The translations under genes were made by a program, and so were the position numbers. A stretch of DNA of 64,000 nucleotides from Haloglomus salinum (GTDB lineage Archaea; Halobacteriota; Halobacteria; Halobacteriales; Haloarculaceae): contig NZ_CP101153.1 of the NCBI RefSeq assembly GCF_024298825.1, positions 620,001 through 684,000 on the forward strand, in the 5' to 3' direction. The notes under the pieces were generated by a model. That model did not search any database and was not told the DNA's origin. It was given only the letters and a program-made list of their open reading frames with translations. Positions within the stretch are counted from its first letter, which is position 1, and the number at the start of each line of letters is the position of its first letter. This document shows, piece after piece, positions 1-64,000 of the stretch.

Positions 1-218
1 CGGAAGTAGGCTATCGGAAGCTCACAGACGAACTGCTCAGCCGAGTCGTGATTTGGATGCATGAACCAGATCCCCGAGACGACTCGAATGTCCGATTCTA
101 ATCCGGCAAGTGAAGCGCGGTCGTATAGCGGCGTCGAGTCGTATGCGGGCCACTCGACGTAGGGTTGTTGGGCGATTCGTCGAAAGACCGTGCGTTGTGA
201 CTCATAGGAGGTAGCCAC
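1..218 (-). CDS. Partial ORF of unknown function, cut by the window edge
   Basis: The minus strand is open from a GTG at 218 to the edge, about 72 codons, with the preceding in-frame stop at 243-245. The peptide is mixed polar with several Trp and Tyr and has no membrane segment. I do not recognise a family. A few sense codons (ILYQGRRA-type) lie between the stop and the GTG, so the real start is uncertain, and no clear promoter precedes it. It could be the 5' part of a gene continuing left or a remnant. Confidence 0.35.
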   Translation of the reverse strand, partial: MATSYESQRTVFRRIAQQPYVEWPAYDSTPLYDRASLAGLESDIRVVSGIWFMHPNHDSAEQFVCELPIAYF

Positions 219-334
219 TATAAGATACTGGCCGCGACGCGCTCAAGAATCCGTCTAACTGATCGGTGTTCGTCATATCCTGTGTATTGCTCAGCTGGCA
301 AGCTGATTTGATTCAGTTGTCTCTACGGAATCAG

Positions 335-754
335 CTATGCGATCCCGGGCGCGACCACACCAAGATACGCCCAGATATTGTTGATGAAATGTAACAACCA
401 TGCGCCCGTGAGATTGTTGAACCGGAGGCGCAGAATCGTCGGGAACACCGACCACGCGGCCATCGCGATCACGCCTGCGATTCCAAGCAGGGCAACGTGA
501 AGCAACCCAAACGCAAGGATCGCGGCGCTACCAGCCACAACCGGCGACCAGCCCCGACCGAGCAAACTTCCCAGAACGAACCCACGAAACAGGACTTCCT
601 CAGCAAAGGGGGCAACCAACACGGCTCCGAATACTACCGCCCCCACGGTAACTGGATCCCCGAGGGTGTATTCATATCCCCCAATCTCGAAGCCGAGGGC
701 ACCTGCTACCACACTAGCTCCGAGAAACGTGGCCACCCCTAACGGAAAACTCAC
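335..754 (-). CDS. Short CPBP-family intramembrane metalloprotease (Abi/CAAX-type)
   Basis: A membrane protein of 139 residues that carries the three CPBP (CAAX protease and bacteriocin-processing) motifs: EEVLFR at residues 52-57 (paired Glu plus Arg), FGLLH ending in His86, and HFINN with His122 and Asn126. Family members are membrane-embedded metalloproteases; archaeal substrates are mostly unknown. It is short: many relatives carry additional N-terminal helices. The GTG start at 754 is only 11 codons from an upstream in-frame stop at 788-790, so no longer N-terminus is possible. All catalytic motifs are kept, so it may be a minimal active form or an N-terminally truncated copy. Confidence 0.72.
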   Translation of the reverse strand: MSFPLGVATFLGASVVAGALGFEIGGYEYTLGDPVTVGAVVFGAVLVAPFAEEVLFRGFVLGSLLGRGWSPVVAGSAAILAFGLLHVALLGIAGVIAMAAWSVFPTILRLRFNNLTGAWLLHFINNIWAYLGVVAPGIA

Positions 755-956
755 CAGCGTCCAGGTAAGTTCCGTATTGCTTGGCCGCTTAAATCGAAAG
801 ACTACGGTCCACTCGCGCGCCGAGAGTGAGTGGAGGGCACGTCAGCCATGGGCTTCGTTATTGCCTCAGCAGTCTGTAGAGTTTTTGTCTCGTATCGTGG
901 CATGGTTTGCCACTCATCTGTTTCAATTGTTTAACAGGCTAACAATAGCGGGAGGG

Positions 957-966
957 TATAATAATT
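957..966 (+). promoter_or_regulatory. TATA-like element for the GIDE-domain gene
   Basis: The sequence TATAATAATT lies 31-40 bases before the ATG at 997 and is preceded by a purine-rich GGGAGGG stretch that could act as a BRE. The spacing implies a short leader or near-leaderless transcript, usual in haloarchaea. No Shine-Dalgarno sequence precedes the ATG. Confidence 0.45.
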
Positions 967-996
967 CGGTATGCGTGTTACGATGTAAACTACACG

Positions 997-1890
997 ATGG
1001 CCGGTATTGAAACACTCACAGAGTGGATCGCGCTGGCTGCTCGGGAATTCGGGTTCTGGGGAGGCGTGGTACTCCTTATCGTAGGTGCGATAGCCACGTA
1101 TCAAGGCTGGCAGCAACGGAAGTTGTACCGGATTGCTCTGGACACGCCGCTCAGTGACATTGGTGACATTACGGACCCAGGCCGCGTGCGTGTTCGCGGT
1201 GAGATCACGACGCAGGCACCGCGCGACCTATTCACCGCACCGGTCACCGGCGATGACGACACCGTCCTCGAAGCCTGGGAAATCAAAGAAACGTACGATA
1301 CACCAAAGCGCGAACGGACTGAGAAAGCGGCGTGGGGTGTCACTGCCGTCCCGTTCTACGTCACGGACGGGACAGGACAACTCCTCGTTGATATCGATGA
1401 TGTCGTTATGGGGGAATACGGATCGAGCGATAGTGAGTTCGTCTCCCCAGAAGCCCTGCATGCGGTGAACGGCGTCGCGTGCGACGGTGTCCACTGCGAA
1501 TTTGAAACATTCGACACCCAGGTCGAAACCGGCTACGACGATTCCCCACCGGCCCGCATCGCAGACTTCATCAGGCGGACTGGTGGTTTGTCCAGCGACC
1601 CGATGGTGACTGACATTGGAGAGTCCATTGTCGAGGATAGCAAACGCGCGTACCGTGGGCAAACGCTACAGGTCGGTGATGAAGTCAGTCTCATCGGACA
1701 CGTCGAACCGCAGCACGGTACCACTGCGGGACAAGCATTCGCACTACGGAACGACGGGACTGCGGACAACTGGTTATATGTATCCGAGCAGGAGTTCCGT
1801 AACCGGGCAACTGGCACCGGACTATTCGTATTCGCTGGCCTGATGGTCTGTTTCGCAGTCGTGTTGATTGCAGCCAGCCTCATCCTGTAG
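997..1890 (+). CDS. GIDE-domain-like membrane protein
   Basis: A 297-residue protein with one membrane segment near each end (about residues 20-38 and 274-296), the layout of MUL1/GIDE-like proteins. The central domain of about 200 residues resembles the GIDE/BAM domain; the match is from overall layout and the phrase VRVRGEI near residue 65, not from a diagnostic catalytic motif. There is no RING finger, so ubiquitin-ligase activity is not expected. Its job in archaea is unknown. It stands alone: the upstream gene is divergent and the downstream regulator points the other way. It sits in the low-GC left part of the window. Confidence 0.55.
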   Translation: MAGIETLTEWIALAAREFGFWGGVVLLIVGAIATYQGWQQRKLYRIALDTPLSDIGDITDPGRVRVRGEITTQAPRDLFTAPVTGDDDTVLEAWEIKETYDTPKRERTEKAAWGVTAVPFYVTDGTGQLLVDIDDVVMGEYGSSDSEFVSPEALHAVNGVACDGVHCEFETFDTQVETGYDDSPPARIADFIRRTGGLSSDPMVTDIGESIVEDSKRAYRGQTLQVGDEVSLIGHVEPQHGTTAGQAFALRNDGTADNWLYVSEQEFRNRATGTGLFVFAGLMVCFAVVLIAASLIL

Positions 1891-2154
1891 CGGGGTTCTG
1901 TGACATCGCCGCCGGTTCCGGAGCAAAAAGAAAGTCTCTCGTCACCGCAGAGCCGGGGCGGAAGTCCGGCACTCGGCCTGGTGCTCCGTTTCTTCGAGTT
2001 ATACAGCATTCGTTGCGGATTCAGTTCAGTCTCTTATCTCAACCCCTCGGGAAGAGGAGCTAACTCGGATGTGTTCAGGACATACCCTGAAATCCTCTTA
2101 TTGACATCACGCGCTCAAAAATAGTTGAACAGCCCTGACCCTACCTGTCTCAGA

Positions 2155-2823
2155 CTAGTTGAACATGTCTCCCTCGAAAACTGCTTGAACGAGGGCAGAT
2201 TCGGCCTTCCGAAGGTGTTGAGAAGCAGTGCTTGGTGCACAGTCGAGTGCTGCTGCGACCTCCTCAGCCGTCCCTTCGCGCGGGATGTCGTAGTACCCGA
2301 CAGCAAGTGCCTTCTCGACGGCTTCTATCTGGCGGTCTGTCAGCGATGCTGTGATGCGTTCGTCGGGCTGGTGGTAGTTGCCGACGCGTTCGACATCCAA
2401 CGGGAGTTGCTCGCTCGCATCTCCGATGGCTTGCTGTAGATCTTCGGGTTGACCGAGAAGACGGAAGACGAAACTGTAACCCTCTTCGACATCGACTGGC
2501 GGAATCATTGTGAGTGACTGTTCCGTGAAAACTCTCTGTAGCCAGATCTCATACTCATTCAGCTCACTAACCAAGTGTATTACTGCATAGTCGGCTTGGC
2601 GACGCAGGAATTCGTGGCTAAGTATCCCCTCAGTCACTGCGAGTCGTGAATCGAGCGCGGAGACATCACCCGTCACTGAACAGACGTAGGTTCGTGGACC
2701 GTCTTCACTAAAGCCCCCGTATCGAACGCGAACCGTGTCAGAAGCAGTGGTGTCGGCCAGTGCAGAGTGGATGGGTGTGTCCTGACTTTCTTCGAGACTG
2801 ACTCGAACACGGGCGAATTTCAT
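2155..2823 (-). CDS. HTH_10 (bat-type) transcriptional regulator A
   Basis: A 222-residue regulator with a C-terminal HTH_10 domain (about residues 160-215) in the order LTDRQ, GYYDIPRE, a helix-turn-helix with APSTASQHLRKAE. The N-terminal part is the usual poorly conserved haloarchaeal sensory module. I chose the ATG at 2823 (MKFARV) because the two related genes in this window start with MKHI; a GTG five codons upstream is possible. It is divergent from the alpha/beta hydrolase gene at 2904 with about 80 bases between starts, which makes that hydrolase a likely target. The ligand cannot be inferred. Confidence 0.82.
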   Translation of the reverse strand: MKFARVRVSLEESQDTPIHSALADTTASDTVRVRYGGFSEDGPRTYVCSVTGDVSALDSRLAVTEGILSHEFLRRQADYAVIHLVSELNEYEIWLQRVFTEQSLTMIPPVDVEEGYSFVFRLLGQPEDLQQAIGDASEQLPLDVERVGNYHQPDERITASLTDRQIEAVEKALAVGYYDIPREGTAEEVAAALDCAPSTASQHLRKAESALVQAVFEGDMFN

Positions 2824-2903
2824 ACGCGTTGCTTGCACCCTCGTCTTAAATCCTCAAAAATGTGGCCCAACTGCCCAATCTGTTCGTAGTCACAAACAAC
2901 ACT

Positions 2904-3809
2904 ATGGCGGTTCCAAACACTTCCCAGACGACTGATGCGTCACTGCTCGGTGAGCTCGGTGTCGAATCGACCTACCGAGACGCCAATGGAGTTCAGTTGC
3001 ATGTCGTGACCGCGGGCGACCCCGATAGGCCTCTGGTCGTCTTACTGCATGGGCATCCAGATTTCTGGTACGGGTGGCGTGACCAAATCCGAGCGCTCGC
3101 TGATGCCGGTTTCCGCGTGGTTATTCCGGATCAGCGGGGTGCTAACTTGAGCGAGGCACCGGACGGAACTGACCCGTATCGGATAAACGAGCTAGCAGCC
3201 GACGTTCGTGAACTCATTCACAGCGAGGGTCGGAACTCGGCTCACGTCGTCGGACATGACTTCGGGGCGTTCGTGGCCTGGAACGTCGCACTTCGCTATC
3301 CCTCCCTCGTCGACCGCCTCGGGATCTTCAACGTTCCTCACCCGACAGTGTACTGGGAGACAGTGACATCAAGTCTTCGGCAGATTGCCCGGAGCTGGTA
3401 CGTTTGGTTCTATCAGGTCCCACGGTTGCCTGAGTGGCTCCTCGAGCGCAACGACATGGACAACATGGTCGACACGCTTGAGATTAGCTCAAAGCCGGGC
3501 ACCTTTGACGAGGAAACGATTGAGCGCTACAAGGCGGCCTGGCAACACACCGGGATTCGACCGCGGATAAACTGGTATCGCGGCTTTCGGCGATCGGGAC
3601 GTCCATCGCAGGAGACCGTTTCGCAGCCGACGCTGATTTGTTGGGGCGAAGACGACGTCGGACTCGTTCCTTCGATGGCTGAAAAGAGTGTTGAAAGGTG
3701 TGCCAACGGTGAGATTCGGATGTTCTCCAACGCGTCCCACTGGGTGCATCTCGAGCGTGAGGAAGTGACTGAAGAGCTAATCCGTCACCTCGCAGGGAGT
3801 TCACCGTAA
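2904..3809 (+). CDS. Epoxide-hydrolase-like alpha/beta hydrolase
   Basis: A 301-residue alpha/beta hydrolase. Seen: HGHPDFW oxyanion-hole motif at 49-55, the GHDFGA nucleophile elbow with Asp119, an acid-turn segment ending WGEDD and a C-terminal catalytic His in NASHWVH. An Asp nucleophile followed by this HGxP motif is typical of soluble epoxide hydrolases and haloalkane dehalogenases rather than esterases. The cytoplasmic enzyme would open an epoxide or related bond; the substrate is unknown. The ATG at 2904 is preferred over a GTG at 2862 because the added residues resemble no family N-terminus. It is divergently paired with regulator A. A distant relative is at 48825-49802. Confidence 0.82.
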   Translation: MAVPNTSQTTDASLLGELGVESTYRDANGVQLHVVTAGDPDRPLVVLLHGHPDFWYGWRDQIRALADAGFRVVIPDQRGANLSEAPDGTDPYRINELAADVRELIHSEGRNSAHVVGHDFGAFVAWNVALRYPSLVDRLGIFNVPHPTVYWETVTSSLRQIARSWYVWFYQVPRLPEWLLERNDMDNMVDTLEISSKPGTFDEETIERYKAAWQHTGIRPRINWYRGFRRSGRPSQETVSQPTLICWGEDDVGLVPSMAEKSVERCANGEIRMFSNASHWVHLEREEVTEELIRHLAGSSP

Positions 3810-3959
3810 GAGCCCCTTGGCGTTCTACAAGCGTCCACTCAGGAGGGCTGTGCTTTTTAGAATCTAATCAGCGAGGATCATCCTGTTGGCTCCATCTATC
3901 CCCTCCTCGCTATATTTATCGGCTCTACAGCGAATGCTATTCAAGCACCGGTCAGTTCG

Positions 3960-4634
3960 TCACAGCGACGACGTAAATGCCGTGAGTCCGGCCCTGACGA
4001 GTTTTGCCTCGCCTTTCTGGAGATGGTCACTTGCCGTGTTCGGCGCACAGTCTAACTCCGCCGCGATATCGGTATGTGTCGCCTCACGCGGCGTATCGTA
4101 GTATCCCAGTTCGACGGCAACTTCGAGTGCCTCCTGTTGTCGGTCGCTCAGCGTTGTCGCCGGATTCACGTCGGCACTCGGAAACTGTTGAATCGCGTCA
4201 ATCTGGACGGAAACGCTCTCTGGGAGGTCATCAAGCGTCGCTTGCAGCGTCGCGGGGTCCCCGACGATGTGGCCGTGAATACGCCCATCTCTGTAGACGA
4301 GTGGGCGCCGAACCACCAGTCCAGTCCGGTCGATCGCGGTTGCGGATCCTCCGAATATCGGGAGCTCCGCGTCACGGAGTTCGATGAGTGCGTACGATAC
4401 CCGAGCGTCGGCAGCCGAGAGTTCGACCGATTCGACCCCCGCCGTCTCCTGGGCTAATTCAGCGAACCGGCCGCCATCGCCGGCGATTCCGTAGATGTGG
4501 GTCGACAGCTCCGAATCGCCGCGGTTCCAGTCGATAGCCCGTGCTTCGTCGTGAGCCTCTGCCTCCAGCAAGTACCGAAGGAACGGGGGGGCGCGGTCGA
4601 TATCTGGGCGGACCGTGATCCGGATGTGCTTCAT
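3960..4634 (-). CDS. HTH_10 (bat-type) transcriptional regulator B
   Basis: A 224-residue regulator with a C-terminal HTH_10 domain beginning LSDRQQEALE, then GYYDTPREATH and a recognition-helix region CAPNTASDHLQKGEAK. It is clearly paralogous to regulator C at 11051: both start MKHI, both have VVR[RK]PLVYRD in the middle and the same PREATH[TA][DE]IAAE segment. ATG 4634 is used; sixteen codons further upstream are open but do not fit the paralogue. It is divergent from the MDR gene at 4913, so it probably controls the MDR and amidohydrolase genes to its right. No strong operator repeat was found between them. Confidence 0.82.
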   Translation of the reverse strand: MKHIRITVRPDIDRAPPFLRYLLEAEAHDEARAIDWNRGDSELSTHIYGIAGDGGRFAELAQETAGVESVELSAADARVSYALIELRDAELPIFGGSATAIDRTGLVVRRPLVYRDGRIHGHIVGDPATLQATLDDLPESVSVQIDAIQQFPSADVNPATTLSDRQQEALEVAVELGYYDTPREATHTDIAAELDCAPNTASDHLQKGEAKLVRAGLTAFTSSL

Positions 4635-4912
4635 AGCTGTTGGCGATGGTCTGTATGACACTTCGCTACGGCTAAAATTCACCCCCTCTACTGGACGGTT
4701 CTGTAGATATGACTCCCCTGTTCACCGCCTAGAGCTATCTGCTGCTGTCCGTCTCTCATAAACCCCTGGAGTATCATCCACAGAACCGCTACTGGAGATG
4801 CCTCCCATGCGTTAGATGTGATGGCGACGAACCCAACCACAAACGACATGCGATGGCGCACCGCTCCGGCGAGTACCATCCCGGCAACCCACCAGTCCGA
4901 GGTGACTGATGC

Positions 4913-5872
4913 ATGAGAGCCGTTCGCTACCACGACTACGGCAGTCCAGACGTGCTCCAAGTCGATGAGGTCGACCGGCCGACGCCCGATCGCGACGAAG
5001 TCTTGGTCGAAATGCGGGCGGCCAGTGTCAATCGCGTGGACGTGATGTTCCGTTCCGGTCAGTACGGCGAGCTTCCGCTGCCGTCGATCCCCGGCGGTGA
5101 CGGTGCCGGGGTCGTTGCGGCGGTCGGCGAGGCCGTCGAGGCGTTCGAACCCGGTGACCGAGTCTTCGCATCAGGCATGGATCGTGCCGAGGGCGGCACC
5201 TTCACCGAGTACGCCACAATCCCGGCGGAGAAACTGGCCCATCTGCCAGAGGATGTGTCCTGGACCGCCGGGGGTGCCATCGGCAACGTCGGTGCCACTG
5301 CCTGGACGGCACTGGAGGAACTCGCCGGCATCCAGGCCGGTGACCGCGTCCTCATCCACGGCGGCTCCGGCGGTGTCGGCCACGCCGCAGTCCAGATTGC
5401 CGCACACAGCGGGGCGGAGGTCATCACGACGGCCGGGTCGGAGGAGGCTCGGGCCCAGCTCACTGATCTCGGAGCGTCTGTCGCGTTGGACTACGAGAGT
5501 GACTCGCTCGCTGAAGATATCCTCGCTGCGACCGACGGTGCCGGTGTCGACACGGTCCTCGACCATCGGCTTGAGGAGTATCTCGACCTCGATCTGTCGG
5601 TTGTCATCGAGGGCGGGACGATCATCAGCACGATGGGCCACATCCCCGAGACGAACGGTCGGCCACTCTACAACAAAGAAGTGACCATCCAGCCGCTCAA
5701 GATGGATAACCATCCGACTCGACGGCCGGTGCTGGAACGACTCGCCCGCTTGATGAAACAGGACGTCTTGACGCCCATCGTCGCCGACACGTACGCATTC
5801 GACGACACCGCTCGGGCCCACCAAGAGATACGTGCCGGCGGGTACGTGGGAAAACTCGTCGTAACCCCGTGA
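4913..5872 (+). CDS. Zinc-free MDR oxidoreductase (quinone reductase type)
   Basis: A 319-residue medium-chain dehydrogenase/reductase. The N-terminal GroES-like domain starts MRAVRYHDYGSPDVL; the nucleotide-binding loop is GGSGGVG at 150-156, the NADPH-preferring quinone oxidoreductase form. The catalytic and structural zinc cysteines of alcohol dehydrogenases are absent, which fits the QOR group that reduces quinones or enones. It is followed after 77 bases by the amidohydrolase at 5950 on the same strand. A frameshifted copy of its last 30 codons lies at 11741-11832, so a paralogue once stood beside regulator C. Substrate unknown. Confidence 0.85.
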   Translation: MRAVRYHDYGSPDVLQVDEVDRPTPDRDEVLVEMRAASVNRVDVMFRSGQYGELPLPSIPGGDGAGVVAAVGEAVEAFEPGDRVFASGMDRAEGGTFTEYATIPAEKLAHLPEDVSWTAGGAIGNVGATAWTALEELAGIQAGDRVLIHGGSGGVGHAAVQIAAHSGAEVITTAGSEEARAQLTDLGASVALDYESDSLAEDILAATDGAGVDTVLDHRLEEYLDLDLSVVIEGGTIISTMGHIPETNGRPLYNKEVTIQPLKMDNHPTRRPVLERLARLMKQDVLTPIVADTYAFDDTARAHQEIRAGGYVGKLVVTP

Positions 5873-5949
5873 CCATCGAATAATGATACCGCTGACCGTA
5901 TGATTAGTTGGGGTTCCGCCACTCAGTAGATTACAGGATCGAGCTACCC

Positions 5950-7407
5950 ATGGATTCCCTCGTGCTTCACAACGGAACAATCGTTACCGTCGATGAAGAC
6001 AACCGTATCATCAAAAATGGGACCGTTCGAGTCGGCAGCGACGGTCGGATTACCGCTGTCGAACCGTCGTCCGCAGACACAACACCGGCAGACGCAGATC
6101 AGGTGATCGATGTCGACGGTAAGGTCGTGATCCCGGGCTTGATCGATGCCCATCGCCATACTGATTTTACCCTCGTTCAGGGGCTGTTTAGCGAACTGCA
6201 GGGGGGTGAGCTCCTGAGAGAGGCAATCGCCCTGTATCATCGTGCAGAGGCCGACCTCGACGAGACATTTTTCGAGGCCGCCTGGCGACTCGCGTCGCTC
6301 CGGCAACTCTCCCACGGCGTGACCACGGTCAACGCGATGGACTTCACTCCCGAACTGGGGGCCGAGACGCTGGGCGAGGCGGGCCTCCGGGGCGTCGTTG
6401 GCCCCGAGTTGGCCGACCTCATCAAACCAGCCGGTCCAGAGACACAGCTTGCGGAGGCACGGGAATTCATCGAGGAGTACCACGGGGCCTACGAAGGACG
6501 GATTGCGGCGAGTATCGCCCCCGGCGGTGAGGCTGGCTGTTCCGGAGAACTCTGGGAGGGCATCGCTGACCTGCGGACGGAGTATCCGGACCTTCGGCTC
6601 CATACGCACATATACGATTCACCGGAGGCCGACACGATGGCGGCCGGAAGCGGCGCGGACGACCCACTCGCGCTTCTGGAGGCCCATGACCTGTTGGACG
6701 ACCGGACGCTGCTTACACACGTGCTGCACGCAGGACGTGAGGAGGCTCGGCGGATCGCTGAATCGGGCGCACACGTCCTCCACTGTCCAACGATCTATAG
6801 CTATTTCCGAGCCGGCGAACAGGCGTGGTTCCCGCTCCCCGCGTTACAGGAGGACGGCGTCAACGTCGCCATTGGGCTTGACGACCCGTTCTGGTTCGAC
6901 TCTTGGGATCTCCTCCAAGAGGCCAAACACGCCCGGTTGCTGGCGAACTACGAGTACGGTGCCCAGCAGTGGACCTCGTACGAGCTGCTCAAGACAGTGA
7001 CGATCAACGGGGCACGCGCGCTCGGCCTAGCCGATGAGGTCGGAAGCCTCGAAGTCGGCAAGCGCGCTGACATCGTCGTTCTGGATCCGAAGCCGGCACG
7101 ACATCTGCCGTTCAGCAACGTCCCATCCGTGGTGATGAACACGCTGACCGGCGGAGACGTTACGACAGTGGTCGTCGACGGCGAGATATTGATGCACGAG
7201 GGGACGGTCGAATCGATGGATCCGGAGTCAGTCATCACGGCTGCCGAAGACGCCCGTGATCGACTGCAAGACACGACCGGGTGGGCCACCTCGCTCGCTG
7301 GCAGTTCTTCGCCTGAGACATCGATCGCTCGCCGGATTGCCGCTCGGCCGACCCTGCGCGTGCTCAAACAGTACGGGCAGGGATTTCTGTCCGAACACCT
7401 GCCGTAA
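5950..7407 (+). CDS. ATZ/TRZ-like amidohydrolase 1
   Basis: A 485-residue metal-dependent amidohydrolase with the composite beta-sandwich plus TIM-barrel layout: N-terminal HNGTIVTVD, PGLIDAHRH with metal ligands His68 and His70, LHTH later in the barrel, THVLH for the next His and GLDDP for the catalytic Asp. The C-terminal sandwich has VGKRADIVVLD, and a further 55 residues after about 430 are shared only with the two paralogues here. Such enzymes hydrolyse C-N or C-Cl bonds in heterocycles, guanidines or hydantoin-like compounds. ATG 5950 is chosen; the open frame upstream has no family sequence. It may share a transcript with the MDR gene. Confidence 0.87.
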   Translation: MDSLVLHNGTIVTVDEDNRIIKNGTVRVGSDGRITAVEPSSADTTPADADQVIDVDGKVVIPGLIDAHRHTDFTLVQGLFSELQGGELLREAIALYHRAEADLDETFFEAAWRLASLRQLSHGVTTVNAMDFTPELGAETLGEAGLRGVVGPELADLIKPAGPETQLAEAREFIEEYHGAYEGRIAASIAPGGEAGCSGELWEGIADLRTEYPDLRLHTHIYDSPEADTMAAGSGADDPLALLEAHDLLDDRTLLTHVLHAGREEARRIAESGAHVLHCPTIYSYFRAGEQAWFPLPALQEDGVNVAIGLDDPFWFDSWDLLQEAKHARLLANYEYGAQQWTSYELLKTVTINGARALGLADEVGSLEVGKRADIVVLDPKPARHLPFSNVPSVVMNTLTGGDVTTVVVDGEILMHEGTVESMDPESVITAAEDARDRLQDTTGWATSLAGSSSPETSIARRIAARPTLRVLKQYGQGFLSEHLP

Positions 7408-7564
7408 GGACAGGCGTATCTCCCTTGGAAAATGTCCGGCCCTGTGACCACATCTGTAGTGAGACACCCATCTCAACTATCCTCAATCACAGGCTACCCT
7501 TCGAACAGTAGAACGGAGCAAACAGTACCTGCCAGCCGACGTGAACGAGATAACCGCAACCCGA

Positions 7565-9025
7565 TCACAGTTTCGCGCGCAGAGTCGGACCGACCCCACG
7601 GAGCGCCTGCCGTGCGTAGCGTGCAATGACGGCTGGTGATACTCGCCGCCAGAGACTCGATTCCGGTGGCCGAGACGAGCCAAGAGTCGCATCCCATCCT
7701 GTCGCTTGGAGAAAGCGATCGAACTCCTGGCGAGCAGTTGTTAATACGCTTGACACATCCATCGACCGAACCTCCCCGTCATGAATAAGTATCTCACCGT
7801 CGACAACGACGGTTTCGACGTCGCCGGCAGTGACTGTGTTGACGATCGCCGCAGGGAGGTTGTAGAGTGGCTGGTGGGTCGGTGAATCCACGTCCAAGAG
7901 GAGTACGTCTGCTCGTTTGCCGACTTCGAGACTGCCGACTCGGTCGTCAAGTCCGAGCGTCCGCGCTCCGTCGATTGTGAGCATGCGGAGGAGATCACGC
8001 GAGTGGTACTGGTGGGCGCCGTATTCGTAGTTTGCGAGGAGGCGGGCGCGGCTCGCTTCTCGGAATAGATCCCACGACCCGAACCATCCCGGGTCGTCCA
8101 GTCCCAGTCCAATTGGCACGCCGGCGTCTCGCAACGATTCAACGGGGTACCAATCGCGTTGTTCGGCCCGGTAGTAACTAAAGATACTCGCACAGTGGAC
8201 TACGCTCGCACCGGTATCAGCGATGCGGCGCACGTCGTCGGTGTCGGCGTGGGTGCAGTGTGCGATGACGGTCCGGTCGTCGAGGAGCCCGAGGTCGTCC
8301 AGCGTACCCAGCCGATCATTACCGTGGGTGCCGCGAGCGACGACAGCACCGTAGGGCACGTTGAACGCGTGAGTATGCAGCAGCAACTCGGGATACTCCT
8401 CACGGAGGACGGCCGTCGCTTCCCAGGCTTCCCGCGAACAGGCCCCGGTCCCGTCAGGGGCGAGACTCGCCTGAACCCGCCCGTCGTAGCTCCCGTGATA
8501 CTCATCGATGAAGGCCCGTATTTCGGCGACTTGGTCGGAGACCGACGCCGGCATCACGAGGTCGCTGAAATCGAGCCCGATGATGGCCCGGAGGCCGCTC
8601 TCACCGACGGCCCGAGCGCCGATGGCGGGGTAGCCGTCCATCGCGTTGACCGTCGTCACGCCGTGAGTAAGATGCCGGAGACAGGCCAGCCGCCAACTCG
8701 CCTCAAAGAACGACCGACCGAGCGACTCAGCGTCGGTGTGGTAGAGCGCGATGGCTTCGGCGAGTGCGTCGAACGGATCCAAGTCTGCGAACAGCCCGCC
8801 GACGAGACAAAAATCCGTGTGTCGGTGGGCATCGACAAGTCCAGGTATCGCCACGGTGCGGGTGCCATCGATGACTGTCTCGGCCGGCAGCTCGTGGTCA
8901 TCGTCTTCGGCCGGCCGCACGGCGACCAGTTCGCCGTCCTCAATGACGATAGTCCCGTTCTCAATAATCCGGTTCCGGCCGTCGACGGGCACGATCGTCG
9001 TCCCGTGGATGACCGTGTCGTGCAT
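7565..9025 (-). CDS. ATZ/TRZ-like amidohydrolase 2
   Basis: A 486-residue paralogue of the enzyme at 5950, closer to it than to the one at 9481. It has DAHRHTDF (His67 and His69), the shared ALYH..A.....FFEA.WRLA.LR.L.HGVTTVNAMD block, HTHAFN, IAHCTHAD and GLDDPGW, and VGKRADVLLLD near the C-terminus. The first metal motif is His-Arg-His, as in paralogue 1, where most relatives have His-Thr-His or His-Val-His. It is the last gene of a three-gene minus-strand run (10950 to 7565) with gaps of 20 and 15 bases and converges on paralogue 1 with 157 bases between stops. Confidence 0.87.
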   Translation of the reverse strand: MHDTVIHGTTIVPVDGRNRIIENGTIVIEDGELVAVRPAEDDDHELPAETVIDGTRTVAIPGLVDAHRHTDFCLVGGLFADLDPFDALAEAIALYHTDAESLGRSFFEASWRLACLRHLTHGVTTVNAMDGYPAIGARAVGESGLRAIIGLDFSDLVMPASVSDQVAEIRAFIDEYHGSYDGRVQASLAPDGTGACSREAWEATAVLREEYPELLLHTHAFNVPYGAVVARGTHGNDRLGTLDDLGLLDDRTVIAHCTHADTDDVRRIADTGASVVHCASIFSYYRAEQRDWYPVESLRDAGVPIGLGLDDPGWFGSWDLFREASRARLLANYEYGAHQYHSRDLLRMLTIDGARTLGLDDRVGSLEVGKRADVLLLDVDSPTHQPLYNLPAAIVNTVTAGDVETVVVDGEILIHDGEVRSMDVSSVLTTARQEFDRFLQATGWDATLGSSRPPESSLWRRVSPAVIARYARQALRGVGPTLRAKL

Positions 9026-9040
9026 CTGTTACGAAATGTA

Positions 9041-9460
9041 TTACTGTCGGGTCCGTTCTCTGAGCATCCCGACCGCTGTTGCGAATACGGTTCCACACAG
9101 CATCCCTACGGCACGCTTCCGTGGAATTTTCCCCGTCAGACCTGCGTGAGCTACCATGACCGTGTCAGTCGAATCTACGATGAGCGATATCCGTTCCCAC
9201 CGGGTTCGCTGTGCGGGTGGGGCAATCACTCGACCGATACCCAATGCGATTGCTCGGATACTGAAGTACCGGATCGCAACCTCGTTTGGACCATCTCCCT
9301 CGGGTGAGTAGATACCGTACCACTTCCCGAGGAGCCGGGGTTTCAGCAATCCGATACTGCCGAAGACGATTCTGAACCACGGCAAACTCCGCTCCAACCA
9401 CCGAACGGATGTACTGTCTGTTCGACTTCCGTGTTCGTTCTCCGTATCGAATCCGGTCAT
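9041..9460 (-). CDS. Small membrane-associated protein, DUF4267-like
   Basis: A 139-residue protein between two amidohydrolase genes in the same run. It has a hydrophobic WFRIVFGSIGLLKPRLLGKW segment near residue 27, an AIRYFSIRAIALGIG segment and a C-terminal AVGMLCGTVFATAVGML segment. This order (surface-seeking helix, Pro-rich turn, R-[GS]-x-R-x-[LI]-x-LG) is reminiscent of DUF4267-type small membrane proteins, but the match is from memory and loose. Spacing of 15-20 bases to both neighbours suggests co-transcription and a role linked to uptake or handling of the amidohydrolase substrate, which is inference. Confidence 0.6.
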   Translation of the reverse strand: MTGFDTENEHGSRTDSTSVRWLERSLPWFRIVFGSIGLLKPRLLGKWYGIYSPEGDGPNEVAIRYFSIRAIALGIGRVIAPPAQRTRWERISLIVDSTDTVMVAHAGLTGKIPRKRAVGMLCGTVFATAVGMLRERTRQ

Positions 9461-9480
9461 ATCACTCGGTTGGAATCAAT

Positions 9481-10950
9481 TCACAATTTATCCTTGGCTG
9501 ACTGAAGGACGGCTTTCGCAAACAAGCGGGTGGGCCCGCGCTTTGGTGCGTCCCGGAACGTCGAGACCGTGCTGGGGGTCTCAGTTCCATCCATCTCGAA
9601 AGACCACTCGGTCTCGGACTCGAGCTGCTCCATCGCCGCTTCGACACGGTTAATGACAGCGTCCGGATCCATCGTCTTCACCACACCGTCACGCATGAGG
9701 ACGTTCCCATCGACGATTACTGTCTCCACGTCGGCCCGGGTCGCTTGGTTAGCCACGTGGGCGAAGACGTTGTTACCCGGGGCGAACTTCGGGGAAGCGA
9801 AGTTGAGGACGATCATATCTGCTCGTTTCCCTGCCTCGATACTGCCGATCTCGTCACCGACGTTGAGTGCCTGGGCCCCCTCACGGGTGAGCATCCGGAC
9901 CAGCTCTTCGGAGGTAAACTGGCCACCACCCCATTCAGTTCTCGCCCGGAGTCGAGCCTGCCTGGCTTCCCCCAACAGGTCGTAGGAGTCGTGCCAGTAG
10001 TGGTCGTCGATGCCCAGTCCCACGTCGATGCCGGCGTCCCGGATATCGGGGACTGGCGTCCACTGCATGTCTGGATCGGCGTTCCAGTAACTGAAGATAG
10101 ATGGGCAGTGTGCGACCGAGGCACCTGCTTCTGCCGTCCGTTGGATATCTGCTTCGTCCGCGTTCCGGAAGTGGGCCGCAATCAGTCTCTCGTCCAGTAT
10201 ATCCGTCTCCTCCAGCAGGTCCAGCGAGTCGTCGGCTCCGTTCGACCGGGCGATCGTGTTACTCAGATCGAGTTCGAGCAGGTGCGTGTGGACGTTGATA
10301 TCTGGGTATTCGTCGGCGAACTCCGAGGCTTGCTCCCACAATTCGCGTGTGCACGCCCAGTCGCAATGGGGGCAGATCGTCGCCTGAATCCGCCCATCGT
10401 AGGACTCGTGGTAGTTTTCGATGAACTCGCGTGTGCGCTCGAACTGTTCGTCGACGGGAGTGTCCCAGAAGAGATCGCTTATCCAGTTCCCGAAGAAGCC
10501 GCGAAGACCGGCTTCACCGAAGCTCTCGGCACAAATACTGGGCCGAGTGTCCATCGTATTGACTGTCGTGATTCCACTTTTGAGAAAATTCAGTGCGGCG
10601 AGCTCGGCTCCAGCCTCGGCGAGATAATCGAGTTCTTCCTTGCCCATGCCCGTGAGGAGTGGCGCATTATATCCCCAGAGTTCGAAGTCGCCAAGGTCGC
10701 TGTGACCCGCCATCGTCGGGGACAGTTCGACATGGGTGTGGGTATTGACGAGGCCTGGCATGACCAGTTTCCCCGTTCCATCGATGACGACCTCAGCATC
10801 CAACTTCCCGTCTTCAGGCTTCGACGGACGCACGTCAATGATTTCCCCGTCGTTGACGAGGACGGTCCCGTGCTCGTAGAGGTCCTGGTCGTCGTTGACA
10901 GTCATCACGAGTGCATCGTGAATGACCAAGTCGGGATAGGTCGCCGGCAT
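9481..10950 (-). CDS. ATZ/TRZ-like amidohydrolase 3
   Basis: A 489-residue amidohydrolase, the most divergent of the three. Metal ligands are the canonical His71-Thr-His73 in GLVNTHTHVE; later motifs are HTHLLE, AAHFRNADEAD, HCPSIFSYWNAD and GLGIDDHYWHDS. AGKRADMIVLN marks the return to the beta-sandwich, and a C-terminal extension of about 55 residues matches the paralogues in position. First gene of the minus-strand run with the small membrane gene and amidohydrolase 2; its ATG at 10950 is 100 bases from the divergent regulator C. Family enzymes deaminate or dechlorinate ring or guanidino compounds; the substrate is not predictable. Confidence 0.87.
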   Translation of the reverse strand: MPATYPDLVIHDALVMTVNDDQDLYEHGTVLVNDGEIIDVRPSKPEDGKLDAEVVIDGTGKLVMPGLVNTHTHVELSPTMAGHSDLGDFELWGYNAPLLTGMGKEELDYLAEAGAELAALNFLKSGITTVNTMDTRPSICAESFGEAGLRGFFGNWISDLFWDTPVDEQFERTREFIENYHESYDGRIQATICPHCDWACTRELWEQASEFADEYPDINVHTHLLELDLSNTIARSNGADDSLDLLEETDILDERLIAAHFRNADEADIQRTAEAGASVAHCPSIFSYWNADPDMQWTPVPDIRDAGIDVGLGIDDHYWHDSYDLLGEARQARLRARTEWGGGQFTSEELVRMLTREGAQALNVGDEIGSIEAGKRADMIVLNFASPKFAPGNNVFAHVANQATRADVETVIVDGNVLMRDGVVKTMDPDAVINRVEAAMEQLESETEWSFEMDGTETPSTVSTFRDAPKRGPTRLFAKAVLQSAKDKL

Positions 10951-11050
10951 ATTTCATACAACAGGGGGAAGAACTGAGACGCTTTTGTCGAGGATGGTCT
11001 ATTGATTTAAGTCGGCGGTGAAAGAGTTTGGCGACAGGGAGCGAGTGACG
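10951..11050. promoter_or_regulatory. Divergent promoter region between amidohydrolase 3 and regulator C
   Basis: These 100 bases separate two divergent starts. On the plus strand an AT-rich ATTGATTTAAG around 11002-11012 lies about 40 bases before the ATG at 11051 and could be the TATA element for the regulator. No convincing palindrome was seen. A shared region of this size would allow regulator C to control both itself and the amidohydrolase run. Confidence 0.4.
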
Positions 11051-11743
11051 ATGAAACACATTCAACTCGAAACTCGAATCGACTCTACGTTTCTCCCGGA
11101 ACTATACTCGGCTGCTACCGAATCATCCGAAATTAGAGAGCTCCGCGTCATCGACTGGAATTTGGCAGCCGATGACAGAGGGACATTGCTTTACGCTATC
11201 GATGGGGATAGTGTCGTCTTCGATGAAGGTGCCAGCAAAACCGAGGGTATCGACAATTGTAGTTTTGCGTGCACAGATGAAACGATTTCGTACGCACTCG
11301 TCAGCGCTCGGCCTGCCGCAATGCCGTTTCTCAGTACGTTTATCGCAGTGATTGCGCGTGCGGGGTTGGTTGTACGAAAACCCCTCGTGTACCGAGACAA
11401 GCGATCCTACGCTCGCGTAGTCGGTGAACCTGCGCCGCTACAAGAAGCGATCGACGACACCCCCACGGGTATCAAGGTCGAAATCCAGCAGATCGGCCAG
11501 TATCCGTCAAGAGCGGAGAACCCATGGATGGGGTTGAGCGACCGACAGCAGGAGACAATCAAAACGGCGCTACAGCTGGGATACTACAAACAACCACGGG
11601 AGGCGACACACGCCGAAATCGCTGCTGAGATGGGATGTGCGCCGAACACTGTGACGATCCATCTTCAAAGAGGAGAGGCAAAGATCATCCAATCTGTGGA
11701 GAAGCGGCTACGAGATACCGCTCGGTCGGAGCCGTCCATTTAA
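11051..11743 (+). CDS. HTH_10 (bat-type) transcriptional regulator C
   Basis: A 230-residue paralogue of regulator B, starting MKHIQLETR, with a C-terminal HTH_10 domain: LSDRQQETIK, GYYKQPREATHAEIAAE and CAPNTVTIHLQRGEAK. The N-terminal sensory half is only partly alike, so ligands may differ. It is divergent from amidohydrolase 3 and is followed directly by the remnant of an MDR gene related to the one regulator B faces. The context says a regulator that originally governed an MDR plus amidohydrolase set. ATG 11051 matches the start of regulator B; the open codons before it do not. Confidence 0.82.
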   Translation: MKHIQLETRIDSTFLPELYSAATESSEIRELRVIDWNLAADDRGTLLYAIDGDSVVFDEGASKTEGIDNCSFACTDETISYALVSARPAAMPFLSTFIAVIARAGLVVRKPLVYRDKRSYARVVGEPAPLQEAIDDTPTGIKVEIQQIGQYPSRAENPWMGLSDRQQETIKTALQLGYYKQPREATHAEIAAEMGCAPNTVTIHLQRGEAKIIQSVEKRLRDTARSEPSI

Positions 11744-11832
11744 CCCCTATCGTCGCCGGCGCCTTTGCGTTCGATGACGCCACTCGGGTCCACCAAGAGA
11801 TACGTACCGGCAGGTACGTGGGGGAAACTCGT
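11741..11832 (+). pseudogene. 3' remnant of an MDR (quinone reductase type) gene
   Basis: From LTPIVAG to YVG the reading frame matches the C-terminus of the MDR gene at 4913-5872: both have a F[AD]FDD[AT][TA]R[VA]HQEIR[TA]G[RG]YVG pattern. By hand count about 66 of 80 bases agree. Just before the expected stop the run GTGGGGGAAACTCG has one more base than GTGGGAAAACTCG in the intact gene, which shifts the frame so it runs on to a stop at about 11860. Nothing of the first 290 codons remains. The remnant starts at the stop codon of regulator C. Confidence 0.8.
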
Positions 11833-12202
11833 TGGTTGGGAGATAGATCTCGAAGGAAGTGATTCCCCGAGCCACCTGCGTACTGCCCGCGACCTCCCGA
11901 AACGCGGGCTAGCACACCTCCAGGCTCGTCTCGGTCTGCAACACGTCACAGATAGATTGTAAGTTTTCACTTCCGGGAAAGGTATTCGCACAAGCGACAC
12001 TCGGCTGCGGCGGATTGGAAGTGCGGAATCTAGAGGCTCGGAGAGAGGAATTGAATGCACTCATGAAATAGCCGCCACAGCCATGTGCATTGAGACGGTC
12101 AGTCTCAACTATTCTGCTGGGTGATTCGATATCGCGCTGAGCGGTTTATCTCATATATCTCCGGAACACGTCCGCAACACAGCAACCGTCCGAGACACCG
12201 TT
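11833..12202. other. Intergenic region with the probable glycerate kinase promoter
   Basis: No supported gene. The minus-strand open frame here is antisense to the MDR remnant and has no family sequence. At 12143-12160 GGTTTATCTCATATATC gives two TATA-like elements 43-60 bases before the ATG at 12203. Base composition changes from the AT-richer left part to the GC-rich right part in this stretch, so it is the likely border of the island. Confidence 0.45.
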
Positions 12203-13585
12203 ATGAGCCCCCACGACGAGTCATCAGCCGTGATTCGCAACCGTGAGGCCCTGCTCGAGAGCGCGCAGGACCCCGAACTCGCCGAACTCGCGCTGGACTG
12301 CATCGCGGCGGGCATCCGGGCAGCCGATCCCTCTCACGCCACCAGCGAGCGCATCCGGCTGTCGGATGGCCGTCTCCGCGTCGGCGACGAGCCGTACGAC
12401 CTCTCGGCCTACGACCGCGTCCTCGTCCTCGGCGGCGGGAAGGCCGCGGCCGGGGTCGCCCGCGCCCTCGAGACGACCCTGGGTAACCGGCTCTCCGGTG
12501 GCGTCGTCGGTGTCCCAGCCGACGGGGACACGGCCGGCCTCGACCACATCGAACCCGTCACGGCAGGTCACCCCACCCCGACCGAGGGGAGCGTCGAGGC
12601 GGGCGAGCGCGTCCTCACCGCCGCGAACGAGGCCGACGAACGAACGCTCGTCCTCGCGGTCGTCACGGGTGGCGGCTCCGCGTGCCTCGCGGCGCCCGCC
12701 GGCGACCTTTCGCTCGCGGTCCTCCGCGACGTGACCGACGCACTCCTGGCCGCCGGCGCCGACATCGGCGAGACGAACGCGGTCCGCAAGCACGTCTCGG
12801 CGCTGAAGGGCGGCCGCCTCGCCCGCGCCGCTGCGCCCGCCACGGTCGTGGGGCTCCTCGTGAGTGACGTGGTGGGGGACGACCCAGCGGTCGTCGCCAG
12901 CGGCCCGACCGCGCCCGACCCGACGACCCACGCGGACGCACTCGACGTGCTGGACCGGTACGCCATCGACGCGCCGGCTGTCCGGACGCACCTGGAGGCC
13001 GGCGCACGCGGCGACCATCCCGAGACCCCCGACGCCGGGGACGCGGCGTTCGAGCGCGTGACGAACCACGTCCTCGCCGGGGCACGAACGGCCATCGACG
13101 CTGCCCGTGACCACGCGGCAGCGGCCGGATACGAGCCGCTCGTACTCTCCTCGCGTGTGCGCGGGGAGGCACGCGAGGCCGCGCTCACGGGCGTCGCCGT
13201 CGCGGAGGAAGCACTGGCGACCGGCGACCCCGTGGCCCCGCCCACGGTCGTGCTCTCAGGTGGCGAGACGACGGTGACGGTACAGGGCAGCGGCACGGGC
13301 GGACCGAACGGCGAGTACGCGCTCCGCGCGGCCCTGGAACTGGCTGACACCGACGCGCCGGTCGCGCTCGCGTGCGTGGACACGGACGGGCGGGACGGGA
13401 GCGCCGACGCCGCCGGCGCGCTGGTCGACCCCGGAACCATCGACGGCCGGGGGGTCGCCCGGGACGCGCTCGCACGGAGCGACTCCCATGGCTACCTCGC
13501 GGAACGCGGGGCACTGGTCCGGACAGGGGCGACGGGGACCAACGTGAACGACCTCCGGGTGTTCGTGGTCGGTCGGCAGACGTGA
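12203..13585 (+). CDS. Glycerate 2-kinase (DUF4147/MOFRL type)
   Basis: A 460-residue glycerate kinase that forms 2-phosphoglycerate from D-glycerate and ATP. Seen: RVLVLGGGKAA at about 70-80, the TGGGSACL phosphate loop, ETNAVRKHVSALKGGRLA, LVSDVVGDD and, in the C-terminal MOFRL domain, SGGETTV, GGPNGEYALR and GTNVNDL just before the end. Length is typical. Halophiles use this class to feed glycerate from sugar or amino-acid breakdown into lower glycolysis. It begins the GC-rich part of the window and shows no sign of an operon. Confidence 0.9.
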   Translation: MSPHDESSAVIRNREALLESAQDPELAELALDCIAAGIRAADPSHATSERIRLSDGRLRVGDEPYDLSAYDRVLVLGGGKAAAGVARALETTLGNRLSGGVVGVPADGDTAGLDHIEPVTAGHPTPTEGSVEAGERVLTAANEADERTLVLAVVTGGGSACLAAPAGDLSLAVLRDVTDALLAAGADIGETNAVRKHVSALKGGRLARAAAPATVVGLLVSDVVGDDPAVVASGPTAPDPTTHADALDVLDRYAIDAPAVRTHLEAGARGDHPETPDAGDAAFERVTNHVLAGARTAIDAARDHAAAAGYEPLVLSSRVRGEAREAALTGVAVAEEALATGDPVAPPTVVLSGGETTVTVQGSGTGGPNGEYALRAALELADTDAPVALACVDTDGRDGSADAAGALVDPGTIDGRGVARDALARSDSHGYLAERGALVRTGATGTNVNDLRVFVVGRQT

Positions 13586-13631
13586 GCGTGTGGGGGACGA
13601 GTTTTTGCTGGAGCCGGGCGTAGAGACACCC

Positions 13632-13844
13632 GTGCTGGAGTTCTTCCCCTCGCCGCTGACGTTCGACCGGTTATAGTGGGCCGTCTTCGGCCTCCACTGT
13701 CTCGTCGCGTCGCTGTTCGTCGCGGGCGCCATCGGCTTCATCCAGCAGGGCGAGCCGACCGGCGCCGTGCTCCAGAGCGTGCTCGCGCTCATGTTCACGG
13801 GCCTGGGGCTGGTCGTGGCGCGCATCGTCGGCCGGCGGCTGTAG
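13632..13844 (+). pseudogene. Small membrane protein gene interrupted by an amber codon
   Basis: From GTG 13632 the frame reads FFPSPLTFDRL, meets TAG at 13674-13676, and continues without another stop for 55 codons to TAG at 13842. The part after the amber codon has two hydrophobic stretches (about residues 16-36 and 47-63) split by QQGEPTG, and ends in a basic GRRL, as in small haloarchaeal membrane proteins. There is no ATG or usable GTG just after the amber codon, so the downstream half cannot be made alone. A single CAG-to-TAG change would explain it. Sequencing error and a non-coding stretch remain possible. Confidence 0.5.
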
Positions 13845-13867
13845 TCGCGGCCGGGTCGGAAACGCCG

Positions 13868-14905
13868 TCAGGAGAGACAGGCCGCGACCACGCGCAGCAT
13901 CCGCTCGCCCCGGACCTCCTCGGCGAACAGCGGGACGCGCTTCACGTCGTGCCCGCGGAACACGTCCTGGGCCCGCGAGAGTGCCTCGCGCTGGACCTCC
14001 CAGCGCCGCTGGCAGAACTCGCAGTTCTCCAGGTCGGGCGCGACGAACCAGTCGGCCTCCATGTCGGTCACGTCGGCCAGGTCCTGCATCACGCGGTTGA
14101 CGACCACGGTGCCGACAGGAATCTCGAAGGCGCGCAGGCGCTCCAGCAGGTGTTCGGACTCGACGACGCTCATCTCCTCGGGCACCATCACCACCCGGAA
14201 ATCGGTGCGTGCGGGGTCGCGCAGGCGCTCGCGGAGCCGCTCGACGCGGTCGGCCAGCACCCGCAGGTCGTCCATCCCCTGTTCGAGCGACTCCTCGTCC
14301 GCGCCGGCACCGAACAGGCCCTTGACGCTGCCCATCATCCCCGACAGCCGCTCACGGAAGGCGAGGAGACGGCCGGTCAGCGACTCCATCAGCTCCGGCA
14401 GCTCCAGCAGTCGCAGGGTGTGGCCCGTCGGGGCCGTATCCACGACGACGCGGTCGAACCGCTCGTCGTCCATGTACTGCAGGAGCAACTGCATCGCAGC
14501 GGCCTCGTCCGCGCCGGGCATCGTCCCCGCAGCGAACGGGTTCAGTCCCTCGTCCTGCATCAGCGCATCCAGGCCGCCGAGCATCCCGCCACCCTCGCCA
14601 CCCTCGGCGAACGGCCCGCTGGTCATCGCGTCCGGGTCGATCTCGGCGGCGTAGAGGGGCACGTCCTCGCGGACCCGGGTCGGCTCCGCCGGGATCTCCG
14701 TCTCCAGCGAGTCCGACAGGGAGTGCGCCGGGTCCGTCGAGACGGCGAGCGTCGAGACGCCGTCGCGAGCCGACGCGAGCGCGGTGGCGGCCGCCATCGT
14801 CGTCTTGCCGACACCGCCCTTCCCGCCGTAGAGGACGTACTCCGGTGCGTCGACGGCGAGAGAGTCCTCGACCGACTCCACGGCCTCCACGTCGATACTG
14901 CTCAT
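13868..14905 (-). CDS. Get3/ArsA-like ATPase
   Basis: A 345-residue P-loop ATPase of the ArsA/Get3 class. Walker A GGKGGVGKTT is at 27-36, the switch sequence DTAPTGHTLRLLELP in the middle, and CEFC at 295-298 gives the CxxC that in Get3 holds the inter-subunit zinc. One ATPase domain, as in Get3 and archaeal homologues, not the tandem form of bacterial ArsA. It probably works as a dimer in membrane-protein targeting or as a chaperone; no arsenical genes are nearby. ATG 14905 (MSSIDVEAVE) is used because the upstream codons are Arg-rich and overlap a promoter-like region. Confidence 0.86.
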   Translation of the reverse strand: MSSIDVEAVESVEDSLAVDAPEYVLYGGKGGVGKTTMAAATALASARDGVSTLAVSTDPAHSLSDSLETEIPAEPTRVREDVPLYAAEIDPDAMTSGPFAEGGEGGGMLGGLDALMQDEGLNPFAAGTMPGADEAAAMQLLLQYMDDERFDRVVVDTAPTGHTLRLLELPELMESLTGRLLAFRERLSGMMGSVKGLFGAGADEESLEQGMDDLRVLADRVERLRERLRDPARTDFRVVMVPEEMSVVESEHLLERLRAFEIPVGTVVVNRVMQDLADVTDMEADWFVAPDLENCEFCQRRWEVQREALSRAQDVFRGHDVKRVPLFAEEVRGERMLRVVAACLS

Positions 14906-15111
14906 ATGCCGCGGTACTCCACGCGGACGGGAGTACCCGTCGGTATCGCGTCCGTGCCGACGCCGCCGAAGGTTCAAACCGGATGCCGCACCACCGAACG
15001 CGGACGCGCCGCCAGCGCGGGGCGGCCCGGTTCCGACGCCGACCGGGAGTCCGGATAGGCCGCACGCGGGCGGTCGCGAGTACGAGGAGCCACGGCCACG
15101 CCCTGCTCCAG

Positions 15112-16212
15112 TCAGGCGAAGAACTCGCGGAGCCGCTCGGCCGCTTCCTCGACCCGTGGCGTCACCAGCGCGAAGCGGAGCCAGTCGGCACGTGATTCGC
15201 CGAACGCGTCCCCCGGCATCCCCGCGACGCCGGCCTCGTCGATGAGCCGCTCGACGTTCGCCAGCGTGCCGGGGTAGTCCTCGAATCTCGCGAGAACGTA
15301 GAAGGCGCCCTCGGGCGTAACGTAGTCAGCCCCAGCTGCGTCCAGCGCGGCCGTGAACGTCTCGATGCGGTCGGTCACGAGTTCCCGGTTGCGCTCGTAG
15401 TACGACTCGGGCGTCTCCCGGAGCGCCCGCAGCACCGCGTACTGCGCCGGGCGCGAGCAGGTCACGTTCGTCAGCATGTGCCGGGTGCGGACCGCCGGCC
15501 GCAGGTGCTCCGGAGCGATGCAGTAGCCGACTCGCAGGCCCGTGATGGCCATCGACTTCGAGAACGCGTTCGTCACGAACCGGTGCTCGGAGTCGAACTC
15601 GAGCGCCGAGCAGAACCGCCCGGAGTGGTCGAACCGCTCGTACACCTCGTCGCTGACGAGCAGCGCGTCGTGTGCCTCTGCGGCCTCCACGAGCGACCGC
15701 TTCGTCTCGCGCCCGTACACCGCGCCCGTCGGGTTGTTCGGCGAGTTGACGACGATGACGGCCGTCTCGTCACTCGCCGCCCGATGGACATCGTCGGGGT
15801 CGAGGCGTCCCTGTTCGTCGGCCGGCACGTAGGTCGCATCGGCACCCAGTAGCTCCGCCCTCCCGGCGTAGTACGGGTAAACGGGGTCGGTCAGCACCAC
15901 CTCGTTCCCGGGGTACTCGTCGAGGCCGATGGCCGTTCCGAGATGGTTGGCCTCGCCGGTCCCGTTCGTGACGAACACGCTCTCGGTCGGCACGCCGTGG
16001 TGGGCTGCGATGGCAGCACGGAGTTCGTCCAGCCCCTCGCTCGGCGGGTACTGGTAGTGCTCGACCGGCAGGTCCGCGAACTCCCGGAACCCATCGTGGA
16101 GTGCCTCTGGCGGTGCCCAGTCCGGATTGCCGCTCACCATGTCGACGACGTCCCGGTCGGCGGCCTCCGCGTACTGCATCACCCGGAAGAACAGTGGCCG
16201 CTCGTAGTCCAT
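15112..16212 (-). CDS. PLP-dependent class I/II aminotransferase
   Basis: A 366-residue aminotransferase of the aspartate aminotransferase fold. Seen: SGNPD near the N-terminus, TNGTGEANHL cofactor-phosphate loop, NSPNNPTG substrate/cofactor Asn region at 156-163, SDEVYERF at 187-194 and the PLP lysine K219 in NAFSKSMAITGLRVGY. The amino-group donor is not predictable; neighbours give no pathway. ATG 16212 is chosen over a GTG at 16236 because it begins the conserved MDYERPLFF segment. Divergent from the small membrane gene at 16347. Confidence 0.88.
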   Translation of the reverse strand: MDYERPLFFRVMQYAEAADRDVVDMVSGNPDWAPPEALHDGFREFADLPVEHYQYPPSEGLDELRAAIAAHHGVPTESVFVTNGTGEANHLGTAIGLDEYPGNEVVLTDPVYPYYAGRAELLGADATYVPADEQGRLDPDDVHRAASDETAVIVVNSPNNPTGAVYGRETKRSLVEAAEAHDALLVSDEVYERFDHSGRFCSALEFDSEHRFVTNAFSKSMAITGLRVGYCIAPEHLRPAVRTRHMLTNVTCSRPAQYAVLRALRETPESYYERNRELVTDRIETFTAALDAAGADYVTPEGAFYVLARFEDYPGTLANVERLIDEAGVAGMPGDAFGESRADWLRFALVTPRVEEAAERLREFFA

Positions 16213-16346
16213 ATCCCTGCTCACGGGGCGTCCCACCTGTCTCTTTCTGCTCGCGAGAGGGACGGGGACGATTCGACGGTCGGACGAGGATTCGACGGTC
16301 GGACGCGAAACGGTATTTCGGGAACCCGGCTACGGTCAGCCGTCGC

Positions 16347-16631
16347 ATGAGAGTTCCCATCCCGCGGAACAGGCTGGTAGCGTTCACCCTGGCGGGTGCC
16401 GTCCTGACCGCCGTCGTCGCCGTCGGACTGGCGTTCCCCGCACTCGGACTGACCGATGATCCCGATAGCCCATCGGTAGGCGATTCGGGGACGAACACCG
16501 TCGCACCCGACGCCCCGACCCCCAACCAGAACTTCACTCCCGCCGTCTCGCAGCCGAGTTCGTATGAGGAAGAGGAGCACGAAGACGAGGACGAGGACGA
16601 ACACGAAGCGGAGGAAGAGGAGTACGAGTAG
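16347..16631 (+). CDS. Small membrane-anchored protein with acidic tail
   Basis: A 94-residue protein: basic start MRVPIPRNR, one hydrophobic segment at 11-34, then a Pro/Thr linker and a C-terminal run of Glu, Asp and His from residue 74 to the end. Positive-inside reasoning puts the tail outside. Its TAG stop abuts the ATG of apbE at 16632 with no gap, so the two are translated together. The His- and Asp/Glu-rich tail could bind metal cations or dock to a partner; this is inference. No known domain and no flavinylation motif ([ST]GAT type) is visible. Confidence 0.68.
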   Translation: MRVPIPRNRLVAFTLAGAVLTAVVAVGLAFPALGLTDDPDSPSVGDSGTNTVAPDAPTPNQNFTPAVSQPSSYEEEEHEDEDEDEHEAEEEEYE

Positions 16632-17504
16632 ATGGATATCACCGACGCCATCACGGCGACGTACGAACGTCTCGGTACGGCAAGGCGGACCTTCCGCTGC
16701 TGTGACACCGAGTTCTACGTCCATGCGGCCGGTCGAGGAGCCGACGCCGCCGCGGACCGTGCCCGGCGGAGGACTCGCTCGCTCGCGTCGCAACTGAACG
16801 CGTTCGACGCGGAGAGCGCCGTCGCGCGACTCAATCGCGAGGGGACCGTCGAGAACGAGCACGTCGCACGGCTCGTCCGACGCGGACTGGCGTACCACGA
16901 GCGGACCGACGGCGCGTTCGACATCCGGCAGGGCAGCGTCGAGCAGCGGCTGAAGTCCTATCTCCGCGGCGAAAGCGAGTCGCTTCCGGAGACGTTCGAC
17001 GCAGGCAAGGTATCCGTCGACGGCGCGACGGTAGCGGCCGACAGTCCGGTCGACCTCAACGGCCTTGCCAAGGGCTACATCGTCGACCGCGTCGCCACCG
17101 AACTGGCTGGGTTCGGTCGAGCAGGGTTCGTGAGCGGCGGCGGCGATATGTCGCCACCACCGGGTCCGGTCGCTATCGAGAGTCCGTACGACGACGACCG
17201 TCGACTGAAGGTCCTCGACACGGACTGGAACGTCGCGACCTCCGGCGGCTATCGCCGGACGCGCGACGGGACCGACCACGTCTACAATCCGCACACGGAG
17301 CGGCTGGGCGCACACCACGAATCAGTGACGGTCGTCGCCGAGCGGGACTGTCTGGAGGCCGACGCACTCGCCACGACGCTCGCTGCGCTTCCCCTTGCGG
17401 AGGTTCTCGACCGCATCGATGACTGGCCCGGGGCCGAGGCGCTCGTCGTCCACGATGGGGTCTTCCATACCTCGACAGGATTCGAAGCCCATGTCCACGA
17501 CTAG
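16632..17504 (+). CDS. apbE: ApbE-family FMN transferase
   Basis: A 290-residue ApbE protein, which moves FMN from FAD onto Ser/Thr of acceptor proteins using Mg2+. Seen: LNAFDAESAVARLN near 55, DGAFDIRQG near 95, DLNGLAKGYIVDR near 140, GFVSGGGDM near 160, NVATSGGYRR near 200 and DALATTLAALPL near 255. Unlike bacterial periplasmic forms it has no signal peptide or lipobox; the start MDITDAITATY is hydrophilic, so it looks cytoplasmic. It sits between two small membrane-anchored proteins and ahead of a putative di-heme membrane protein, with zero or overlapping spacing: one transcript for a membrane redox device. Confidence 0.87.
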   Translation: MDITDAITATYERLGTARRTFRCCDTEFYVHAAGRGADAAADRARRRTRSLASQLNAFDAESAVARLNREGTVENEHVARLVRRGLAYHERTDGAFDIRQGSVEQRLKSYLRGESESLPETFDAGKVSVDGATVAADSPVDLNGLAKGYIVDRVATELAGFGRAGFVSGGGDMSPPPGPVAIESPYDDDRRLKVLDTDWNVATSGGYRRTRDGTDHVYNPHTERLGAHHESVTVVAERDCLEADALATTLAALPLAEVLDRIDDWPGAEALVVHDGVFHTSTGFEAHVHD

Positions 17505-17775
17505 AACCGCCATGACCGTCGCCGCGGTCGTGATGCTCGTCGCGACGCTCCCGCTCGCCTGGCAGATTGCCGACGTCCGGGCCGCCCAGGCGGCCGAACA
17601 GCGGCGGTCGGACCTCGTTCAGGAGCAGGTCGCCACCCGGCAGGCACCGACCGACTACGACGGTGACGGCATCGACGATGGGCGCGACCGGTGCCCGACG
17701 CGACGGGAGACGGCGAACGGCTTCCAGGACGACGACGGCTGTCCGGACGTCGTCGTGACGACGGGGGCATCCTGA
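17491..17775 (+). CDS. Membrane-anchored protein with thrombospondin-3-like Asp motif
   Basis: A 94-residue protein with a signal anchor at about 7-30, a short polar helix rich in Gln and Arg, and a C-terminal DYDGDGIDDGRDRCP...GFQDDDGCPD motif with two Cys. DxDxDGIxDxxDxCP is the calcium-binding thrombospondin type 3 pattern known from OmpA-type and surface proteins. The domain should lie outside the cell, where calcium and a disulfide could stabilise it. The gene overlaps the end of apbE by 14 bases, and its TGA overlaps the next ATG (ATGA type at 17773-17777). The start is fixed by this coupling. Confidence 0.7.
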   Translation: MSTTRTAMTVAAVVMLVATLPLAWQIADVRAAQAAEQRRSDLVQEQVATRQAPTDYDGDGIDDGRDRCPTRRETANGFQDDDGCPDVVVTTGAS

Positions 17776-18320
17776 TGGAGGCCATCTGGTACCTCGACCG
17801 GGCCGCCGGACTCCTGTCCTACCCGGCCCTGTACATGGCCGTCGTGACCGGCATCCTCTACAATACGCCGGCATTCGGGCGATTCCACGAGGCGGCCCGT
17901 CGCGTCCACATCGAGGTGTCGGTGTTCGCCATGCTCGTGACGTTGCTCCACGCCGGACTTGGCGTTCTGGACACGTGGCTGGTCGTCACCGGACAGGTCC
18001 CCCAGCCCGCGTACTCGACCGGATACCTGCTCGCGGGGGTCGCAGTCGGGACTGGTGCCCTCCTGCTGCTCGTCGTCGCCGTGCTCGGTTTCGTCGATGC
18101 CAGACGGTTCGAACACCCCTGGAGCCCCCGCGTCGTCCACACGTTCGCCTACGGCGGCTTCGCGTTCGGGACGATACACGCCGTCGCAGTCGGCACCGAC
18201 GTGGGCGGACTCGCCCGTCCCGTGCTCGCCGCGACGACGGGGTTTCTCGTGTACGTCCTGCTCCTTCGGCTGCTGGAGGACCACGACCTGCTCCCTGGCG
18301 GAACGGCCGACGGTCAGTAG
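17775..18320 (+). CDS. Ferric-reductase-like di-heme membrane protein
   Basis: A 181-residue integral membrane protein with about five helices. His45 and His59 lie 14 residues apart in one helix, and His122 and His135 lie 13 apart in another; this is the spacing that binds two b hemes in ferric reductase and YedZ/MsrQ-type proteins. There is no FAD or NADPH domain. It is the last gene of the four-gene apbE operon and converges on the regulator at 18314 with a 7-base overlap. It likely passes electrons across the membrane, probably between quinol or a flavoprotein and an external partner; direction and partner are unknown. Confidence 0.72.
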   Translation: MEAIWYLDRAAGLLSYPALYMAVVTGILYNTPAFGRFHEAARRVHIEVSVFAMLVTLLHAGLGVLDTWLVVTGQVPQPAYSTGYLLAGVAVGTGALLLLVVAVLGFVDARRFEHPWSPRVVHTFAYGGFAFGTIHAVAVGTDVGGLARPVLAATTGFLVYVLLLRLLEDHDLLPGGTADGQ

Positions 18321-18835
18321 CTGTCCCAGAGGTCGAACAGCCGGTCGACGACCCGGTCGGTGAACGACCTCCGGTGGACCGTGTAGAGGTACCTGACGCG
18401 GTCCGGGTCGGTCAGTTCGTACGCCACGCGGCGCCCCTGTCGCTCCTTCGTGACCAGGTCCGCGTCGGCGAGCTTCGAGAGGTGCCACGAGACGGTCGAC
18501 GGCGACTTCCCGAGCCGCTCGCTCAACTCGGCGGTCGAGAGCGGCCCGTCCATCGCGAGGTGGGCGACGATGCGCCGTGCGTACTCCCGCCGGAGTGCGT
18601 TCATGATGGCCTCGTCGGCCTCGTCGAACGACTCGGTCGAGTAGTAGCGCGTGAACTTCCCGTCCTCCGACTCCCGGACGAGGTCGTGGTCCTCGAGCCA
18701 GCGAAGGTGGTACTGGACGGTCCCCTGCGCGTAGTCGAGCGCGTCGAGCAGCCCGCGGAAGTGGATGCCCGGGTTCGCGACGACGTGCTGGTAGATGGCC
18801 CGCCGCGACTCCAGTTCCAGTTCGCCCTCGCTCAT
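18314..18835 (-). CDS. Tandem winged-helix transcriptional regulator
   Basis: A 173-residue protein with two winged-helix domains: the first (about 8-70) has PGIHFRGLLDAL...GTVQYHLRWLE, the second (about 85-150) has PLSTAELSERLGKSPSTVSWHLSKL and a wing ending RVAYELTD. This double ArsR/MarR-like arrangement is common in haloarchaea. It is preceded by a 99-residue membrane protein gene two bases upstream, so the pair is an operon and the membrane protein may be a sensor or target. It overlaps the end of the apbE operon tail to tail. ATG 18835 (MSEGEL) is clear; the long upstream open frame is Arg-rich shadow. Confidence 0.85.
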   Translation of the reverse strand: MSEGELELESRRAIYQHVVANPGIHFRGLLDALDYAQGTVQYHLRWLEDHDLVRESEDGKFTRYYSTESFDEADEAIMNALRREYARRIVAHLAMDGPLSTAELSERLGKSPSTVSWHLSKLADADLVTKERQGRRVAYELTDPDRVRYLYTVHRRSFTDRVVDRLFDLWDSY

Positions 18836-18837
18836 CG

Positions 18838-19137
18838 TCACTCCCGCGAGAGGGCGAGGAAGAATGCGAGCAGCCCGAGCAGGATGAGCCCGGCCGCCCC
18901 GTGCTCGAGGAGTTCGACGACCTGGTACGAGAGGTGCGGTAGGAGGAAGTACTCGAGAAAGACGACCAGTCCGTAGACTGCGAACATCGCGTAGGCGACC
19001 GTGACGACGGCCATCCGACGGTCCCGCTCGCGTCGCCACGCCAGCAGACTCAGGCTGGCGAGAACCGCCCCCAGTACGAAGATGCCGAAGCTGATGATCT
19101 GTTCGAGCTGCTGCGCGAGGGGCAAGTCGAGCGCCAT
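18838..19137 (-). CDS. Small three-helix membrane protein paired with regulator
   Basis: A 99-residue protein with hydrophobic segments at about 14-34, 42-66 and 78-97 joined by a basic loop (WRRERDRR). No enzyme motif. It lies two bases upstream of the tandem winged-helix regulator; such pairs of a small membrane protein and a winged-helix protein recur in haloarchaea, where their role is not known. ATG 19137 is the only good start. The intergenic region to 19326 carries divergent promoters. Confidence 0.72.
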   Translation of the reverse strand: MALDLPLAQQLEQIISFGIFVLGAVLASLSLLAWRRERDRRMAVVTVAYAMFAVYGLVVFLEYFLLPHLSYQVVELLEHGAAGLILLGLLAFFLALSRE

Positions 19138-19325
19138 GGACGTCTCAAGAGGCCTATCCGGGAACTGGCGGGGGAATGCGAAAAAGTGTTGTCGTACAAC
19201 GGTCGAATCCGGCGCATCCTGGCCGACTCGTAAACCCGAGAGCGCGATACAGAATCAGCCATGTGCCGGCATCCCCGACCCGCAAGAGCAGCCGGTTTCA
19301 TGGTCTGGAGCGCCGAAGCCCGGCC

Positions 19326-19847
19326 ATGCGCGAGTTCGCCGCCGACCCACCGGTCGAGGAGCGCATCGGCGACGCCCTCCGGGCGACCGACGCGACCATC
19401 GCCGCTGCCGAGTCCGCGACCGGCGGGCTCATCGGCTCGCTGTTGACCGACGTCTCGGGCTCCAGCGACTACTTCGACCGTTCGGTTGTCACCTACTCCT
19501 ACGACGCCAAGCGCGACGTTCTCGCGGTCCCACGCGAGTACCTGGACGAGGAAGGAGCCGTCAGCGAACCGGTCGCGCGAGCGATGGCCCGGGGGGTCCG
19601 CGACACCGCCGACACCACCTGGGGCGTCGCCACCACCGGCATCGCCGGTCCGTCCGGCGGCGACGACGAGGACCCAGTCGGGACCGTCTACATCGGTGTC
19701 GCGCACGCGGGCGCGTGGGGCTCGGGCCAGTCGATGACTACGGTCGAGCGCTACGTTTTCGATGGCGACCGTCTGGCGGTCAAAGAGCAGTTCGCCCGCC
19801 AGGCACTCCGAGATACCCTCACAGCCATCGAGTCGCGGCGCGAGTGA
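19326..19847 (+). CDS. CinA C-terminal-type nicotinamide-nucleotide amidase
   Basis: A 173-residue protein made of the CinA C-terminal domain alone. Seen: AAAESATGGLIGSLLTDVSGSS at 27-48, SYDAKRDVL, GAVSEPVARAMA and TTGIAGPSGG, all typical of PncC-type NMN amidases that turn nicotinamide mononucleotide into nicotinate mononucleotide for NAD salvage. The N-terminal COG1058 domain of full CinA is absent, as in many archaea. ATG 19326 begins a plausible N-terminus; the upstream open frame overlaps the promoter. It is followed after 63 bases by dtdA. Confidence 0.85.
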   Translation: MREFAADPPVEERIGDALRATDATIAAAESATGGLIGSLLTDVSGSSDYFDRSVVTYSYDAKRDVLAVPREYLDEEGAVSEPVARAMARGVRDTADTTWGVATTGIAGPSGGDDEDPVGTVYIGVAHAGAWGSGQSMTTVERYVFDGDRLAVKEQFARQALRDTLTAIESRRE

Positions 19848-19910
19848 CCCTGTCGCCGCGGCCCGACCGAGACCGACGCGTTTTCGACCACTCGGAGCCG
19901 AGCGACGCCC

Positions 19911-21284
19911 GTGCTAGCCATCGTCGTCAGCCGTGCCGACAGCGCATCCGTCCACATCGCCGAGCAACTCCTGGACCGCGCGTCGTGGACCGAGCACACC
20001 GACGGCACGCGTTCGGATGCGAACGGCGGCGACACCGTCTACAGGACGGATGGCGCGGAGCTCAGGGCCTTCGACGACCTGCACCTCCACCTCGACGGCG
20101 TCGCGTCGGCGTTCGGCACCGTCGACGGCGGCCCCGAGCACGAGCCCGCCCTGCTGGCGTTCGCCTCGCGACACGCCGGCGAGACCGGCCAGCTCCTGAC
20201 CGCCCACCATACGGGCAACTTCGGTCCCGCGGACCACGGCGGCGCAGACGGCGAGCTGGCGGCCGCCGCACCGAACGCCACTGCGACCGTCCTCACCGCC
20301 CTGACCGACCACGCACCCGACGCCTACGAGACGGGACTGGAGTGTACCCACCATGGCCCGACCGACGTGGGCTGCCCGTCGCTGTTCGTCGAGGTCGGGA
20401 GTTCGGAACCACAGTGGGAGGACCCGGCGGCTGCCGGCGCCGTGGCGGCGGCGATTCTGGACCTCCGCGACGTGCCCCCTGCCACGGACCGTGCAGTCGT
20501 CTGCTTCGGCGGCGGCCACTACGCCGCCCGGCCCGAGCGCGTCGTCCACGAGACGGACTGGGCCGTCGGCCACATCGCCGCCGACTGGTGCCTGGACGAC
20601 CTCGGTGACCCGGATTCGCCGGCGGCCCGCGAGACACTCGACGCAGCCTTCAGAGAGAGCGGCGCGACCCACGCGCTCGTCGAGGGGAACCATCCGGACC
20701 TCGTAGCCGTCATCGAGGACCTCGGCTACCGTGCGGTCGGCGAGACGTATCTCCGGGAGACGACCGGCGTGCCGCAGGGAACGGTCGAGCGGGCCGAAAC
20801 CGAACTCTGCCGGGTCGAGGAGGGACTGCGCTTCGGTGACCGCGCGATTGGGTACGACGGCCCCCTGACCGCGGTCGACCTTCCTGCCGGGCTGGTCACC
20901 GAGTGCGAGGGCATCGACTCCGAGCGGACACGCGCGGCCGTCGACAGCCGAACCGTCGCCGTGACGACCACCGAGAACGGGACTCGCGTCGACGACCGTG
21001 GGGTCGTACCGACCGACGACCAGGCGGCTGCCGCGGACACCCGGGCCGAGCTGGTCGACGGACTGGCTGCCGTCCTCCGGGAGCGCTACGACGGCGTGAG
21101 CGTCCACGCCGACGCGGTCGTGGCGCGCCGCACCGCGTTCGACCCGGAGAAGGCCCGGACGCTCGGCGTCCCCGAAGGTCCGGCGTTCGGGAAGCTCTCG
21201 GCCGGCGAGCCAGTGGAAGTGAGCGGTCGGACCATCGACCCCGAGGCGGTCCGTTCCGAGGAGGAACTGCGATTCCCGGTCTGA
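19911..21284 (+). CDS. dtdA: D-aminoacyl-tRNA deacylase (DTD2 type)
   Basis: A 457-residue archaeal DTD2/GEK1-type enzyme that hydrolyses D-amino acids from mischarged tRNAs. Seen: a start of LAIVVSRADSASVHIAEQL, LLTAHHTGNFG near 100, LECTHHGPTDVGCPSLFVE near 145 and VVCFGGGHYA near 200, which are the zinc/substrate regions of the family. The C-terminal 180 residues are the extension usual in haloarchaea. The start is GTG at 19911; no in-frame ATG fits. It heads the run dtdA, ftsZ1, secE, spt5. Confidence 0.88.
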   Translation: MLAIVVSRADSASVHIAEQLLDRASWTEHTDGTRSDANGGDTVYRTDGAELRAFDDLHLHLDGVASAFGTVDGGPEHEPALLAFASRHAGETGQLLTAHHTGNFGPADHGGADGELAAAAPNATATVLTALTDHAPDAYETGLECTHHGPTDVGCPSLFVEVGSSEPQWEDPAAAGAVAAAILDLRDVPPATDRAVVCFGGGHYAARPERVVHETDWAVGHIAADWCLDDLGDPDSPAARETLDAAFRESGATHALVEGNHPDLVAVIEDLGYRAVGETYLRETTGVPQGTVERAETELCRVEEGLRFGDRAIGYDGPLTAVDLPAGLVTECEGIDSERTRAAVDSRTVAVTTTENGTRVDDRGVVPTDDQAAAADTRAELVDGLAAVLRERYDGVSVHADAVVARRTAFDPEKARTLGVPEGPAFGKLSAGEPVEVSGRTIDPEAVRSEEELRFPV

Positions 21285-21494
21285 CTCGTCGGTCCGGGGT
21301 AGTCGGGTGCGCGCCCGTCAGACATCGTGCGCGGAGCGGCGCGACGACTGGCCCTCGCGCCCGGATTCCGTATCGTCGCAGACGGTTTATGCCCAACGCC
21401 CCCTCCGAAACCGGCAAAACCGCGCATCGGCGTCAGACACGCGCGTGACGCCGGAGAAAGCTACTTACGGGACGTAGGCATCCGACCTGACAGC

Positions 21495-22712
21495 ATGGAC
21501 TCGCTGATCGAGGACGCCATCGACGAGGCCGAGAATAGGGAGGAGGAGGGCCCGGCTGGGGACGGGCCGGCGAACTCGAACGACGCATCGCCGAACACGT
21601 CGGGCACCATGACCGACGATGAGCTGGCGAGCGTCGTCGAGGACCTCGAAACCAAGATTACCGTCGTCGGCTGCGGCGGCGCCGGCGGCAACACCGTCAC
21701 CCGGATGGACCGCGAGGGCATCCACGGCGCGAAGCTGGTCGCCGCGAACACCGACGCCCAGCACCTCGCAACCGAAGTCGAGGCCGACACGAAGATCCTC
21801 ATCGGCCGCCAGCGAACCGGCGGCCGCGGTGCAGGGTCGGTCCCGAAGATCGGAGAGGAGGCCGCCCAGGAGAACATCGACGACATCAACGCCGCCATCG
21901 ACGGCTCGGACATGGTGTTCGTGACCGCCGGGCTCGGCGGGGGCACGGGGACCGGCTCCGCGCCCGTCGTCGCACAGGCCGCCCAGGAGCAGGGCGCACT
22001 CACCATCGCCGTCGTCACGGTCCCGTTCACCGCGGAGGGGGAGCGCCGTCGGGCCAACGCCGATGCCGGGCTGGAGCGCCTGCGAGCGGTGGCCGACACG
22101 GTCATCGTCATCCCGAACGACCGGCTGCTGGACTACGCGCCGAACCTGCCGCTCCAGGACGCGTTCAAGATCTGCGACCGCGTCCTGATGCGCTCGGTGA
22201 AGGGGATGACCGAACTCATCACGAAGCCCGGGCTGGTCAACGTCGACTTCGCCGACGTGAAGACCATCATGGAGAACGGCGGCGTCGCCATGATCGGTCT
22301 CGGCGAGTCCGACTCCCAGAACAAGGCCCAGGACTCCATCCGCTCGGCGCTGCGGTCGCCGCTGCTGGACGTGGAGTTCGACGGAGCCAACTCGGCCCTC
22401 GTCAACGTCGTCGGTGGGCCCGACATGAGTATCGAGGAGGCCGAGGGCGTGGTCGAGCAGATCTACGACCGCATCGACCCCGACGCCCGCATCATCTGGG
22501 GCGCGTCCGTCAACAACGACTTCGACGGGAAGATGGAGACGATGATCGTCGTCACGGGTGTCGAGAGCCCGCAGATCTACGGCAAGAACGAGGCCGAGGC
22601 CGAGGCACAGGGCGGCACGCAGGTCGGCAACCTCGATGGGCAGGCGACCACCGACGGGTCAGGTGGCCAGCAGCCCGCCTCCTCCGACGGCGGCATCGAC
22701 TTCGTGGAGTAA
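21495..22712 (+). CDS. ftsZ1: Cell-division GTPase FtsZ1
   Basis: A 405-residue tubulin-fold GTPase. The acidic N-terminal tail [13 protein letters not shown] and position just before secE and spt5 mark it as FtsZ1 rather than FtsZ2. Seen: [10 protein letters not shown] at 57-66, tubulin signature GGGTGTGS at 148-155, FTAEGERRR and IVIPNDRLL. It polymerises at midcell and, in Haloferax, scaffolds the division ring and shape proteins. The C-terminus after about residue 365 is Gln/Gly/Ala-rich and disordered. The ATG at 21495 is followed by coding of normal bias; upstream codons are Arg/Pro-rich shadow. Confidence 0.93.
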
Positions 22713-22829
22713 TCACCTGCGGTGCGAACGGCCGTTGACACACGCCCCCTTTCTCTCGTTTCCAGCCGCTGCCTGCCCAGCGTCGGGCGTACCAACAGGT
22801 ATAGAAAGCCCGACCGGAAAAGACCCCGC

Positions 22830-23003
22830 ATGGAAGTACCGAAGGAACTCGGCGCGTACACCCGGGTGCTCAAGCTCGCGAGCACCCCCTCCTGGCAGGA
22901 GTTCTCCAGGGTGGCCCTCATCGCGGGCGTGGGGGTCGTCCTCGTCGGCATCCTGGGGTTCCTGATATTCGTCATGATGAGCTTCGTCCCTGGAGGTGTC
23001 TGA
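22830..23003 (+). CDS. secE: Preprotein translocase subunit SecE
   Basis: A 57-residue protein with an amphipathic N-terminal helix ([20 protein letters not shown]), then WQEFSRVA and one transmembrane helix at about 30-52: the archaeal SecE/Sss1 layout. It clamps SecY, whose gene is at 56486-57973. Its stop overlaps the GTG of spt5 by eight bases, the usual archaeal secE-spt5 coupling. Starts at ATG 22830. Confidence 0.92.
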
Positions 23004-23445
23004 GGCCGTGCCCATCTTCGCCGTCAAGACCACCGCGAGCCAGGAACGCACCGTTGCGGACATGATAATGAGCCGTGAGGAGGACAGCGTCCACGCCGCG
23101 CTGGCCCCGGACTCGCTCACCTCCTACGTGATGGTCGAGGCCGACGACATCTCGGTGTTCGACCGCATCCTCGACGAGATTCCCCACTCCCGGGGCGTCG
23201 TGCAGGGAGAATCCTCCATCGCCGAGGTGGAGCACTTCCTCTCGCCGAAACCGGACGTGGAGGGCATCGCCGAGGGCGACATCGTGGAACTCATCGCCGG
23301 CCCGTTCAAGGGCGAGAAGGCCAAGGTCCAGCGCATCGACGAGGGCAAGGACCAGGTCACCGTGGAGCTGTACGAGGCGACTGTTCCGATTCCCGTGACG
23401 GTTCGGGGGGACCAGATCCGCGTGCTGGACTCCGAAGAGCGGTAA
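22996..23445 (+). CDS. spt5: Transcription elongation factor Spt5 (NusG-like)
   Basis: A 149-residue archaeal Spt5: NGN domain at about 6-88 ([17 protein letters not shown] at the start, [19 protein letters not shown]) and a KOW domain at about 93-145 ([19 protein letters not shown]). It binds the RNA polymerase clamp and raises processivity. The GTG start at 22996 lies inside the end of secE, so translation is coupled. A T-rich stretch at 23458-23475 just after the stop may end transcription. Confidence 0.92.
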
Positions 23446-23457
23446 TCGGTCGACGAC

Positions 23458-23475
23458 TGTTTTCTGTTCCTACGG
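23458..23475 (+). terminator. T-rich stretch after spt5
   Basis: Thirteen bases after the spt5 stop the sequence reads TGTTTTCTGTTCC, with a second TTTT at 23480. Oligo-T tracts are the usual intrinsic terminators in archaea. The position fits the end of the ftsZ1-secE-spt5 transcript, but there is no experimental support. Confidence 0.3.
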
Positions 23476-23526
23476 CAGTTTTGGCAGCATCGAGTTGCCC
23501 ATTCCTCGAATAACGCCGTCGCACGG

Positions 23527-23595
23527 CGTGGGCGTCGCACACGCCCACGGCCACGAGCCGAGTACCGTTCCCACACGCCCCCACGCCGTTCCCAC
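23527..23595 (+). repeat. Inverted repeat and two direct repeats upstream of the lrp-type gene
   Basis: CGTGGGCGT at 23527-23535 and its exact complement ACGCCCACG at 23541-23549 flank a five-base spacer. Then CCGTTCCCAC occurs at 23565-23574 and again at 23586-23595, 21 bases apart, two turns of the helix. All lie 110-180 bases before the ATG of the Lrp-type regulator. They could be an operator array for that regulator or part of the upstream 3' untranslated region. Confidence 0.5.
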
Positions 23596-23704
23596 GCACG
23601 TCCACGAACGAGCCCGAAGCGAGCGATACCGAACGCCGGGTCCTACTCGGGTATCGGTAGCGCGCAGGTCCAAAGTAAAGTGGCTCTGTCGCGGAGTCCC
23701 TCGC

Positions 23705-24178
23705 ATGGCCAACGACGACCTCGACGACGTCGACAGGGCGATCCTGCACGCCCTCCAGGAGGACGCCCGGAACATGTCGTCCGGCGACATCGCGGAGCGA
23801 ACCGGGACCTCGGACAGCACGGTCCGCAAGCGCATCCAGCGTCTGGAGTCCGAGGGGATAATCAAGGGGTACAGCGCCAGCGTCGACTATCAGAAGTCGG
23901 GCTATCCCCTCCGGATGTTGCTCTACTGCACTGCGTCGATAGCCGAGCGTGGGGAGCTCATCGCGGACATCCTGGAGATCGACGGTGTCGTCTCGGTCCA
24001 GGAGCTGGTCACCGGTGAGCAGAACCTCCTCGTGACCGCCGTGGGCACATCGGACAACGACATCACGCCCGTCGCACAGGAGCTCATCGATATGGGGCTC
24101 ACCGTCGCCGACGAGGTGCTCGTTCGAAGCCACGAGACCACACCCTTCGGCAGGTTCCAGTCCGGGAACGGCGGCTAG
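23705..24178 (+). CDS. Lrp/AsnC-family transcriptional regulator
   Basis: A 157-residue Lrp/AsnC protein. The N-terminal helix-turn-helix (about 6-52) reads DDVDRAILHALQEDAR then DSTVRKRIQRLESEGIIKGY; the C-terminal RAM domain (about 65-145) would bind an effector and form octamers. Length is normal. It sits alone behind repeat elements that could be its own operator and overlaps the amidohydrolase gene at 24175 tail to tail by four bases. ATG 23705 is preferred over the long upstream frame, which reads through the repeats. Confidence 0.88.
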   Translation: MANDDLDDVDRAILHALQEDARNMSSGDIAERTGTSDSTVRKRIQRLESEGIIKGYSASVDYQKSGYPLRMLLYCTASIAERGELIADILEIDGVVSVQELVTGEQNLLVTAVGTSDNDITPVAQELIDMGLTVADEVLVRSHETTPFGRFQSGNGG

Positions 24179-25191
24179 CCGAGGACGCGGTCGACATCGA
24201 GCGCGGTCGCGCGCCGGACGACCGCGCGTGCCGGGTCGACCGAGTCGGCCAGATTGTCCGAGTTGCCGTCGAGAACGGTGATTTTCGCCCGCCGGCCGGG
24301 GGCGATGACACCACAGTCGAGCCCGGCGATTTCGGCCCCGGCGGTCGTCGCCATCCGCAGCACCTCGCGCGCAGTCACGTCGAACCGCTTTGCCGTGTAC
24401 GCCATCTCGCGGAACATGGACGGTGGGTTCAACATCACGTTGTCCGTTCCGAGCGCGACCGTGGTCTGGTCGACCAGGTCCCGTATCGGAGGCCGTCCCA
24501 CGTCGAGGACGGTGTTCGCGCGGGGGCAGACGGCGACCGGCACCGACTGTGACGCGACCCGTTCGAGGTGTTCCGGTTCGGCGTGGACCATGTGGACGAG
24601 CAGGTCCGGCTCGAGGTCGAGTGCGGGGTGGATGTCGGTCGCGTCCGGCTCACCGGCGTGGATAGCGAAGGGGACGCCGCGGCGCTCGCACGCAGCCCGT
24701 TCCTCGTCGAAATCGTCGTCGTTGGCGCCGGAAGCGCCGTACCCGTCGGCGATGTCGAGGACCGACGGGTCCCCGCTCCCGAAGACGAACGGGCCGACAT
24801 CGGTGGGTCGCGCCGCCTCACGGAGCGCCCGCGCCCCGGCCACGCCGGACTCGCGGAAATCGAGGCAGGACACCGTCCCGGTCCGCTGCATGAACCGGAG
24901 GGTCCGGCGCATCGCCGACACGAGGTCGTCGTGGTCGGCAGCCGCGAGCTGTCGATGTTTCAGACTGTCCGGTGGCGCGACGGCGTCCTCGAGCGACAGG
25001 CCGACGGCGGCCTCCTTCGCGACCGAATCCCCGAGGTGCGTGTGCGCGTTGACGAACGACGGCAGTACGATGTCCGTCGACTCCGTCTCCACCTCGTCGA
25101 TGGCCTCGATTCGTCCGTCCTCGATGACGACGCGACCCCGAACCGGCTCGAACGACCGACCGACGAGAACGGTTCCCGTGACTGCTTCCAT
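24175..25191 (-). CDS. Amidohydrolase-superfamily protein 4
   Basis: A 338-residue amidohydrolase, shorter than and only distantly related to the three in the left island. His50-Thr-His52 in SFVNAHTHLGDS gives the first metal pair; AIHAGEP, LLVHMVHAEPEH, VCPRANTVL and ALGTDNVM supply the later His and Asp. This pattern is shared with the SsnA/chlorohydrolase and imidazolonepropionase-like groups. High GC here matches its neighbours, so it looks native. The 3' end overlaps the Lrp-type gene tail to tail. Substrate unknown. Confidence 0.82.
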   Translation of the reverse strand: MEAVTGTVLVGRSFEPVRGRVVIEDGRIEAIDEVETESTDIVLPSFVNAHTHLGDSVAKEAAVGLSLEDAVAPPDSLKHRQLAAADHDDLVSAMRRTLRFMQRTGTVSCLDFRESGVAGARALREAARPTDVGPFVFGSGDPSVLDIADGYGASGANDDDFDEERAACERRGVPFAIHAGEPDATDIHPALDLEPDLLVHMVHAEPEHLERVASQSVPVAVCPRANTVLDVGRPPIRDLVDQTTVALGTDNVMLNPPSMFREMAYTAKRFDVTAREVLRMATTAGAEIAGLDCGVIAPGRRAKITVLDGNSDNLADSVDPARAVVRRATALDVDRVLG

Positions 25192-25555
25192 AGTTGCATC
25201 CCGGAGCGGAGAACGATATGGTTTTTTGACCCGTCGCTGGAGAACAGTCTGGTAACCCCAGTCCGCAACGGCGACCCACTTCCCGATAGCTGATGGGGCT
25301 GTGGATGCGTGTGGACCGGCTTACATCCGGCGTGAACGACGGACAGCCCGGGACAGCAGCCGAGTCAGGCCGTGCTGGCATCCGAGACGGCGCGCTCCGC
25401 AGCCAGATAAACATAATGTTCTATAATCAACTCTATTAAGAACAGTTTGGGATTTTAGACAGATTTAATAACCAGTCTGTTCGAGAAGGCTGGTAGAGAC
25501 GACCAGAGGCGGTCGTCAGGACTGCCCCGGTCGCAATCAGTCTGAGACCCGAACG
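25192..25555. promoter_or_regulatory. AT-rich intergenic region upstream of dabB
   Basis: No gene is supported in these 364 bases. An AT-rich island at about 25403-25472 contains several TATA-like words (TCTATAATC, CTCTATTAAG, TTTAATAACC). At 25498-25504 and 25511-25517 GACGACC and GGTCGTC form an inverted repeat with a six-base spacer, between the TATA candidates and the ATG at 25556; ACCAG...CTGGT lies just before it. These could be an operator or an mRNA leader hairpin controlling dabBA. Confidence 0.45.
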
Positions 25556-27049
25556 ATGTCAGGACGCACCTCACAGACGACGGTTGGACAACTCCCGGAC
25601 ACGACGGCCGAGTCGCCGTTCGTGCCCGTCGCACTCACGTGGCTCGTGTGGGCACTGCTGGTCGCGAGTATCGTCACGCTCATCCTGCGAGTCCGAACTG
25701 GGGGCGCGTGGGAGATTCCCGGTGTGGTTGCTATCGACGGACTGACCGTTCTGATGTGGGTGGTCGTCACCTTCTTCAGCGGTATCGTCCACAGCTACTC
25801 GCGGCGCTACATGGCGGGGAGCGCACAGAAGACGCGCTTTTTCGCCACCACGTTCGGGTTCACGCTGGCCGTGATGGCGCTGGTGGCGGCCGACCACGTC
25901 GCGCTGTTCGGCGTCCTGTGGCTCGCGATGGGGCTGCTGATGGCGAACCTCATCGGCACCGCCAGGGACTGGGACCAGGCGCAGGCGGCCGCGACGCTGG
26001 CACGCAGGTACTTCATCGCCAGCAGCGCGCTCCTGGGTGTCGCGCTGACGGCCCTGTGGTGGACGACCGGCGCGACGACCATCTCCGGAATCGCCGCGGC
26101 CGCCGGAACACTCGGTGGCCCGGTGTGGCTGGTCGCCGCCGGCGCACTCGTCCTCGCGGCGATGATACAGTCCGCTCTGGTGCCGTTCCACAACTGGCTG
26201 CTCTCCTCGATGACCGCCCCGACGCCGGCGTCGGCACTGATGCACGCGGGCTTCGTCAACGCGGGCGGCATCCTGCTGACACGCTTCGCGCCGGTCGTCA
26301 CCGTCGACTCCGCACTGCTGCTCGTGGTGGTCGCCATCGGTGGAGCCAGCGCCATCGGCGGGAAACTCCTGAAGTCGGTCCAGACGGACATCAAGGGCAA
26401 ACTCGGCTGTTCGACGGTCGGGCAGATGGGGTTCATGCTCATGCAGGCCGGCCTTGGCTTCTTCGGGGCCGCCATCACCCACCTCATCCTCCACGGCTTC
26501 TACAAGGCCTACCAGTTCCTGAGCGCGGGCGAACAGGTCGAGCACACCAGCCCGGAGGCGGCCGCGCACACGACGGGCCGCCTGTCCAGCGCCACCGGCG
26601 TCGTCGTGACGCTGCTGACCGGGCTCGCGGGCGGCGCGCTGTTCGCGGTGTTGACCGGGAAGGGCACGACGGTCGACAGCGGCCTGCTGCTGACCGTGTT
26701 CGTGGTCTTCACCACGCTCCACGCCGCCCGGAGCGCGGTGCAACGCACCGCGCTCCCGACGACGGTCCGCTACGGGGCCGTTCCCCTGGTCTTCTTCCCG
26801 GCCATCGTCGTCTACGCCGTGGTCTACGGGGCGGTGTCCGGGCTCCTCTCCGGGCTCCCGATGGCCTCGGCGCCGACCGAACTGACCCTGCTTCACGGTC
26901 TCATCGCCGTCGCCTTCGTCGGCATCTACGCCGGCATCGAGACCGGCATCCACGAGCAGAGCCAGCGCCTCTACGTGGCTCTGGTGAACGCCGGCCAACC
27001 GTCATCCGACACCCTGCTGACCTCCACGGAGGATTACAATGAGTACTGA
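25556..27049 (+). CDS. dabB: DabB, membrane subunit of inorganic-carbon uptake complex
   Basis: A 497-residue membrane protein of the NuoL/MrpA-type proton-channel family with about 13 helices. The core VPFHNWLLSSMTAPTPASAL, with Lys-bearing GGKLLKSVQTDIKGKLG further on, is the conserved channel region. It lacks the long C-terminal lateral helix of NuoL. The gene directly overlaps dabA by 11 bases; together they are the DAB system, where a cation gradient through DabB drives DabA to trap CO2 as bicarbonate. It might be misread as an Nuo or Mrp subunit, but the DabA partner settles it. Confidence 0.88.
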   Translation: MSGRTSQTTVGQLPDTTAESPFVPVALTWLVWALLVASIVTLILRVRTGGAWEIPGVVAIDGLTVLMWVVVTFFSGIVHSYSRRYMAGSAQKTRFFATTFGFTLAVMALVAADHVALFGVLWLAMGLLMANLIGTARDWDQAQAAATLARRYFIASSALLGVALTALWWTTGATTISGIAAAAGTLGGPVWLVAAGALVLAAMIQSALVPFHNWLLSSMTAPTPASALMHAGFVNAGGILLTRFAPVVTVDSALLLVVVAIGGASAIGGKLLKSVQTDIKGKLGCSTVGQMGFMLMQAGLGFFGAAITHLILHGFYKAYQFLSAGEQVEHTSPEAAAHTTGRLSSATGVVVTLLTGLAGGALFAVLTGKGTTVDSGLLLTVFVVFTTLHAARSAVQRTALPTTVRYGAVPLVFFPAIVVYAVVYGAVSGLLSGLPMASAPTELTLLHGLIAVAFVGIYAGIETGIHEQSQRLYVALVNAGQPSSDTLLTSTEDYNEY

Positions 27050-29444
27050 CGCCACGATTCAGAACAGCATCGACAAGGCAGCGACGACCGTGGGTTCGCT
27101 CTGGCCCATCCACTCGTTCGTGACGGCAAACCCCCTGTCGGGGTTCGAGGACCAGCCGTTCGGCGAGGCGGTCGAACAGGCGGCCGACCTGCTGGGCGGC
27201 CGCGGCTACCCCAGTGCCGAGACCTTCCGGACCGCGCTCGAACGCGGGCAGATAGACCCGGATACCCTGGAGGCGGAACTCTCAGAGGCCGGCTACGGGG
27301 GCGAAGCCCCCGAGGCACTGCTCGACCGCATGGCCGATGCGACCGCTCACGACACGACGGCGGCCGACACCGCCACGGAGCACGTCGACCGGGTGCTGGC
27401 GAAGTGGCTGTCGGCCTTCCTCGACGAGGGGAGCGCCCACTGGGCGATGCCGAAGCGTGAGGCGGGGTTCTACACCGCCTTCCGCGGAGTGACCGAACAC
27501 GACGACGAGATTCCCGACGAGGGGGTCGTCACGGACCTGCCCGAGACACCGGCCGAGGCCATCGAGACGGTGCTGGCACCGTTCCCGGAGAGCCAGTGGG
27601 TACCCATCTTCGAGGAGCAACTGACCGCACTCCCCGGCTGGACGGGGTACATCAAGCAGCGCGTCGACGACGGGGGCGAGTGGCAGTCGACGTACCCCAT
27701 CTCGCTGGAGGGGTACCTCGCGGCGCGGCTGGCGCTGCTGGATGCCGTGGGGGCCGACATCGAGCCCTCGAACGACGACGTCGACGCGAACCCGGCCGAC
27801 GAACTCGCCCGGGCGTTCCTGCGCGCCTGGGAGGCGACCTACCGCGGTGACCTCGTCGAGGCCGTCTCCGTGGAGAGCCAGTCGCTGGCCGACAGCGATG
27901 CCTCGGGTCGCCCGGACGCCCAGCTGGTGTTCTGTATCGACACCCGGTCGGAGATCATCCGCCGCCACATCGAGGCGACGGGCGCGTACGAGACACACGG
28001 GTACGCCGGCTTCTTCGGCATCCCGATGGAGTATCAGGGGTACGATGCCGACGTGTCGGTCGACGCCTGCCCGCCGATTCTCGACCCACAGCATCACGTC
28101 ACCGACTTCCCGACCGACGACGGCACGCAGGCACGTCACGACCGCTGGTCTGGTATCCGCGCGGCCGCGGACGAGGTCATCGAGACGCTGGAGGCCAACG
28201 CGGCCACGGCCTACGGCTTCGTCGAGACCGCCGGGAGCGGCTACGGGCTCGCGCTCGCGGCCCGCACGCTCGTCCCCGGCCGCGTCCGCGACCTGTTCAC
28301 CACCGCCGACGAGTCGGTGCCCGACGAGCAGGAGTTCTGCGAGCCGCTCGTCCATCACCAGCACACCTACGCCGGCGACCTCCCGGTCGGGCTGACCACC
28401 GAGGAGAAGGTCGAGTACGCCGCCACCGCCTTCGACCTGATGGGCTGGGAGGAGTTCGGTCGCCTCGTCGTCTTCACCGGCCACGCCAGCGAGACGGCCA
28501 ACAACCCCTACGATTCGAGCCTGGACTGTGGTGCCTGTGCCGGCAACCCCGGCGGCCCGAACGCCCGCGTCCTCGCGACCATCTGTAACGACCCCGAGGT
28601 GCAGGCGGAACTCCGCGAGCGCGGCCACGAGGTCCCCGAGGACACCGTCTTCCTCGCCGGGCAGCACAACACGACGACCGACGAGGTCGAACTGTACGAC
28701 GGCGACGTGCCCGAGAGCCACGCCGAGGACCTCGCACAGCTGCGTGCGGACCTCGCGACCGCCCGCGAGCACGCGGCCGCCGAGCGCGCCGCGTCGATGG
28801 ACGCCGACGGGGCGAGCGTCGACGAGGTGGAGCGCCGCGCTGCCGACTGGGCCGAGACCCGCCCCGAGTGGGGACTGGCCGGCAACGCCGGCTTCGTCGT
28901 CGGCCCCCGCGAGTTGACGAGCGACCTCGACCTCGACGGCCGCGCGTTCCTGCACTCGTACGACTGGTCGACCGACCCCGACGGCGAGGCGCTGGAAGCC
29001 ATCATGACCGGGCCGATGGTCGTCACCCAGTGGATAAACACCCAGTACTACTTCTCGACGGTCGACAACGCCGTCTACGGCAGCGGCTCGAAGGTGACCC
29101 ACAATCCCGTCGGCAACGTCGGCGTCTACCAGGGCAACGGTGGCGACCTGATGACCGGGCTCCCGAACCAGTCGCTGATGGCGGCCGACGACCAGCCACA
29201 CCACCAGCCGCTCCGCCTCTCGACGGTCGTCCACGCGCCGGTCGAGCGTGTCACCGGGGTCCTCGCCAAGAACGGTGAGCTGGCGGAGCTGCTCGACAAC
29301 GACTGGCTCTCGTTGACGGTCGTCGACCCGACCCAGGAGCACCGCGCGTTCCACTACGAGGAGGACCTGGAGTGGACGCCGGTATCGGAGGAGGCCGCCC
29401 CCGAGCCCGCGGCGCCGACCACGCCCGCGGTGGCGGACGACTGA
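27039..29444 (+). CDS. dabA: DabA, zinc subunit of inorganic-carbon uptake complex
   Basis: An 801-residue DabA (formerly DUF2309/UPF0753). The beta-carbonic-anhydrase-like zinc ligands are visible: Cys299 and Asp301 in FCIDTRSE, His482 in FTGHASETANNPY and Cys497 in LDCGACAGNPGG. Length is in the family range. It is a cytoplasmic peripheral protein that, with DabB, carries out one-way CO2 hydration. The ATG at 27039 lies inside the last codons of dabB. The C-terminus ends in a Pro/Ala-rich tail. Bicarbonate could feed carboxylases such as the acyl-CoA carboxylase whose beta subunit is at 31325. Confidence 0.92.
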   Translation: MSTDATIQNSIDKAATTVGSLWPIHSFVTANPLSGFEDQPFGEAVEQAADLLGGRGYPSAETFRTALERGQIDPDTLEAELSEAGYGGEAPEALLDRMADATAHDTTAADTATEHVDRVLAKWLSAFLDEGSAHWAMPKREAGFYTAFRGVTEHDDEIPDEGVVTDLPETPAEAIETVLAPFPESQWVPIFEEQLTALPGWTGYIKQRVDDGGEWQSTYPISLEGYLAARLALLDAVGADIEPSNDDVDANPADELARAFLRAWEATYRGDLVEAVSVESQSLADSDASGRPDAQLVFCIDTRSEIIRRHIEATGAYETHGYAGFFGIPMEYQGYDADVSVDACPPILDPQHHVTDFPTDDGTQARHDRWSGIRAAADEVIETLEANAATAYGFVETAGSGYGLALAARTLVPGRVRDLFTTADESVPDEQEFCEPLVHHQHTYAGDLPVGLTTEEKVEYAATAFDLMGWEEFGRLVVFTGHASETANNPYDSSLDCGACAGNPGGPNARVLATICNDPEVQAELRERGHEVPEDTVFLAGQHNTTTDEVELYDGDVPESHAEDLAQLRADLATAREHAAAERAASMDADGASVDEVERRAADWAETRPEWGLAGNAGFVVGPRELTSDLDLDGRAFLHSYDWSTDPDGEALEAIMTGPMVVTQWINTQYYFSTVDNAVYGSGSKVTHNPVGNVGVYQGNGGDLMTGLPNQSLMAADDQPHHQPLRLSTVVHAPVERVTGVLAKNGELAELLDNDWLSLTVVDPTQEHRAFHYEEDLEWTPVSEEAAPEPAAPTTPAVADD

Positions 29445-29517
29445 GCCGGAACAGAGACACCCGGCCGCCGTGGCGTCGGTCGTCGCCGGCCCGAACCCGC
29501 AACGGCTTAGCCCTCGC

Positions 29518-30297
29518 ATGCCCGACCCGACACCAGTGACCGAGAGCGAGTTCCGTGTCGACCCTCATGTGAAGGTTCTCGACGAACGGGTCGTCCAGCG
29601 GGCCAAACGCCGCGGCCTCGACGCGCTCATCTACGCCCCGCACTTCACGCGCCTCCCCGACATCCGGGCGAAGGCACGCCGGTTCTCCGACGAGGAGCTG
29701 CTCGTGTTGCCCGCTCGCGAAGTGTTCACCGGGAGCTTCCGCGAGCGCAAGCACGTCCTCGCGGTGGGGCTCTCCGAACCGGTCCCCGACTTCATCACGC
29801 TTGAGGCGGCGATGGCCGAGTTCCGGCGCCAGGACGCGGCCGTCCTCGCCCCGCATCCGGAGTTCGCGACCGTCAGCCTCGACGCCGACGACCTCGCGGC
29901 GTACCGCGATACCGTCGACGCCATCGAGGTGTACAACCCGAAGCACCTGCCAGGACACAACGAGCGGGCGCTGGAACTCGCCCGGGAGACGGGCCTGCCG
30001 CCGTTCGGCTCGTCGTACGCCCACCTCCGGGGCACCATCGGCGAGGTGTGGACCACGTTCGAGGAGCCGCTCTGGTCCGAGCGCGAACTCGTCGAGGCGT
30101 TCCAGACGGGCGCTCCTCGGCGGGTCCACCACCGCGACGGCCCCGGGCACGGCGCCCGGTGTGCGGCCGAGACCGCACACCTGCTGTACGAGAACACCTG
30201 GGAGAAGGTCGACCGCCTGTTCCTCCAGGGGACCGAGCCGACCCATCCACGACACATCGCCTACGACGGCCGGTTCGACGACGTGTCGGTCTACTAG
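29518..30297 (+). CDS. PHP-domain protein
   Basis: A 259-residue protein resembling PHP metal-dependent phosphoesterases: FRVDPHVKVLDERVVQRAKRRGLD near the start is the PHP motif I region (usually HxHxxxS; here DPHVKVLD, so the first His is replaced), PAREVFTG, APHPEF and a late HHRDGPGHG segment that supplies further His. The loss of the first His of motif I is unusual and may change activity. It follows dabA after 73 bases on the same strand but with no known functional tie. ATG 29518. Confidence 0.75.
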   Translation: MPDPTPVTESEFRVDPHVKVLDERVVQRAKRRGLDALIYAPHFTRLPDIRAKARRFSDEELLVLPAREVFTGSFRERKHVLAVGLSEPVPDFITLEAAMAEFRRQDAAVLAPHPEFATVSLDADDLAAYRDTVDAIEVYNPKHLPGHNERALELARETGLPPFGSSYAHLRGTIGEVWTTFEEPLWSERELVEAFQTGAPRRVHHRDGPGHGARCAAETAHLLYENTWEKVDRLFLQGTEPTHPRHIAYDGRFDDVSVY

Positions 30298-30298
30298 C

Positions 30299-30856
30299 TC
30301 AGACGGGCAGGCCAGCGACGGCCCCGACCAGCCAGCCGAACACGGCGGTCGAGGGCTCGTTCCCCACGCCGGGTGCGAACGGCAGCGCTGCCGCGAGGTC
30401 CCGGAGGAGGCCGGGGACGACGTGGACGAACACGGCGACCACGGCGAGTTCCAGCAGCGTCACCAGCAGCGTCACGGCGTCGGCGTACGAACTGCTCGTC
30501 GTCACGCCGAAGGGGAGCCCGAACTCCTCGTCCCAGAGCGGGTGGAACAGCGCGATGCCCCGCTTCGAGCCGACCATGTCGAGCACGTAGTGACTGAGGA
30601 CGCCGATCCAGACGTAGTGGAGGTTGTCGAGGTAGATGGGGTAGGCGACGAAGACAGCCAGTACGGTGAGGCTGTGGAACGTCTTGCGGTGCTTCCCGAA
30701 CGCGGTATCGATGTCGGGGAACAGCGCGCCCAGCGTCACCGGCACGAGCGTCATCGCGATGGTGCGGAACGTCTCGATATCCCCGGCCGGCTCGAGGACG
30801 TACCCCAGCCCGATGGCCAGCAGGACGCCGTTCAGTACGTGACCCTTCTTGTTCAT
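30299..30856 (-). CDS. Membrane-bound YdjM/DUF457-like metal-dependent hydrolase
   Basis: A 185-residue membrane protein with about four helices and the family motifs: an N-terminal His in MNKKGHVLNG, LFPDIDTAFGKHRKTFHSL near 50-70 and a later LSHYVLDMVGSKRG with HPLW. These His/Asp residues are the presumed metal site of the YdjM group. Substrate unknown. ATG 30856 places the conserved GH near the N-terminus as in relatives; an upstream ATG or GTG would add an unconserved tail. It converges on the PHP gene with one base between stops. Confidence 0.82.
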   Translation of the reverse strand: MNKKGHVLNGVLLAIGLGYVLEPAGDIETFRTIAMTLVPVTLGALFPDIDTAFGKHRKTFHSLTVLAVFVAYPIYLDNLHYVWIGVLSHYVLDMVGSKRGIALFHPLWDEEFGLPFGVTTSSSYADAVTLLVTLLELAVVAVFVHVVPGLLRDLAAALPFAPGVGNEPSTAVFGWLVGAVAGLPV

Positions 30857-30986
30857 CGGGTAGGGGGACTCGCGGGGGCCGGACAAGCGTTTCCGTCGGC
30901 GGCGCGGTCGTCCGACGCGCGGCTGACGGGACCACCGTCCAGACCGGCCCCAAGGCGTTTGTCACCGGAGACCCGACCCGGCCGGT

Positions 30987-31253
30987 ATGCGCGTCGGACT
31001 CCTCGCGGTGGGCGGCCTCTCGGCAGCCATCCTCGCGACCGGCCTCGCCCTCCTCTTGCGGCCCGAGCGGGCAATCGAGTACCAGGAGCGGTACGCCGAG
31101 CGGGTCGCGACGGTCGGCCCAGAGGACGCCCCCGACTATTACGACCAGACGCGGGCGGACCGCCGGGACACGTTCCTCCTGGGCGGCCTCGTCCTGTCCC
31201 TGGTCGGGGGCGCCCTCCTCGCGTTCACGGTGTACGGCACGCTGTTCCTCTGA
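30987..31253 (+). CDS. Small two-helix membrane protein
   Basis: An 88-residue protein with hydrophobic segments at about 3-25 and 63-87 and a charged middle (RPERAIEYQERYAERVATVG). No motif is recognised. The start ATG at 30987 follows a GC-rich spacer and stands alone between two minus-strand genes. Coding bias is like its neighbours. Function unknown. Confidence 0.62.
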   Translation: MRVGLLAVGGLSAAILATGLALLLRPERAIEYQERYAERVATVGPEDAPDYYDQTRADRRDTFLLGGLVLSLVGGALLAFTVYGTLFL

Positions 31254-31324
31254 GGCGTTGGAGCACGGGCGAGCCAGCCACAGCCGCGGGAGACCGGCGG
31301 GCCCGAACGCCTGGTGGGGCGGCC

Positions 31325-32956
31325 TCAGATCGGGTCGATATGGTGCTTCTTCGGCGGCCAGTCCTCCTCGAGTTCCTCGTCCGCACGGGCGAGCATCCGG
31401 GCGATGCGGCCGCGGGTCTCGTCCGGCGCGATAGCCGCGTCGACGCCGACGCCCGACGCGGCGCGGATGGCGCCCGTACGGTCCTGGAACTTCCGAACGA
31501 GTGCCTCGCGCTTCGCCTCGGGGTCGTCGGCCGCCTGTATCTCCCGGCGGTACGCGATGTCGACGGCGCCCTCGATACCCATCGCCGCGACCTCCGCCGT
31601 CGCCCAGACGACGGTGAGGTCGTTGCGCGCCGACCGACCACCCCCCATCGCGACGTGGCCGAAGCCGTACCCCCGCCGGAGCACGACGTTCGCGATGGGG
31701 ACGGTCGCCCGATTCAGCTGGAAGGGGAGCTTCCCGGCGTGGCGGGCGACGCCCTCGGCCTCCGAGTCCGGCCCCGGCAGGACCCCAGGCGTGTCCTCGA
31801 ACAGGAGGATGGGGAGCCCGAACGCGTCACAGAACGAGGCGAAGCGGGCGGCCTTCTCGGAGGCGTCGGTGTCGATGGTGCCGGCCATCACACGGGGCGC
31901 GTTGGCGATGACGCCCACGGGCTCGCCCTCGACGCGAGCGAAGGCGGTGACGATGTTGCGGGCGTAGCGTGACTTCAGCTCGAATACCGACCCGGCGTCG
32001 ACCACACCCGCGAGCACGTCGCGCACGTCGTACCCCTTCTTCGGGTCCGCCGGGATGACATCGACGAGTGCCTCCGGGTCGCGCTCGGGAGCGCGAGGCT
32101 CGACCGCGGGCGGGTCGCGCCGGCAGTTCCGCGGGAGATACGACAGCCACTCCGTGATGGCGTCGAGACACGCCTCGTCGTCCGGATACGCGGCGTCGGC
32201 CATCCCCGTCCGCACGGTGTGGACGTCGGCACCGCCGAGTTCCTCCTTCGAGACCGCCGTCCCGAGCGCGGCCTCGACCAGGGAGGGCCCGGCCACGCCG
32301 AGCGTCGACCCCTCGACCATCGGAACGAAGTCGGCCATCACGGAGAAGTTGGTCGGCGCGGCAAAGCCCGGCCCCATCATCGCGGAGACGAACGGGACCC
32401 AGCCCGACAGCGTCGTCTGCTGGCGGAACAGGCCGCCGTCGCCCTGCGCCGTCGGGCGGGCGTCCAGGCCCTCCTGGATGCGGTGGCCGCCGCCGTCGTG
32501 GAGGTTGACGACCGGGAACCCGCGGTCGGTTGCGAGGTCGTACAGCCGTTCCAGCTTGTGCCCGCCGGTGTGGCCGATGGAGCCGCCCTTGACGGTGAAG
32601 TCCGTCGCCGCGATGGCGACCGGCCGGCCCTCGACCTCGCCGACGCCCGCGACGACGCCGTCGGCGGGGGCGTCCTCGCGCTCCCAGTCGGCCGTCTCGG
32701 GCGTGGTCGGCGCGGGCGCGGCCAACTGGCCGAGTTCGTCGAAGCTCCCGTCGTCGCAGAGGTAGGCCACTCGCTCGCGGGCGGTCAGTTTCCCGTGTTC
32801 GTGCTGGCGTTCGACGGCCTCGGGGCGTCCCTCGTCGCTGACGGCCCGGCGCTCGGCGCGCAGGCGTTCGGTCAGTGCCGCCGCGTCGAGGTCACGTCGC
32901 TCGGCCACGTCGTCCCCGGACCCGTCCGTCGCCACGTCGTCGGGCGTCTCGTCCAT
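31325..32956 (-). CDS. Acyl-CoA carboxylase, carboxyltransferase (beta) subunit
   Basis: A 543-residue biotin-dependent carboxyltransferase of the propionyl/acetyl-CoA carboxylase type. Two crotonase-like halves are seen: the N-half with HGKLTARERVAYLCDDGSF, DFTVKGGSIG and HDGGGHRIQEG; the C-half with VIANAPRVMAGTIDTDASEKAARF, LLFEDTPGVLPG and RRGYGFGHVAMGG. It ends in KKHHIDPI, matching the KKHGNIPL-type tail. It moves CO2 from carboxybiotin to acyl-CoA. The biotin carboxylase/BCCP partner is not in this window. ATG 32956 is used; upstream codons are not conserved. Confidence 0.86.
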   Translation of the reverse strand: MDETPDDVATDGSGDDVAERRDLDAAALTERLRAERRAVSDEGRPEAVERQHEHGKLTARERVAYLCDDGSFDELGQLAAPAPTTPETADWEREDAPADGVVAGVGEVEGRPVAIAATDFTVKGGSIGHTGGHKLERLYDLATDRGFPVVNLHDGGGHRIQEGLDARPTAQGDGGLFRQQTTLSGWVPFVSAMMGPGFAAPTNFSVMADFVPMVEGSTLGVAGPSLVEAALGTAVSKEELGGADVHTVRTGMADAAYPDDEACLDAITEWLSYLPRNCRRDPPAVEPRAPERDPEALVDVIPADPKKGYDVRDVLAGVVDAGSVFELKSRYARNIVTAFARVEGEPVGVIANAPRVMAGTIDTDASEKAARFASFCDAFGLPILLFEDTPGVLPGPDSEAEGVARHAGKLPFQLNRATVPIANVVLRRGYGFGHVAMGGGRSARNDLTVVWATAEVAAMGIEGAVDIAYRREIQAADDPEAKREALVRKFQDRTGAIRAASGVGVDAAIAPDETRGRIARMLARADEELEEDWPPKKHHIDPI

Positions 32957-33046
32957 GACCCGGCGGTCGGGTGGCGGCCTGTTATCGGTTGCCCCGACGG
33001 TCGATGAGCCCGGCGGCACCGGCGTGCCGGGCGGTCGGGAGCTGGC

Positions 33047-35251
33047 TCAGTGCCGCCGGCACGCCCCGAGGGCGACGAGACCGGCGGCGAGAAGCGCCGC
33101 GAGGGCGCCGAAGCCGTCGCCGGCCGCGCCGGTCGGCGTCACCGGCGACCCGGTCGCCGTCGCGGACGGGGCCGCTCCCGCCGTACTCTCGGCGTCGGGG
33201 GCGGCACCGCTCCGGGCACCGCTTTCGGTACCCCGACCCGCGTCGCCGCTCCCGGTCGCCGTCGCGGGAGTGGCAGTGCCGGAACCGTCGCCGGAGCCAC
33301 GCCGCTCGCCGGCCGTCGGCGTCGAATCGCGGGCCCTGACGGTCGTCGCGCGAGTGCCAGCCTCGACGGGGTACTCGCCAGGGGCGTCGAACGTCACGGT
33401 GCCGGCCAGTGTGGCGGACTCGCCCGGCGCGAGCCGGAGGGTGCGCTCGGCCACCGGCTCCCTGTCGACAGTGAGCATCACGGTCCCGTCGGCCGGGCGC
33501 TCGGCCCGGTTCCGGACGACGGCGCGAACCTCGATGGACTCGCCGACGGCGACGCGCTCGGGAACGGTCAGTTCGGCCACGACGGGCGTCGCCGGCGGTC
33601 GGACGGTCACCGCACGGCTGGACTCGCCGAGTCGGAGCTGTGTGTCCGCGGGCGCGTCGAACGGTACCGTCCAGGAGCGGTCGGCCGTGGCGCCGGCGTC
33701 GAGTTCGCTCGTCCGGGTCCCGACCGCGCGGTCGCCCCGACGCAACGTGATGGCGAACTCGCCGGCGGCGTCCCCGGTGTTCTCGACCGTCGCGTCGACG
33801 ACGACCCGTTCGCCCGGGACGAGCGTCGGAAGCCGGTCGACGGTCGTGTTCCGGTAGGGCCCCGCCACGTGGAACTCCTCGAAGCGGTAGTCGAAGTCGG
33901 CGAGGCCGCCGAAGACGCGGGCGTACTCCGAGCGGCTCGGCGGTTCAGGCGTCGCGTCGGTCTCCGTGTACCGGCGCGCGACCTCGCGAGATTCGCTCCC
34001 GCCGACGGCCCCGACACTGGCGAGGAAGGTCGACTGGTCGAGCTGGCCGCCGTCGGCACGGTCCTGCGCACGGCGGATGGCATCCTGTAGGGTAGCGCTC
34101 CCGTCGGTCTCGGCCCGTATCTGCCGGTCGATGGCGGCGAACACCAGCGCGCCCTTCCAGTAGTGGGCGGTCGTCCCGCGCCACGTGTCCGGCTCCGCGA
34201 GGACCACGTCGCCGTAGCGCTGGCGCGTCCCGATGTTCAGGTGGCGCTGGAACTGCGAGTAGTTGATTCGACCGCTCCGGAGCGCCCGGCTGGCGGCGTA
34301 GTAGTCGGCCATCCCCTCGTACGTCCAGCCCGTCTCCGTCGTCGGGCGATACGTCTGCCGGGTGTGGACGTACTCGTGGGACCAGACGTTCTCCGGGGTG
34401 TCGAGGCGCTGCACGTCACGGACCCAGAAATCCTCGGGGCCGCGCTGGAGCCCCGTCGACCCGTACTCGACCCCCTCGGTCGGGGCGATGATGGCGAGGA
34501 CCTCGTCGTCGGCCGGCCCGAGCGTCATGGTGCGGGCGGTGCCCGCCAGCGCGTCGAGCACGTCGGCCCGGGAGTCACGGAGGCCCGCGGCCTCCGGGAC
34601 GGCGAGCGTGATTCGTTGCCCTGCGACCTCGCGGGTCGTCGTGTCGACCGGGCCGAGGAAGAGGAGGTTCTCACCGGCCACACCCTCGCCCGCGACCGAC
34701 TGGTCGGTCCGGATGGGCTGGCGCTGGCCGGTCCCGGAGTAGGTCACGCCGAGGCGCGGGACCTTCGTCAGTGCCCACTCGCCCGCGTCGACGAAGATGT
34801 AGCCGCTCGTCTCGGCCCCCTCGCGCCCGCGCGTCACGGTCTCGTTCACAGGCAGCCGATAGGACAGCGACGGCCGGTCGGTCGTCCGCGTCCACTCGTA
34901 CTGGCGCGAGCCGCGCTGGCTGAACCCCTCGGTGTCCGTGACCGTCACCCCCTCGGGGACCTCCGCGGTCAGCGAGGTGACGCCGTCGGGGATGGTGAAC
35001 CGGGCGTCGACGCCGATCTCGCCGGGGCGGTCGGGCGTCAGCGACGAGCTGAACGTGATGTGGACGCCGCCGTGTGGCGTCGTGGGGCCGGCCGTCGTGG
35101 CCGCGCGCGTGAGCGTGGCGGTTTCGGTCCCGGCCCCCGTCTCCGCGGCCGCCAACCCCGCGAGTGGGACCGAGACGGTGCTCGTGACGACGAGCACCGC
35201 GACGAGGACGGAGCGAGCCGCGACCCGGACGCGACGGCGGGACCGTGTCAT
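33047..35251 (-). CDS. Secreted gluzincin metalloprotease with CARDB-like domains
   Basis: A 734-residue surface protein. A signal peptide (about 1-36, MTRSRRRVRV... AGLAAAETG) precedes a beta-rich N-terminal domain, then HEYVH at 292-296 with a third ligand Glu312 in YEGMADYY: the HExxH zinc site of M61/M1-type peptidases. Two CARDB-like beta domains follow (VERLPTLVPGERVVVDATVEN and VPERVAVGESIEVRAVV), then a Gly/Ser/Thr-rich linker and a C-terminal hydrophobic helix beginning DGFGALAALLAAGLVALG and ending CRRH. This tail resembles PGF-CTERM, the archaeosortase signal, suggesting lipid anchoring to the S-layer side. Convergent with nothing; divergent from the histidine kinase. Confidence 0.8.
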   Translation of the reverse strand: MTRSRRRVRVAARSVLVAVLVVTSTVSVPLAGLAAAETGAGTETATLTRAATTAGPTTPHGGVHITFSSSLTPDRPGEIGVDARFTIPDGVTSLTAEVPEGVTVTDTEGFSQRGSRQYEWTRTTDRPSLSYRLPVNETVTRGREGAETSGYIFVDAGEWALTKVPRLGVTYSGTGQRQPIRTDQSVAGEGVAGENLLFLGPVDTTTREVAGQRITLAVPEAAGLRDSRADVLDALAGTARTMTLGPADDEVLAIIAPTEGVEYGSTGLQRGPEDFWVRDVQRLDTPENVWSHEYVHTRQTYRPTTETGWTYEGMADYYAASRALRSGRINYSQFQRHLNIGTRQRYGDVVLAEPDTWRGTTAHYWKGALVFAAIDRQIRAETDGSATLQDAIRRAQDRADGGQLDQSTFLASVGAVGGSESREVARRYTETDATPEPPSRSEYARVFGGLADFDYRFEEFHVAGPYRNTTVDRLPTLVPGERVVVDATVENTGDAAGEFAITLRRGDRAVGTRTSELDAGATADRSWTVPFDAPADTQLRLGESSRAVTVRPPATPVVAELTVPERVAVGESIEVRAVVRNRAERPADGTVMLTVDREPVAERTLRLAPGESATLAGTVTFDAPGEYPVEAGTRATTVRARDSTPTAGERRGSGDGSGTATPATATGSGDAGRGTESGARSGAAPDAESTAGAAPSATATGSPVTPTGAAGDGFGALAALLAAGLVALGACRRH

Positions 35252-35428
35252 CTACCGCCCCGTCCGGGCCGGAGCGGCATAACCCCCCGGCGAGCGGCGA
35301 GGCTGACCGTGACCCGTCACGGGTGGGCGCTGACAGTCGGGACCGACACCGTGTCCGAGAGCTACTGGATGCCACCTGTCACCGAGGGCCCCAACGGTTT
35401 TGCCGCGCGGACGAGTACCGACGCAAAG

Positions 35429-36520
35429 ATGTCCTCCAGCCACGTGGCCGGAAAGCTGCCAGGTGCGGTTCCGGAGGAAGCCGCGGGCTGGGCGGTCGCC
35501 GTACTGGGTCTGGCACTCGCCGCGGCCGGCCTCGCCTACCACGCCACCGTGCCGGACAGCGAGTTCTTCATCACGGCGGTCGCGAGCCTGCCGGGAGCCG
35601 TGACGGCGGGCCTCTGGTTGGTGGCGCGGAACCGGTGGGTCGAGACGGACCACCAGCCACGACTGCTCCAGTGGTCGCTCATCGGCGGCGGGGTCCTCGG
35701 CAGCATCATCATCGTGGTGGCACTGGTTCAGGGGGGCGGGCTGCTGGAGTGGTTCGTCCTGCTCCAGTTCCTCACCGGCGTCGGGACCGCGTCCGGGGTC
35801 GCCATCGGCACCAGCGAGGCCCGGAGCGTCGAGGCGGCTCGCCGGGCCGAACGCGCCCGCGTCTCCGCCGAACACGTCCGCGAGGAACGTGACCGTCTCC
35901 GGTTCCTCAACAACCTGCTGCGCCACAACGTCCTCAACAAGATGCAGATCGTTCGTGCGTACACCCACGAGGTCGCCGAGCAACAGGACGGTGAGTTCGA
36001 CGAGGAACTGGAGACGACGATGGAGCAGACCCGCGAGGTCGCCGAGCTCGTCGAGAACGTCCGCCACCTCGTCCGGGCGACGACCGACGACACCCCTCCG
36101 CGCCCGGTCGACCTGCGGGCGGCGGTGGAGGCCGCTATCGAGTCCGTCGACCCCGAATCCGGCGGCAGCGTCGAGACCGACGTGCCCGCCGTCACCGTCG
36201 AGGGGGACGACCTCCTGAAGTACGTCGTCGAGAACCTCGTCCGGAACGGCTTCCAGCATCACGACCGGGAGAAAGCGACCGTTCGGGTGACGGGGACGGT
36301 CGACGGGGGGACGGTCCACCTCCGTGTCAGCGACGACGGCCCCGGTATCCCGAACGGGCTGAAGGACGAGGTGCTGACGGCCGGCGAACACGGCGATAGC
36401 GGCCTCGGTCTCTATCTCGCCCGGACCGTCATCGAGGGGTACGGCGGGTCGATGGGTATCCGTGACAACGAACCGCGGGGGACGGCGGTGGAGCTGACGC
36501 TGGAGCGCGCCGAGGAGTGA
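35429..36520 (+). CDS. Membrane sensor histidine kinase
   Basis: A 363-residue kinase: four hydrophobic segments at about 20-38, 46-66, 82-100 and 104-125, a short coiled coil, the H-box with His166 in LLRHNVLNKMQ, then an HATPase domain with ENLVRNGFQHH (N box), DDGPGIP and GDSGLGLYLAR (G boxes). It lacks a PAS domain and no response regulator is adjacent, which is common in haloarchaea. The first membrane helix begins only about 20 residues in, so the start at ATG 35429 fits. Stimulus unknown. Confidence 0.86.
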   Translation: MSSSHVAGKLPGAVPEEAAGWAVAVLGLALAAAGLAYHATVPDSEFFITAVASLPGAVTAGLWLVARNRWVETDHQPRLLQWSLIGGGVLGSIIIVVALVQGGGLLEWFVLLQFLTGVGTASGVAIGTSEARSVEAARRAERARVSAEHVREERDRLRFLNNLLRHNVLNKMQIVRAYTHEVAEQQDGEFDEELETTMEQTREVAELVENVRHLVRATTDDTPPRPVDLRAAVEAAIESVDPESGGSVETDVPAVTVEGDDLLKYVVENLVRNGFQHHDREKATVRVTGTVDGGTVHLRVSDDGPGIPNGLKDEVLTAGEHGDSGLGLYLARTVIEGYGGSMGIRDNEPRGTAVELTLERAEE

Positions 36521-36523
36521 GAC

Positions 36524-36718
36524 TCACCGACCGAGTTCGACCGAGTGGTCCGCGCGAATCCAGGCCCCCTTCGCGTCGCTGTCGTAGAGGATAGTCTCGT
36601 CGTTCCGGGTGGTGAACGCACCGTAGCGCTCCGGGTCGATGCTCGGCAGTGAATCGTCGTCGGGGGTGTGGACGGCCGCCAGGTCGGTCGCTTCACTCCG
36701 ATTCTCGTTCGTGGGCAT
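36524..36718 (-). CDS. Small acidic protein, tandem paralogue 1
   Basis: A 64-residue soluble protein with a DDSLPSIDPERYGAF core and GAWIRADHSVELGR at the C-terminus. It is nearly identical to the protein at 36924 from residue 11 onwards and shares the second half with the one at 37115. No domain is known to me; small haloarchaeal proteins of this pattern (DUF7331-like) exist, but I cannot verify the name. ATG 36718 (MPTNENRS) is used. It lies tail to tail with the histidine kinase gene, three bases apart. Confidence 0.68.
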   Translation of the reverse strand: MPTNENRSEATDLAAVHTPDDDSLPSIDPERYGAFTTRNDETILYDSDAKGAWIRADHSVELGR

Positions 36719-37085
36719 GTGTGTCACGACACGTTCCATCACCCTGAGCGTGATGCCAGTCATTGCCGGTAGAAGGTAATGCATGGTGGGATGGCACGGG
36801 GAGTGGGGATATCCGGAGCTGTTCGTCACCGAGTGGTGACTCCGGAGGAGCACGAGAGGAACCGCCGTGAGGCTGCCGGCGGGTGACCGGTGTCGAGCAG
36901 CAGCGACAGCGGAGACAGGTATCTCATCGACCGAGTTCGACCGGGTGGTCCGCGCGAATCCAGGCCCCCTTCGCGTCGCTGTCGTAGAGGACGGTCTCGC
37001 CGTTCCGGGTCTCGAACGCGCCGTAGCGCTCCGGGTCGATGCTCGGCAGCGAGTCGTCCTCGGGGGTGCGGACGGCCGCCAGGTC
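36530..37085 (-). repeat. Near-identical direct repeat within tandem paralogues 1 and 2
   Basis: The blocks at about 36530-36690 and 36934-37085 are about 90 percent identical by eye, including silent positions. This is far closer than either is to paralogue 3 and points to recent duplication or gene conversion. Between them is a unique stretch of about 205 bases. Confidence 0.7.
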
Positions 37086-37115
37086 GGCGTCGTCGCCGCC
37101 GTGACGCTGGTCCAT
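36924..37115 (-). CDS. Small acidic protein, tandem paralogue 2
   Basis: A 63-residue paralogue of the product at 36524; the shared DNA block of about 155 bases differs at roughly a tenth of positions. Motifs: DDSLPSIDPERYGAF, YDSDAKGAWIRADHPVELG. Its ATG (37115-37113) overlaps the TGA of paralogue 3 by one base (TGATG), so the two are translated together. The 205 bases between it and paralogue 1 contain no gene. Confidence 0.7.
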   Translation of the reverse strand: MDQRHGGDDADLAAVRTPEDDSLPSIDPERYGAFETRNGETVLYDSDAKGAWIRADHPVELGR

Positions 37116-37300
37116 CAGTGCCCCACCTCGACTGCACAGTCGGCGCGAAGCCAGGCGTCCTCTGTCTCACGGTCGAAGAGGACGGTCGTCCCGTCCGCGA
37201 CATCGAAGGCCCCGTATCGCGCGTCGGGGACCGGCGGGAGCCGCTCGTCCGCCGGCGTCTCGACGGCCACCCTGTCGGTCCGTTCGTTCGTGTCTCCCAT
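37115..37300 (-). CDS. Small acidic protein, tandem paralogue 3
   Basis: A 61-residue member of the same set: DERLPPVPDARYGAFDV and a TEDAWLRADCAVEVGH end that mirrors GAWIRADHPVELGR. It is the first gene of the set and the most divergent. The pattern of a short Pro-Asp linker, [RY]YGAF, a two-strand segment with LYD/LFD and W[IL]RAD suggests a small beta-rich fold. An AT-rich promoter region lies upstream at about 37355-37400. Confidence 0.68.
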   Translation of the reverse strand: MGDTNERTDRVAVETPADERLPPVPDARYGAFDVADGTTVLFDRETEDAWLRADCAVEVGH

Positions 37301-37507
37301 CGACAGGTCCTTGTCCCGGGACCTCCCTGAGGCTGTTCCCGGTTGTAGCCAGCTATTTATTATCTAGCGATTTATAATACGCCGTATTGAGACGGTAAAT
37401 ATACATTCAGGTAGCGCGGGCCACGGTCGCTCCCCCCGTGACGGGGGCGGGCGGCCATACTGACCGGGTCGGCGGGTTTCATGCCGGCGGGACGCCTCCC
37501 GTGAGCC
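37301..37507. promoter_or_regulatory. AT-rich divergent promoter region
   Basis: About 205 bases between the tandem small genes and the glycosylase gene. The core 37349-37401 is AT-rich (CTATTTATTATCTAGCG, ATTTATAATACG, GTAAATATAC) with TATA-like words on both strands. No other feature is visible in it. Confidence 0.42.
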
Positions 37508-38128
37508 GTGCCCGAGGACCCGACCTTTCCGGACCCCGACCGGCGGAACCCGGTGGCGGCCGGCTGTGGACGCTGCCCGGAACTGGTCGACTGTCGTACG
37601 AGTATCAGCCACGGCGTCGGGCCGACGGACGCGTCGCTGGTCGTGGTCGGGGAGGCCCCCGGCGCGGGCGCGCCGGCGGCCGACCGCTGGCGGGGCGGGA
37701 ACCTGACCGGGATGGCCTACACGACCCGCAACTCCGGGCGGAAGGTGCGCCGGCTGGTCGCCGACGCCGGCTTCGCGGACGACGCCTACTACACGAACGC
37801 CGTCAAGTGCTTCCCCTGCGACGGCACGGGGAGCAACCGCGAGCCCACGCCCGAGGAGCGGGCGAACTGCCGGCCCTATCTCCGCGAGGAACTGGCGGCC
37901 GTCGACCCGGACGCCGTCCTCACCACCGGCAAGCACGCGACGACCTCGGTGTTCGCGATGGCCGGCCGGTCGCTCGACGGGTTCCTCGACACCGTTCTGG
38001 AGCCCGTGGAGACCGATTTCGGGCAGGTGGTCCCGCTGTTGCACCCCAGCTACCAGGAGGTGTGGCTCTCACGGCTCGACCACACGCGCGGCTCGTACCT
38101 CGCGGAGCTGCGAACGCTGCTGCGGTGA
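37508..38128 (+). CDS. Uracil-DNA glycosylase, Fe-S (family 4/5-like)
   Basis: A 206-residue glycosylase: CGRCPELVDC (Cys20, Cys23) near the N-terminus and KCFPC plus a later Cys (Cys101, Cys104, Cys121) for a [4Fe-4S] cluster; motif 1 VVVGEAPGAGAP, the YYTNAVKCFP segment and motif 2 LLHPSYQ. It removes uracil from DNA in base excision repair. The motif 1 region has an Asp/Arg-rich insert (ADRWRGG) compared with classic family 4. The start is GTG 37508; no ATG is available in frame. The cytoplasmic enzyme stands alone. Confidence 0.85.
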   Translation: MPEDPTFPDPDRRNPVAAGCGRCPELVDCRTSISHGVGPTDASLVVVGEAPGAGAPAADRWRGGNLTGMAYTTRNSGRKVRRLVADAGFADDAYYTNAVKCFPCDGTGSNREPTPEERANCRPYLREELAAVDPDAVLTTGKHATTSVFAMAGRSLDGFLDTVLEPVETDFGQVVPLLHPSYQEVWLSRLDHTRGSYLAELRTLLR

Positions 38129-38223
38129 CCGCCACCGGTCGGCCGGAGCGTCGTCGGGGAGTCACAGGGTCCGCCGAGAGGGCAGGTTTCAAGCCCTCCC
38201 CCGCGGATTCGACACCAACGAAC

Positions 38224-38700
38224 ATGTCCGACCAGGCGATCCAGCGGGCGGTGCGCGAACTCCGGAACGCGGAGGTTGCCGCGACCGAGACGGTGACCGT
38301 CCAGAACGGGACCAACGTGTTCCCGGACGACGTGGGGGAGCCGGTGCGGGTCCTCGACGCCGGGAGCGCGGTCCGGAAGGTCGAGGACCTCGCCCGGAAC
38401 GCGCTCGGCGAGTACCTCCCCGAGGGGGTCGGCATCGCGACACAGAACGGGGAGTTCGAGGTGAGCGCGCCCGCAGCCGAGGGGGTCGACGTCCGCTTCG
38501 ACACGGAGCTGTTCGCGGTCCACTCGACGCAGGTCACCTTCTCGGGTACCGTCGAGCGGGCCGCCGACGCCGTCGAGGTCGGCATCGTCACGGTCAACTT
38601 CCGCCTGCTCGACCGTCAGCGGTTCCCCGGGACGCAGGGTAGCCGGGGGCAGCAACAGGGCGAGCAGCAGGGCGGACAACAGGGTCAGGGCGGACAGTAA
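38224..38700 (+). CDS. Unrecognised protein with Gln/Gly-rich tail
   Basis: A 158-residue soluble protein. The first 130 residues look folded: a helix (AIQRAVRELRNAEVAATE), then beta-like segments and RVLDAGSAVRKVEDLARN. The last 25 residues are almost only Gln, Gly and a few Ser/Arg. No family is recognised. ATG 38224 is supported by normal coding bias; the frame upstream reads through the glycosylase gene in another frame. It is tail to tail with the beta-propeller gene, no gap. Confidence 0.62.
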   Translation: MSDQAIQRAVRELRNAEVAATETVTVQNGTNVFPDDVGEPVRVLDAGSAVRKVEDLARNALGEYLPEGVGIATQNGEFEVSAPAAEGVDVRFDTELFAVHSTQVTFSGTVERAADAVEVGIVTVNFRLLDRQRFPGTQGSRGQQQGEQQGGQQGQGGQ

Positions 38701-39969
38701 CTATCGGAGCGCGGCCACGAGCCCGTTCCCGGTCATCGCGAACACCGTTCCGTCGACGGGCGCGAGCGTCCGGGCCGGCGCGTCGAACGCGACCCGCCAG
38801 CGCTCGCGTCCGTCGGTGGGGTCGAGCGCCCGCACGTCGCCGGAGGCCCCGCCCGTCGCATCCTCGTCTCTGGCCGTCGCCACGAGTACACGGTCGCCCG
38901 CGAACACGACATCACGGACGAACCGGCCGTTTCCGGCCTCGTGCGTCCACTCGACGGCCCCGTCCTCGAGCGCGAACGCCCGCACCGTCGCCCGGAACCG
39001 CTCACCGGTCGTCGGCTCGCTGGTCCATTGCCGGTAGACGCCAGCGTACACCCGGTCGCGGGCGGCGTCGACGGCGGCGTACCGGGACCCGAGGAACGCG
39101 TCCCGCTCGTCGCTGCGAATCGCCCGCCACGCCACCTCGCCCGTCGTCGCGTCGACCGCTCGGAAGGCCGGCGCGCCGGCGTCCGTCCGGAAGCCGTACC
39201 GCGTACCCGGCACGAGCACCCGAGAGCCGGCGCCCACAGGGGCGCCGATACGTTCCACCTGTGTCACGGACCGCCACTCGGCCGGCGGCACCGCGCGCAG
39301 TGGCACGTCCAACGCACTCCGTGGCCGGTACCGGACGAGTTCGTAGCCGTCGTGGCCGAACAGCGCGCCGTCGTGGACGAGCGGCTGGGCCCGCAGGTCG
39401 GGCGACTCACCACCCCAGCGACGGATGCCCGTGTCCTGCTCCCGGGCGACCGACCCGAATCGGGTCGTGGTCAGGACCATCCCGGCTGCGACCGTCAGCC
39501 CCGCCGGTAGAGCGGGGAGGTCCCGTGTCCACGCCGTGTCGCCGGTCGCGGCGTCGCGGGCGGCGACCCTCGGACTCTCGCCGTCGCCGCCGGCGACGAA
39601 CAGGCGACCACCGCGGCGTGCGAGGGTATCCACCGGCCGCTCGTCGCTCCACACCTTCGACCCGCCGCCCCGGTCGAGTGCGACGAGACCGTCGGCACCA
39701 GCGTACACCCGGTCGGTATCGACGACGAGCGCCTGCGGCGCGAACTGCGACGACGCCGCGACGGACGCGGTCCAGTCGACCGTCGGGTCGTCGGGAACGC
39801 TCACGTCGGGCACGGCAGCCGTGTTCGCGAGGTCGTAGCGGGAGAGTGGCCACGTATCCGCAGTCGGCGTCCAGTCGTCCACCTCGCCGAGTCGGACGCG
39901 GTCGGCGACCAGTCCGCCACCGGCGACGAGACCGGCCGCACCGGCCAGGAGGGCACGTCGGGAGGGCAT
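38701..39969 (-). CDS. PQQ-like beta-propeller protein with Tat-type signal
   Basis: A 422-residue secreted protein. The start MPSRRALLAGAAGLVAGGGL is a twin-arginine signal with an unusually short n-region. The rest has repeated blades such as AALDRGGGSKVW, ARDAATGDTAWTRDLP, AVDATTGEVAWRA, AFALEDGAVEWTHEAG and ALDPTDGRERWRVAF, the PQQ-like/pyrrolo-quinoline repeat also found in BamB-type scaffolds. There is no catalytic motif, so it may be a structural or binding protein. Seven to eight blades are plausible. Confidence 0.78.
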   Translation of the reverse strand: MPSRRALLAGAAGLVAGGGLVADRVRLGEVDDWTPTADTWPLSRYDLANTAAVPDVSVPDDPTVDWTASVAASSQFAPQALVVDTDRVYAGADGLVALDRGGGSKVWSDERPVDTLARRGGRLFVAGGDGESPRVAARDAATGDTAWTRDLPALPAGLTVAAGMVLTTTRFGSVAREQDTGIRRWGGESPDLRAQPLVHDGALFGHDGYELVRYRPRSALDVPLRAVPPAEWRSVTQVERIGAPVGAGSRVLVPGTRYGFRTDAGAPAFRAVDATTGEVAWRAIRSDERDAFLGSRYAAVDAARDRVYAGVYRQWTSEPTTGERFRATVRAFALEDGAVEWTHEAGNGRFVRDVVFAGDRVLVATARDEDATGGASGDVRALDPTDGRERWRVAFDAPARTLAPVDGTVFAMTGNGLVAALR

Positions 39970-40148
39970 CGTCGTCCGGTTCCCGACGAACCACCGAGTG
40001 GTTTGTGGTCCGGAGAGCGGTCAGGTGGCGGACTGGTCGCCGATGTCAGAGATGTTCGTAATCCAGCTACTATCGAGCATCTCCGTCGCATATATCACGA
40101 AGATGAACAGAAATACGAATATGTCGAGAGCTCCGGGACTGTCTCAGC

Positions 40149-40760
40149 CTACAGCTCGCCCTTCGTACTCGGCGTGTCACCCGCCCGGCGCTCGTCGACC
40201 CGCGTCGCGTCGTCCAGCGCGCGGGCGAGCGTCTTGAACAGCGCCTCGACCTCGTGGTGGGCGTTCTCGCCGGTGACGCCGGCGTGGAGCGTGAGCCCGG
40301 CGTTCATCGCGAGCGAGCGGGCGAAGTGGGCGGCCATGTCGCTGGTGAACTCGCCGACCGACGGCTGTGAGAACGCGCCGTCGAAGTCGAAGTAGGGGCG
40401 CCCGGAGACATCCACGACCACGTCCGCGACGGCCTCGTCCAGCGGGACCCGGCGGTCGGCATAGCGGACGATGCCGCGTTTCTCGCCGAGCGCCGCGTCG
40501 AACGCCTGCCCGATGGCGATGGCGACATCCTCGACGGTGTGGTGGTCGTCGATGTGGAGGTCGCCGTCGCACTGGACCGTGAGGTCGAACAGGCCGTGCT
40601 TGGCGAAGGCGGTGAGCATGTGGTCGAAGAAGCCGACGCCGGTGTCGACGGTGGCCTCACCGTCGCCGTCGAGCGCCAGTGTGACCTCGATGTCGGTCTC
40701 GGCGGTCTCCCGGGTCACGGCGGCCTCGCGGACGCCACCCTCGGTCGTCTCGTCGCTCAT
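40149..40760 (-). CDS. hisB: Imidazoleglycerol-phosphate dehydratase HisB
   Basis: A 203-residue HisB that dehydrates imidazole glycerol phosphate to imidazole acetol phosphate. Seen: GVGFFDHML near 40, [18 protein letters not shown] near 66, and [18 protein letters not shown] near 160, which hold the two Mn-binding His-rich motifs. No phosphatase domain, as expected. ATG 40760 (MSDETTEG) is chosen over an upstream in-frame GTG. It is alone; hisA is about 4 kb away with a large regulator gene between. Confidence 0.92.
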
Positions 40761-41053
40761 GGTCGCGGCTCCGGGGCCCACCGGCAAGACGGTTCCCCCT
40801 CGGTGTGGGTGCGCCGCCCGGCGCGGCGGTACTTAAACTCAGTATGTGACGTAATCTACCCGCACCCGGAATCACCACTGCGGACTATCGTGTCTCCGCG
40901 TCGGCAGTGCATCCGAGTCGGTTCGGCTCCATCTTCGACTCGCCACTGGCGGCCGCGTCGACACGGCACCGTCTGGCGCGCGTGCCGCTACCGGGGGGTG
41001 GGGGTGCGCTCGCCGGGGAGAGCTTTTGTGAGTGGCCGAAGAACGAGCGACAA

Positions 41054-44000
41054 ATGGACGACGGGGGGGAGCCCGTACTCGATGTTGTCAGGCGGCGCTG
41101 GCCGGTGTTCGAGCGACTGCTGGACGGTCCCTCGTACAAGCGCGACCTCGTCGCGTCGGTCGACCGGTCACGGTCGACCGTCGACCGGGCCGTCCGGGAG
41201 CTGGAGGGGGAGGGACTGGTCGAGCGGACGGACGGCGGCTACGTCGCGACCGTGGCCGGGCGACTCGCCGCCGAGGAGTACCGGGCGGCGACGGACTCGC
41301 TCGCGGCGGTCGAGGCGGCGGTCGCCGCGCTGGAGCCGTTGCCGTACGACGCCCCGCTGTCGGGCGCGGCGCTGGCCGACGCGACGGTCGGCCTCGCCGG
41401 GGCGGATGCCGACGCGGCGGCGCTCGCCGACCGGTTCCTCGACCGCCTCGCGAGCGCGGACAGGGTGGCGGCCGCCGTCGCGACGGCCGCGGACGAGTCG
41501 TTCGCGGCCGAGGCCGTCGCGGCGGCCGGAGCGTCCGTGTTGCTGCCACCGGACGCCGACACGGGGCCGGACGGGCGGCCGGCGACGACCGAGCCACCGT
41601 TCTCGCTGCTCCGGACGCCGACGGCCGTCCTGGTGCTGATCCACGCCGACGACGGACGCCCGCACGCGCTGGTCGAGGCGACCGGCGACGACGCGCTCGC
41701 GTGGGCCGGGGAGCGGTTCGCCGAACTCGACCCGGAGCGCGCCGCCGCGACGCCCCCGGGACACGGCGACGGGCCGGAGTCGACACGGCTCGCGTCGGAG
41801 GGGTTCGAGCGCCTCGGCGATGCCGCGTTCGACCCGGCGAACGCCCGCGACCTCGTGCTGGCGCTCCGGACGGGCCACGAGTTCGCGGACGTGGCCGCCG
41901 GGCACGCGCTGCCGCGGGAGCGACCCGACGACGGCGATGCCGGCCGCGAGCGCCTCGACAACTGCCTCCTGGCACGCCTGACCGACGGCCGCGACGTGGC
42001 GCTCCTGGGGCCGCCGGGGAGCGGCAAGAGCACCGTCTGCCGGCAGGTCGCACACCGCTGGGACGAGGCCGACCACGGCGCGGTGTGGTACCGCCGGAGC
42101 GGCCGGGGGCGACAGTTCACCGCGCCGGAGGCACTCGCAGCCGCGGCCCGGCGCGACCCCGGACACACGCTGGTCGTCGTCGAGGATGCCGTCCGGTCGG
42201 GCCGGGCCGTGTTCGAGACGATGCGTGCCCTCCGGGACGACCCGACGGTCTCGGTACTCGTGGACGCGCGGACGGCCGAGTGGGGCGACCCGCCGGGCGA
42301 ACCGCTGTCCCCCGCGGTCAGAGCCGACCGGGACGAGGCGGTCGAGGTGTTCCGGATGCCACCTCTCGACGAGCGCGAGCGCGAGCGGTTCGTCGCCCAC
42401 GTCGCCGCCGACCGCGACCGGTCGGCCGAGAAACTGGCGTCGGCGGTCGAGGCGGTCGCGCGCTGCTCCGACGACCACGCGGCCGGTGCACCGTCGTCGG
42501 TGCTGGCGTTCCTCCACTGCCTCGCGACGGCCGCGGGCGTCGGGGAGGATGTCCCGAGCGCGCTGCAGGCGGACGCGGAGACGACGCTGGCGCGACTCCG
42601 CGAGGGCGAACCGGCGGCGTACGACCTCGGCGTGCTGGCGAACCTGCTGAACGCGGCGGGGCTGGCCGTGGAGCCGGCGTCCCTCTACGCGCTGGTCGCA
42701 CCGCCGGCCGACTACGACGCGACGGCCATCGACGCCGCCATCCAGACCCTCCACGGGCGGGTGCTGTTCGGGCCATCGCCGCTGGACTGTCAGCTCCCCC
42801 ACGAGGAGTGGTCGGTCGCGTTCCTCGACGCGCTGGTCGAGACGGAGCCGGCGCCGGCGGCCCAGCGCCGGGTCGGCCGCGTCTGCTCGGCGCTCTGGTC
42901 GCTGGCCGACGACCCCGAAGGCCGCGAGGCGGTTCGAGACGCGCTGGGCGCGGAGGCAGCGGTCCTCGAACGGGTCGCCGCCGACCCGACCGGGTGGGCC
43001 GACGAGACGGTCGACGCGCTGTTCACGCTCGTCGAACGCCAGCCGGGGCTGGCGCCGCTGCTGGGCGAGAGCGACCACTCGGCGCTCACCCTGCCCGACG
43101 CCTGTTCGCCGGGGGCGGCCGTCCGAACCGTCTCGAGGCGATGTCAGGCCCGCTTCGACCGAGGGGACTACGAGGCGCTCGCCCGCGAGGCGGCGGCGCT
43201 GTACCACCGGGCGGGCGTCCTCGACGCCCCCGAACGGACGCGGTTCCGGTCCGAGGCGTTCTTCCACCGGGCCTGGGCCGCCATCAGGACCGGCGCGTTC
43301 GACGACGCCGACCGGTACGCCGAGTGGGCGCTGGCGCTGGCCGAGACGGTCGACGATGACGAGCGGGCACGGGAGGCGCTCGGCGCCCGCGGCGTCGCGG
43401 CGTGGCTCGCCGGAGACCTGGACGACGCCGAACGCCACCTCACCGCTGCGGAGTCACGGGCCGACGCCGAAGGGGACCCGGCCGGGGCGGCCTCCATCCA
43501 GAACAACCTCGGCATCGTCCACTACGAGCGGGGTGAGTTCGACGCCGCACTGGACCGGTTCGAGCGGAGCCGAGCGCTCCGCGAACGGGCGGGCGCCCGG
43601 GTCGCGCTCGTCGACTCGCTGGTCAACCTCGGCGTCATCGAGCGTGACTGGGGACGGCCGGCGGCGGCCATCGAACGGTTCGAGACAGCGGTGGACCTCG
43701 CGCGCGACGTCGGGGCTCGCGACTATCTCGCCCACGCGTTGCGTGCGCTCGGGAACACGCTCGCCGACGACGGCCGCGACGCGGTAGCTACCGAGCGCCT
43801 CGAAGAAGCCCTCGCCCTCGCCCGTGATGCCGGCAACCGGGAGAACGTCGCCCACTGCCTCCGGGGGCTGGGCGTGGCCGCTCGGGAACGGGGCGACCTC
43901 GACCGGGCCGAGCGCCACCTGACCGAGAGCCGCGAGACCGCCGACGACGTCGATGCCGACCGCGCGCTCGCGCTCGCGCTCCGGGAGCTGGGCACGCTGG

Positions 44001-44248
44001 CCCGTGAGCGCGGCGCCAGCGAGGTGGCACTCGACCGACTGGACGCGTGTCTCGAGACGTTCGACCCGGAGACGCGGAACGCCGAGACGGCACGTGCACA
44101 CCGCGAGCGCGGCGAGGCGCTGCTGGCGCTCGGCGACGACGCGGCGGCGCGTGCGGCCTTCGAGACCGCACGGACCCAGTACCGGGCACTCGGCGCTGAC
44201 CACCGGGTTGCGGAGTGCGAGAGTCGGATGGCGGGTGTCGCGGACTGA
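41054..44248 (+). CDS. Winged-helix / STAND-type ATPase / TPR regulator
   Basis: A 1064-residue multidomain protein. Residues about 5-75 are a winged helix with PSYKRDLVASVDRSRSTVDR then LEGEGLVERTDGGY; this start and the following 100-240 region resemble haloarchaeal winged-helix regulators (HVO_A0261/FilR1 type). A P-loop GPPGSGKST at 319-327 and Walker B LVVVEDA near 376 belong to a STAND-like NTPase up to about 620. The C-terminal half has eight 40-residue TPRs (for example NNLGIVHYERGEFDAALDRF). Such proteins couple ligand sensing by TPR to ATP-driven assembly. ATG 41054; the GC content is very high, like the host's own genes. Confidence 0.82.
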   Translation: MDDGGEPVLDVVRRRWPVFERLLDGPSYKRDLVASVDRSRSTVDRAVRELEGEGLVERTDGGYVATVAGRLAAEEYRAATDSLAAVEAAVAALEPLPYDAPLSGAALADATVGLAGADADAAALADRFLDRLASADRVAAAVATAADESFAAEAVAAAGASVLLPPDADTGPDGRPATTEPPFSLLRTPTAVLVLIHADDGRPHALVEATGDDALAWAGERFAELDPERAAATPPGHGDGPESTRLASEGFERLGDAAFDPANARDLVLALRTGHEFADVAAGHALPRERPDDGDAGRERLDNCLLARLTDGRDVALLGPPGSGKSTVCRQVAHRWDEADHGAVWYRRSGRGRQFTAPEALAAAARRDPGHTLVVVEDAVRSGRAVFETMRALRDDPTVSVLVDARTAEWGDPPGEPLSPAVRADRDEAVEVFRMPPLDERERERFVAHVAADRDRSAEKLASAVEAVARCSDDHAAGAPSSVLAFLHCLATAAGVGEDVPSALQADAETTLARLREGEPAAYDLGVLANLLNAAGLAVEPASLYALVAPPADYDATAIDAAIQTLHGRVLFGPSPLDCQLPHEEWSVAFLDALVETEPAPAAQRRVGRVCSALWSLADDPEGREAVRDALGAEAAVLERVAADPTGWADETVDALFTLVERQPGLAPLLGESDHSALTLPDACSPGAAVRTVSRRCQARFDRGDYEALAREAAALYHRAGVLDAPERTRFRSEAFFHRAWAAIRTGAFDDADRYAEWALALAETVDDDERAREALGARGVAAWLAGDLDDAERHLTAAESRADAEGDPAGAASIQNNLGIVHYERGEFDAALDRFERSRALRERAGARVALVDSLVNLGVIERDWGRPAAAIERFETAVDLARDVGARDYLAHALRALGNTLADDGRDAVATERLEEALALARDAGNRENVAHCLRGLGVAARERGDLDRAERHLTESRETADDVDADRALALALRELGTLARERGASEVALDRLDACLETFDPETRNAETARAHRERGEALLALGDDAAARAAFETARTQYRALGADHRVAECESRMAGVAD

Positions 44249-44380
44249 ACCGCTCCACCCATGCCGGCACCCGGACTCCGCGAGCCTCGCGGGCCTCGTC
44301 GCCGGCTGTGGGCGGGCGCCACTGCCCTGGCCGGGGTCAACCGCTGATAAAGAGCAGAGTAGAACCGGACTGGTGCTCGA

Positions 44381-44390
44381 TTTTATATAC
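44381..44390 (+). promoter_or_regulatory. TATA element for a leaderless small gene
   Basis: TTTTATATAC is centred about 28 bases upstream of GTG 44414, the distance at which an archaeal TATA box directs transcription to begin at or near the start codon. It is the cleanest TATA/start pairing in the window and makes the short ORF behind it likely to be real. Confidence 0.6.
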
Positions 44391-44413
44391 CTCTGCCCCG
44401 ACGAACGGGTACA

Positions 44414-44569
44414 GTGCCGCTCATCCAGTCAGTGGCGGATACGGTCGTCGCGACGGCTCCACAGATGGCGGCCGCCTCCCCGACGGGAGCGGCCGTCTCC
44501 GGTGCCGCCGCCTACGCGCTGGTTCGGCTGGCCGGTCGGCGGGAGTACCGACCCACGGACGGAGCCTGA
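44414..44569 (+). CDS. Small protein of 51 residues, leaderless
   Basis: From GTG 44414 to TGA 44567 the frame encodes 51 residues: an amphipathic N-terminus (MPLIQSVADTVVATAPQM), an Ala/Gly-rich hydrophobic stretch (AAVSGAAAYALVRLAG) and a basic-polar end (RREYRPTDGA). One weak membrane helix is possible. Support comes from the well-placed TATA element rather than from homology. It sits in the gap between the STAND regulator and hisA and could be a target or partner of either; that is inference. Confidence 0.5.
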   Translation: MPLIQSVADTVVATAPQMAAASPTGAAVSGAAAYALVRLAGRREYRPTDGA

Positions 44570-44601
44570 GGCCGACCGAGCACGGGACCGGCCGCGGTTC
44601 G

Positions 44602-45324
44602 TCACTCGACGGCCGCGCTCGCCTCGGCGAGCGTGAACGCGCCCTCGTAGAGCGCCGTGCCGACGACGACCGCCGCCGCCCCCGCGTCGTGAACGGTCCG
44701 GACGTCCTCGACGGTCGCGACGCCGCCGCTGGCGATGACCGGAGCGTCCACGGCCTCGACGACGCGGCGGACCTCCTCGCCGCGGACACCCTCCATCTGT
44801 CCCTCGACGTCCACGTCGGTGAACAGGATGCCCGCCGCGCCGGCATCGACGAACCGCGCGGCGGCCTCGGCCGGGTCGAGACCCGTCCCCTCCGTCCAGC
44901 CGGAGACGACGACCTCCCCGCCCCTGCTGTCGAGGCTGACGAGGACGCCCTCCGGGAAGCGGTCGGTGATGGTGGAGACGACATCCGGGTTCTCGACGGC
45001 CGCCGTGCCGAGGATGACCCGGTCGACGCCGCCCTCGAGCAGCGAGAAGGCGTCGGCAGCGGTCCGGATGCCGCCGCCGACCTGCACGTCCGCGTTCGTG
45101 GCTGCGACCACGCGCTCGATGGCGCCCGCGTTCGCGCGCTCACCCTCGAACGCCCCGTCGAGGTCGACGAGGTGGAGCGTTCGAGCCCCCTCGTCCTCCC
45201 AGTCCCCCGCGGCCTCGACCGGGTCGCCGTAGGTGCGCCCGGTTCCACGCTCGCCGCCCACGAGCTGGACGACCTGCCCGTCCTGTACGTCCACCGCCGG
45301 CACGACCTCGAACGAGTCGAACAT
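44602..45324 (-). CDS. hisA: Phosphoribosylformimino-5-aminoimidazole carboxamide ribotide isomerase HisA
   Basis: A 240-residue TIM-barrel isomerase of histidine synthesis (ProFAR to PRFAR). Catalytic Asp12 in VPAVDVQDGQVVQL and Asp132 in SLDSRGGE; phosphate-binding VGGGIRT near 82 and IASGGV near 200, plus LHLVDLDGA. ATG 45324 begins MFDSFEVVPAVD as in haloarchaeal HisA; the upstream frame is shadow. Alone here except for the small leaderless gene on the other strand. Confidence 0.93.
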   Translation of the reverse strand: MFDSFEVVPAVDVQDGQVVQLVGGERGTGRTYGDPVEAAGDWEDEGARTLHLVDLDGAFEGERANAGAIERVVAATNADVQVGGGIRTAADAFSLLEGGVDRVILGTAAVENPDVVSTITDRFPEGVLVSLDSRGGEVVVSGWTEGTGLDPAEAAARFVDAGAAGILFTDVDVEGQMEGVRGEEVRRVVEAVDAPVIASGGVATVEDVRTVHDAGAAAVVVGTALYEGAFTLAEASAAVE

Positions 45325-45377
45325 TCCGGTTGGTGTGTACTGGGTGGCCGCGCGGCTAAACGGTGCTGGTCGGGCCG

Positions 45378-46556
45378 TCACTGGAGACAGTCGTAGACGG
45401 CCTCCCGGACGGCCACCTCGCGGGGGTCGTCGACGAGATGGACGCCCAGTCGGTTCGGAACGTACGCGAAGGCGAGGTCGGCGTCGGGGTCGGCGAAGCC
45501 GAACGTGCCGCCGAAGCCGGGCGTCCCGAACGCCGCGTCGGAGCTCCCGAACGTGAACTCGCCGTACGGCTTCGAGTAGCCCATGTCGTACTCGTTTCGG
45601 ATCCGCACGACGAGGTCCCGGTCGCCACCCGACGGGGGCGTCGGGACCGTCGTCAGCTCCTCGTAGGTCGCCTCGTCGATGCCGAGGCGGTCACCACCGG
45701 TCGCGAGGTCGTCGTAGACTTGGGCCAGCCCTCGGGCCGTCCCGATGCCGTTGGCCGAGGGGATCTCGACCGACCGGAGCGGCGGCTCCGTCAGGTCCGT
45801 CGGGTCGTCGTAGGCGACGCAGTTCGCGGCGCGGTTGCTGAGCGACCGCGGGTTCAGCAACGCCGCGAGGTAGCGCGGCGACAGCCGGTGGGCGTTCCGG
45901 AGGAGCTGGACCGGGCCGAAGGGGTCGAGCTCGGCCACCCGCTCGTCCGGGACGGACTCGGGCAGGCCGATGTGGAACTCGGCGTCCAGCGGGTCGGCGA
46001 CCTCGTCCGCGAAGAACTCGCCGACGGTCCGCCCGTCCGTCCGGCGGAACAGCTCGCTCGTGTACCAGCCCAGCGTGAACGTGTGGTAGCCATGGCGGGT
46101 CCCGGGGCCCCAGTCGGGTTTCTGGGCCGCCAGAACCTCGGCGAGTTCGTCGTGGTCGGCCAGCTGCGCGGCGGTCACCGGCTCGTCCAGCGTCGCCAGC
46201 CCGCTCCGGTGGCGCAGCAGCTGCTGGACGGTGATCGTCTCCTTGCCGTGCCGAGCGAACTCGGGCCAGTGGTCGGCGATGCGGTCCTCGAGGGCGAACA
46301 GTCCCCGCGAGAGCGCGACCGCCGTCGCCGTCGCTGCCATCCCCTTCGTCCCGGAGAACGCCATCGCCATCGTGTGCTCCGCCCAGGGCTGCTCGCCAGC
46401 GGTGTCCCGGTAGCCACCCCAGATGTCGACGACACACTCCCCCTCGTGGTAGACGGTACAGGCGGCCCCGAGCTCGTTCCGCGACCGGAAGTTCTCGGCG
46501 AAGGCGTCCACCACCGGTCCGAACCCGTCCGCGGCCGTCCCGTCGACGACCGGCAT
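45378..46556 (-). CDS. Serine beta-lactamase-fold hydrolase (class C/EstB-like)
   Basis: A 392-residue protein of the beta-lactamase/penicillin-binding family: the SxxK motif SGTK with Ser68 and Lys71, Tyr157 in HGYHTFTLGWY as the second general base and a late GFGGTFGF in place of the KTG box. No signal peptide, so it is probably a cytoplasmic esterase or D-amino-acid peptidase rather than a resistance enzyme; the family (LACTB/EstB-like) is broad. ATG 46556. It is upstream of hisA on the same strand with a 53-base gap, but no functional link is apparent. Confidence 0.84.
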   Translation of the reverse strand: MPVVDGTAADGFGPVVDAFAENFRSRNELGAACTVYHEGECVVDIWGGYRDTAGEQPWAEHTMAMAFSGTKGMAATATAVALSRGLFALEDRIADHWPEFARHGKETITVQQLLRHRSGLATLDEPVTAAQLADHDELAEVLAAQKPDWGPGTRHGYHTFTLGWYTSELFRRTDGRTVGEFFADEVADPLDAEFHIGLPESVPDERVAELDPFGPVQLLRNAHRLSPRYLAALLNPRSLSNRAANCVAYDDPTDLTEPPLRSVEIPSANGIGTARGLAQVYDDLATGGDRLGIDEATYEELTTVPTPPSGGDRDLVVRIRNEYDMGYSKPYGEFTFGSSDAAFGTPGFGGTFGFADPDADLAFAYVPNRLGVHLVDDPREVAVREAVYDCLQ

Positions 46557-46709
46557 CAGCGATCGTCTCCTTGTGTCATGTTATCAACCCGGACAGACAT
46601 GATACCGGGTAGGCCACAAGCGAAGATAAATCTTGACCGGGGGCTACCGGTCGGTGAACAGAAGCTCGTCCACCACTGCGCTGTCCGCCGCAGCCCCGGC
46701 CGTCGGGTG

Positions 46710-47072
46710 CTACATCGTGTACGTTGTCAGCGCGGCCAACCGGCCGTCCGCGACGGCGAAGGTGTCGACGAACCGGAACCACGTCTCTCCGTTCGCGCGC
46801 TCCAGCCGCCCCTCGACGGCGACGTGGGCGTCCGTGTCCGCGTCCGCGTCGTCGCTTCCGTCGCCGGCCCGGTAGACCCGCTCGACGACGTGCGTGGTGT
46901 CGGTATCCGGGCGCTCCTCGCGCATGAACCGGACGAACGCGTCGGCCCCCTCCAGCGTCCGGTCGGGCCGGTGCTGGACGAAGGCGTCCGCAAGCAGGTC
47001 CCGCAGGGCCACGTAGTCGCCGTCGTCGATGGTCCGATAGTAGGCACGGGCGAGGTCGCCGGCGTCGGTCAT
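46710..47072 (-). CDS. SnoaL-like (NTF2-fold) protein
   Basis: A 120-residue cone-fold protein: AGDLARAYYRTIDDGDYVAL at the N-terminus, FVQHRPDRTLEGADAFVRFM, then beta-strands VAVEGRLER and FRFVDTFAVADGRLAAL. This is the SnoaL/polyketide-cyclase-like pattern. No clear catalytic pair is visible. Function could be binding or isomerase activity. It starts at ATG 47072 about 95 bases before the tRNA gene. Confidence 0.74.
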   Translation of the reverse strand: MTDAGDLARAYYRTIDDGDYVALRDLLADAFVQHRPDRTLEGADAFVRFMREERPDTDTTHVVERVYRAGDGSDDADADTDAHVAVEGRLERANGETWFRFVDTFAVADGRLAALTTYTM

Positions 47073-47167
47073 GGCTGGGTCCTGGGTGCGTGGACGGTAT
47101 CAAACCCCGCGGCCGCAGGGGTTCCGGAATCCTTTTGTGCAACACCGGCGTCGCATCTGGTACAGGC

Positions 47168-47238
47168 GCGCTGGTAGTGTAGTGGTATCACGTGACCTTG
47201 CCATGGTCACAACCGGGGTTCAAATCCCCGCCAGCGCA
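47168..47238 (+). tRNA. tRNA-Gly (GCC)
   Basis: Seventy-one bases fold as a tRNA: acceptor GCGCTGG paired with CCAGCGC (47168-47174 with 47231-47237) and discriminator A47238; anticodon stem TGACC/GGTCA around the loop TTGCCAT, giving anticodon GCC (Gly); T arm with the CGGGG-GTTCAAAT-CCCCG type pairing. The CCA end is not encoded, as usual in haloarchaea. No intron. Confidence 0.95.
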
Positions 47239-47573
47239 CTTCTCCGACCACTCCCCGTCGAGCGGCCGCGCTCTCCGACCGCTTCCCACAGCAGCGACGG
47301 CTCTCGTCCGCTGCGTGAAACCCGCTCGTCGGCGGACAGGACCATCCGGTGTGAGGAGCTGGTCCCGGGGAGGAGGCTACCCGGGGTGGCGGCGGCGGCG
47401 ACCCTTGCGCCCCACCCGGTTCCAGAATCAGAGACGGGGGCTGAGTCCGAGGCCAGAGAGGGCCGTCAGCAGCAGGAGCCCCAGGGACGTACCGTCGAGC
47501 CGGCCGAGGACGAGGACATCGGGCGTGGAGATATTTCGACTCACACTATCGGGGGAGATACCCTTCTCGACAG
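47239..47573. other. Intergenic region between tRNA-Gly and the BrkB gene
   Basis: These 335 bases hold no supported gene. Open frames on both strands start inside or overlap neighbouring genes and show no family sequence. A small AT-rich patch (GAGATATTTCGAC, about 47528-47540) is the only feature. No tRNA-linked attachment repeat was found. Confidence 0.4.
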
Positions 47574-48710
47574 TTACGCGTCCGGGCCGTCCTGGCGGCG
47601 CTCGCTCCGGGAATCCCACTGGAACAGGACCTTCCCGGTCTCGCGGTCACCGCCGAGAAGCCGCGGTCGGTCGACGGTCTCGACCGTGACCGATGCCTCG
47701 TCCGGGCGCGGGAGCGTCACCTCGCGGTCGTCGATGGCGATACGGACCTCGTCGTACCCCCCGGCCTCGGCGACTGCGAGGGCCTCCTCCAGTTCGCGGA
47801 GCGGCTCGACGAAGTCGTCGTCGTTGTACGAGTGGTGGGTCCCGGGCTCGGCGCCCCAGGCGATGTTGTCCACGTCCTCGCTACGGCCCGAGAGGACGGC
47901 GTTGACCGACGCGCCGACGAGCAGAATCAGCCCGCCGAAGTAGAGCCAGGTGATGAGGAGGATGATGACGCCGACGATACCGTAGGAGGAGGTCGAAGAG
48001 GCGGCGACGTAGTAGCGGAACACGGCGCTGAGGGCGGTCCAGCCGACGGCAGCGACCAGGGTGCCCGGAATCACCTCGCGGACGGTGACGTCCTCGTCCG
48101 GGAAGATGTAGTACATCGGGAACAGGGCGACGCCGATACTGAGGACCGAGAGGAGGGGGCGGACGACGGTGTCGGCCTCGCCGAGCGTGGGGAGTCCGAC
48201 GAATCGCTCCGCGGCACTGACAACGAAGAGAGCGATACCGAGCGCCCCGAAGACGATGAGACCGTCGATTATCTGGTCGGCGAAGGAGTTCGCCGCCTCC
48301 GACTCGTAGATGTCGGAGAACGCCTGGTCGAGGCCACGGAAGATGCGCAACGTCCCCCAGCCGAGCGCGACGAACGACAGAGCAGAGAGGCTGGCGTTCT
48401 GCGTCCCACTGGTGGCCGCCTGCAACAGGAGGTCCGTGAACTGGCCCGTGACGCTCTCCTCCTGGGCGGCGCCCGCTGGCGTGAGGTTGCCGGCCATGGC
48501 CTCGATGAACGTGCGCGCCAGCGTCTCGTCACCCACCTGCGAGATGAGATACAGGACCAGCAACAGGAACGGCACCAGCGAGACGAACGCGTGGTAGGCG
48601 ATGCTCCCAGCCATGAACGTGACGTTCTCGGCCCTGACCTCGGTGATGATAGCCTCCATCACAGTCCGTGCACGGCGGACACGAGGGTCGTCGAGTACCC
48701 GGCTGCTCAT
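47574..48710 (-). CDS. YihY/BrkB-family membrane protein
   Basis: A 378-residue membrane protein with six helices and the family motifs GSIAYHAFVSLVPFLLLVL near 35, GWGTLRIFRGLDQAFSDIY near 130, VGWTALSAVFRYYVA near 225 and SSYGIVGVIILLITWLYFGG near 245. The C-terminal 90 residues are hydrophilic, acidic and beta-like, an extension usual in haloarchaea. The role is unknown; in bacteria the family is linked to envelope functions. ATG 48710. Confidence 0.88.
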   Translation of the reverse strand: MSSRVLDDPRVRRARTVMEAIITEVRAENVTFMAGSIAYHAFVSLVPFLLLVLYLISQVGDETLARTFIEAMAGNLTPAGAAQEESVTGQFTDLLLQAATSGTQNASLSALSFVALGWGTLRIFRGLDQAFSDIYESEAANSFADQIIDGLIVFGALGIALFVVSAAERFVGLPTLGEADTVVRPLLSVLSIGVALFPMYYIFPDEDVTVREVIPGTLVAAVGWTALSAVFRYYVAASSTSSYGIVGVIILLITWLYFGGLILLVGASVNAVLSGRSEDVDNIAWGAEPGTHHSYNDDDFVEPLRELEEALAVAEAGGYDEVRIAIDDREVTLPRPDEASVTVETVDRPRLLGGDRETGKVLFQWDSRSERRQDGPDA

Positions 48711-48824
48711 GCTGGGGCCTTCTCGCGCCCCCGTATAACCCCCCGGGATGCCGGCGACACGATTCCGTGGGAGAAGGAGCTGAGCTGCTGGCCGGCGACG
48801 GCGGCGACGCCGAAGCGAGCGGGG

Positions 48825-49802
48825 TCAGGCGCCGTCGAGGAAGCGACGGATTTCGTCGCCGACGAGCGCGGGGCGCTCCTGATGGACGAAGTGGCCCGCA
48901 TCGCTCACCCGGAGGACCCGACAGGGTGCGTCGAAGGCGCGCTCGGCCTCGTCGTACAGGTCCGTCCCGATACAGCCGTCGCGAGCCCCCGTGATGAGCA
49001 GCGCCGGCACCTCGATAGCCGGTCCCTCGTCGGGGGAGGGCGGGCCATGGAAGACCATCTCCTTCAGGCCGCCGCCGACGATCTGTCGGTAGTACGCCAG
49101 CGCGTGCTCGACGGTGTCCCCGCGCGCCATGGTGGCCTTCACGCTCTCGATGCGGCTCCGGGAGTAGTCCCAGCCGGGACTCCAGAGCCCCCAGAGGAAC
49201 TCGACGAACTCGAAGTCCCGCCATCGGAGCGCCTGCTCGGGGAAGCCAGGAACCTGGAACAGCCACATATACCACGAGCGCAGCACCTGCTTCGGGTAGC
49301 GCGTCAGCAGCGCCTCGAAGCGCGGCGGGACCGCCATCGCCACCAGCCGGTCCATCGCGTCCGGGTTCGCGGCCGCCGCAGCGTACGTCGCGACGGCGCC
49401 CCAGTCGTGACCGACCAGCACGCGCTCGCCGTCGCGGTCGAAGTGGTCGGCTGCCACATCCAGCAGTGCGTTCGCGTCCGTGCCCAGCGCCTCGGCCGTG
49501 TACTCGCCGTCCGGGGCCGGGTCCGTGGGCGCGTACCCGCGCATGTACGGGGCGACGGCGGTGTAGCCCGACTCGGAGAGGGCGTCCAGCACGGGCACCA
49601 TCGACCCCGCGTCGTCCGGGAACCCGTGGAGACAGACCGCGAGGTCGCCCGCGTCGTTCGCGTCGGTCGCGGGTTGTTCGACCAGGCACTCGAAGGAGAG
49701 GCCGTTCGCCTCGAGTTCGATGGTCCCGTAGCCCGCCGTGTCACCGGCGGCGACAGGGTCGGCCGGGCGCACGTCGCTATCAGCGGAATCCTCGTCGCTC
49801 AT
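48825..49802 (-). CDS. Alpha/beta hydrolase, epoxide-hydrolase-like
   Basis: A 325-residue relative of the hydrolase at 2904. It has LHGFPDDAGS at about 58-67, YMRGYAPTD, the VLVGHDWGAVATY nucleophile elbow with Asp133, and late GARDGC and SDAGHFVHQE for the Asp/His. As in the other protein an Asp replaces Ser at the nucleophile, pointing to epoxide hydrolase or dehalogenase-type chemistry. The N-terminal 25 residues are an acidic leader. ATG 49802 starts MSDEDSADS; upstream codons belong to the promoter. It is divergent from the thiamine-binding gene. Confidence 0.83.
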   Translation of the reverse strand: MSDEDSADSDVRPADPVAAGDTAGYGTIELEANGLSFECLVEQPATDANDAGDLAVCLHGFPDDAGSMVPVLDALSESGYTAVAPYMRGYAPTDPAPDGEYTAEALGTDANALLDVAADHFDRDGERVLVGHDWGAVATYAAAAANPDAMDRLVAMAVPPRFEALLTRYPKQVLRSWYMWLFQVPGFPEQALRWRDFEFVEFLWGLWSPGWDYSRSRIESVKATMARGDTVEHALAYYRQIVGGGLKEMVFHGPPSPDEGPAIEVPALLITGARDGCIGTDLYDEAERAFDAPCRVLRVSDAGHFVHQERPALVGDEIRRFLDGA

Positions 49803-49854
49803 ACTCGCCCCTGCGACGCCCACGCTCTTAGCCGTGGGTGTCCTACGACCGGAC

Positions 49855-50172
49855 ATGACGGTTGTCGCGCTGCTGTCGGTCGCACCGGTCATCGAGGACA
49901 GCATGGCGAGCGAGGTGGCCAAAGCGGTCGCCGCGCTCGACGACTTCGACGTCTCCTACGAGACGAACCCGATGGGGACGGTCATCGAGGCCGACGACAT
50001 CGGGACACTGTTCGACGCCGCGCAGGCTGCCCACGAGGCGGTCGACGGCGACCGCGTGAGTACGGTGCTGAAGATCGACGACAAGCGGACCCGGGAGTTC
50101 GAGGCCCGGGAGAAGGTCGACGCCGTCGAGCGGGAGCTGGGACGCGAGGCGAAGCGGGAACGGGAGCGGTGA
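49855..50172 (+). CDS. MTH1187-family thiamine-binding protein
   Basis: A 105-residue protein with VVALLSVAPVIEDSMASEVAKAVAAL, then VSYETNPMGTVIEADDIGTLFDAAQAAHEAV: the ferredoxin-like MTH1187/YkoF-type fold that binds thiamine or related ligands. The end is a basic and acidic helix (REKVDAVERELGREAKRERER). It converges on tiaS with nine bases between. The gene is a single copy with no thiamine transport genes near. Confidence 0.84.
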   Translation: MTVVALLSVAPVIEDSMASEVAKAVAALDDFDVSYETNPMGTVIEADDIGTLFDAAQAAHEAVDGDRVSTVLKIDDKRTREFEAREKVDAVERELGREAKRERER

Positions 50173-50181
50173 CCGGGGCGC

Positions 50182-51519
50182 TCACCGCTCGGGGTGCGTC
50201 GGCGCGTCGAACCCGCCCCGGACGAGTGGCTTCGCGACGTGCCGCCGGGCACAGGGCGGCACCTCGTACCAGCCCCGTTCGAGGTCGCGTTCGACCGCCC
50301 GCTCGACCTTCCCCGGCGCCGCGGTGCCACAGTCCCGGCAGCGGTAGCCCTGCCCACGGCCCGCGGAGGACATCGACCGGCCGCAGTCCGGACAGTCCGG
50401 CGTCGCGGGTTCGGTCCGGACGAGGTCGCGAACGGCGAACTTCTCCAGTTTCAACGTCCCGTCGCTCACCTCGCCGCAGGCGGTGACGTGGTCGCCGACG
50501 CGCAGGGCGCGTACGCGGTCGCGGAAGCGCTTGGTCGGCTCGAACGCCGCACAGGCGAGCGTCGTCGGGTCCCCCCCGGGACCGTCGCCCGTGGCATCGC
50601 CGCCGGGTGCGCGCAACTCGCAGAAGACGTGCCCGCCCCGGCGGGTCTCGGGCGGCTCCGAGACGACCCCGTCCAGCCGGTACGCACGCCCGTCACGGGC
50701 GTTCGCGAGCGTCCCGTCGCGGAGGTGTGCGTCGGTTCCCTGGTTGGTGACGAACGTTCGCGCGCGCTCGGCCGGCTCCGAGTTGATGGCGGCGGCGACC
50801 CGCCGGCAGGCGTCGGGGGCGTCGCCGCGGATGCCGTAGAGAACCGGCCCCGGCGTGTGGGGGACACAGACCGTCTCTCGCTCGCCACGGTCGACGGTGT
50901 CCCAGACGGTCGGGTACGCCTCGTCCGCGGCGGCGAAGACGCTCGCGGCGTCGACGGAGCGCTCGGTCCCCCAGCGCTCGCGCGGCCGGTAGACGATGTG
51001 CTCGTAGGTCGGTGTCAGGTCGTCCTCGGCCCAGGCACGCCACGCACCGGTGGCCGCGAGCGCGCCCACGAGGCCGCGCCCGTCACCCCAGGTCGCGTCG
51101 CGGGTCTCGACCGCCTCGGACGCGTCGGCGAGCACGTCACGGGCCGTCTCGCGCGCCAGGATGTCGCGGACCGCCCCGGCGGAGAGGTCAGCGACCCCCT
51201 CGGGAACCGACTCCGGCGCGCCCGCGAGAGCGACCACGCCGGGATTGGTCCGGGGGTCGTCGACGACCGCGGTGTCGTCGACGAGGGCGCGAGCAGCGGC
51301 GAACGCGACATCGACGGCGGCGTCGGTGTGAACCGCGAGCGCAGCGTTACCGCGGGTCTTGTACTCGACGGCGGGGTTGAGTCGGACGAGGCAGACCCGG
51401 GCGACGCTCGCGCCGCGCTCGCGCAATCGCTCGGCGAGCACGGCGGCCGCGTACGTCGTACACATCCCCGCCTCGCGCGAGTCCGTGTCGTCCAGTCCGA
51501 CGACGGTCACGGTCGTCAT
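50182..51519 (-). CDS. tiaS: tRNA(Ile2) 2-agmatinylcytidine synthetase TiaS
   Basis: A 445-residue TiaS, which attaches agmatine to C34 of tRNA-Ile(CAU) so it reads AUA. Seen: [19 protein letters not shown] at the N-terminus, [29 protein letters not shown], the region around [17 protein letters not shown], an OB-fold segment ([16 protein letters not shown]) and a C-terminal zinc ribbon (CPDCGRS ... YRCRDCG). All are family hallmarks. ATG 51519. Confidence 0.93.
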
Positions 51520-51731
51520 TATCTGCCCGGTTACGAACGGGTTTCGCTCCGCGACCGCCCGACCGACTGCACCCCGGTTCGCCGCTGAGCGGCCACGAAC
51601 AGCCCTCGGACCCCCGTTCGCCGTGCCACACTACCCGGTATTTGAATGTGTCCCCGGTGCCTCCAGAATCGACGGACACAGCGGGTGAGGGGACACAACA
51701 CATATGTTCATCGAGTCATCTATATTCCTCT

Positions 51732-52706
51732 ATGTCCCGGTCCGCACTGGTCGAGAACGTGACCGCGATGCTCGAGGACGCTGGGTTCCTCGTCAGCGAC
51801 CGGTGTGCGATCCGCCCGAAGAGCTTCGACGTGGCCGCGCGCCGCGGCGAGGACACGCTCCTGCTGAAGGTCCTCGTCAACATCGACGCGTTCGACGCCC
51901 CGACGGGGGCGGAGATGCGCCGGCTCGGCCACTACCTGGGCGCGACACCCATGGTGCTCGGGCTCCGGACCCGCGACGAGGAACTCGACCCCGGCGTCGT
52001 CTACTTCCGTCAGGGCGTCCCGGTCCTCTCGCCGGACACCGCGATGGACCTGTTCGTCGAGGAGGTGCCGCCGCTCATCTACGCCGCGCCGGGCGGTCTC
52101 TACGTCAACATCGACAGCGAGGTGCTGGCCGACGCCCGCGAGCAGAAGGACTGGTCGCTCGGCCGCCTTGCGCAGGAGCTCGGCGTCTCCCGGCGCACCG
52201 TCTCGAAGTACGAGGACGGCATGAACGCCTCCGTCGAGGTCGCGGCCGACCTGGAGGAGATGTTCGATGCGCCCCTCACCTCGCCCGTCGAGGTGCTCGA
52301 CGGCGCCGAGGAGGTCCGCGAGGGCGACCCCACGCCCGAGGACCCCGACGCCGACCCGGACGACGAACCCGTCATCGCGGTCCTCACCCGCGTCGGCTAC
52401 GACGTCCACCCGACCGACCGCGCCCCCTTCAAGGCCGTCGGCGAGGCCCGGCGCGCCCGCCTGGCCTCGATGCTGACCGGCCACTCCACCTTCGACCGGA
52501 CCGCCGAGAAACGTGCCCGCATCATGTCCTCGGTCGGCCGGGTCACCCGGACGCGCTCGGTGTACGTCGTCGATCGCGCGACGCGGGACAGCGTGGAGGG
52601 CACGGCGCTCGTCGAGCGTGAGGAGATGGAACAGGTCGAGGACGCCGACGACCTGCGGGACCTGATCCAGGAGCGCGTCGACATCGACGTGGAAGAACCG
52701 GCGTAA
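51732..52706 (+). CDS. HTH-type transcriptional regulator with C-terminal domain
   Basis: A 324-residue archaeal regulator. Residues 1-120 form a nuclease-like alpha/beta domain ([24 protein letters not shown]), residues about 132-185 an XRE-type helix-turn-helix ([18 protein letters not shown]) and the rest an extra domain ([14 protein letters not shown]). This matches the conserved archaeal UPF0290-type putative HTH regulators. A TATA-like ACATATGTT lies about 30 bases upstream, consistent with leaderless or nearly leaderless expression. ATG 51732. Confidence 0.86.
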
Positions 52707-52798
52707 GGGTTGTTCTGGAGCGGTCCTGTCGTCCCGGCTCGCGGGTCGCCCGAGAACGGACTGCCGGACCGGAGCACTGGCTCAGCACGCACCACTGG

Positions 52799-53137
52799 TC
52801 ATCCCTCGGAGGTCACTTCCGAGGATGCGACATACCGTCGTGTCGCGTAGAATCCGACGGCATAGATACCGAACGCGAACGGTCCGACCGCGAAGATGCC
52901 GACGGAGAAGATGCCGACCGCGAAGACGCCTGCAGAGAAGATTCCGACCGAGAAGATGCCCGCGGAAAGCACACCGAGACTGAAGTTCCCCGCTGCGAGG
53001 AACCCGAAGGCCGATTGCCCGGAAGCCAGCACCTCGTATCCAGCGATGGTTTCGACACCTGCCAGTGTCAACACCAGCGCGATTACCAGCAGGCCAACCG
53101 CCACGAAACCGCCCGCATCCTGCCAATCTGTTTCCAT
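52799..53137 (-). CDS. Membrane protein of glycine-pentad repeats
   Basis: A 112-residue protein: a short acidic start (METDWQDAGG), a hydrophobic helix at 11-32, then Gly at every fifth position from 40 to 95, twelve in a row, in the pattern [IV]-F-[SA]-[VA]-G (for example IFSVGIFSAGVFAVG). The DNA shows a 15-base period. A basic/polar tail ends it. Pentads of this sort could fold as a membrane-embedded helix or beta-solenoid with glycine every turn. No motif for an enzyme. It is a single gene with about 90 bases to its left neighbour. Confidence 0.75.
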   Translation of the reverse strand: METDWQDAGGFVAVGLLVIALVLTLAGVETIAGYEVLASGQSAFGFLAAGNFSLGVLSAGIFSVGIFSAGVFAVGIFSVGIFAVGPFAFGIYAVGFYATRRYVASSEVTSEG

Positions 53138-53381
53138 AGCCGAAGATGCGACGAAAAGGGTATTAACTCAACATCGTAGTCCAGGGTGCTGGGAATAACC
53201 GTCACTCATCGACACGGACCCAGTGGTTCGCTCCGTGAGCGAGGTGCACCCGCGGTTCAGGACGAGCACTGCGATCTGCCGCCGCCCGGAGATTTCGACA
53301 GGGCCATCGATTCCAGCGTCGCCGCCACGACGATGCCGTCCGGCGATCGCTGCACGAACGTCTCCGAGCCCCGACGAGGCC

Positions 53382-53804
53382 TCATTCCCGGTCGTCACCG
53401 TCGTCGCCACCCTGCCCGGCCTCTATCTCGACCACCAGCTCGTACGCCGGGCCGAGCCCGAACACCTCCCGGTAGCAGGCCTCGATGAAGTCGGCCGCGT
53501 GCTTCGGGTCGGCGAGCGCCGAGACGTGCACGATACCGTCCTGAGCCTTCCGGGTCTCGGGCTGCTGGAGCTTGAACACGGGAAACGACGCCAGCAACTC
53601 ATCGAGCGCGGCGCGTGCGCTCCCGACATCGGTGGCGGCACCCGCCTCCGCGAGGTCCAGCGTGATAGTCCGGTCGGCGTAGGTGATGCCGACCTGCCGG
53701 TCGCTCGCACGCGCGACGAAGTCGACGCCGTCCTCGCGGGAGCGGTGGCGAGCGATGGCTCGAACGGCGAGCCGTTTCCGGTCGGCCGGGGACGTGGCGG
53801 GCAT
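53382..53804 (-). CDS. Conserved-looking protein of unknown function
   Basis: A 140-residue acidic protein with a basic start (SPADRKRLAVRAIARHR) and a folded middle: strands VDFVARASDRQVGITYADRT, helix SARAALDELLASFPVFKL, and a second helix ADFIEACYREVFG. The last 12 residues are Gly/Asp-rich. No family is recognised. ATG 53804 (MPATSPAD) is preferred to two upstream in-frame starts. It is divergent from cmk with about 105 bases between. Confidence 0.6.
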   Translation of the reverse strand: MPATSPADRKRLAVRAIARHRSREDGVDFVARASDRQVGITYADRTITLDLAEAGAATDVGSARAALDELLASFPVFKLQQPETRKAQDGIVHVSALADPKHAADFIEACYREVFGLGPAYELVVEIEAGQGGDDGDDRE

Positions 53805-53909
53805 CGTCGGGACTCGGGGGCCGAAGGGCTTCGGTCTGACGGAGCGGGCGACGAGAGGCGCACCCATCGACACCGTTAGGTAGCGGCGGGAGCCGTCTCC
53901 CCACAACGC

Positions 53910-54527
53910 ATGGATCACAACCTCCTCATCACGGTGTCGGGGCCGCCGGGAAGCGGCGCGTCGAGCACGTCACAGGCGCTGGCGGAGGCGCTCGGAGTCC
54001 AGCGGGTCGACGGCGGCGAGGTGTTCCGCGAGCTCGCGGAGGAGCGGGGGATGAGCCTCACGCAGTTCTCCGCGAAGGCCGACGAGGACCCCGAGATCGA
54101 CCAGCTCATCGACCGACGCCTCCAGCGCGTCGCCGAGGTGTGGGGTGCCTCCAACAAGGGGTTCGTCCTGGAGTCCCGGCTGGCGGGCTGGCTGGCCGGC
54201 AACCGCGCGGACCTCCGCATCTGGCTCAACGCCCCCGAAGAGGTCCGCGTCGAGCGGACCGCCGACCGCGAGGAGATGGAATCCGAGATGCGGGTCCGCG
54301 AGGTCCAGGAGGTCGGTCGCTTCGAGCGGGCCTACGGCGTCGATGTCACGGACACCTCCTTCTACGACCTGTCGGTCAACACGTCGCGCTGGTCGCGTGA
54401 GTCCGTCGTGGCCATCATCATGCAGGCCGTCGAGGAGTACGAGTACACCGAGGACGAGGGGGCGTTCACGAACGAAATCGAACTGCCCGAGACAGACGGC
54501 GAGACGGAGCTGGGTCCGAACTCGTAA
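53910..54527 (+). CDS. cmk: CMP kinase with atypical P-loop
   Basis: A 205-residue nucleotide kinase of the archaeal CMP kinase family: VSGPPGSG at the N-terminus, RVDGGEVFRELAEERGMSLTQF, DQLIDRRLQRVAE, GFVLESRLAGWLAGNRADLRIWL and a late YDLSVNTSRW. It phosphorylates (d)CMP. Walker A reads GPPGSGASS: Ala17 stands where the usual Lys is, checked in the DNA (GGC GCG TCG). I recall some archaeal family members with Thr there, so activity may remain, but this needs checking. The last 25 residues are acidic. ATG 53910. Confidence 0.82.
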   Translation: MDHNLLITVSGPPGSGASSTSQALAEALGVQRVDGGEVFRELAEERGMSLTQFSAKADEDPEIDQLIDRRLQRVAEVWGASNKGFVLESRLAGWLAGNRADLRIWLNAPEEVRVERTADREEMESEMRVREVQEVGRFERAYGVDVTDTSFYDLSVNTSRWSRESVVAIIMQAVEEYEYTEDEGAFTNEIELPETDGETELGPNS

Positions 54528-54854
54528 GCGGCGTCCATCCGGGCGGTGTTCGTCTCGGTAATGATGGCCGCCGACAGCTCCGGCGAGAGCGGCGCGGAAC
54601 GCAAGGAACCGCTGCCCTGGGCGGTAGCACCGATAAGGCACGCATATCACGACGACCCGAACCGCGCCCACGGCGTGGAATCCGCCCGGAGCCGGTCGTT
54701 ACCGCGACAGTTCGAGGATTTCTGCCAGTTATCACCAGAATAGGACACGTAATTGAGCATCGAACTGTAGAAAACAGCCAATATGCTGAATATGCATTGA
54801 ACAACCCCATAACGTAAGAGCGGGGCGCGGGATACATCCGGTCGACTACACACG
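54528..54854. promoter_or_regulatory. Intergenic region with AT-rich promoter for the lipoprotein gene
   Basis: No gene is supported in these 327 bases. The right half is AT-rich (about 54740-54800), with TATA-like words AATATGCTGAATATGC about 60-85 bases upstream of ATG 54855, and no clear T-rich terminator for cmk. The left half has ordinary GC content. Confidence 0.4.
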
Positions 54855-56396
54855 ATGAGCCAGCAGACAGACCAGCCGTCCACGACCGGAGCGGCGGACG
54901 CGGCGGGCGGGGATGCTGGGGATGCGGTGGCGTCCGAGCGCGGGCCCGACCGCCGGTCGTTTCTGAAGTACGCCGGAGCCGGCGGGGCCGCTGCACTGGC
55001 GGCGGGGTGCAAGGAACGCGAGTTCGGGGACCGGAACGTCGAGACGTTCACTCCGGCCAGCAGCACCGGCACCGGAACGGCGCCTCCTCAGCCGCTCTCG
55101 GGCGAGTCGATCCGCCTCGGCTGCCTGGCCCCACAGCCGGAGAGCTTCCCGGTGGGCCAGTCGATGTGGAACGCGATGCGGATGGCCGTCGCGGACCTCA
55201 ACGAGAACGGCGTCCCCGGCATCGGTGGCCGCGGCATCCTCGGCGCGCGGGTGAAACCGTACGTGGGCAACACGGAAGCCTCCCCGGGGACCGCCCGCGA
55301 GGAGTTCCGGCGACTCGTCCAGAAGAACGGGTGCAAGACCACGTTCGGGACCTTCCTGACGCAGTGTACGCTGCAGTGTATGCCCTCGATGAAGGCGACC
55401 GACACCACCCACATCACCACAGCGGCCGCCGGACCCAAGCCCGCCAGGGTCGTCCACGACCGCTACGACGAGTTCAAGTGGCACTTCCGGGTCGGCCCGC
55501 TGAACTCCTTCGACCTGGCCCGGGCGGAACTGGAGTTCCTCACCCTCTATGCCAGCGAACTCGACTGGGACACCGTCTCGGTCCTCATCGAGAACATCGC
55601 CCCGTTCGACCCCTTCGCGAAGGTGCTGGACGAGAACATCCGTGGCATCGTCGACGAGGTGCCCGTCTTCAAGCGGTCGTCGTCGGGGACGACCAACTGG
55701 ACGCCGCTGTACGACGAGGTGCAGGGTGTCGACTCCGACCTCGCTCTCATCGCGCAGGCGCTGACGGGCACGGCCGCTGTCAAGCAATGGGCCAACCAGA
55801 ACCGCCCGTTTGAGATGGGCGGCATCAGTCTCCCCGCACAGATCTACGAGTTCTGGGAGGAGGTCTCCGGTGCCTGTCAGTACGTGTTCACGATGAACGC
55901 GGTCACGCCACAGACCACCAACACCCCCCGGACCCAGGACTTCATGAAGCGGTATCGCGAGAAGTTCGACACCTACCCCGTCTACTCCGGCCCCATCACC
56001 TACGACGGCGTAAGGGTGTACGCGAAGGCGATGGCGGACTACGTCCTCGACAACGGCCTCGAGCGCCTCCCGACGAACGCGGAGATGGTCGAGGCGCTGG
56101 AGAACGTGACGTTCGAACACGGGACCATCCTCCCCGAGTTCCAGTTCACCCCGAAGAGCGCCGACTACGCCCACGACCCCGCATGGACCTCCATGAAACA
56201 GACCGGGGTCCCGGTCTGGCAGCAGTGGCAGGTCGACAAGGCGGTCAGCGAGGACTACGGCGTGATGCACTCGTTCGCGCCGGAGCAGAACAAGACCTCG
56301 CCGTACTCGTTCCCCCACTGGATCGACTACCCCAGCGACCACCCCGCCAACACCGAGGGGCCGCCCGGCCGGAACAACGGCGCTGGCGACCTGTAA
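54855..56396 (+). CDS. Tat-exported lipoprotein, branched-chain-amino-acid-type substrate-binding protein
   Basis: A 513-residue periplasmic-binding-type lipoprotein. The twin-arginine motif RRSFLKYAG at 33-41 and lipobox ALAAGC (Cys52) give a Tat-exported lipoprotein with a long acidic n-region. The remainder has the receptor-family (Peripla_BP_6) pattern: IRLGCLAPQPESFPVGQSM, YVGNTEASPGTAREEF, TTFGTFLTQ, FTMNAVTPQTTNTP and YPVYSGPITYDGVRVYAKAM. The permease and ATPase genes are missing here, so it is an orphan receptor for ABC transport, partnered elsewhere. It lies between cmk and secY. Confidence 0.85.
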   Translation: MSQQTDQPSTTGAADAAGGDAGDAVASERGPDRRSFLKYAGAGGAAALAAGCKEREFGDRNVETFTPASSTGTGTAPPQPLSGESIRLGCLAPQPESFPVGQSMWNAMRMAVADLNENGVPGIGGRGILGARVKPYVGNTEASPGTAREEFRRLVQKNGCKTTFGTFLTQCTLQCMPSMKATDTTHITTAAAGPKPARVVHDRYDEFKWHFRVGPLNSFDLARAELEFLTLYASELDWDTVSVLIENIAPFDPFAKVLDENIRGIVDEVPVFKRSSSGTTNWTPLYDEVQGVDSDLALIAQALTGTAAVKQWANQNRPFEMGGISLPAQIYEFWEEVSGACQYVFTMNAVTPQTTNTPRTQDFMKRYREKFDTYPVYSGPITYDGVRVYAKAMADYVLDNGLERLPTNAEMVEALENVTFEHGTILPEFQFTPKSADYAHDPAWTSMKQTGVPVWQQWQVDKAVSEDYGVMHSFAPEQNKTSPYSFPHWIDYPSDHPANTEGPPGRNNGAGDL

Positions 56397-56485
56397 GCGG
56401 CGTCCAACGACCACCCTGCCGGTGGCCGGTCGGCTACCGGTGCGCGGCGAAGGAGAAACGGCGTGTCGGAGTCAGACCGCCGACG

Positions 56486-57973
56486 TCAGTCTCCGAAGAC
56501 CTGCCGCATCATCGGGTGCATCTCCATCAGCTGCTCTTCGGCGATCTCCTCGTAGAGCTTGTACGTGATGGAGACGGTCAGCAGCAGGCCCGTCCCGGAG
56601 ACGGCGCCGATGGTCCCGAGCATGTTGGCCATGACAGCCAGCAGCCCGACCAGGGCGCCGCCGATGACGGTCACCTGCGGGATGTAGCGTTCGAGCACCT
56701 TCTCGATGACGCCGGGCGACTGGCGGAAGCCCGGAATCTGCATCCCGGAGTTCTGGATCTGCTGGGCCGTCGCCTCCGGCCCCATGTCCGCGGTCTCGAC
56801 CCAGAAGATGGCGAAGATGGCGCCACCGACGACCATGATGAACAGGTCGACGAACACCCGGGCCAGAATCATGCTGGGCGGGTTCGAGGTCGTCCCGAGG
56901 AACCACATCCAGTCCTGGTAGCTGTAGATGGGTGCCAGGTAGTAGAACAGTCCACCGACGGGTTCGGCGGTGCCGGCGCCGCTGGACTGGTAGACGCCCA
57001 GCCAGCCGGGCATACCGGCGCCCAGCTGGCTGTTGAGGATGCGGCCCAGGAACTGGATGTTGGCCTGGAGCGCACGGACGAGGATCATCGGCAGGACGCT
57101 GGCGTAGATGAGCTTCACGGGGAAGCGGCCACGCGCGCCCTTGACCCGGGCGTGCGAGAGTGGAATCTCGACACGCACGGACTCGGCGTAGACGACGACC
57201 GCGAAGATGGCGACCGTCGTGAACAGGAACAGGAGCTGTCCGGGCTCGATGAGCAGGTTCAGAAGCCCCTGCGTCGACAGGACGGCTCCGAGCTGCTGTT
57301 GCCCGGTCAGGATGGTGTACCAGTTGTAGAAGAACCCGGGGTTCCGCGTGATGCCGGGCACGCCGAAGAAGCCGCCGATGAGCCGCTGGCTGATACCGGC
57401 GATGATGAACAGGCCGATACCGGAGCCGACGCCCCACTTGCTGATTACCTCGTCCATGAACAGGATGAGGAGACCGCCGACGAAGATCTGGGCGAACATC
57501 AACCACTTGACGCCGGCGAGACCGATACCGAGCTGGCGTGCGACGGTGTCGCTCGCGGGCAGGAACCCGCCCGCAAACACCATCGGGAGTCCCGTCAGGA
57601 TGATCATCACGACCACCAGCAGCTTCTGGAGGCCCTGATACAGGATCTGGTCACGGGGGTTCTCCTGCGTGTTCAGCCCGAGCAGGTCGGCACCGCCGAG
57701 CAGCTGCAGCACGATGGACGCCGTGACGATGGGCCCGATTCCCAGTTGCAGCACGGTTCCCTGCCCACCCGCGAGGATGGTCCGGAACTGCCCGAAGGCG
57801 TCGTTGCCGCCCCCACTCGCGAGTCCGTAGACGAACACGTTCGTGAGGAAGAAGTACAGCACGAGGATGCCGGCGGTCCAGCCGAGCTTCCGGCGGAAGG
57901 GCACGTGGCCCTCCGGACGCTCGACGCCGGGCATCCGCGTGAGTACTGGTTCGGCGGTCTCCTTCCAACTCAT
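56486..57973 (-). CDS. secY: Preprotein translocase subunit SecY
   Basis: A 495-residue SecY: ten helices, FRRKLGWTAGILVLYFFLTN at the first, plug region around SGGGNDAFGQFRTILAGGQG, GTVLQLGIGPIVTASIVLQL, the cytosolic loop SHARVKGARGRFPVKLIY and IPGFRQSPGVIEKVLERYIP near the C-terminus. Its C-terminus ends in MRQVFGD. It is the 3'-most gene of the spc operon, three bases after rpl15. In other haloarchaea adk often follows; here a convergent lipoprotein gene follows instead. Confidence 0.95.
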   Translation of the reverse strand: MSWKETAEPVLTRMPGVERPEGHVPFRRKLGWTAGILVLYFFLTNVFVYGLASGGGNDAFGQFRTILAGGQGTVLQLGIGPIVTASIVLQLLGGADLLGLNTQENPRDQILYQGLQKLLVVVMIILTGLPMVFAGGFLPASDTVARQLGIGLAGVKWLMFAQIFVGGLLILFMDEVISKWGVGSGIGLFIIAGISQRLIGGFFGVPGITRNPGFFYNWYTILTGQQQLGAVLSTQGLLNLLIEPGQLLFLFTTVAIFAVVVYAESVRVEIPLSHARVKGARGRFPVKLIYASVLPMILVRALQANIQFLGRILNSQLGAGMPGWLGVYQSSGAGTAEPVGGLFYYLAPIYSYQDWMWFLGTTSNPPSMILARVFVDLFIMVVGGAIFAIFWVETADMGPEATAQQIQNSGMQIPGFRQSPGVIEKVLERYIPQVTVIGGALVGLLAVMANMLGTIGAVSGTGLLLTVSITYKLYEEIAEEQLMEMHPMMRQVFGD

Positions 57974-57976
57974 TCG

Positions 57977-58489
57977 TTAATCCTCGTTGGCCTCGTCCGT
58001 TGTATCTCCTTCGGCATCCTCGGCCTCGTTCTCGGCGGCGCGCTCCTCACCGCGCTCGGTGAGGACCGCCTCGCCGCCGGCGGCCTCGATGGCCTCGCGG
58101 GCGTCGTCCGAGAACGCGTCGGCGTGGACGGTCAGCGACTCGTGGACCTGCCCGCCGGCGAGCACCTTCACGGCGTCTGCCTCGTGGCCGTCCTCGACGA
58201 CGTCGCGAACGTCGACCTCGTAGCCGTCGCCGGTCTCCTCGGCGACGCCCTCCGCGGCGAGAACGACCGCGTCCTCGTCGAGTTCCCGGACGTTGATGGT
58301 CTCGATGTCCTCCTGTACCTTCTGGGGGCGCTTGAAGCCGGACTTGCCGAGCGGCGGGTAGAGGTACTGCTCGTGCTTGTCACGGCCGGCGCGACCGCGA
58401 CCACCGCGGTGGCCGGCGCCCCGTCGCTTCTTGTGCGAGCCACCGCCGTGGGTGCGGGAGCCGCGCTGTCGTCGTTTTTTGGATGTCAT
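57977..58489 (-). CDS. rpl15: Large ribosomal subunit protein uL15
   Basis: A 170-residue uL15: basic N-terminus MTSKKRRQRGSRTHGGGSHK with HRGGRGRAGRDKH, then YPPLGKSGFKRPQKVQE. The C-terminal about 30 residues are a very acidic tail (ENEAEDAEGDTTDEANED), a halophilic extension. ATG 58489 overlaps the stop of rpl30 by four bases; secY starts three bases after its stop. Confidence 0.96.
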   Translation of the reverse strand: MTSKKRRQRGSRTHGGGSHKKRRGAGHRGGRGRAGRDKHEQYLYPPLGKSGFKRPQKVQEDIETINVRELDEDAVVLAAEGVAEETGDGYEVDVRDVVEDGHEADAVKVLAGGQVHESLTVHADAFSDDAREAIEAAGGEAVLTERGEERAAENEAEDAEGDTTDEANED

Positions 58490-58950
58490 CGCATCGCCTC
58501 CAGCAGGGCGTCGATCTCCTCGGTCGACTGCTTGCCGAGGACCCCGCCCTCCTTGATGGGGTGCTTGATTCCGTCGTGGCCGCCACGTGGCGGGTGGAGC
58601 CGCAGCGTGGGCGAGAGGCCCTCGTCCTGGAGCTTCGTCTCCTCGTTCACGAGCGCCTCGGCCAGCGACGCGACGTCGCTGTAGTCCGTGTTGTCGGCGA
58701 CCCACTCGTCGTCGATGTCGGCGTCGCCCTCGGCGGGCTCGCCGCGGCGACGGACGAGCGTCTCGACCATCTCGGCCGAGGGCTCGCCGTGGGCCACCCA
58801 GTCGTTCACCTTGTTCACCATGCCACGGTAGGTGTCCGTCTCCGGGACCAGCGTGGCGTGGTTGACGCGGTGGAGGTTGAGCATGCCGAGTGTGTCGCGC
58901 ACGTCGGTGCCCTGGTTGACCTCACCGCGGAGCTGGACGAGTACACGCAT
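58486..58950 (-). CDS. rpl30: Large ribosomal subunit protein uL30
   Basis: A 154-residue uL30, the long archaeal form: [53 protein letters not shown] and RLHPPRGGHDGIKHPIKEGG. It contacts 23S rRNA. The ATG at 58950 overlaps the stop of rps5 by one base, and its own stop overlaps rpl15, showing tight translational coupling. Confidence 0.96.
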   Translation of the reverse strand: MRVLVQLRGEVNQGTDVRDTLGMLNLHRVNHATLVPETDTYRGMVNKVNDWVAHGEPSAEMVETLVRRRGEPAEGDADIDDEWVADNTDYSDVASLAEALVNEETKLQDEGLSPTLRLHPPRGGHDGIKHPIKEGGVLGKQSTEEIDALLEAMR

Positions 58951-59597
58951 CAGTCGCTCACCTCCCCGGGCTCGACGTCGGATTCGGCACGCAGTGCGCG
59001 GGGGCCACGAGCCATCGCGGCGTTCTCCAGCGCGCGGAAGGTCGCCTTCCCGAGGTTGAGCGTGGTCCGGGTGTTGCCGTGGCTCTTGGTCCAGGCGTTC
59101 TCCACGCCGGCCAGCTCGAGCACGTTCCGGACGGTCTCGCTCGCGGCGAGACCCAGACCCTCGGGGGCCGGGATGAGCTCCACCGTGACGGAGCCCGCCT
59201 TGCCCTCGGTCTTCCGGGCCAGCGAGTGGGGTCGCTCGGAGCGGTCCTCCCACGAGCCGGCGCCGCGCTCGACCTTGATCATGTTCAGCTTCGCGATTCC
59301 GATGGCCTTCTGGATGGCACCGCCGACCTGGTCGTCACGCCCCTCGGCGTAGCCGACGTAGCCGTCGCGGTTGCCGACCGCCACCACGCACCGGAACTTC
59401 ACCCGGCGCCCGGAGTCGGTCATGCGCTGGACCATGTTGATGTCCAGCACCTCGTCCTCCAGCCCTGGGAGGAGCTGGTCGACGATCTCGGGCTCCTTCA
59501 GCGGGAGCCCGGATTCGAGGGCGGTCTTCATATCGCTGATCTCGCCCTCGGCCACCTTCCGGCCCAGTCGTGTCTGGGGTTCCCAGCCTCTGCTCAT
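58950..59597 (-). CDS. rps5: Small ribosomal subunit protein uS5
   Basis: A 215-residue uS5: the double-stranded-RNA-binding-like motif [21 protein letters not shown] near 70-90 and the [26 protein letters not shown] segment. It takes part in decoding accuracy. The start ATG 59597 overlaps the uL18 stop by four bases. Confidence 0.96.
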
Positions 59598-60154
59598 TGT
59601 TCGATGTCCTCCATGATGGTCTCGCGGACCGTATCGAAGTGGTCCGGCAGTTCGGTCGCATCGAAGTCACCGCTGTACAGCGGCTCGTCGAGCGACTCGG
59701 CGTACTCCGCGATGTGTTCCCCGCGCGTACGGGGCCACTCCGCGAACACGTCGTCGCTGTGCGGAACCTCGAGCCCGGCGTCGATGGCGCCTTCCTGCAC
59801 CGCGAACGCCTTGTTCCCGGGCGTCGCCGTGTTGAGGCCGATGTCGAGGACCGCCTCCTCGAGCCCGGCGTCGAGCGCGCGCTTGCCGGCCAGCAGGCCG
59901 GTCAGGTACGCCGCAGGCAGGTTCCCGGTGGGCGCCTCCCAGCCGAAGTCCTGCAGGTCGTTCGAGGTCGCCGACGCGACCGTGTCGTCTCCCTGTGCAC
60001 CACGCACGACCAGCTGCGCCCTGGTGTGCTGATTGCTCTTTCGAGCGACCAGCCGCGGCTTGCCGGATTTCAGCAGGCGCAACCGCTGGTGGTAGTTCGT
60101 CCTGGATTCGCGCCGACGCCGCATCGGCACCTTGTATCGTGGTCCTGTCGCCAT
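59594..60154 (-). CDS. rpl18: Large ribosomal subunit protein uL18
   Basis: A 186-residue uL18, which binds 5S rRNA: start [28 protein letters not shown], then [18 protein letters not shown] and [24 protein letters not shown]. The C-terminal third has the acidic composition usual in halophiles. It shares one base with the eL19 stop (TGATG). Confidence 0.96.
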
Positions 60155-60612
60155 CAGTCGTCACCTCCAACGTCGTAGTTGGCCCGGACGTGGCGCTCCA
60201 CGTCCGCGACCGAGTCGAACTCCCCGCCGCCCGCCATCCGGTACAGCTGGCGGTAGTCGGTGGGGTCCAGTTCGCCGTTCTGCCGGTACTTCCGGAGCCG
60301 CCGCCGCTGGGCGCGGATCTTGCTCCGCCACTCGTCTTTCTCGTTGCTGCGACCGCCGGCCTTGCCCTTGCGGGAGCCCTGGCCCTTGCGGTGCCCGTAC
60401 GCGCGCTTCTTCGCGCGCTCGCGGGCCCGGCCACGGCTGTTGCCGCTCTTGGGCTCGACGCGGATGGCGCCCTCGTCGATGAGTTCACGCACGTCGTCGC
60501 GCGTGATGGCGTCCGCGATATCCTCCTGCCGGCTCGGGTCGAGCTTCACACGGTTCTTGCCGACATCGAGAACGTCGGCGGCCAGTCGCTTCTGTGCCTT
60601 CAGGTCGGTCAT
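60154..60612 (-). CDS. rpl19e: Large ribosomal subunit protein eL19
   Basis: A 152-residue eL19, archaeal/eukaryotic only: [46 protein letters not shown] and the long helix [22 protein letters not shown]. It forms an intersubunit bridge. Starts at ATG 60612, overlapping the eL32 stop by four bases. Confidence 0.96.
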
Positions 60613-61424
60613 GATTCCACCTCCACCTCCTCGTAGGTCGGGTTGAGGACGCGAATCCCGCGGTCCTCGGCCTCCTCCTCGATGCGCTCGCGCTTGCGGG
60701 CACCGACGGTGGAGCCGATGCGGACGGCCTCGGTGTCCCCGTCGACGCCCTCGAGGTCGTCCACGTTCATCACGCGGACCTCCTCGAAGCCCGAGGGGTG
60801 CTTGCCCCGCACCGCCTTCGGCGTCCGGAAGCCGGCCTCGACCGTGTCACCCTTGCCCTTGATGCCCCGTCGCTGCTTCGACAGGCCACCGCGGGGTCGG
60901 CGCCACGAGGTCGGGGTGCGCTTCTTCTTGTGGTAGTCCTGGCGGTAGAACTGCGGCTTGCCCACGCGCTTGCGCTGGGCCAGCAGCCGCTCTTCCTTCT
61001 CGGTCAGGTCGGGCGTCTTGTCGGCGTGGCCGCGGGGACGGAGCTCCGTCTCCACGTCCTCCTCGGCTGCTTCCTCCTCGTCGCCCTCGACCTCGGCCTC
61101 TGTCTCCTCGGAGACCTCGAGACCGCCGACGTCGGCCTTGATACGCGCGGCGAGCGCGTTCCCGATGCCGTCGACCTCTGCGAGGTCGGACTGGGAGGCA
61201 CGACGCACGTCGTCGACCGTCTCGTAGCCCGCGCCCTCGAGGGCCGCGGCCTTCGCGTTCCCGACACCACTGATGTCGGTCAGGTCGGTGTACTCGTCCT
61301 CCTCGTCCTCGGCCTCGGGCTCTTCTTCGTCCATCCGTTCGAGTTCCTCTTCGGTCTCCTCGCGGGCCTGCTCGTCGGCCTGGTCGCGCGCCTGGTCCTC
61401 GCGACCCCGCTTGTCGTCCGCCAT
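60609..61424 (-). CDS. rpl32e: Large ribosomal subunit protein eL32 with N-terminal HhH extension
   Basis: A 271-residue eL32. The first 130 residues are an acidic low-complexity leader and a helix-hairpin-helix pair ([20 protein letters not shown] ... [18 protein letters not shown]); the canonical eL32 domain starts at about 145 with [24 protein letters not shown] and [18 protein letters not shown]. Haloarchaeal eL32 is known for this extension. ATG 61424 overlaps the stop of rpl6 by one base. Confidence 0.94.
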
Positions 61425-61963
61425 CAGGCGTCACCTCGAGACGGCTTGCTGGTGATGTAGACCCCGTCCTGGAAGACACGGGTGTCCTTGTCGTTCACGC
61501 GGGTCAGCTGCTCGATGTCGGCGGCCGTCTGGCCCACCGCCTCGATGTCGCTGCCGCGGAGCGTCACGTCCTCGCCGTCCACCTCGACCTCCGTGTCGCC
61601 GCGGACGGGCGTCCGCCGGGGGGACTTCTCGCCGAGGAAGTTCGAGATGACGACCTCGCCACCTTCGACCTTCACCTGCATCGGGAAGTGGGAGTAGAAG
61701 ACCTCCATCGTGTACTCCCATCCCTCGGTCACCCCGTGGAACATGTTCCGCACGTGGGACTCGAACGTGCCGGCCGTGGCGTTGGTCTTGGCGTCCTCCT
61801 CGTCCGAGGTGATGACGACCTGACCGTCCTCGACGGCGACGTCGATGTCCGGGTACCAGAGCTTGCGCGTGACGCTCCCGTTGGGCCCCTCGACCGTGAG
61901 GTCGAGCCGGTCCATCGAGGCGTCCACGTCCTCGGGTACGTCGATTGCGATGCGTGTTGTCAT
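61424..61963 (-). CDS. rpl6: Large ribosomal subunit protein uL6
   Basis: A 179-residue uL6: start [20 protein letters not shown], then [17 protein letters not shown], the AEHV-like [20 protein letters not shown] and [12 protein letters not shown]. Two similar beta domains are visible. It sits near the GTPase centre of the ribosome. ATG 61963; two bases separate it from the stop of rps8. Confidence 0.96.
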
Positions 61964-61965
61964 TG

Positions 61966-62358
61966 TCAGTATACGTAGGCGATAACCTGGCCACCAACGC
62001 CAGCCTCGCGGGCCTCGTAGTGGGACATGACGCCCTGCGAGGTGGTGACGACCAGGGCACCGTAGTCACGGGCCGGGAGGAATCGTTTCTCCCAGCGCTC
62101 GAACTCGTCGGCGCCTGCCGAGTAGCGCGGCTTCACCGCGCCACACTGGTTGATGGCTCCCTTCAGTTCGACCTCGAACAGGCCGGCCTTCCCGTCGTCG
62201 ACGTACTGGAAGCCGTCGACGTACCCGCGGTCGTAGAGGACCTCGAGCACGGAGCCGATCTCGTTCGAGGCGGGCTCGACCTCATGCGTCAGGTGGCCGA
62301 CTCGCTCGGCGTTGTCGATGCCGGACAGCGCGGCGGCCAGTGGATCGTTTCCTGTCAT
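61966..62358 (-). CDS. rps8: Small ribosomal subunit protein uS8
   Basis: A 130-residue uS8 that binds helix 21 of 16S rRNA: start [21 protein letters not shown], then [23 protein letters not shown], and the C-terminal [17 protein letters not shown] 62358 overlaps the uS14 stop by one base. The larger open frame upstream is a shadow of rps14. Confidence 0.96.
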
Positions 62359-62549
62359 CAGTTGTACTTCTCGAACCCCATACCGCGGGCGATCTCCCGG
62401 AAGCACTGCCGGCAGAGCCAGATGTCGTACTTGCCGACCAGGCCCTGCTCGCGACCGCACCGCTGGCAGGCCTCCTGCGCGCCGGTGCGCTTCGCGGCGT
62501 TCTCGCCCGTGGGTTCCTCGTGCTCTTGTTCCGTTTCGCTCTCGCTCAT
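62358..62549 (-). CDS. rps14: Small ribosomal subunit protein uS14, zinc type
   Basis: A 63-residue zinc-binding uS14: Cys28 and Cys31 in ACQRCGRE, Cys46 and Cys49 in WLCRQCFR, ending GMGFEKYN. The N-terminal 20 residues are an acidic halophilic extension. ATG 62549 overlaps the stop of rpl5 by four bases. Confidence 0.96.
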
Positions 62550-63076
62550 TCGTTGACCTCCGCGTCGAACTCGCTCTCGACGAACGCCACCGCGTCGGCC
62601 GCATCGAGGCGGTGGCGCGGCGGGATGTCGCTCGTTGCCTTGTCGCGCTTGCGGACCCGGTAGCCCGGCCGGACGAGGTTGACCGTCACGTCCAGCCCGT
62701 AGATACCGATGCTCGGGTCGTACTCCTGGCTCGGGAAGTCGGTGTGCTCCTCGACGCCGTAGGAGAAGTTCCCGAACTCGTCGAACTGGCTCGCCGACAG
62801 CTCGACGAGCGGCAGCGACGTCTCGAGGAACTCGCGGGCCAGGTCGTCGCGCAGGGTCACCTTCGCGCCGATCGGGTCGCCCTCGCGGACGCCGAACTCG
62901 GCGATGGTGCCTTTCGCGGTCGTCCGGACGGGATCTTGCCCAGCGACCTCAGCCAGGATCTCCTCGGCGTTGGCGAGCTCGCGCCCGCCCTCGCCGACAC
63001 CCATGTGGACGACGACCTTCTCGATGCGCGGCTTGCGCATCTCGTGGAACTCTCCGCCCTCGGCTTCACTACTCAT
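62546..63076 (-). CDS. rpl5: Large ribosomal subunit protein uL5
   Basis: A 176-residue uL5 binding 5S r[23 protein letters not shown] near the start, [41 protein letters not shown] and [24 protein letters not shown] 63076 ([10 protein letters not shown]) overlaps the eS4 stop by eight bases. Confidence 0.96.
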
Positions 63077-63899
63077 CGTCGCTCACCTCCTCGGCGTCGT
63101 CGGCCTCGGGTTCGTCGTCCGTGCCCGCGTCCGCCTCGTCCTCGTCGGCTGTCGCCGACTGCGACGTGTCCTCGTCGGTGGCGGTGACGTCGGGCTCGGC
63201 CTCACCCTCGTCGTCGGTGAAGTTCTCGTCGATGACGACGACGTAGTCCTCGACCGTCTCGAAGCGGCCGTCGTCGCCCTCGATGAGGACGTTGTTCTTC
63301 GAGGAGCCGGGGGTGACCTGGATCTGGTCGATGCGGCCGATCTCGCCGGCGTGCGTGCCGCGGACGGCCGTCACTAAGGCCCCCTCCTCGTACGGGAAGT
63401 GGGCCACGATGGACTTGTCGTCGTTCGAGACGACGACGGAGTCGTTGGGCGAGATCTGGTCGTCGCCGGACCGGAGCGTGGCGCCGTCGTGCAGGGTGAG
63501 CTGCGTGTGGCCGCCAGCCTCCTGGGTCTTGCCGACGACCTTGCCGAGGCGCGAGCCAGCGCTGTCGGCGTCGATGGCGGTCAGCGCGAGCCGACCGCCC
63601 TCGTCGGGGAAGACCCGATAGTGCTCGTCGCGCTCGGTGAACTCGAGGATGTCGAACATCCCGATGGGGCGCTCCTCGTCGGAGGCCGGCTCACCGTTCA
63701 CGAGCACGTTGTCCTGCTCGAGCGCGTAGCGGGTCTCCTTCCGGGAGTCCGCGTAGTCGAGCACGTCACGCAGGACGATGAGCAGCGGGACCCCGCTCTC
63801 ACCGTGCGGGCCGGCGTCGGCCTTGACGGTGTAGGTGGCGGTCTTGCGCTCGACGGGCCACGACTTCGGCACGGAGAGTCGCTTCTGGTGGCGCGTCAT
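63069..63899 (-). CDS. rps4e: Small ribosomal subunit protein eS4 with acidic tail
   Basis: A 276-residue eS4: start [19 protein letters not shown], then [19 protein letters not shown] (S4 RNA-binding helix), [23 protein letters not shown] and the KOW segment [21 protein letters not shown]. From about residue 230 there is a 45-residue run of Asp/Glu/Ala/Thr, a halophilic extension. ATG 63899 overlaps the stop of rpl24 by four bases (ATGA). Confidence 0.95.
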
Positions 63900-64000
63900 T
63901 CGTCGTCACCTCCCTCGTTCTCGGTCTGTTCCAGCCGCTCCTCGCGCAGGTCGTCCTCGAGGTCGAGACTCGTCACGACGAGGTTCGACGCGTCGAGGTC
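63896..64000 (-). CDS. rpl24: Large ribosomal subunit protein uL24, C-terminal part
   Basis: The last 34 codons of a minus-strand gene cut by the window edge: [20 protein letters not shown] then an acidic end. ASNLVVTxLDLED is the C-terminus of haloarchaeal uL24, and the position just upstream of rps4e is the standard operon order (uL14, uL24, eS4, uL5). The stop overlaps the eS4 ATG by four bases. Confidence 0.88.

Follow-up and report, generated by a model that had tools for sequence, protein, structure and literature searches.

A predicted DNA-binding STAND protein with a TPR array encoded between hisB and hisA in the haloarchaeon Haloglomus salinum

Between hisB and hisA of Haloglomus salinum, in a window of 64,000 nucleotides (the whole stretch of DNA analysed here, from contig NZ_CP101153.1), lies a gene for a large protein in which an earlier note had recognized a winged helix of the haloarchaeal regulator type, a P-loop NTPase, and an array of TPRs. 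The question raised by this locus is which function such a protein serves, that of a signal-controlled transcription switch or that of a defence regulator, both of which had been proposed. In our judgement, it is probably a single-protein, signal-gated (inducer-gated) transcription factor of the STAND type, which most likely switches genes on or off when its sensor meets a signal. ATP-driven transcription switches consisting of a single protein have been studied mainly with the bacterial proteins MalT and AfsR and with one archaeal structure, PH0952. The gene and its parts are located as follows:

41054..44248, plus strand: whole gene (1064 amino acids plus stop), encoding winged helix-turn-helix (wHTH), FilR1-like domain, nSTAND5 NTPase with predicted winged-helix region (WHD), and TPRs
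41054..41305, plus strand: winged helix HVO_A0261_N, residues 1-84 (Pfam and alignment)
41306..41773, plus strand: FilR1-like middle domain, residues 85-240 (Pfam below cut-off, relatives, and alignment)
41789..41917, plus strand: family-specific pre-P-loop segment, residues 246-288, consensus EGF..L...YF......P...WR.G..L.EV..GYA..R (alignment)
41966..42373, plus strand: nSTAND5 NTPase, residues about 305-440 (Pfam and alignment)
42374..43123, plus strand: residues 441-690, comprising a helical part, a winged-helix-like part, and the arm, and including the motif H583..W586 (homology and motif)
43256..44245, plus strand: eight TPRs of 40 residues each, followed by a capping helix, residues 735-1064 (Pfam and AlphaFold2)

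The open reading frame stands as it was first drawn, with 1064 codons and a stop codon, and is oriented opposite to both flanking genes, hisB (IGPD, 40149-40760) and hisA (44602-45324), which are located on the minus strand. The ATG at 41054 is taken as start codon, since the in-frame peptide upstream of it is dissimilar in the related genome G048; a GTG at 40907 was rejected as upstream start because the extension is not conserved there. A scan of the locus for bacterial promoters and terminators gave no match, as expected in an archaeon. The divergent intergenic region between hisB and the STAND gene contains a candidate promoter region, a TATA-like block of 27 bases, GTACTTAAACTCAGTATGTGACGTAAT (40829-40855, strand not assigned), which is kept in the three genomes that retain the STAND gene and missing in the sister species G049, where the gene was lost. 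This block is a possible promoter, operator, or autoregulatory site of the STAND gene and may also serve hisB.

A further open reading frame of 51 amino acids (VPLIQSVADTVV...; 44414-44569, plus strand) has a TTTATATA box 25-35 bp upstream. Both are kept in four Haloglomus genomes (92, 72, and 61%) including G049, and the reading frame is weakly matched in hisA/hisB-linked DNA of G085 and G051. It is predicted to encode a leaderless small protein and is regarded as independent of the STAND gene because it persists in G049, which lost the latter; for the same reason it was discarded as a partner of the STAND protein and as the adjacent effector which the earlier note had hinted at. Elsewhere in the window, positions 1-12000 have a lower G+C content (0.53-0.64 vs about 0.70) and include, as judged by eye, three long amidohydrolase-like reading frames as well as others resembling HTH_10-type regulators; this part is possibly acquired DNA.

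The wHTH, the NTPase, and the TPRs are all matched by Pfam above the curated cut-offs, as the first reading of the domains had it, and this plan was incomplete in overlooking the FilR1-like domain at residues ~85-240. The N-terminal DNA-binding domain of the haloarchaeal regulator type is supported by a match to HVO_A0261_N at residues 12-84 (E 1.9e-16, 60.2 bits vs a cut-off of 35). Residues 39-50 of the winged helix form the recognition-helix motif SRSTVDRAVREL, and R15, S39, R40, T42, R45, and L50 are invariant among 20 aligned relatives with 24-94% identity. The following domain is diverged: FilR1_middle matches the H. salinum protein at residues 179-224 with 22.9-25.5 bits (cut-off 27), but 72 of 93 relatives with E values of ≤ 0.01, and in Haloglomus the domain is shortened, partly lost, and fast-evolving. 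Residues 1-240 are therefore best described as a predicted whole regulator of the HVO_A0261/FilR1 type and not as a winged helix alone. Separate stand-alone regulators of this type exist in the same genome (e.g. L003), and in FilR1, an archaeal domain of a similar, ArsR-related type has been shown to bind promoters (PMC3991700).

The nSTAND_NTPase5 core together with the winged-helix-like region spans residues 245-690. Its assignment to the STAND class, which the earlier note had already made, is borne out at the sequence level by the Pfam match (PF25199, residues 315-410, E 3.5e-11, 43.6-46.9 bits vs a cut-off of 34) and by the conservation of the nucleotide-site residues. The NTPase motifs are a Walker A sequence (GPPGSGKST, 319-327), a Walker B sequence (LVVVEDA, 373-379), and a VDAR sequence including R406; G319 and K325 of Walker A and E377 of Walker B are each present in 91 of 91 aligned cores. 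A missing sensor arginine or winged helix had been named as a finding that would speak against a STAND core. R406, which occupies the sensor position, where the strand following Walker B ends, is conserved in 85 of the 91 cores, and residues 441-690 contain a hairpin-like stretch and an HExWS motif, of which H583 is found in 87 and W586 in all 91; by sequence the arginine is thus present and a winged helix is predicted, the fold of the WHD being without a confident model. In PH0952, a histidine of the winged helix touches the phosphates of ADP (PMC6468293), and H583 is likely the counterpart of this residue. On the grounds of homology and this motif, residues 441-690 are a predicted STAND WHD. 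A GxP motif, as in the helical domain of STAND proteins, was found in 24 of 91 cores, not above chance (20.3 in shuffled sequences), AlphaFold2 runs with two sequences gave no confident model of the core (mean pLDDT 49 and 37), and a search of the PDB with a profile of 72 haloarchaeal cores yielded, among the best 60 of 469 matches, only short P-loop matches and not the chain of PH0952.

TPRs extend from about residue 740 to the C-terminus with scores above the curated cut-offs (TPR_12, E 3.3e-31), and TPR_MalT matches residues 739-887 over its cut-off. In the AlphaFold2 models of the two sequences, confident helices are confined to the TPR array (residues about 770-1064). The number of eight 40-residue TPRs, counted before from the sequence, is right, because the predicted helices between residues 735 and 1046 form eight hairpins of ~40 residues, followed by a capping helix at 1049-1063. 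The protein thus has both a C-terminal repeat sensor, the eight TPRs, and a terminal effector domain, the N-terminal wHTH.

Relatives of the protein (E ≤ 1e-20) occur in 39 of 146 genomes of the taxonomic family to which the window belongs, and PF25199 is present in 66 of 391 haloarchaeal genomes, about one sixth of the sample; the number of matches per genome reaches six. Outside the class, nSTAND5 was found in 21 genomes of the phylum, of which a single one fits the core profile for the greater part of its length, and the family with this core appears to be essentially haloarchaeal in the sample examined. A set of 100 loci of 20 kb yielded 93 relatives that share a core recognizable by the pre-P-loop segment. 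The wHTH-FilR1 module is present in 72 of them, six of which have a second wHTH in front; in a single protein (L056 of G119, 8025-12131), a protein kinase replaces this module in a fusion with nSTAND5 and TPRs; and the remaining 20 have other N-termini, mostly of ~190 residues, helical, and with a hydrophobic stretch at the start. The latter type (L065, L069, L066, L068, L077, L079, and others), with a hydrophobic, Gly-rich start such as MIESIGINLVATGLACGGGIGL, has no Pfam name in its ~190-residue domain, and a membrane-acting output is possible. About 400 extra N-terminal amino acids in L053, L060, and L127 are without Pfam match and were set aside as probably an open frame without a gene. 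In a tree of the NTPases, built by a quick method and weak in its deep branches, the wHTH types cluster together, the doubled-wHTH forms are one clade (support 99), and the kinase protein is nested inside the wHTH types (support 86-94), which indicates one or more exchanges of the output domain.

For the analysis of selection, dN/dS was computed by comparison with the copies between hisB and hisA in G047 (94% identical) and G048 (73%); the STAND sequence of Haloglomus halophilum ZY41 (L006) is identical to that of G047. The values were 0.14-0.21 for the wHTH, 0.16-0.24 for the NTPase, and 0.15-0.26 for the TPRs, and ~0.6 in Haloglomus for the FilR1-like part, the least constrained region. Since purifying selection acts on the gene, the reading frame is not a product of chance, and the low values imply that DNA binding, the nucleotide switch, and the sensor are maintained, the FilR1-like part being loose within the genus. 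The order hisB-STAND-hisA is confined to G000, G047, and G048. The sister species G049 retains hisB and hisA and has between them a scar of the last STAND codons (L139, about 2196-2280; 17 of 23 residues identical, E 1e-5), and the STAND gene was therefore deleted there. A recent insertion between hisB and hisA, considered as an alternative, was rejected on this evidence of loss, and the location is old within the genus. In a second STAND relative of G049 (L057, about 7213-7400), part of the wHTH can be read only in a different frame; the recognition helix seems to be lost, and both copies in this draft genome may be damaged. In view of its patchy occurrence and its loss in one sister species, the gene does not encode a core regulator.

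The early reading as a signal-controlled transcription switch gains support from the domain content and order, the conserved nucleotide and switch residues, the invariant recognition helix, the purifying selection, and the wide occurrence on chromosomes, where some lineages keep the gene at a fixed place. Counted against it are the lack of a clear GxP motif, the loosened FilR1-like part, the patchiness of the gene, and the core without a confident model. By analogy with PH0952, MalT, and AfsR, from which autoinhibition, ADP/ATP exchange, and oligomerization are inferred, the resting protein would be a monomer with ADP clamped between the NTPase and the winged-helix region and held in the closed form by the TPR array and the arm. 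Binding of an inducer, whether small molecule or protein partner, on the TPR side would open the protein and permit exchange of ADP for ATP, whereupon protomers would associate via their NTPases. This association would gather several wHTH and FilR1-like modules and alter their grip on promoter DNA.

A different function would be that of an antiviral or conflict sensor, in which the TPRs detect an invader protein and the oligomer reprograms host transcription or coats invader DNA via the N-terminus. The STAND-TPR plan, the patchy distribution with up to six matches in a genome, the plasmid location of some relatives (few in the plasmid records, all with <60% identity), and the exchange of N-terminal domains, as in immune STANDs, for a kinase or a helical domain are consistent with this function, but the surroundings of the gene give it no support. 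The neighbours of STAND relatives are mostly housekeeping genes, among which several lineages are stably placed: about 11 loci from several genera are situated beside a radical-SAM-like gene and purQ/purS, and four beside a NikR-like gene. Matches to defence models were no more common among immediate neighbours than among genes >4.5 kb away at the same loci, PADLOC assigned no specific defence model to the protein itself, only generic TPR, HTH, and P-loop matches, and no relative was found in viral contigs and phage records. Together with the slow evolution of the TPRs in Haloglomus, these results leave the role in defence that had been suggested for the protein without backing and make it rather unlikely.

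We also consider it unlikely that a single nSTAND5-TPR switch serves haloarchaea as a common base for interchangeable outputs (a regulator, single or doubled, a protein kinase, and a helical domain that possibly acts on membranes) and that its DNA-binding form senses infection or stress and responds by oligomerizing on promoter DNA; if true, archaea would have in it a counterpart of immune NLRs that acts on transcription. Very unlikely is a protein in which the NTPase and the TPRs mainly serve as scaffold, with ligand sensing of the FilR1 type controlling DNA binding and ATP only stabilizing the fold: the N-terminal 240 residues match a stand-alone regulator in its entirety, but it is their FilR1-like part which is least constrained in the genus, whereas the NTPase and the TPRs are under strong purifying selection and the residues of the nucleotide site hardly vary within the family. 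Local control of hisB and hisA by the protein, as suggested by the site between hisB and hisA, the divergent orientation to hisB, and the shared conserved TATA-like block, is highly improbable, as this placement is confined to three genomes, G049 still has hisB and hisA without the STAND gene, and relatives elsewhere adjoin other genes.

The transcription factor of the STAND type, which we prefer, can be compared with several known systems. The order of domains had been called the reverse of that in MalT-type regulators, and this is correct with respect to MalT of Escherichia coli, which shares the STAND switch and the TPR sensor but has a C-terminal DNA-binding domain (PMC6468293) and a MalT-type NTPase; in the haloarchaeal protein, the TPRs reach residue 1063 and the wHTH is N-terminal. 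The order is not unusual, however, and not new, because both PH0952 of Pyrococcus horikoshii (Archaea) and AfsR (Bacteria) have an N-terminal DNA-binding domain followed by NOD, arm, and TPRs (PMC6468293, PMC10936776). PH0952 (PDB 6MFV; PMC6468293), the structure of which was solved after removal of the effector domain for crystallization, is likewise an archaeal, predicted transcription factor of the order wHTH-NOD-arm-TPR; it differs in having no described FilR1-like domain and in its APAF1/MalT-like NOD with a GxP motif, in contrast to the nSTAND5 core without a clear GxP motif. AfsR, a large SARP of Streptomyces, is similar in that a winged-helix DNA-binding domain and a second domain precede NOD, arm, and TPRs, and ATP lifts the inhibition of its N-terminal DNA-binding part by NOD and TPRs (PMC10936776), but this bacterial protein has an OmpR-type wHTH and a bacterial activation domain in place of the HVO_A0261 and FilR1-like domains. 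The stand-alone HVO_A0261/FilR1 regulators correspond to the N-terminal 240 residues as a whole, but have no NTPase and TPRs, in place of which FilR1 itself has a receiver domain. The NLR-like immune STANDs of bacteria share the order effector, NTPase, repeat sensor, and the N-terminal domains are exchangeable in the wider haloarchaeal family too, but the N-terminus of the latter is mostly a regulator, and no defence context was found. No publication on a haloarchaeal nSTAND5-TPR family was found in the literature searched, and one may exist elsewhere. The haloarchaeal DNA-binding STAND group is widespread and apparently undescribed and varies a known design, placing an ordinary whole regulator, partly in cultured species, under a STAND-TPR switch, and its natural variants with a doubled wHTH or a kinase could reveal how one STAND switch drives different outputs. 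Apparently new, within the papers searched, are the insertion of FilR1, the use of an nSTAND5 core, the doubling of the wHTH, and the exchange for a kinase, and the haloarchaeal spread is a further difference from the known N-terminal DNA-binding STAND-TPR proteins.
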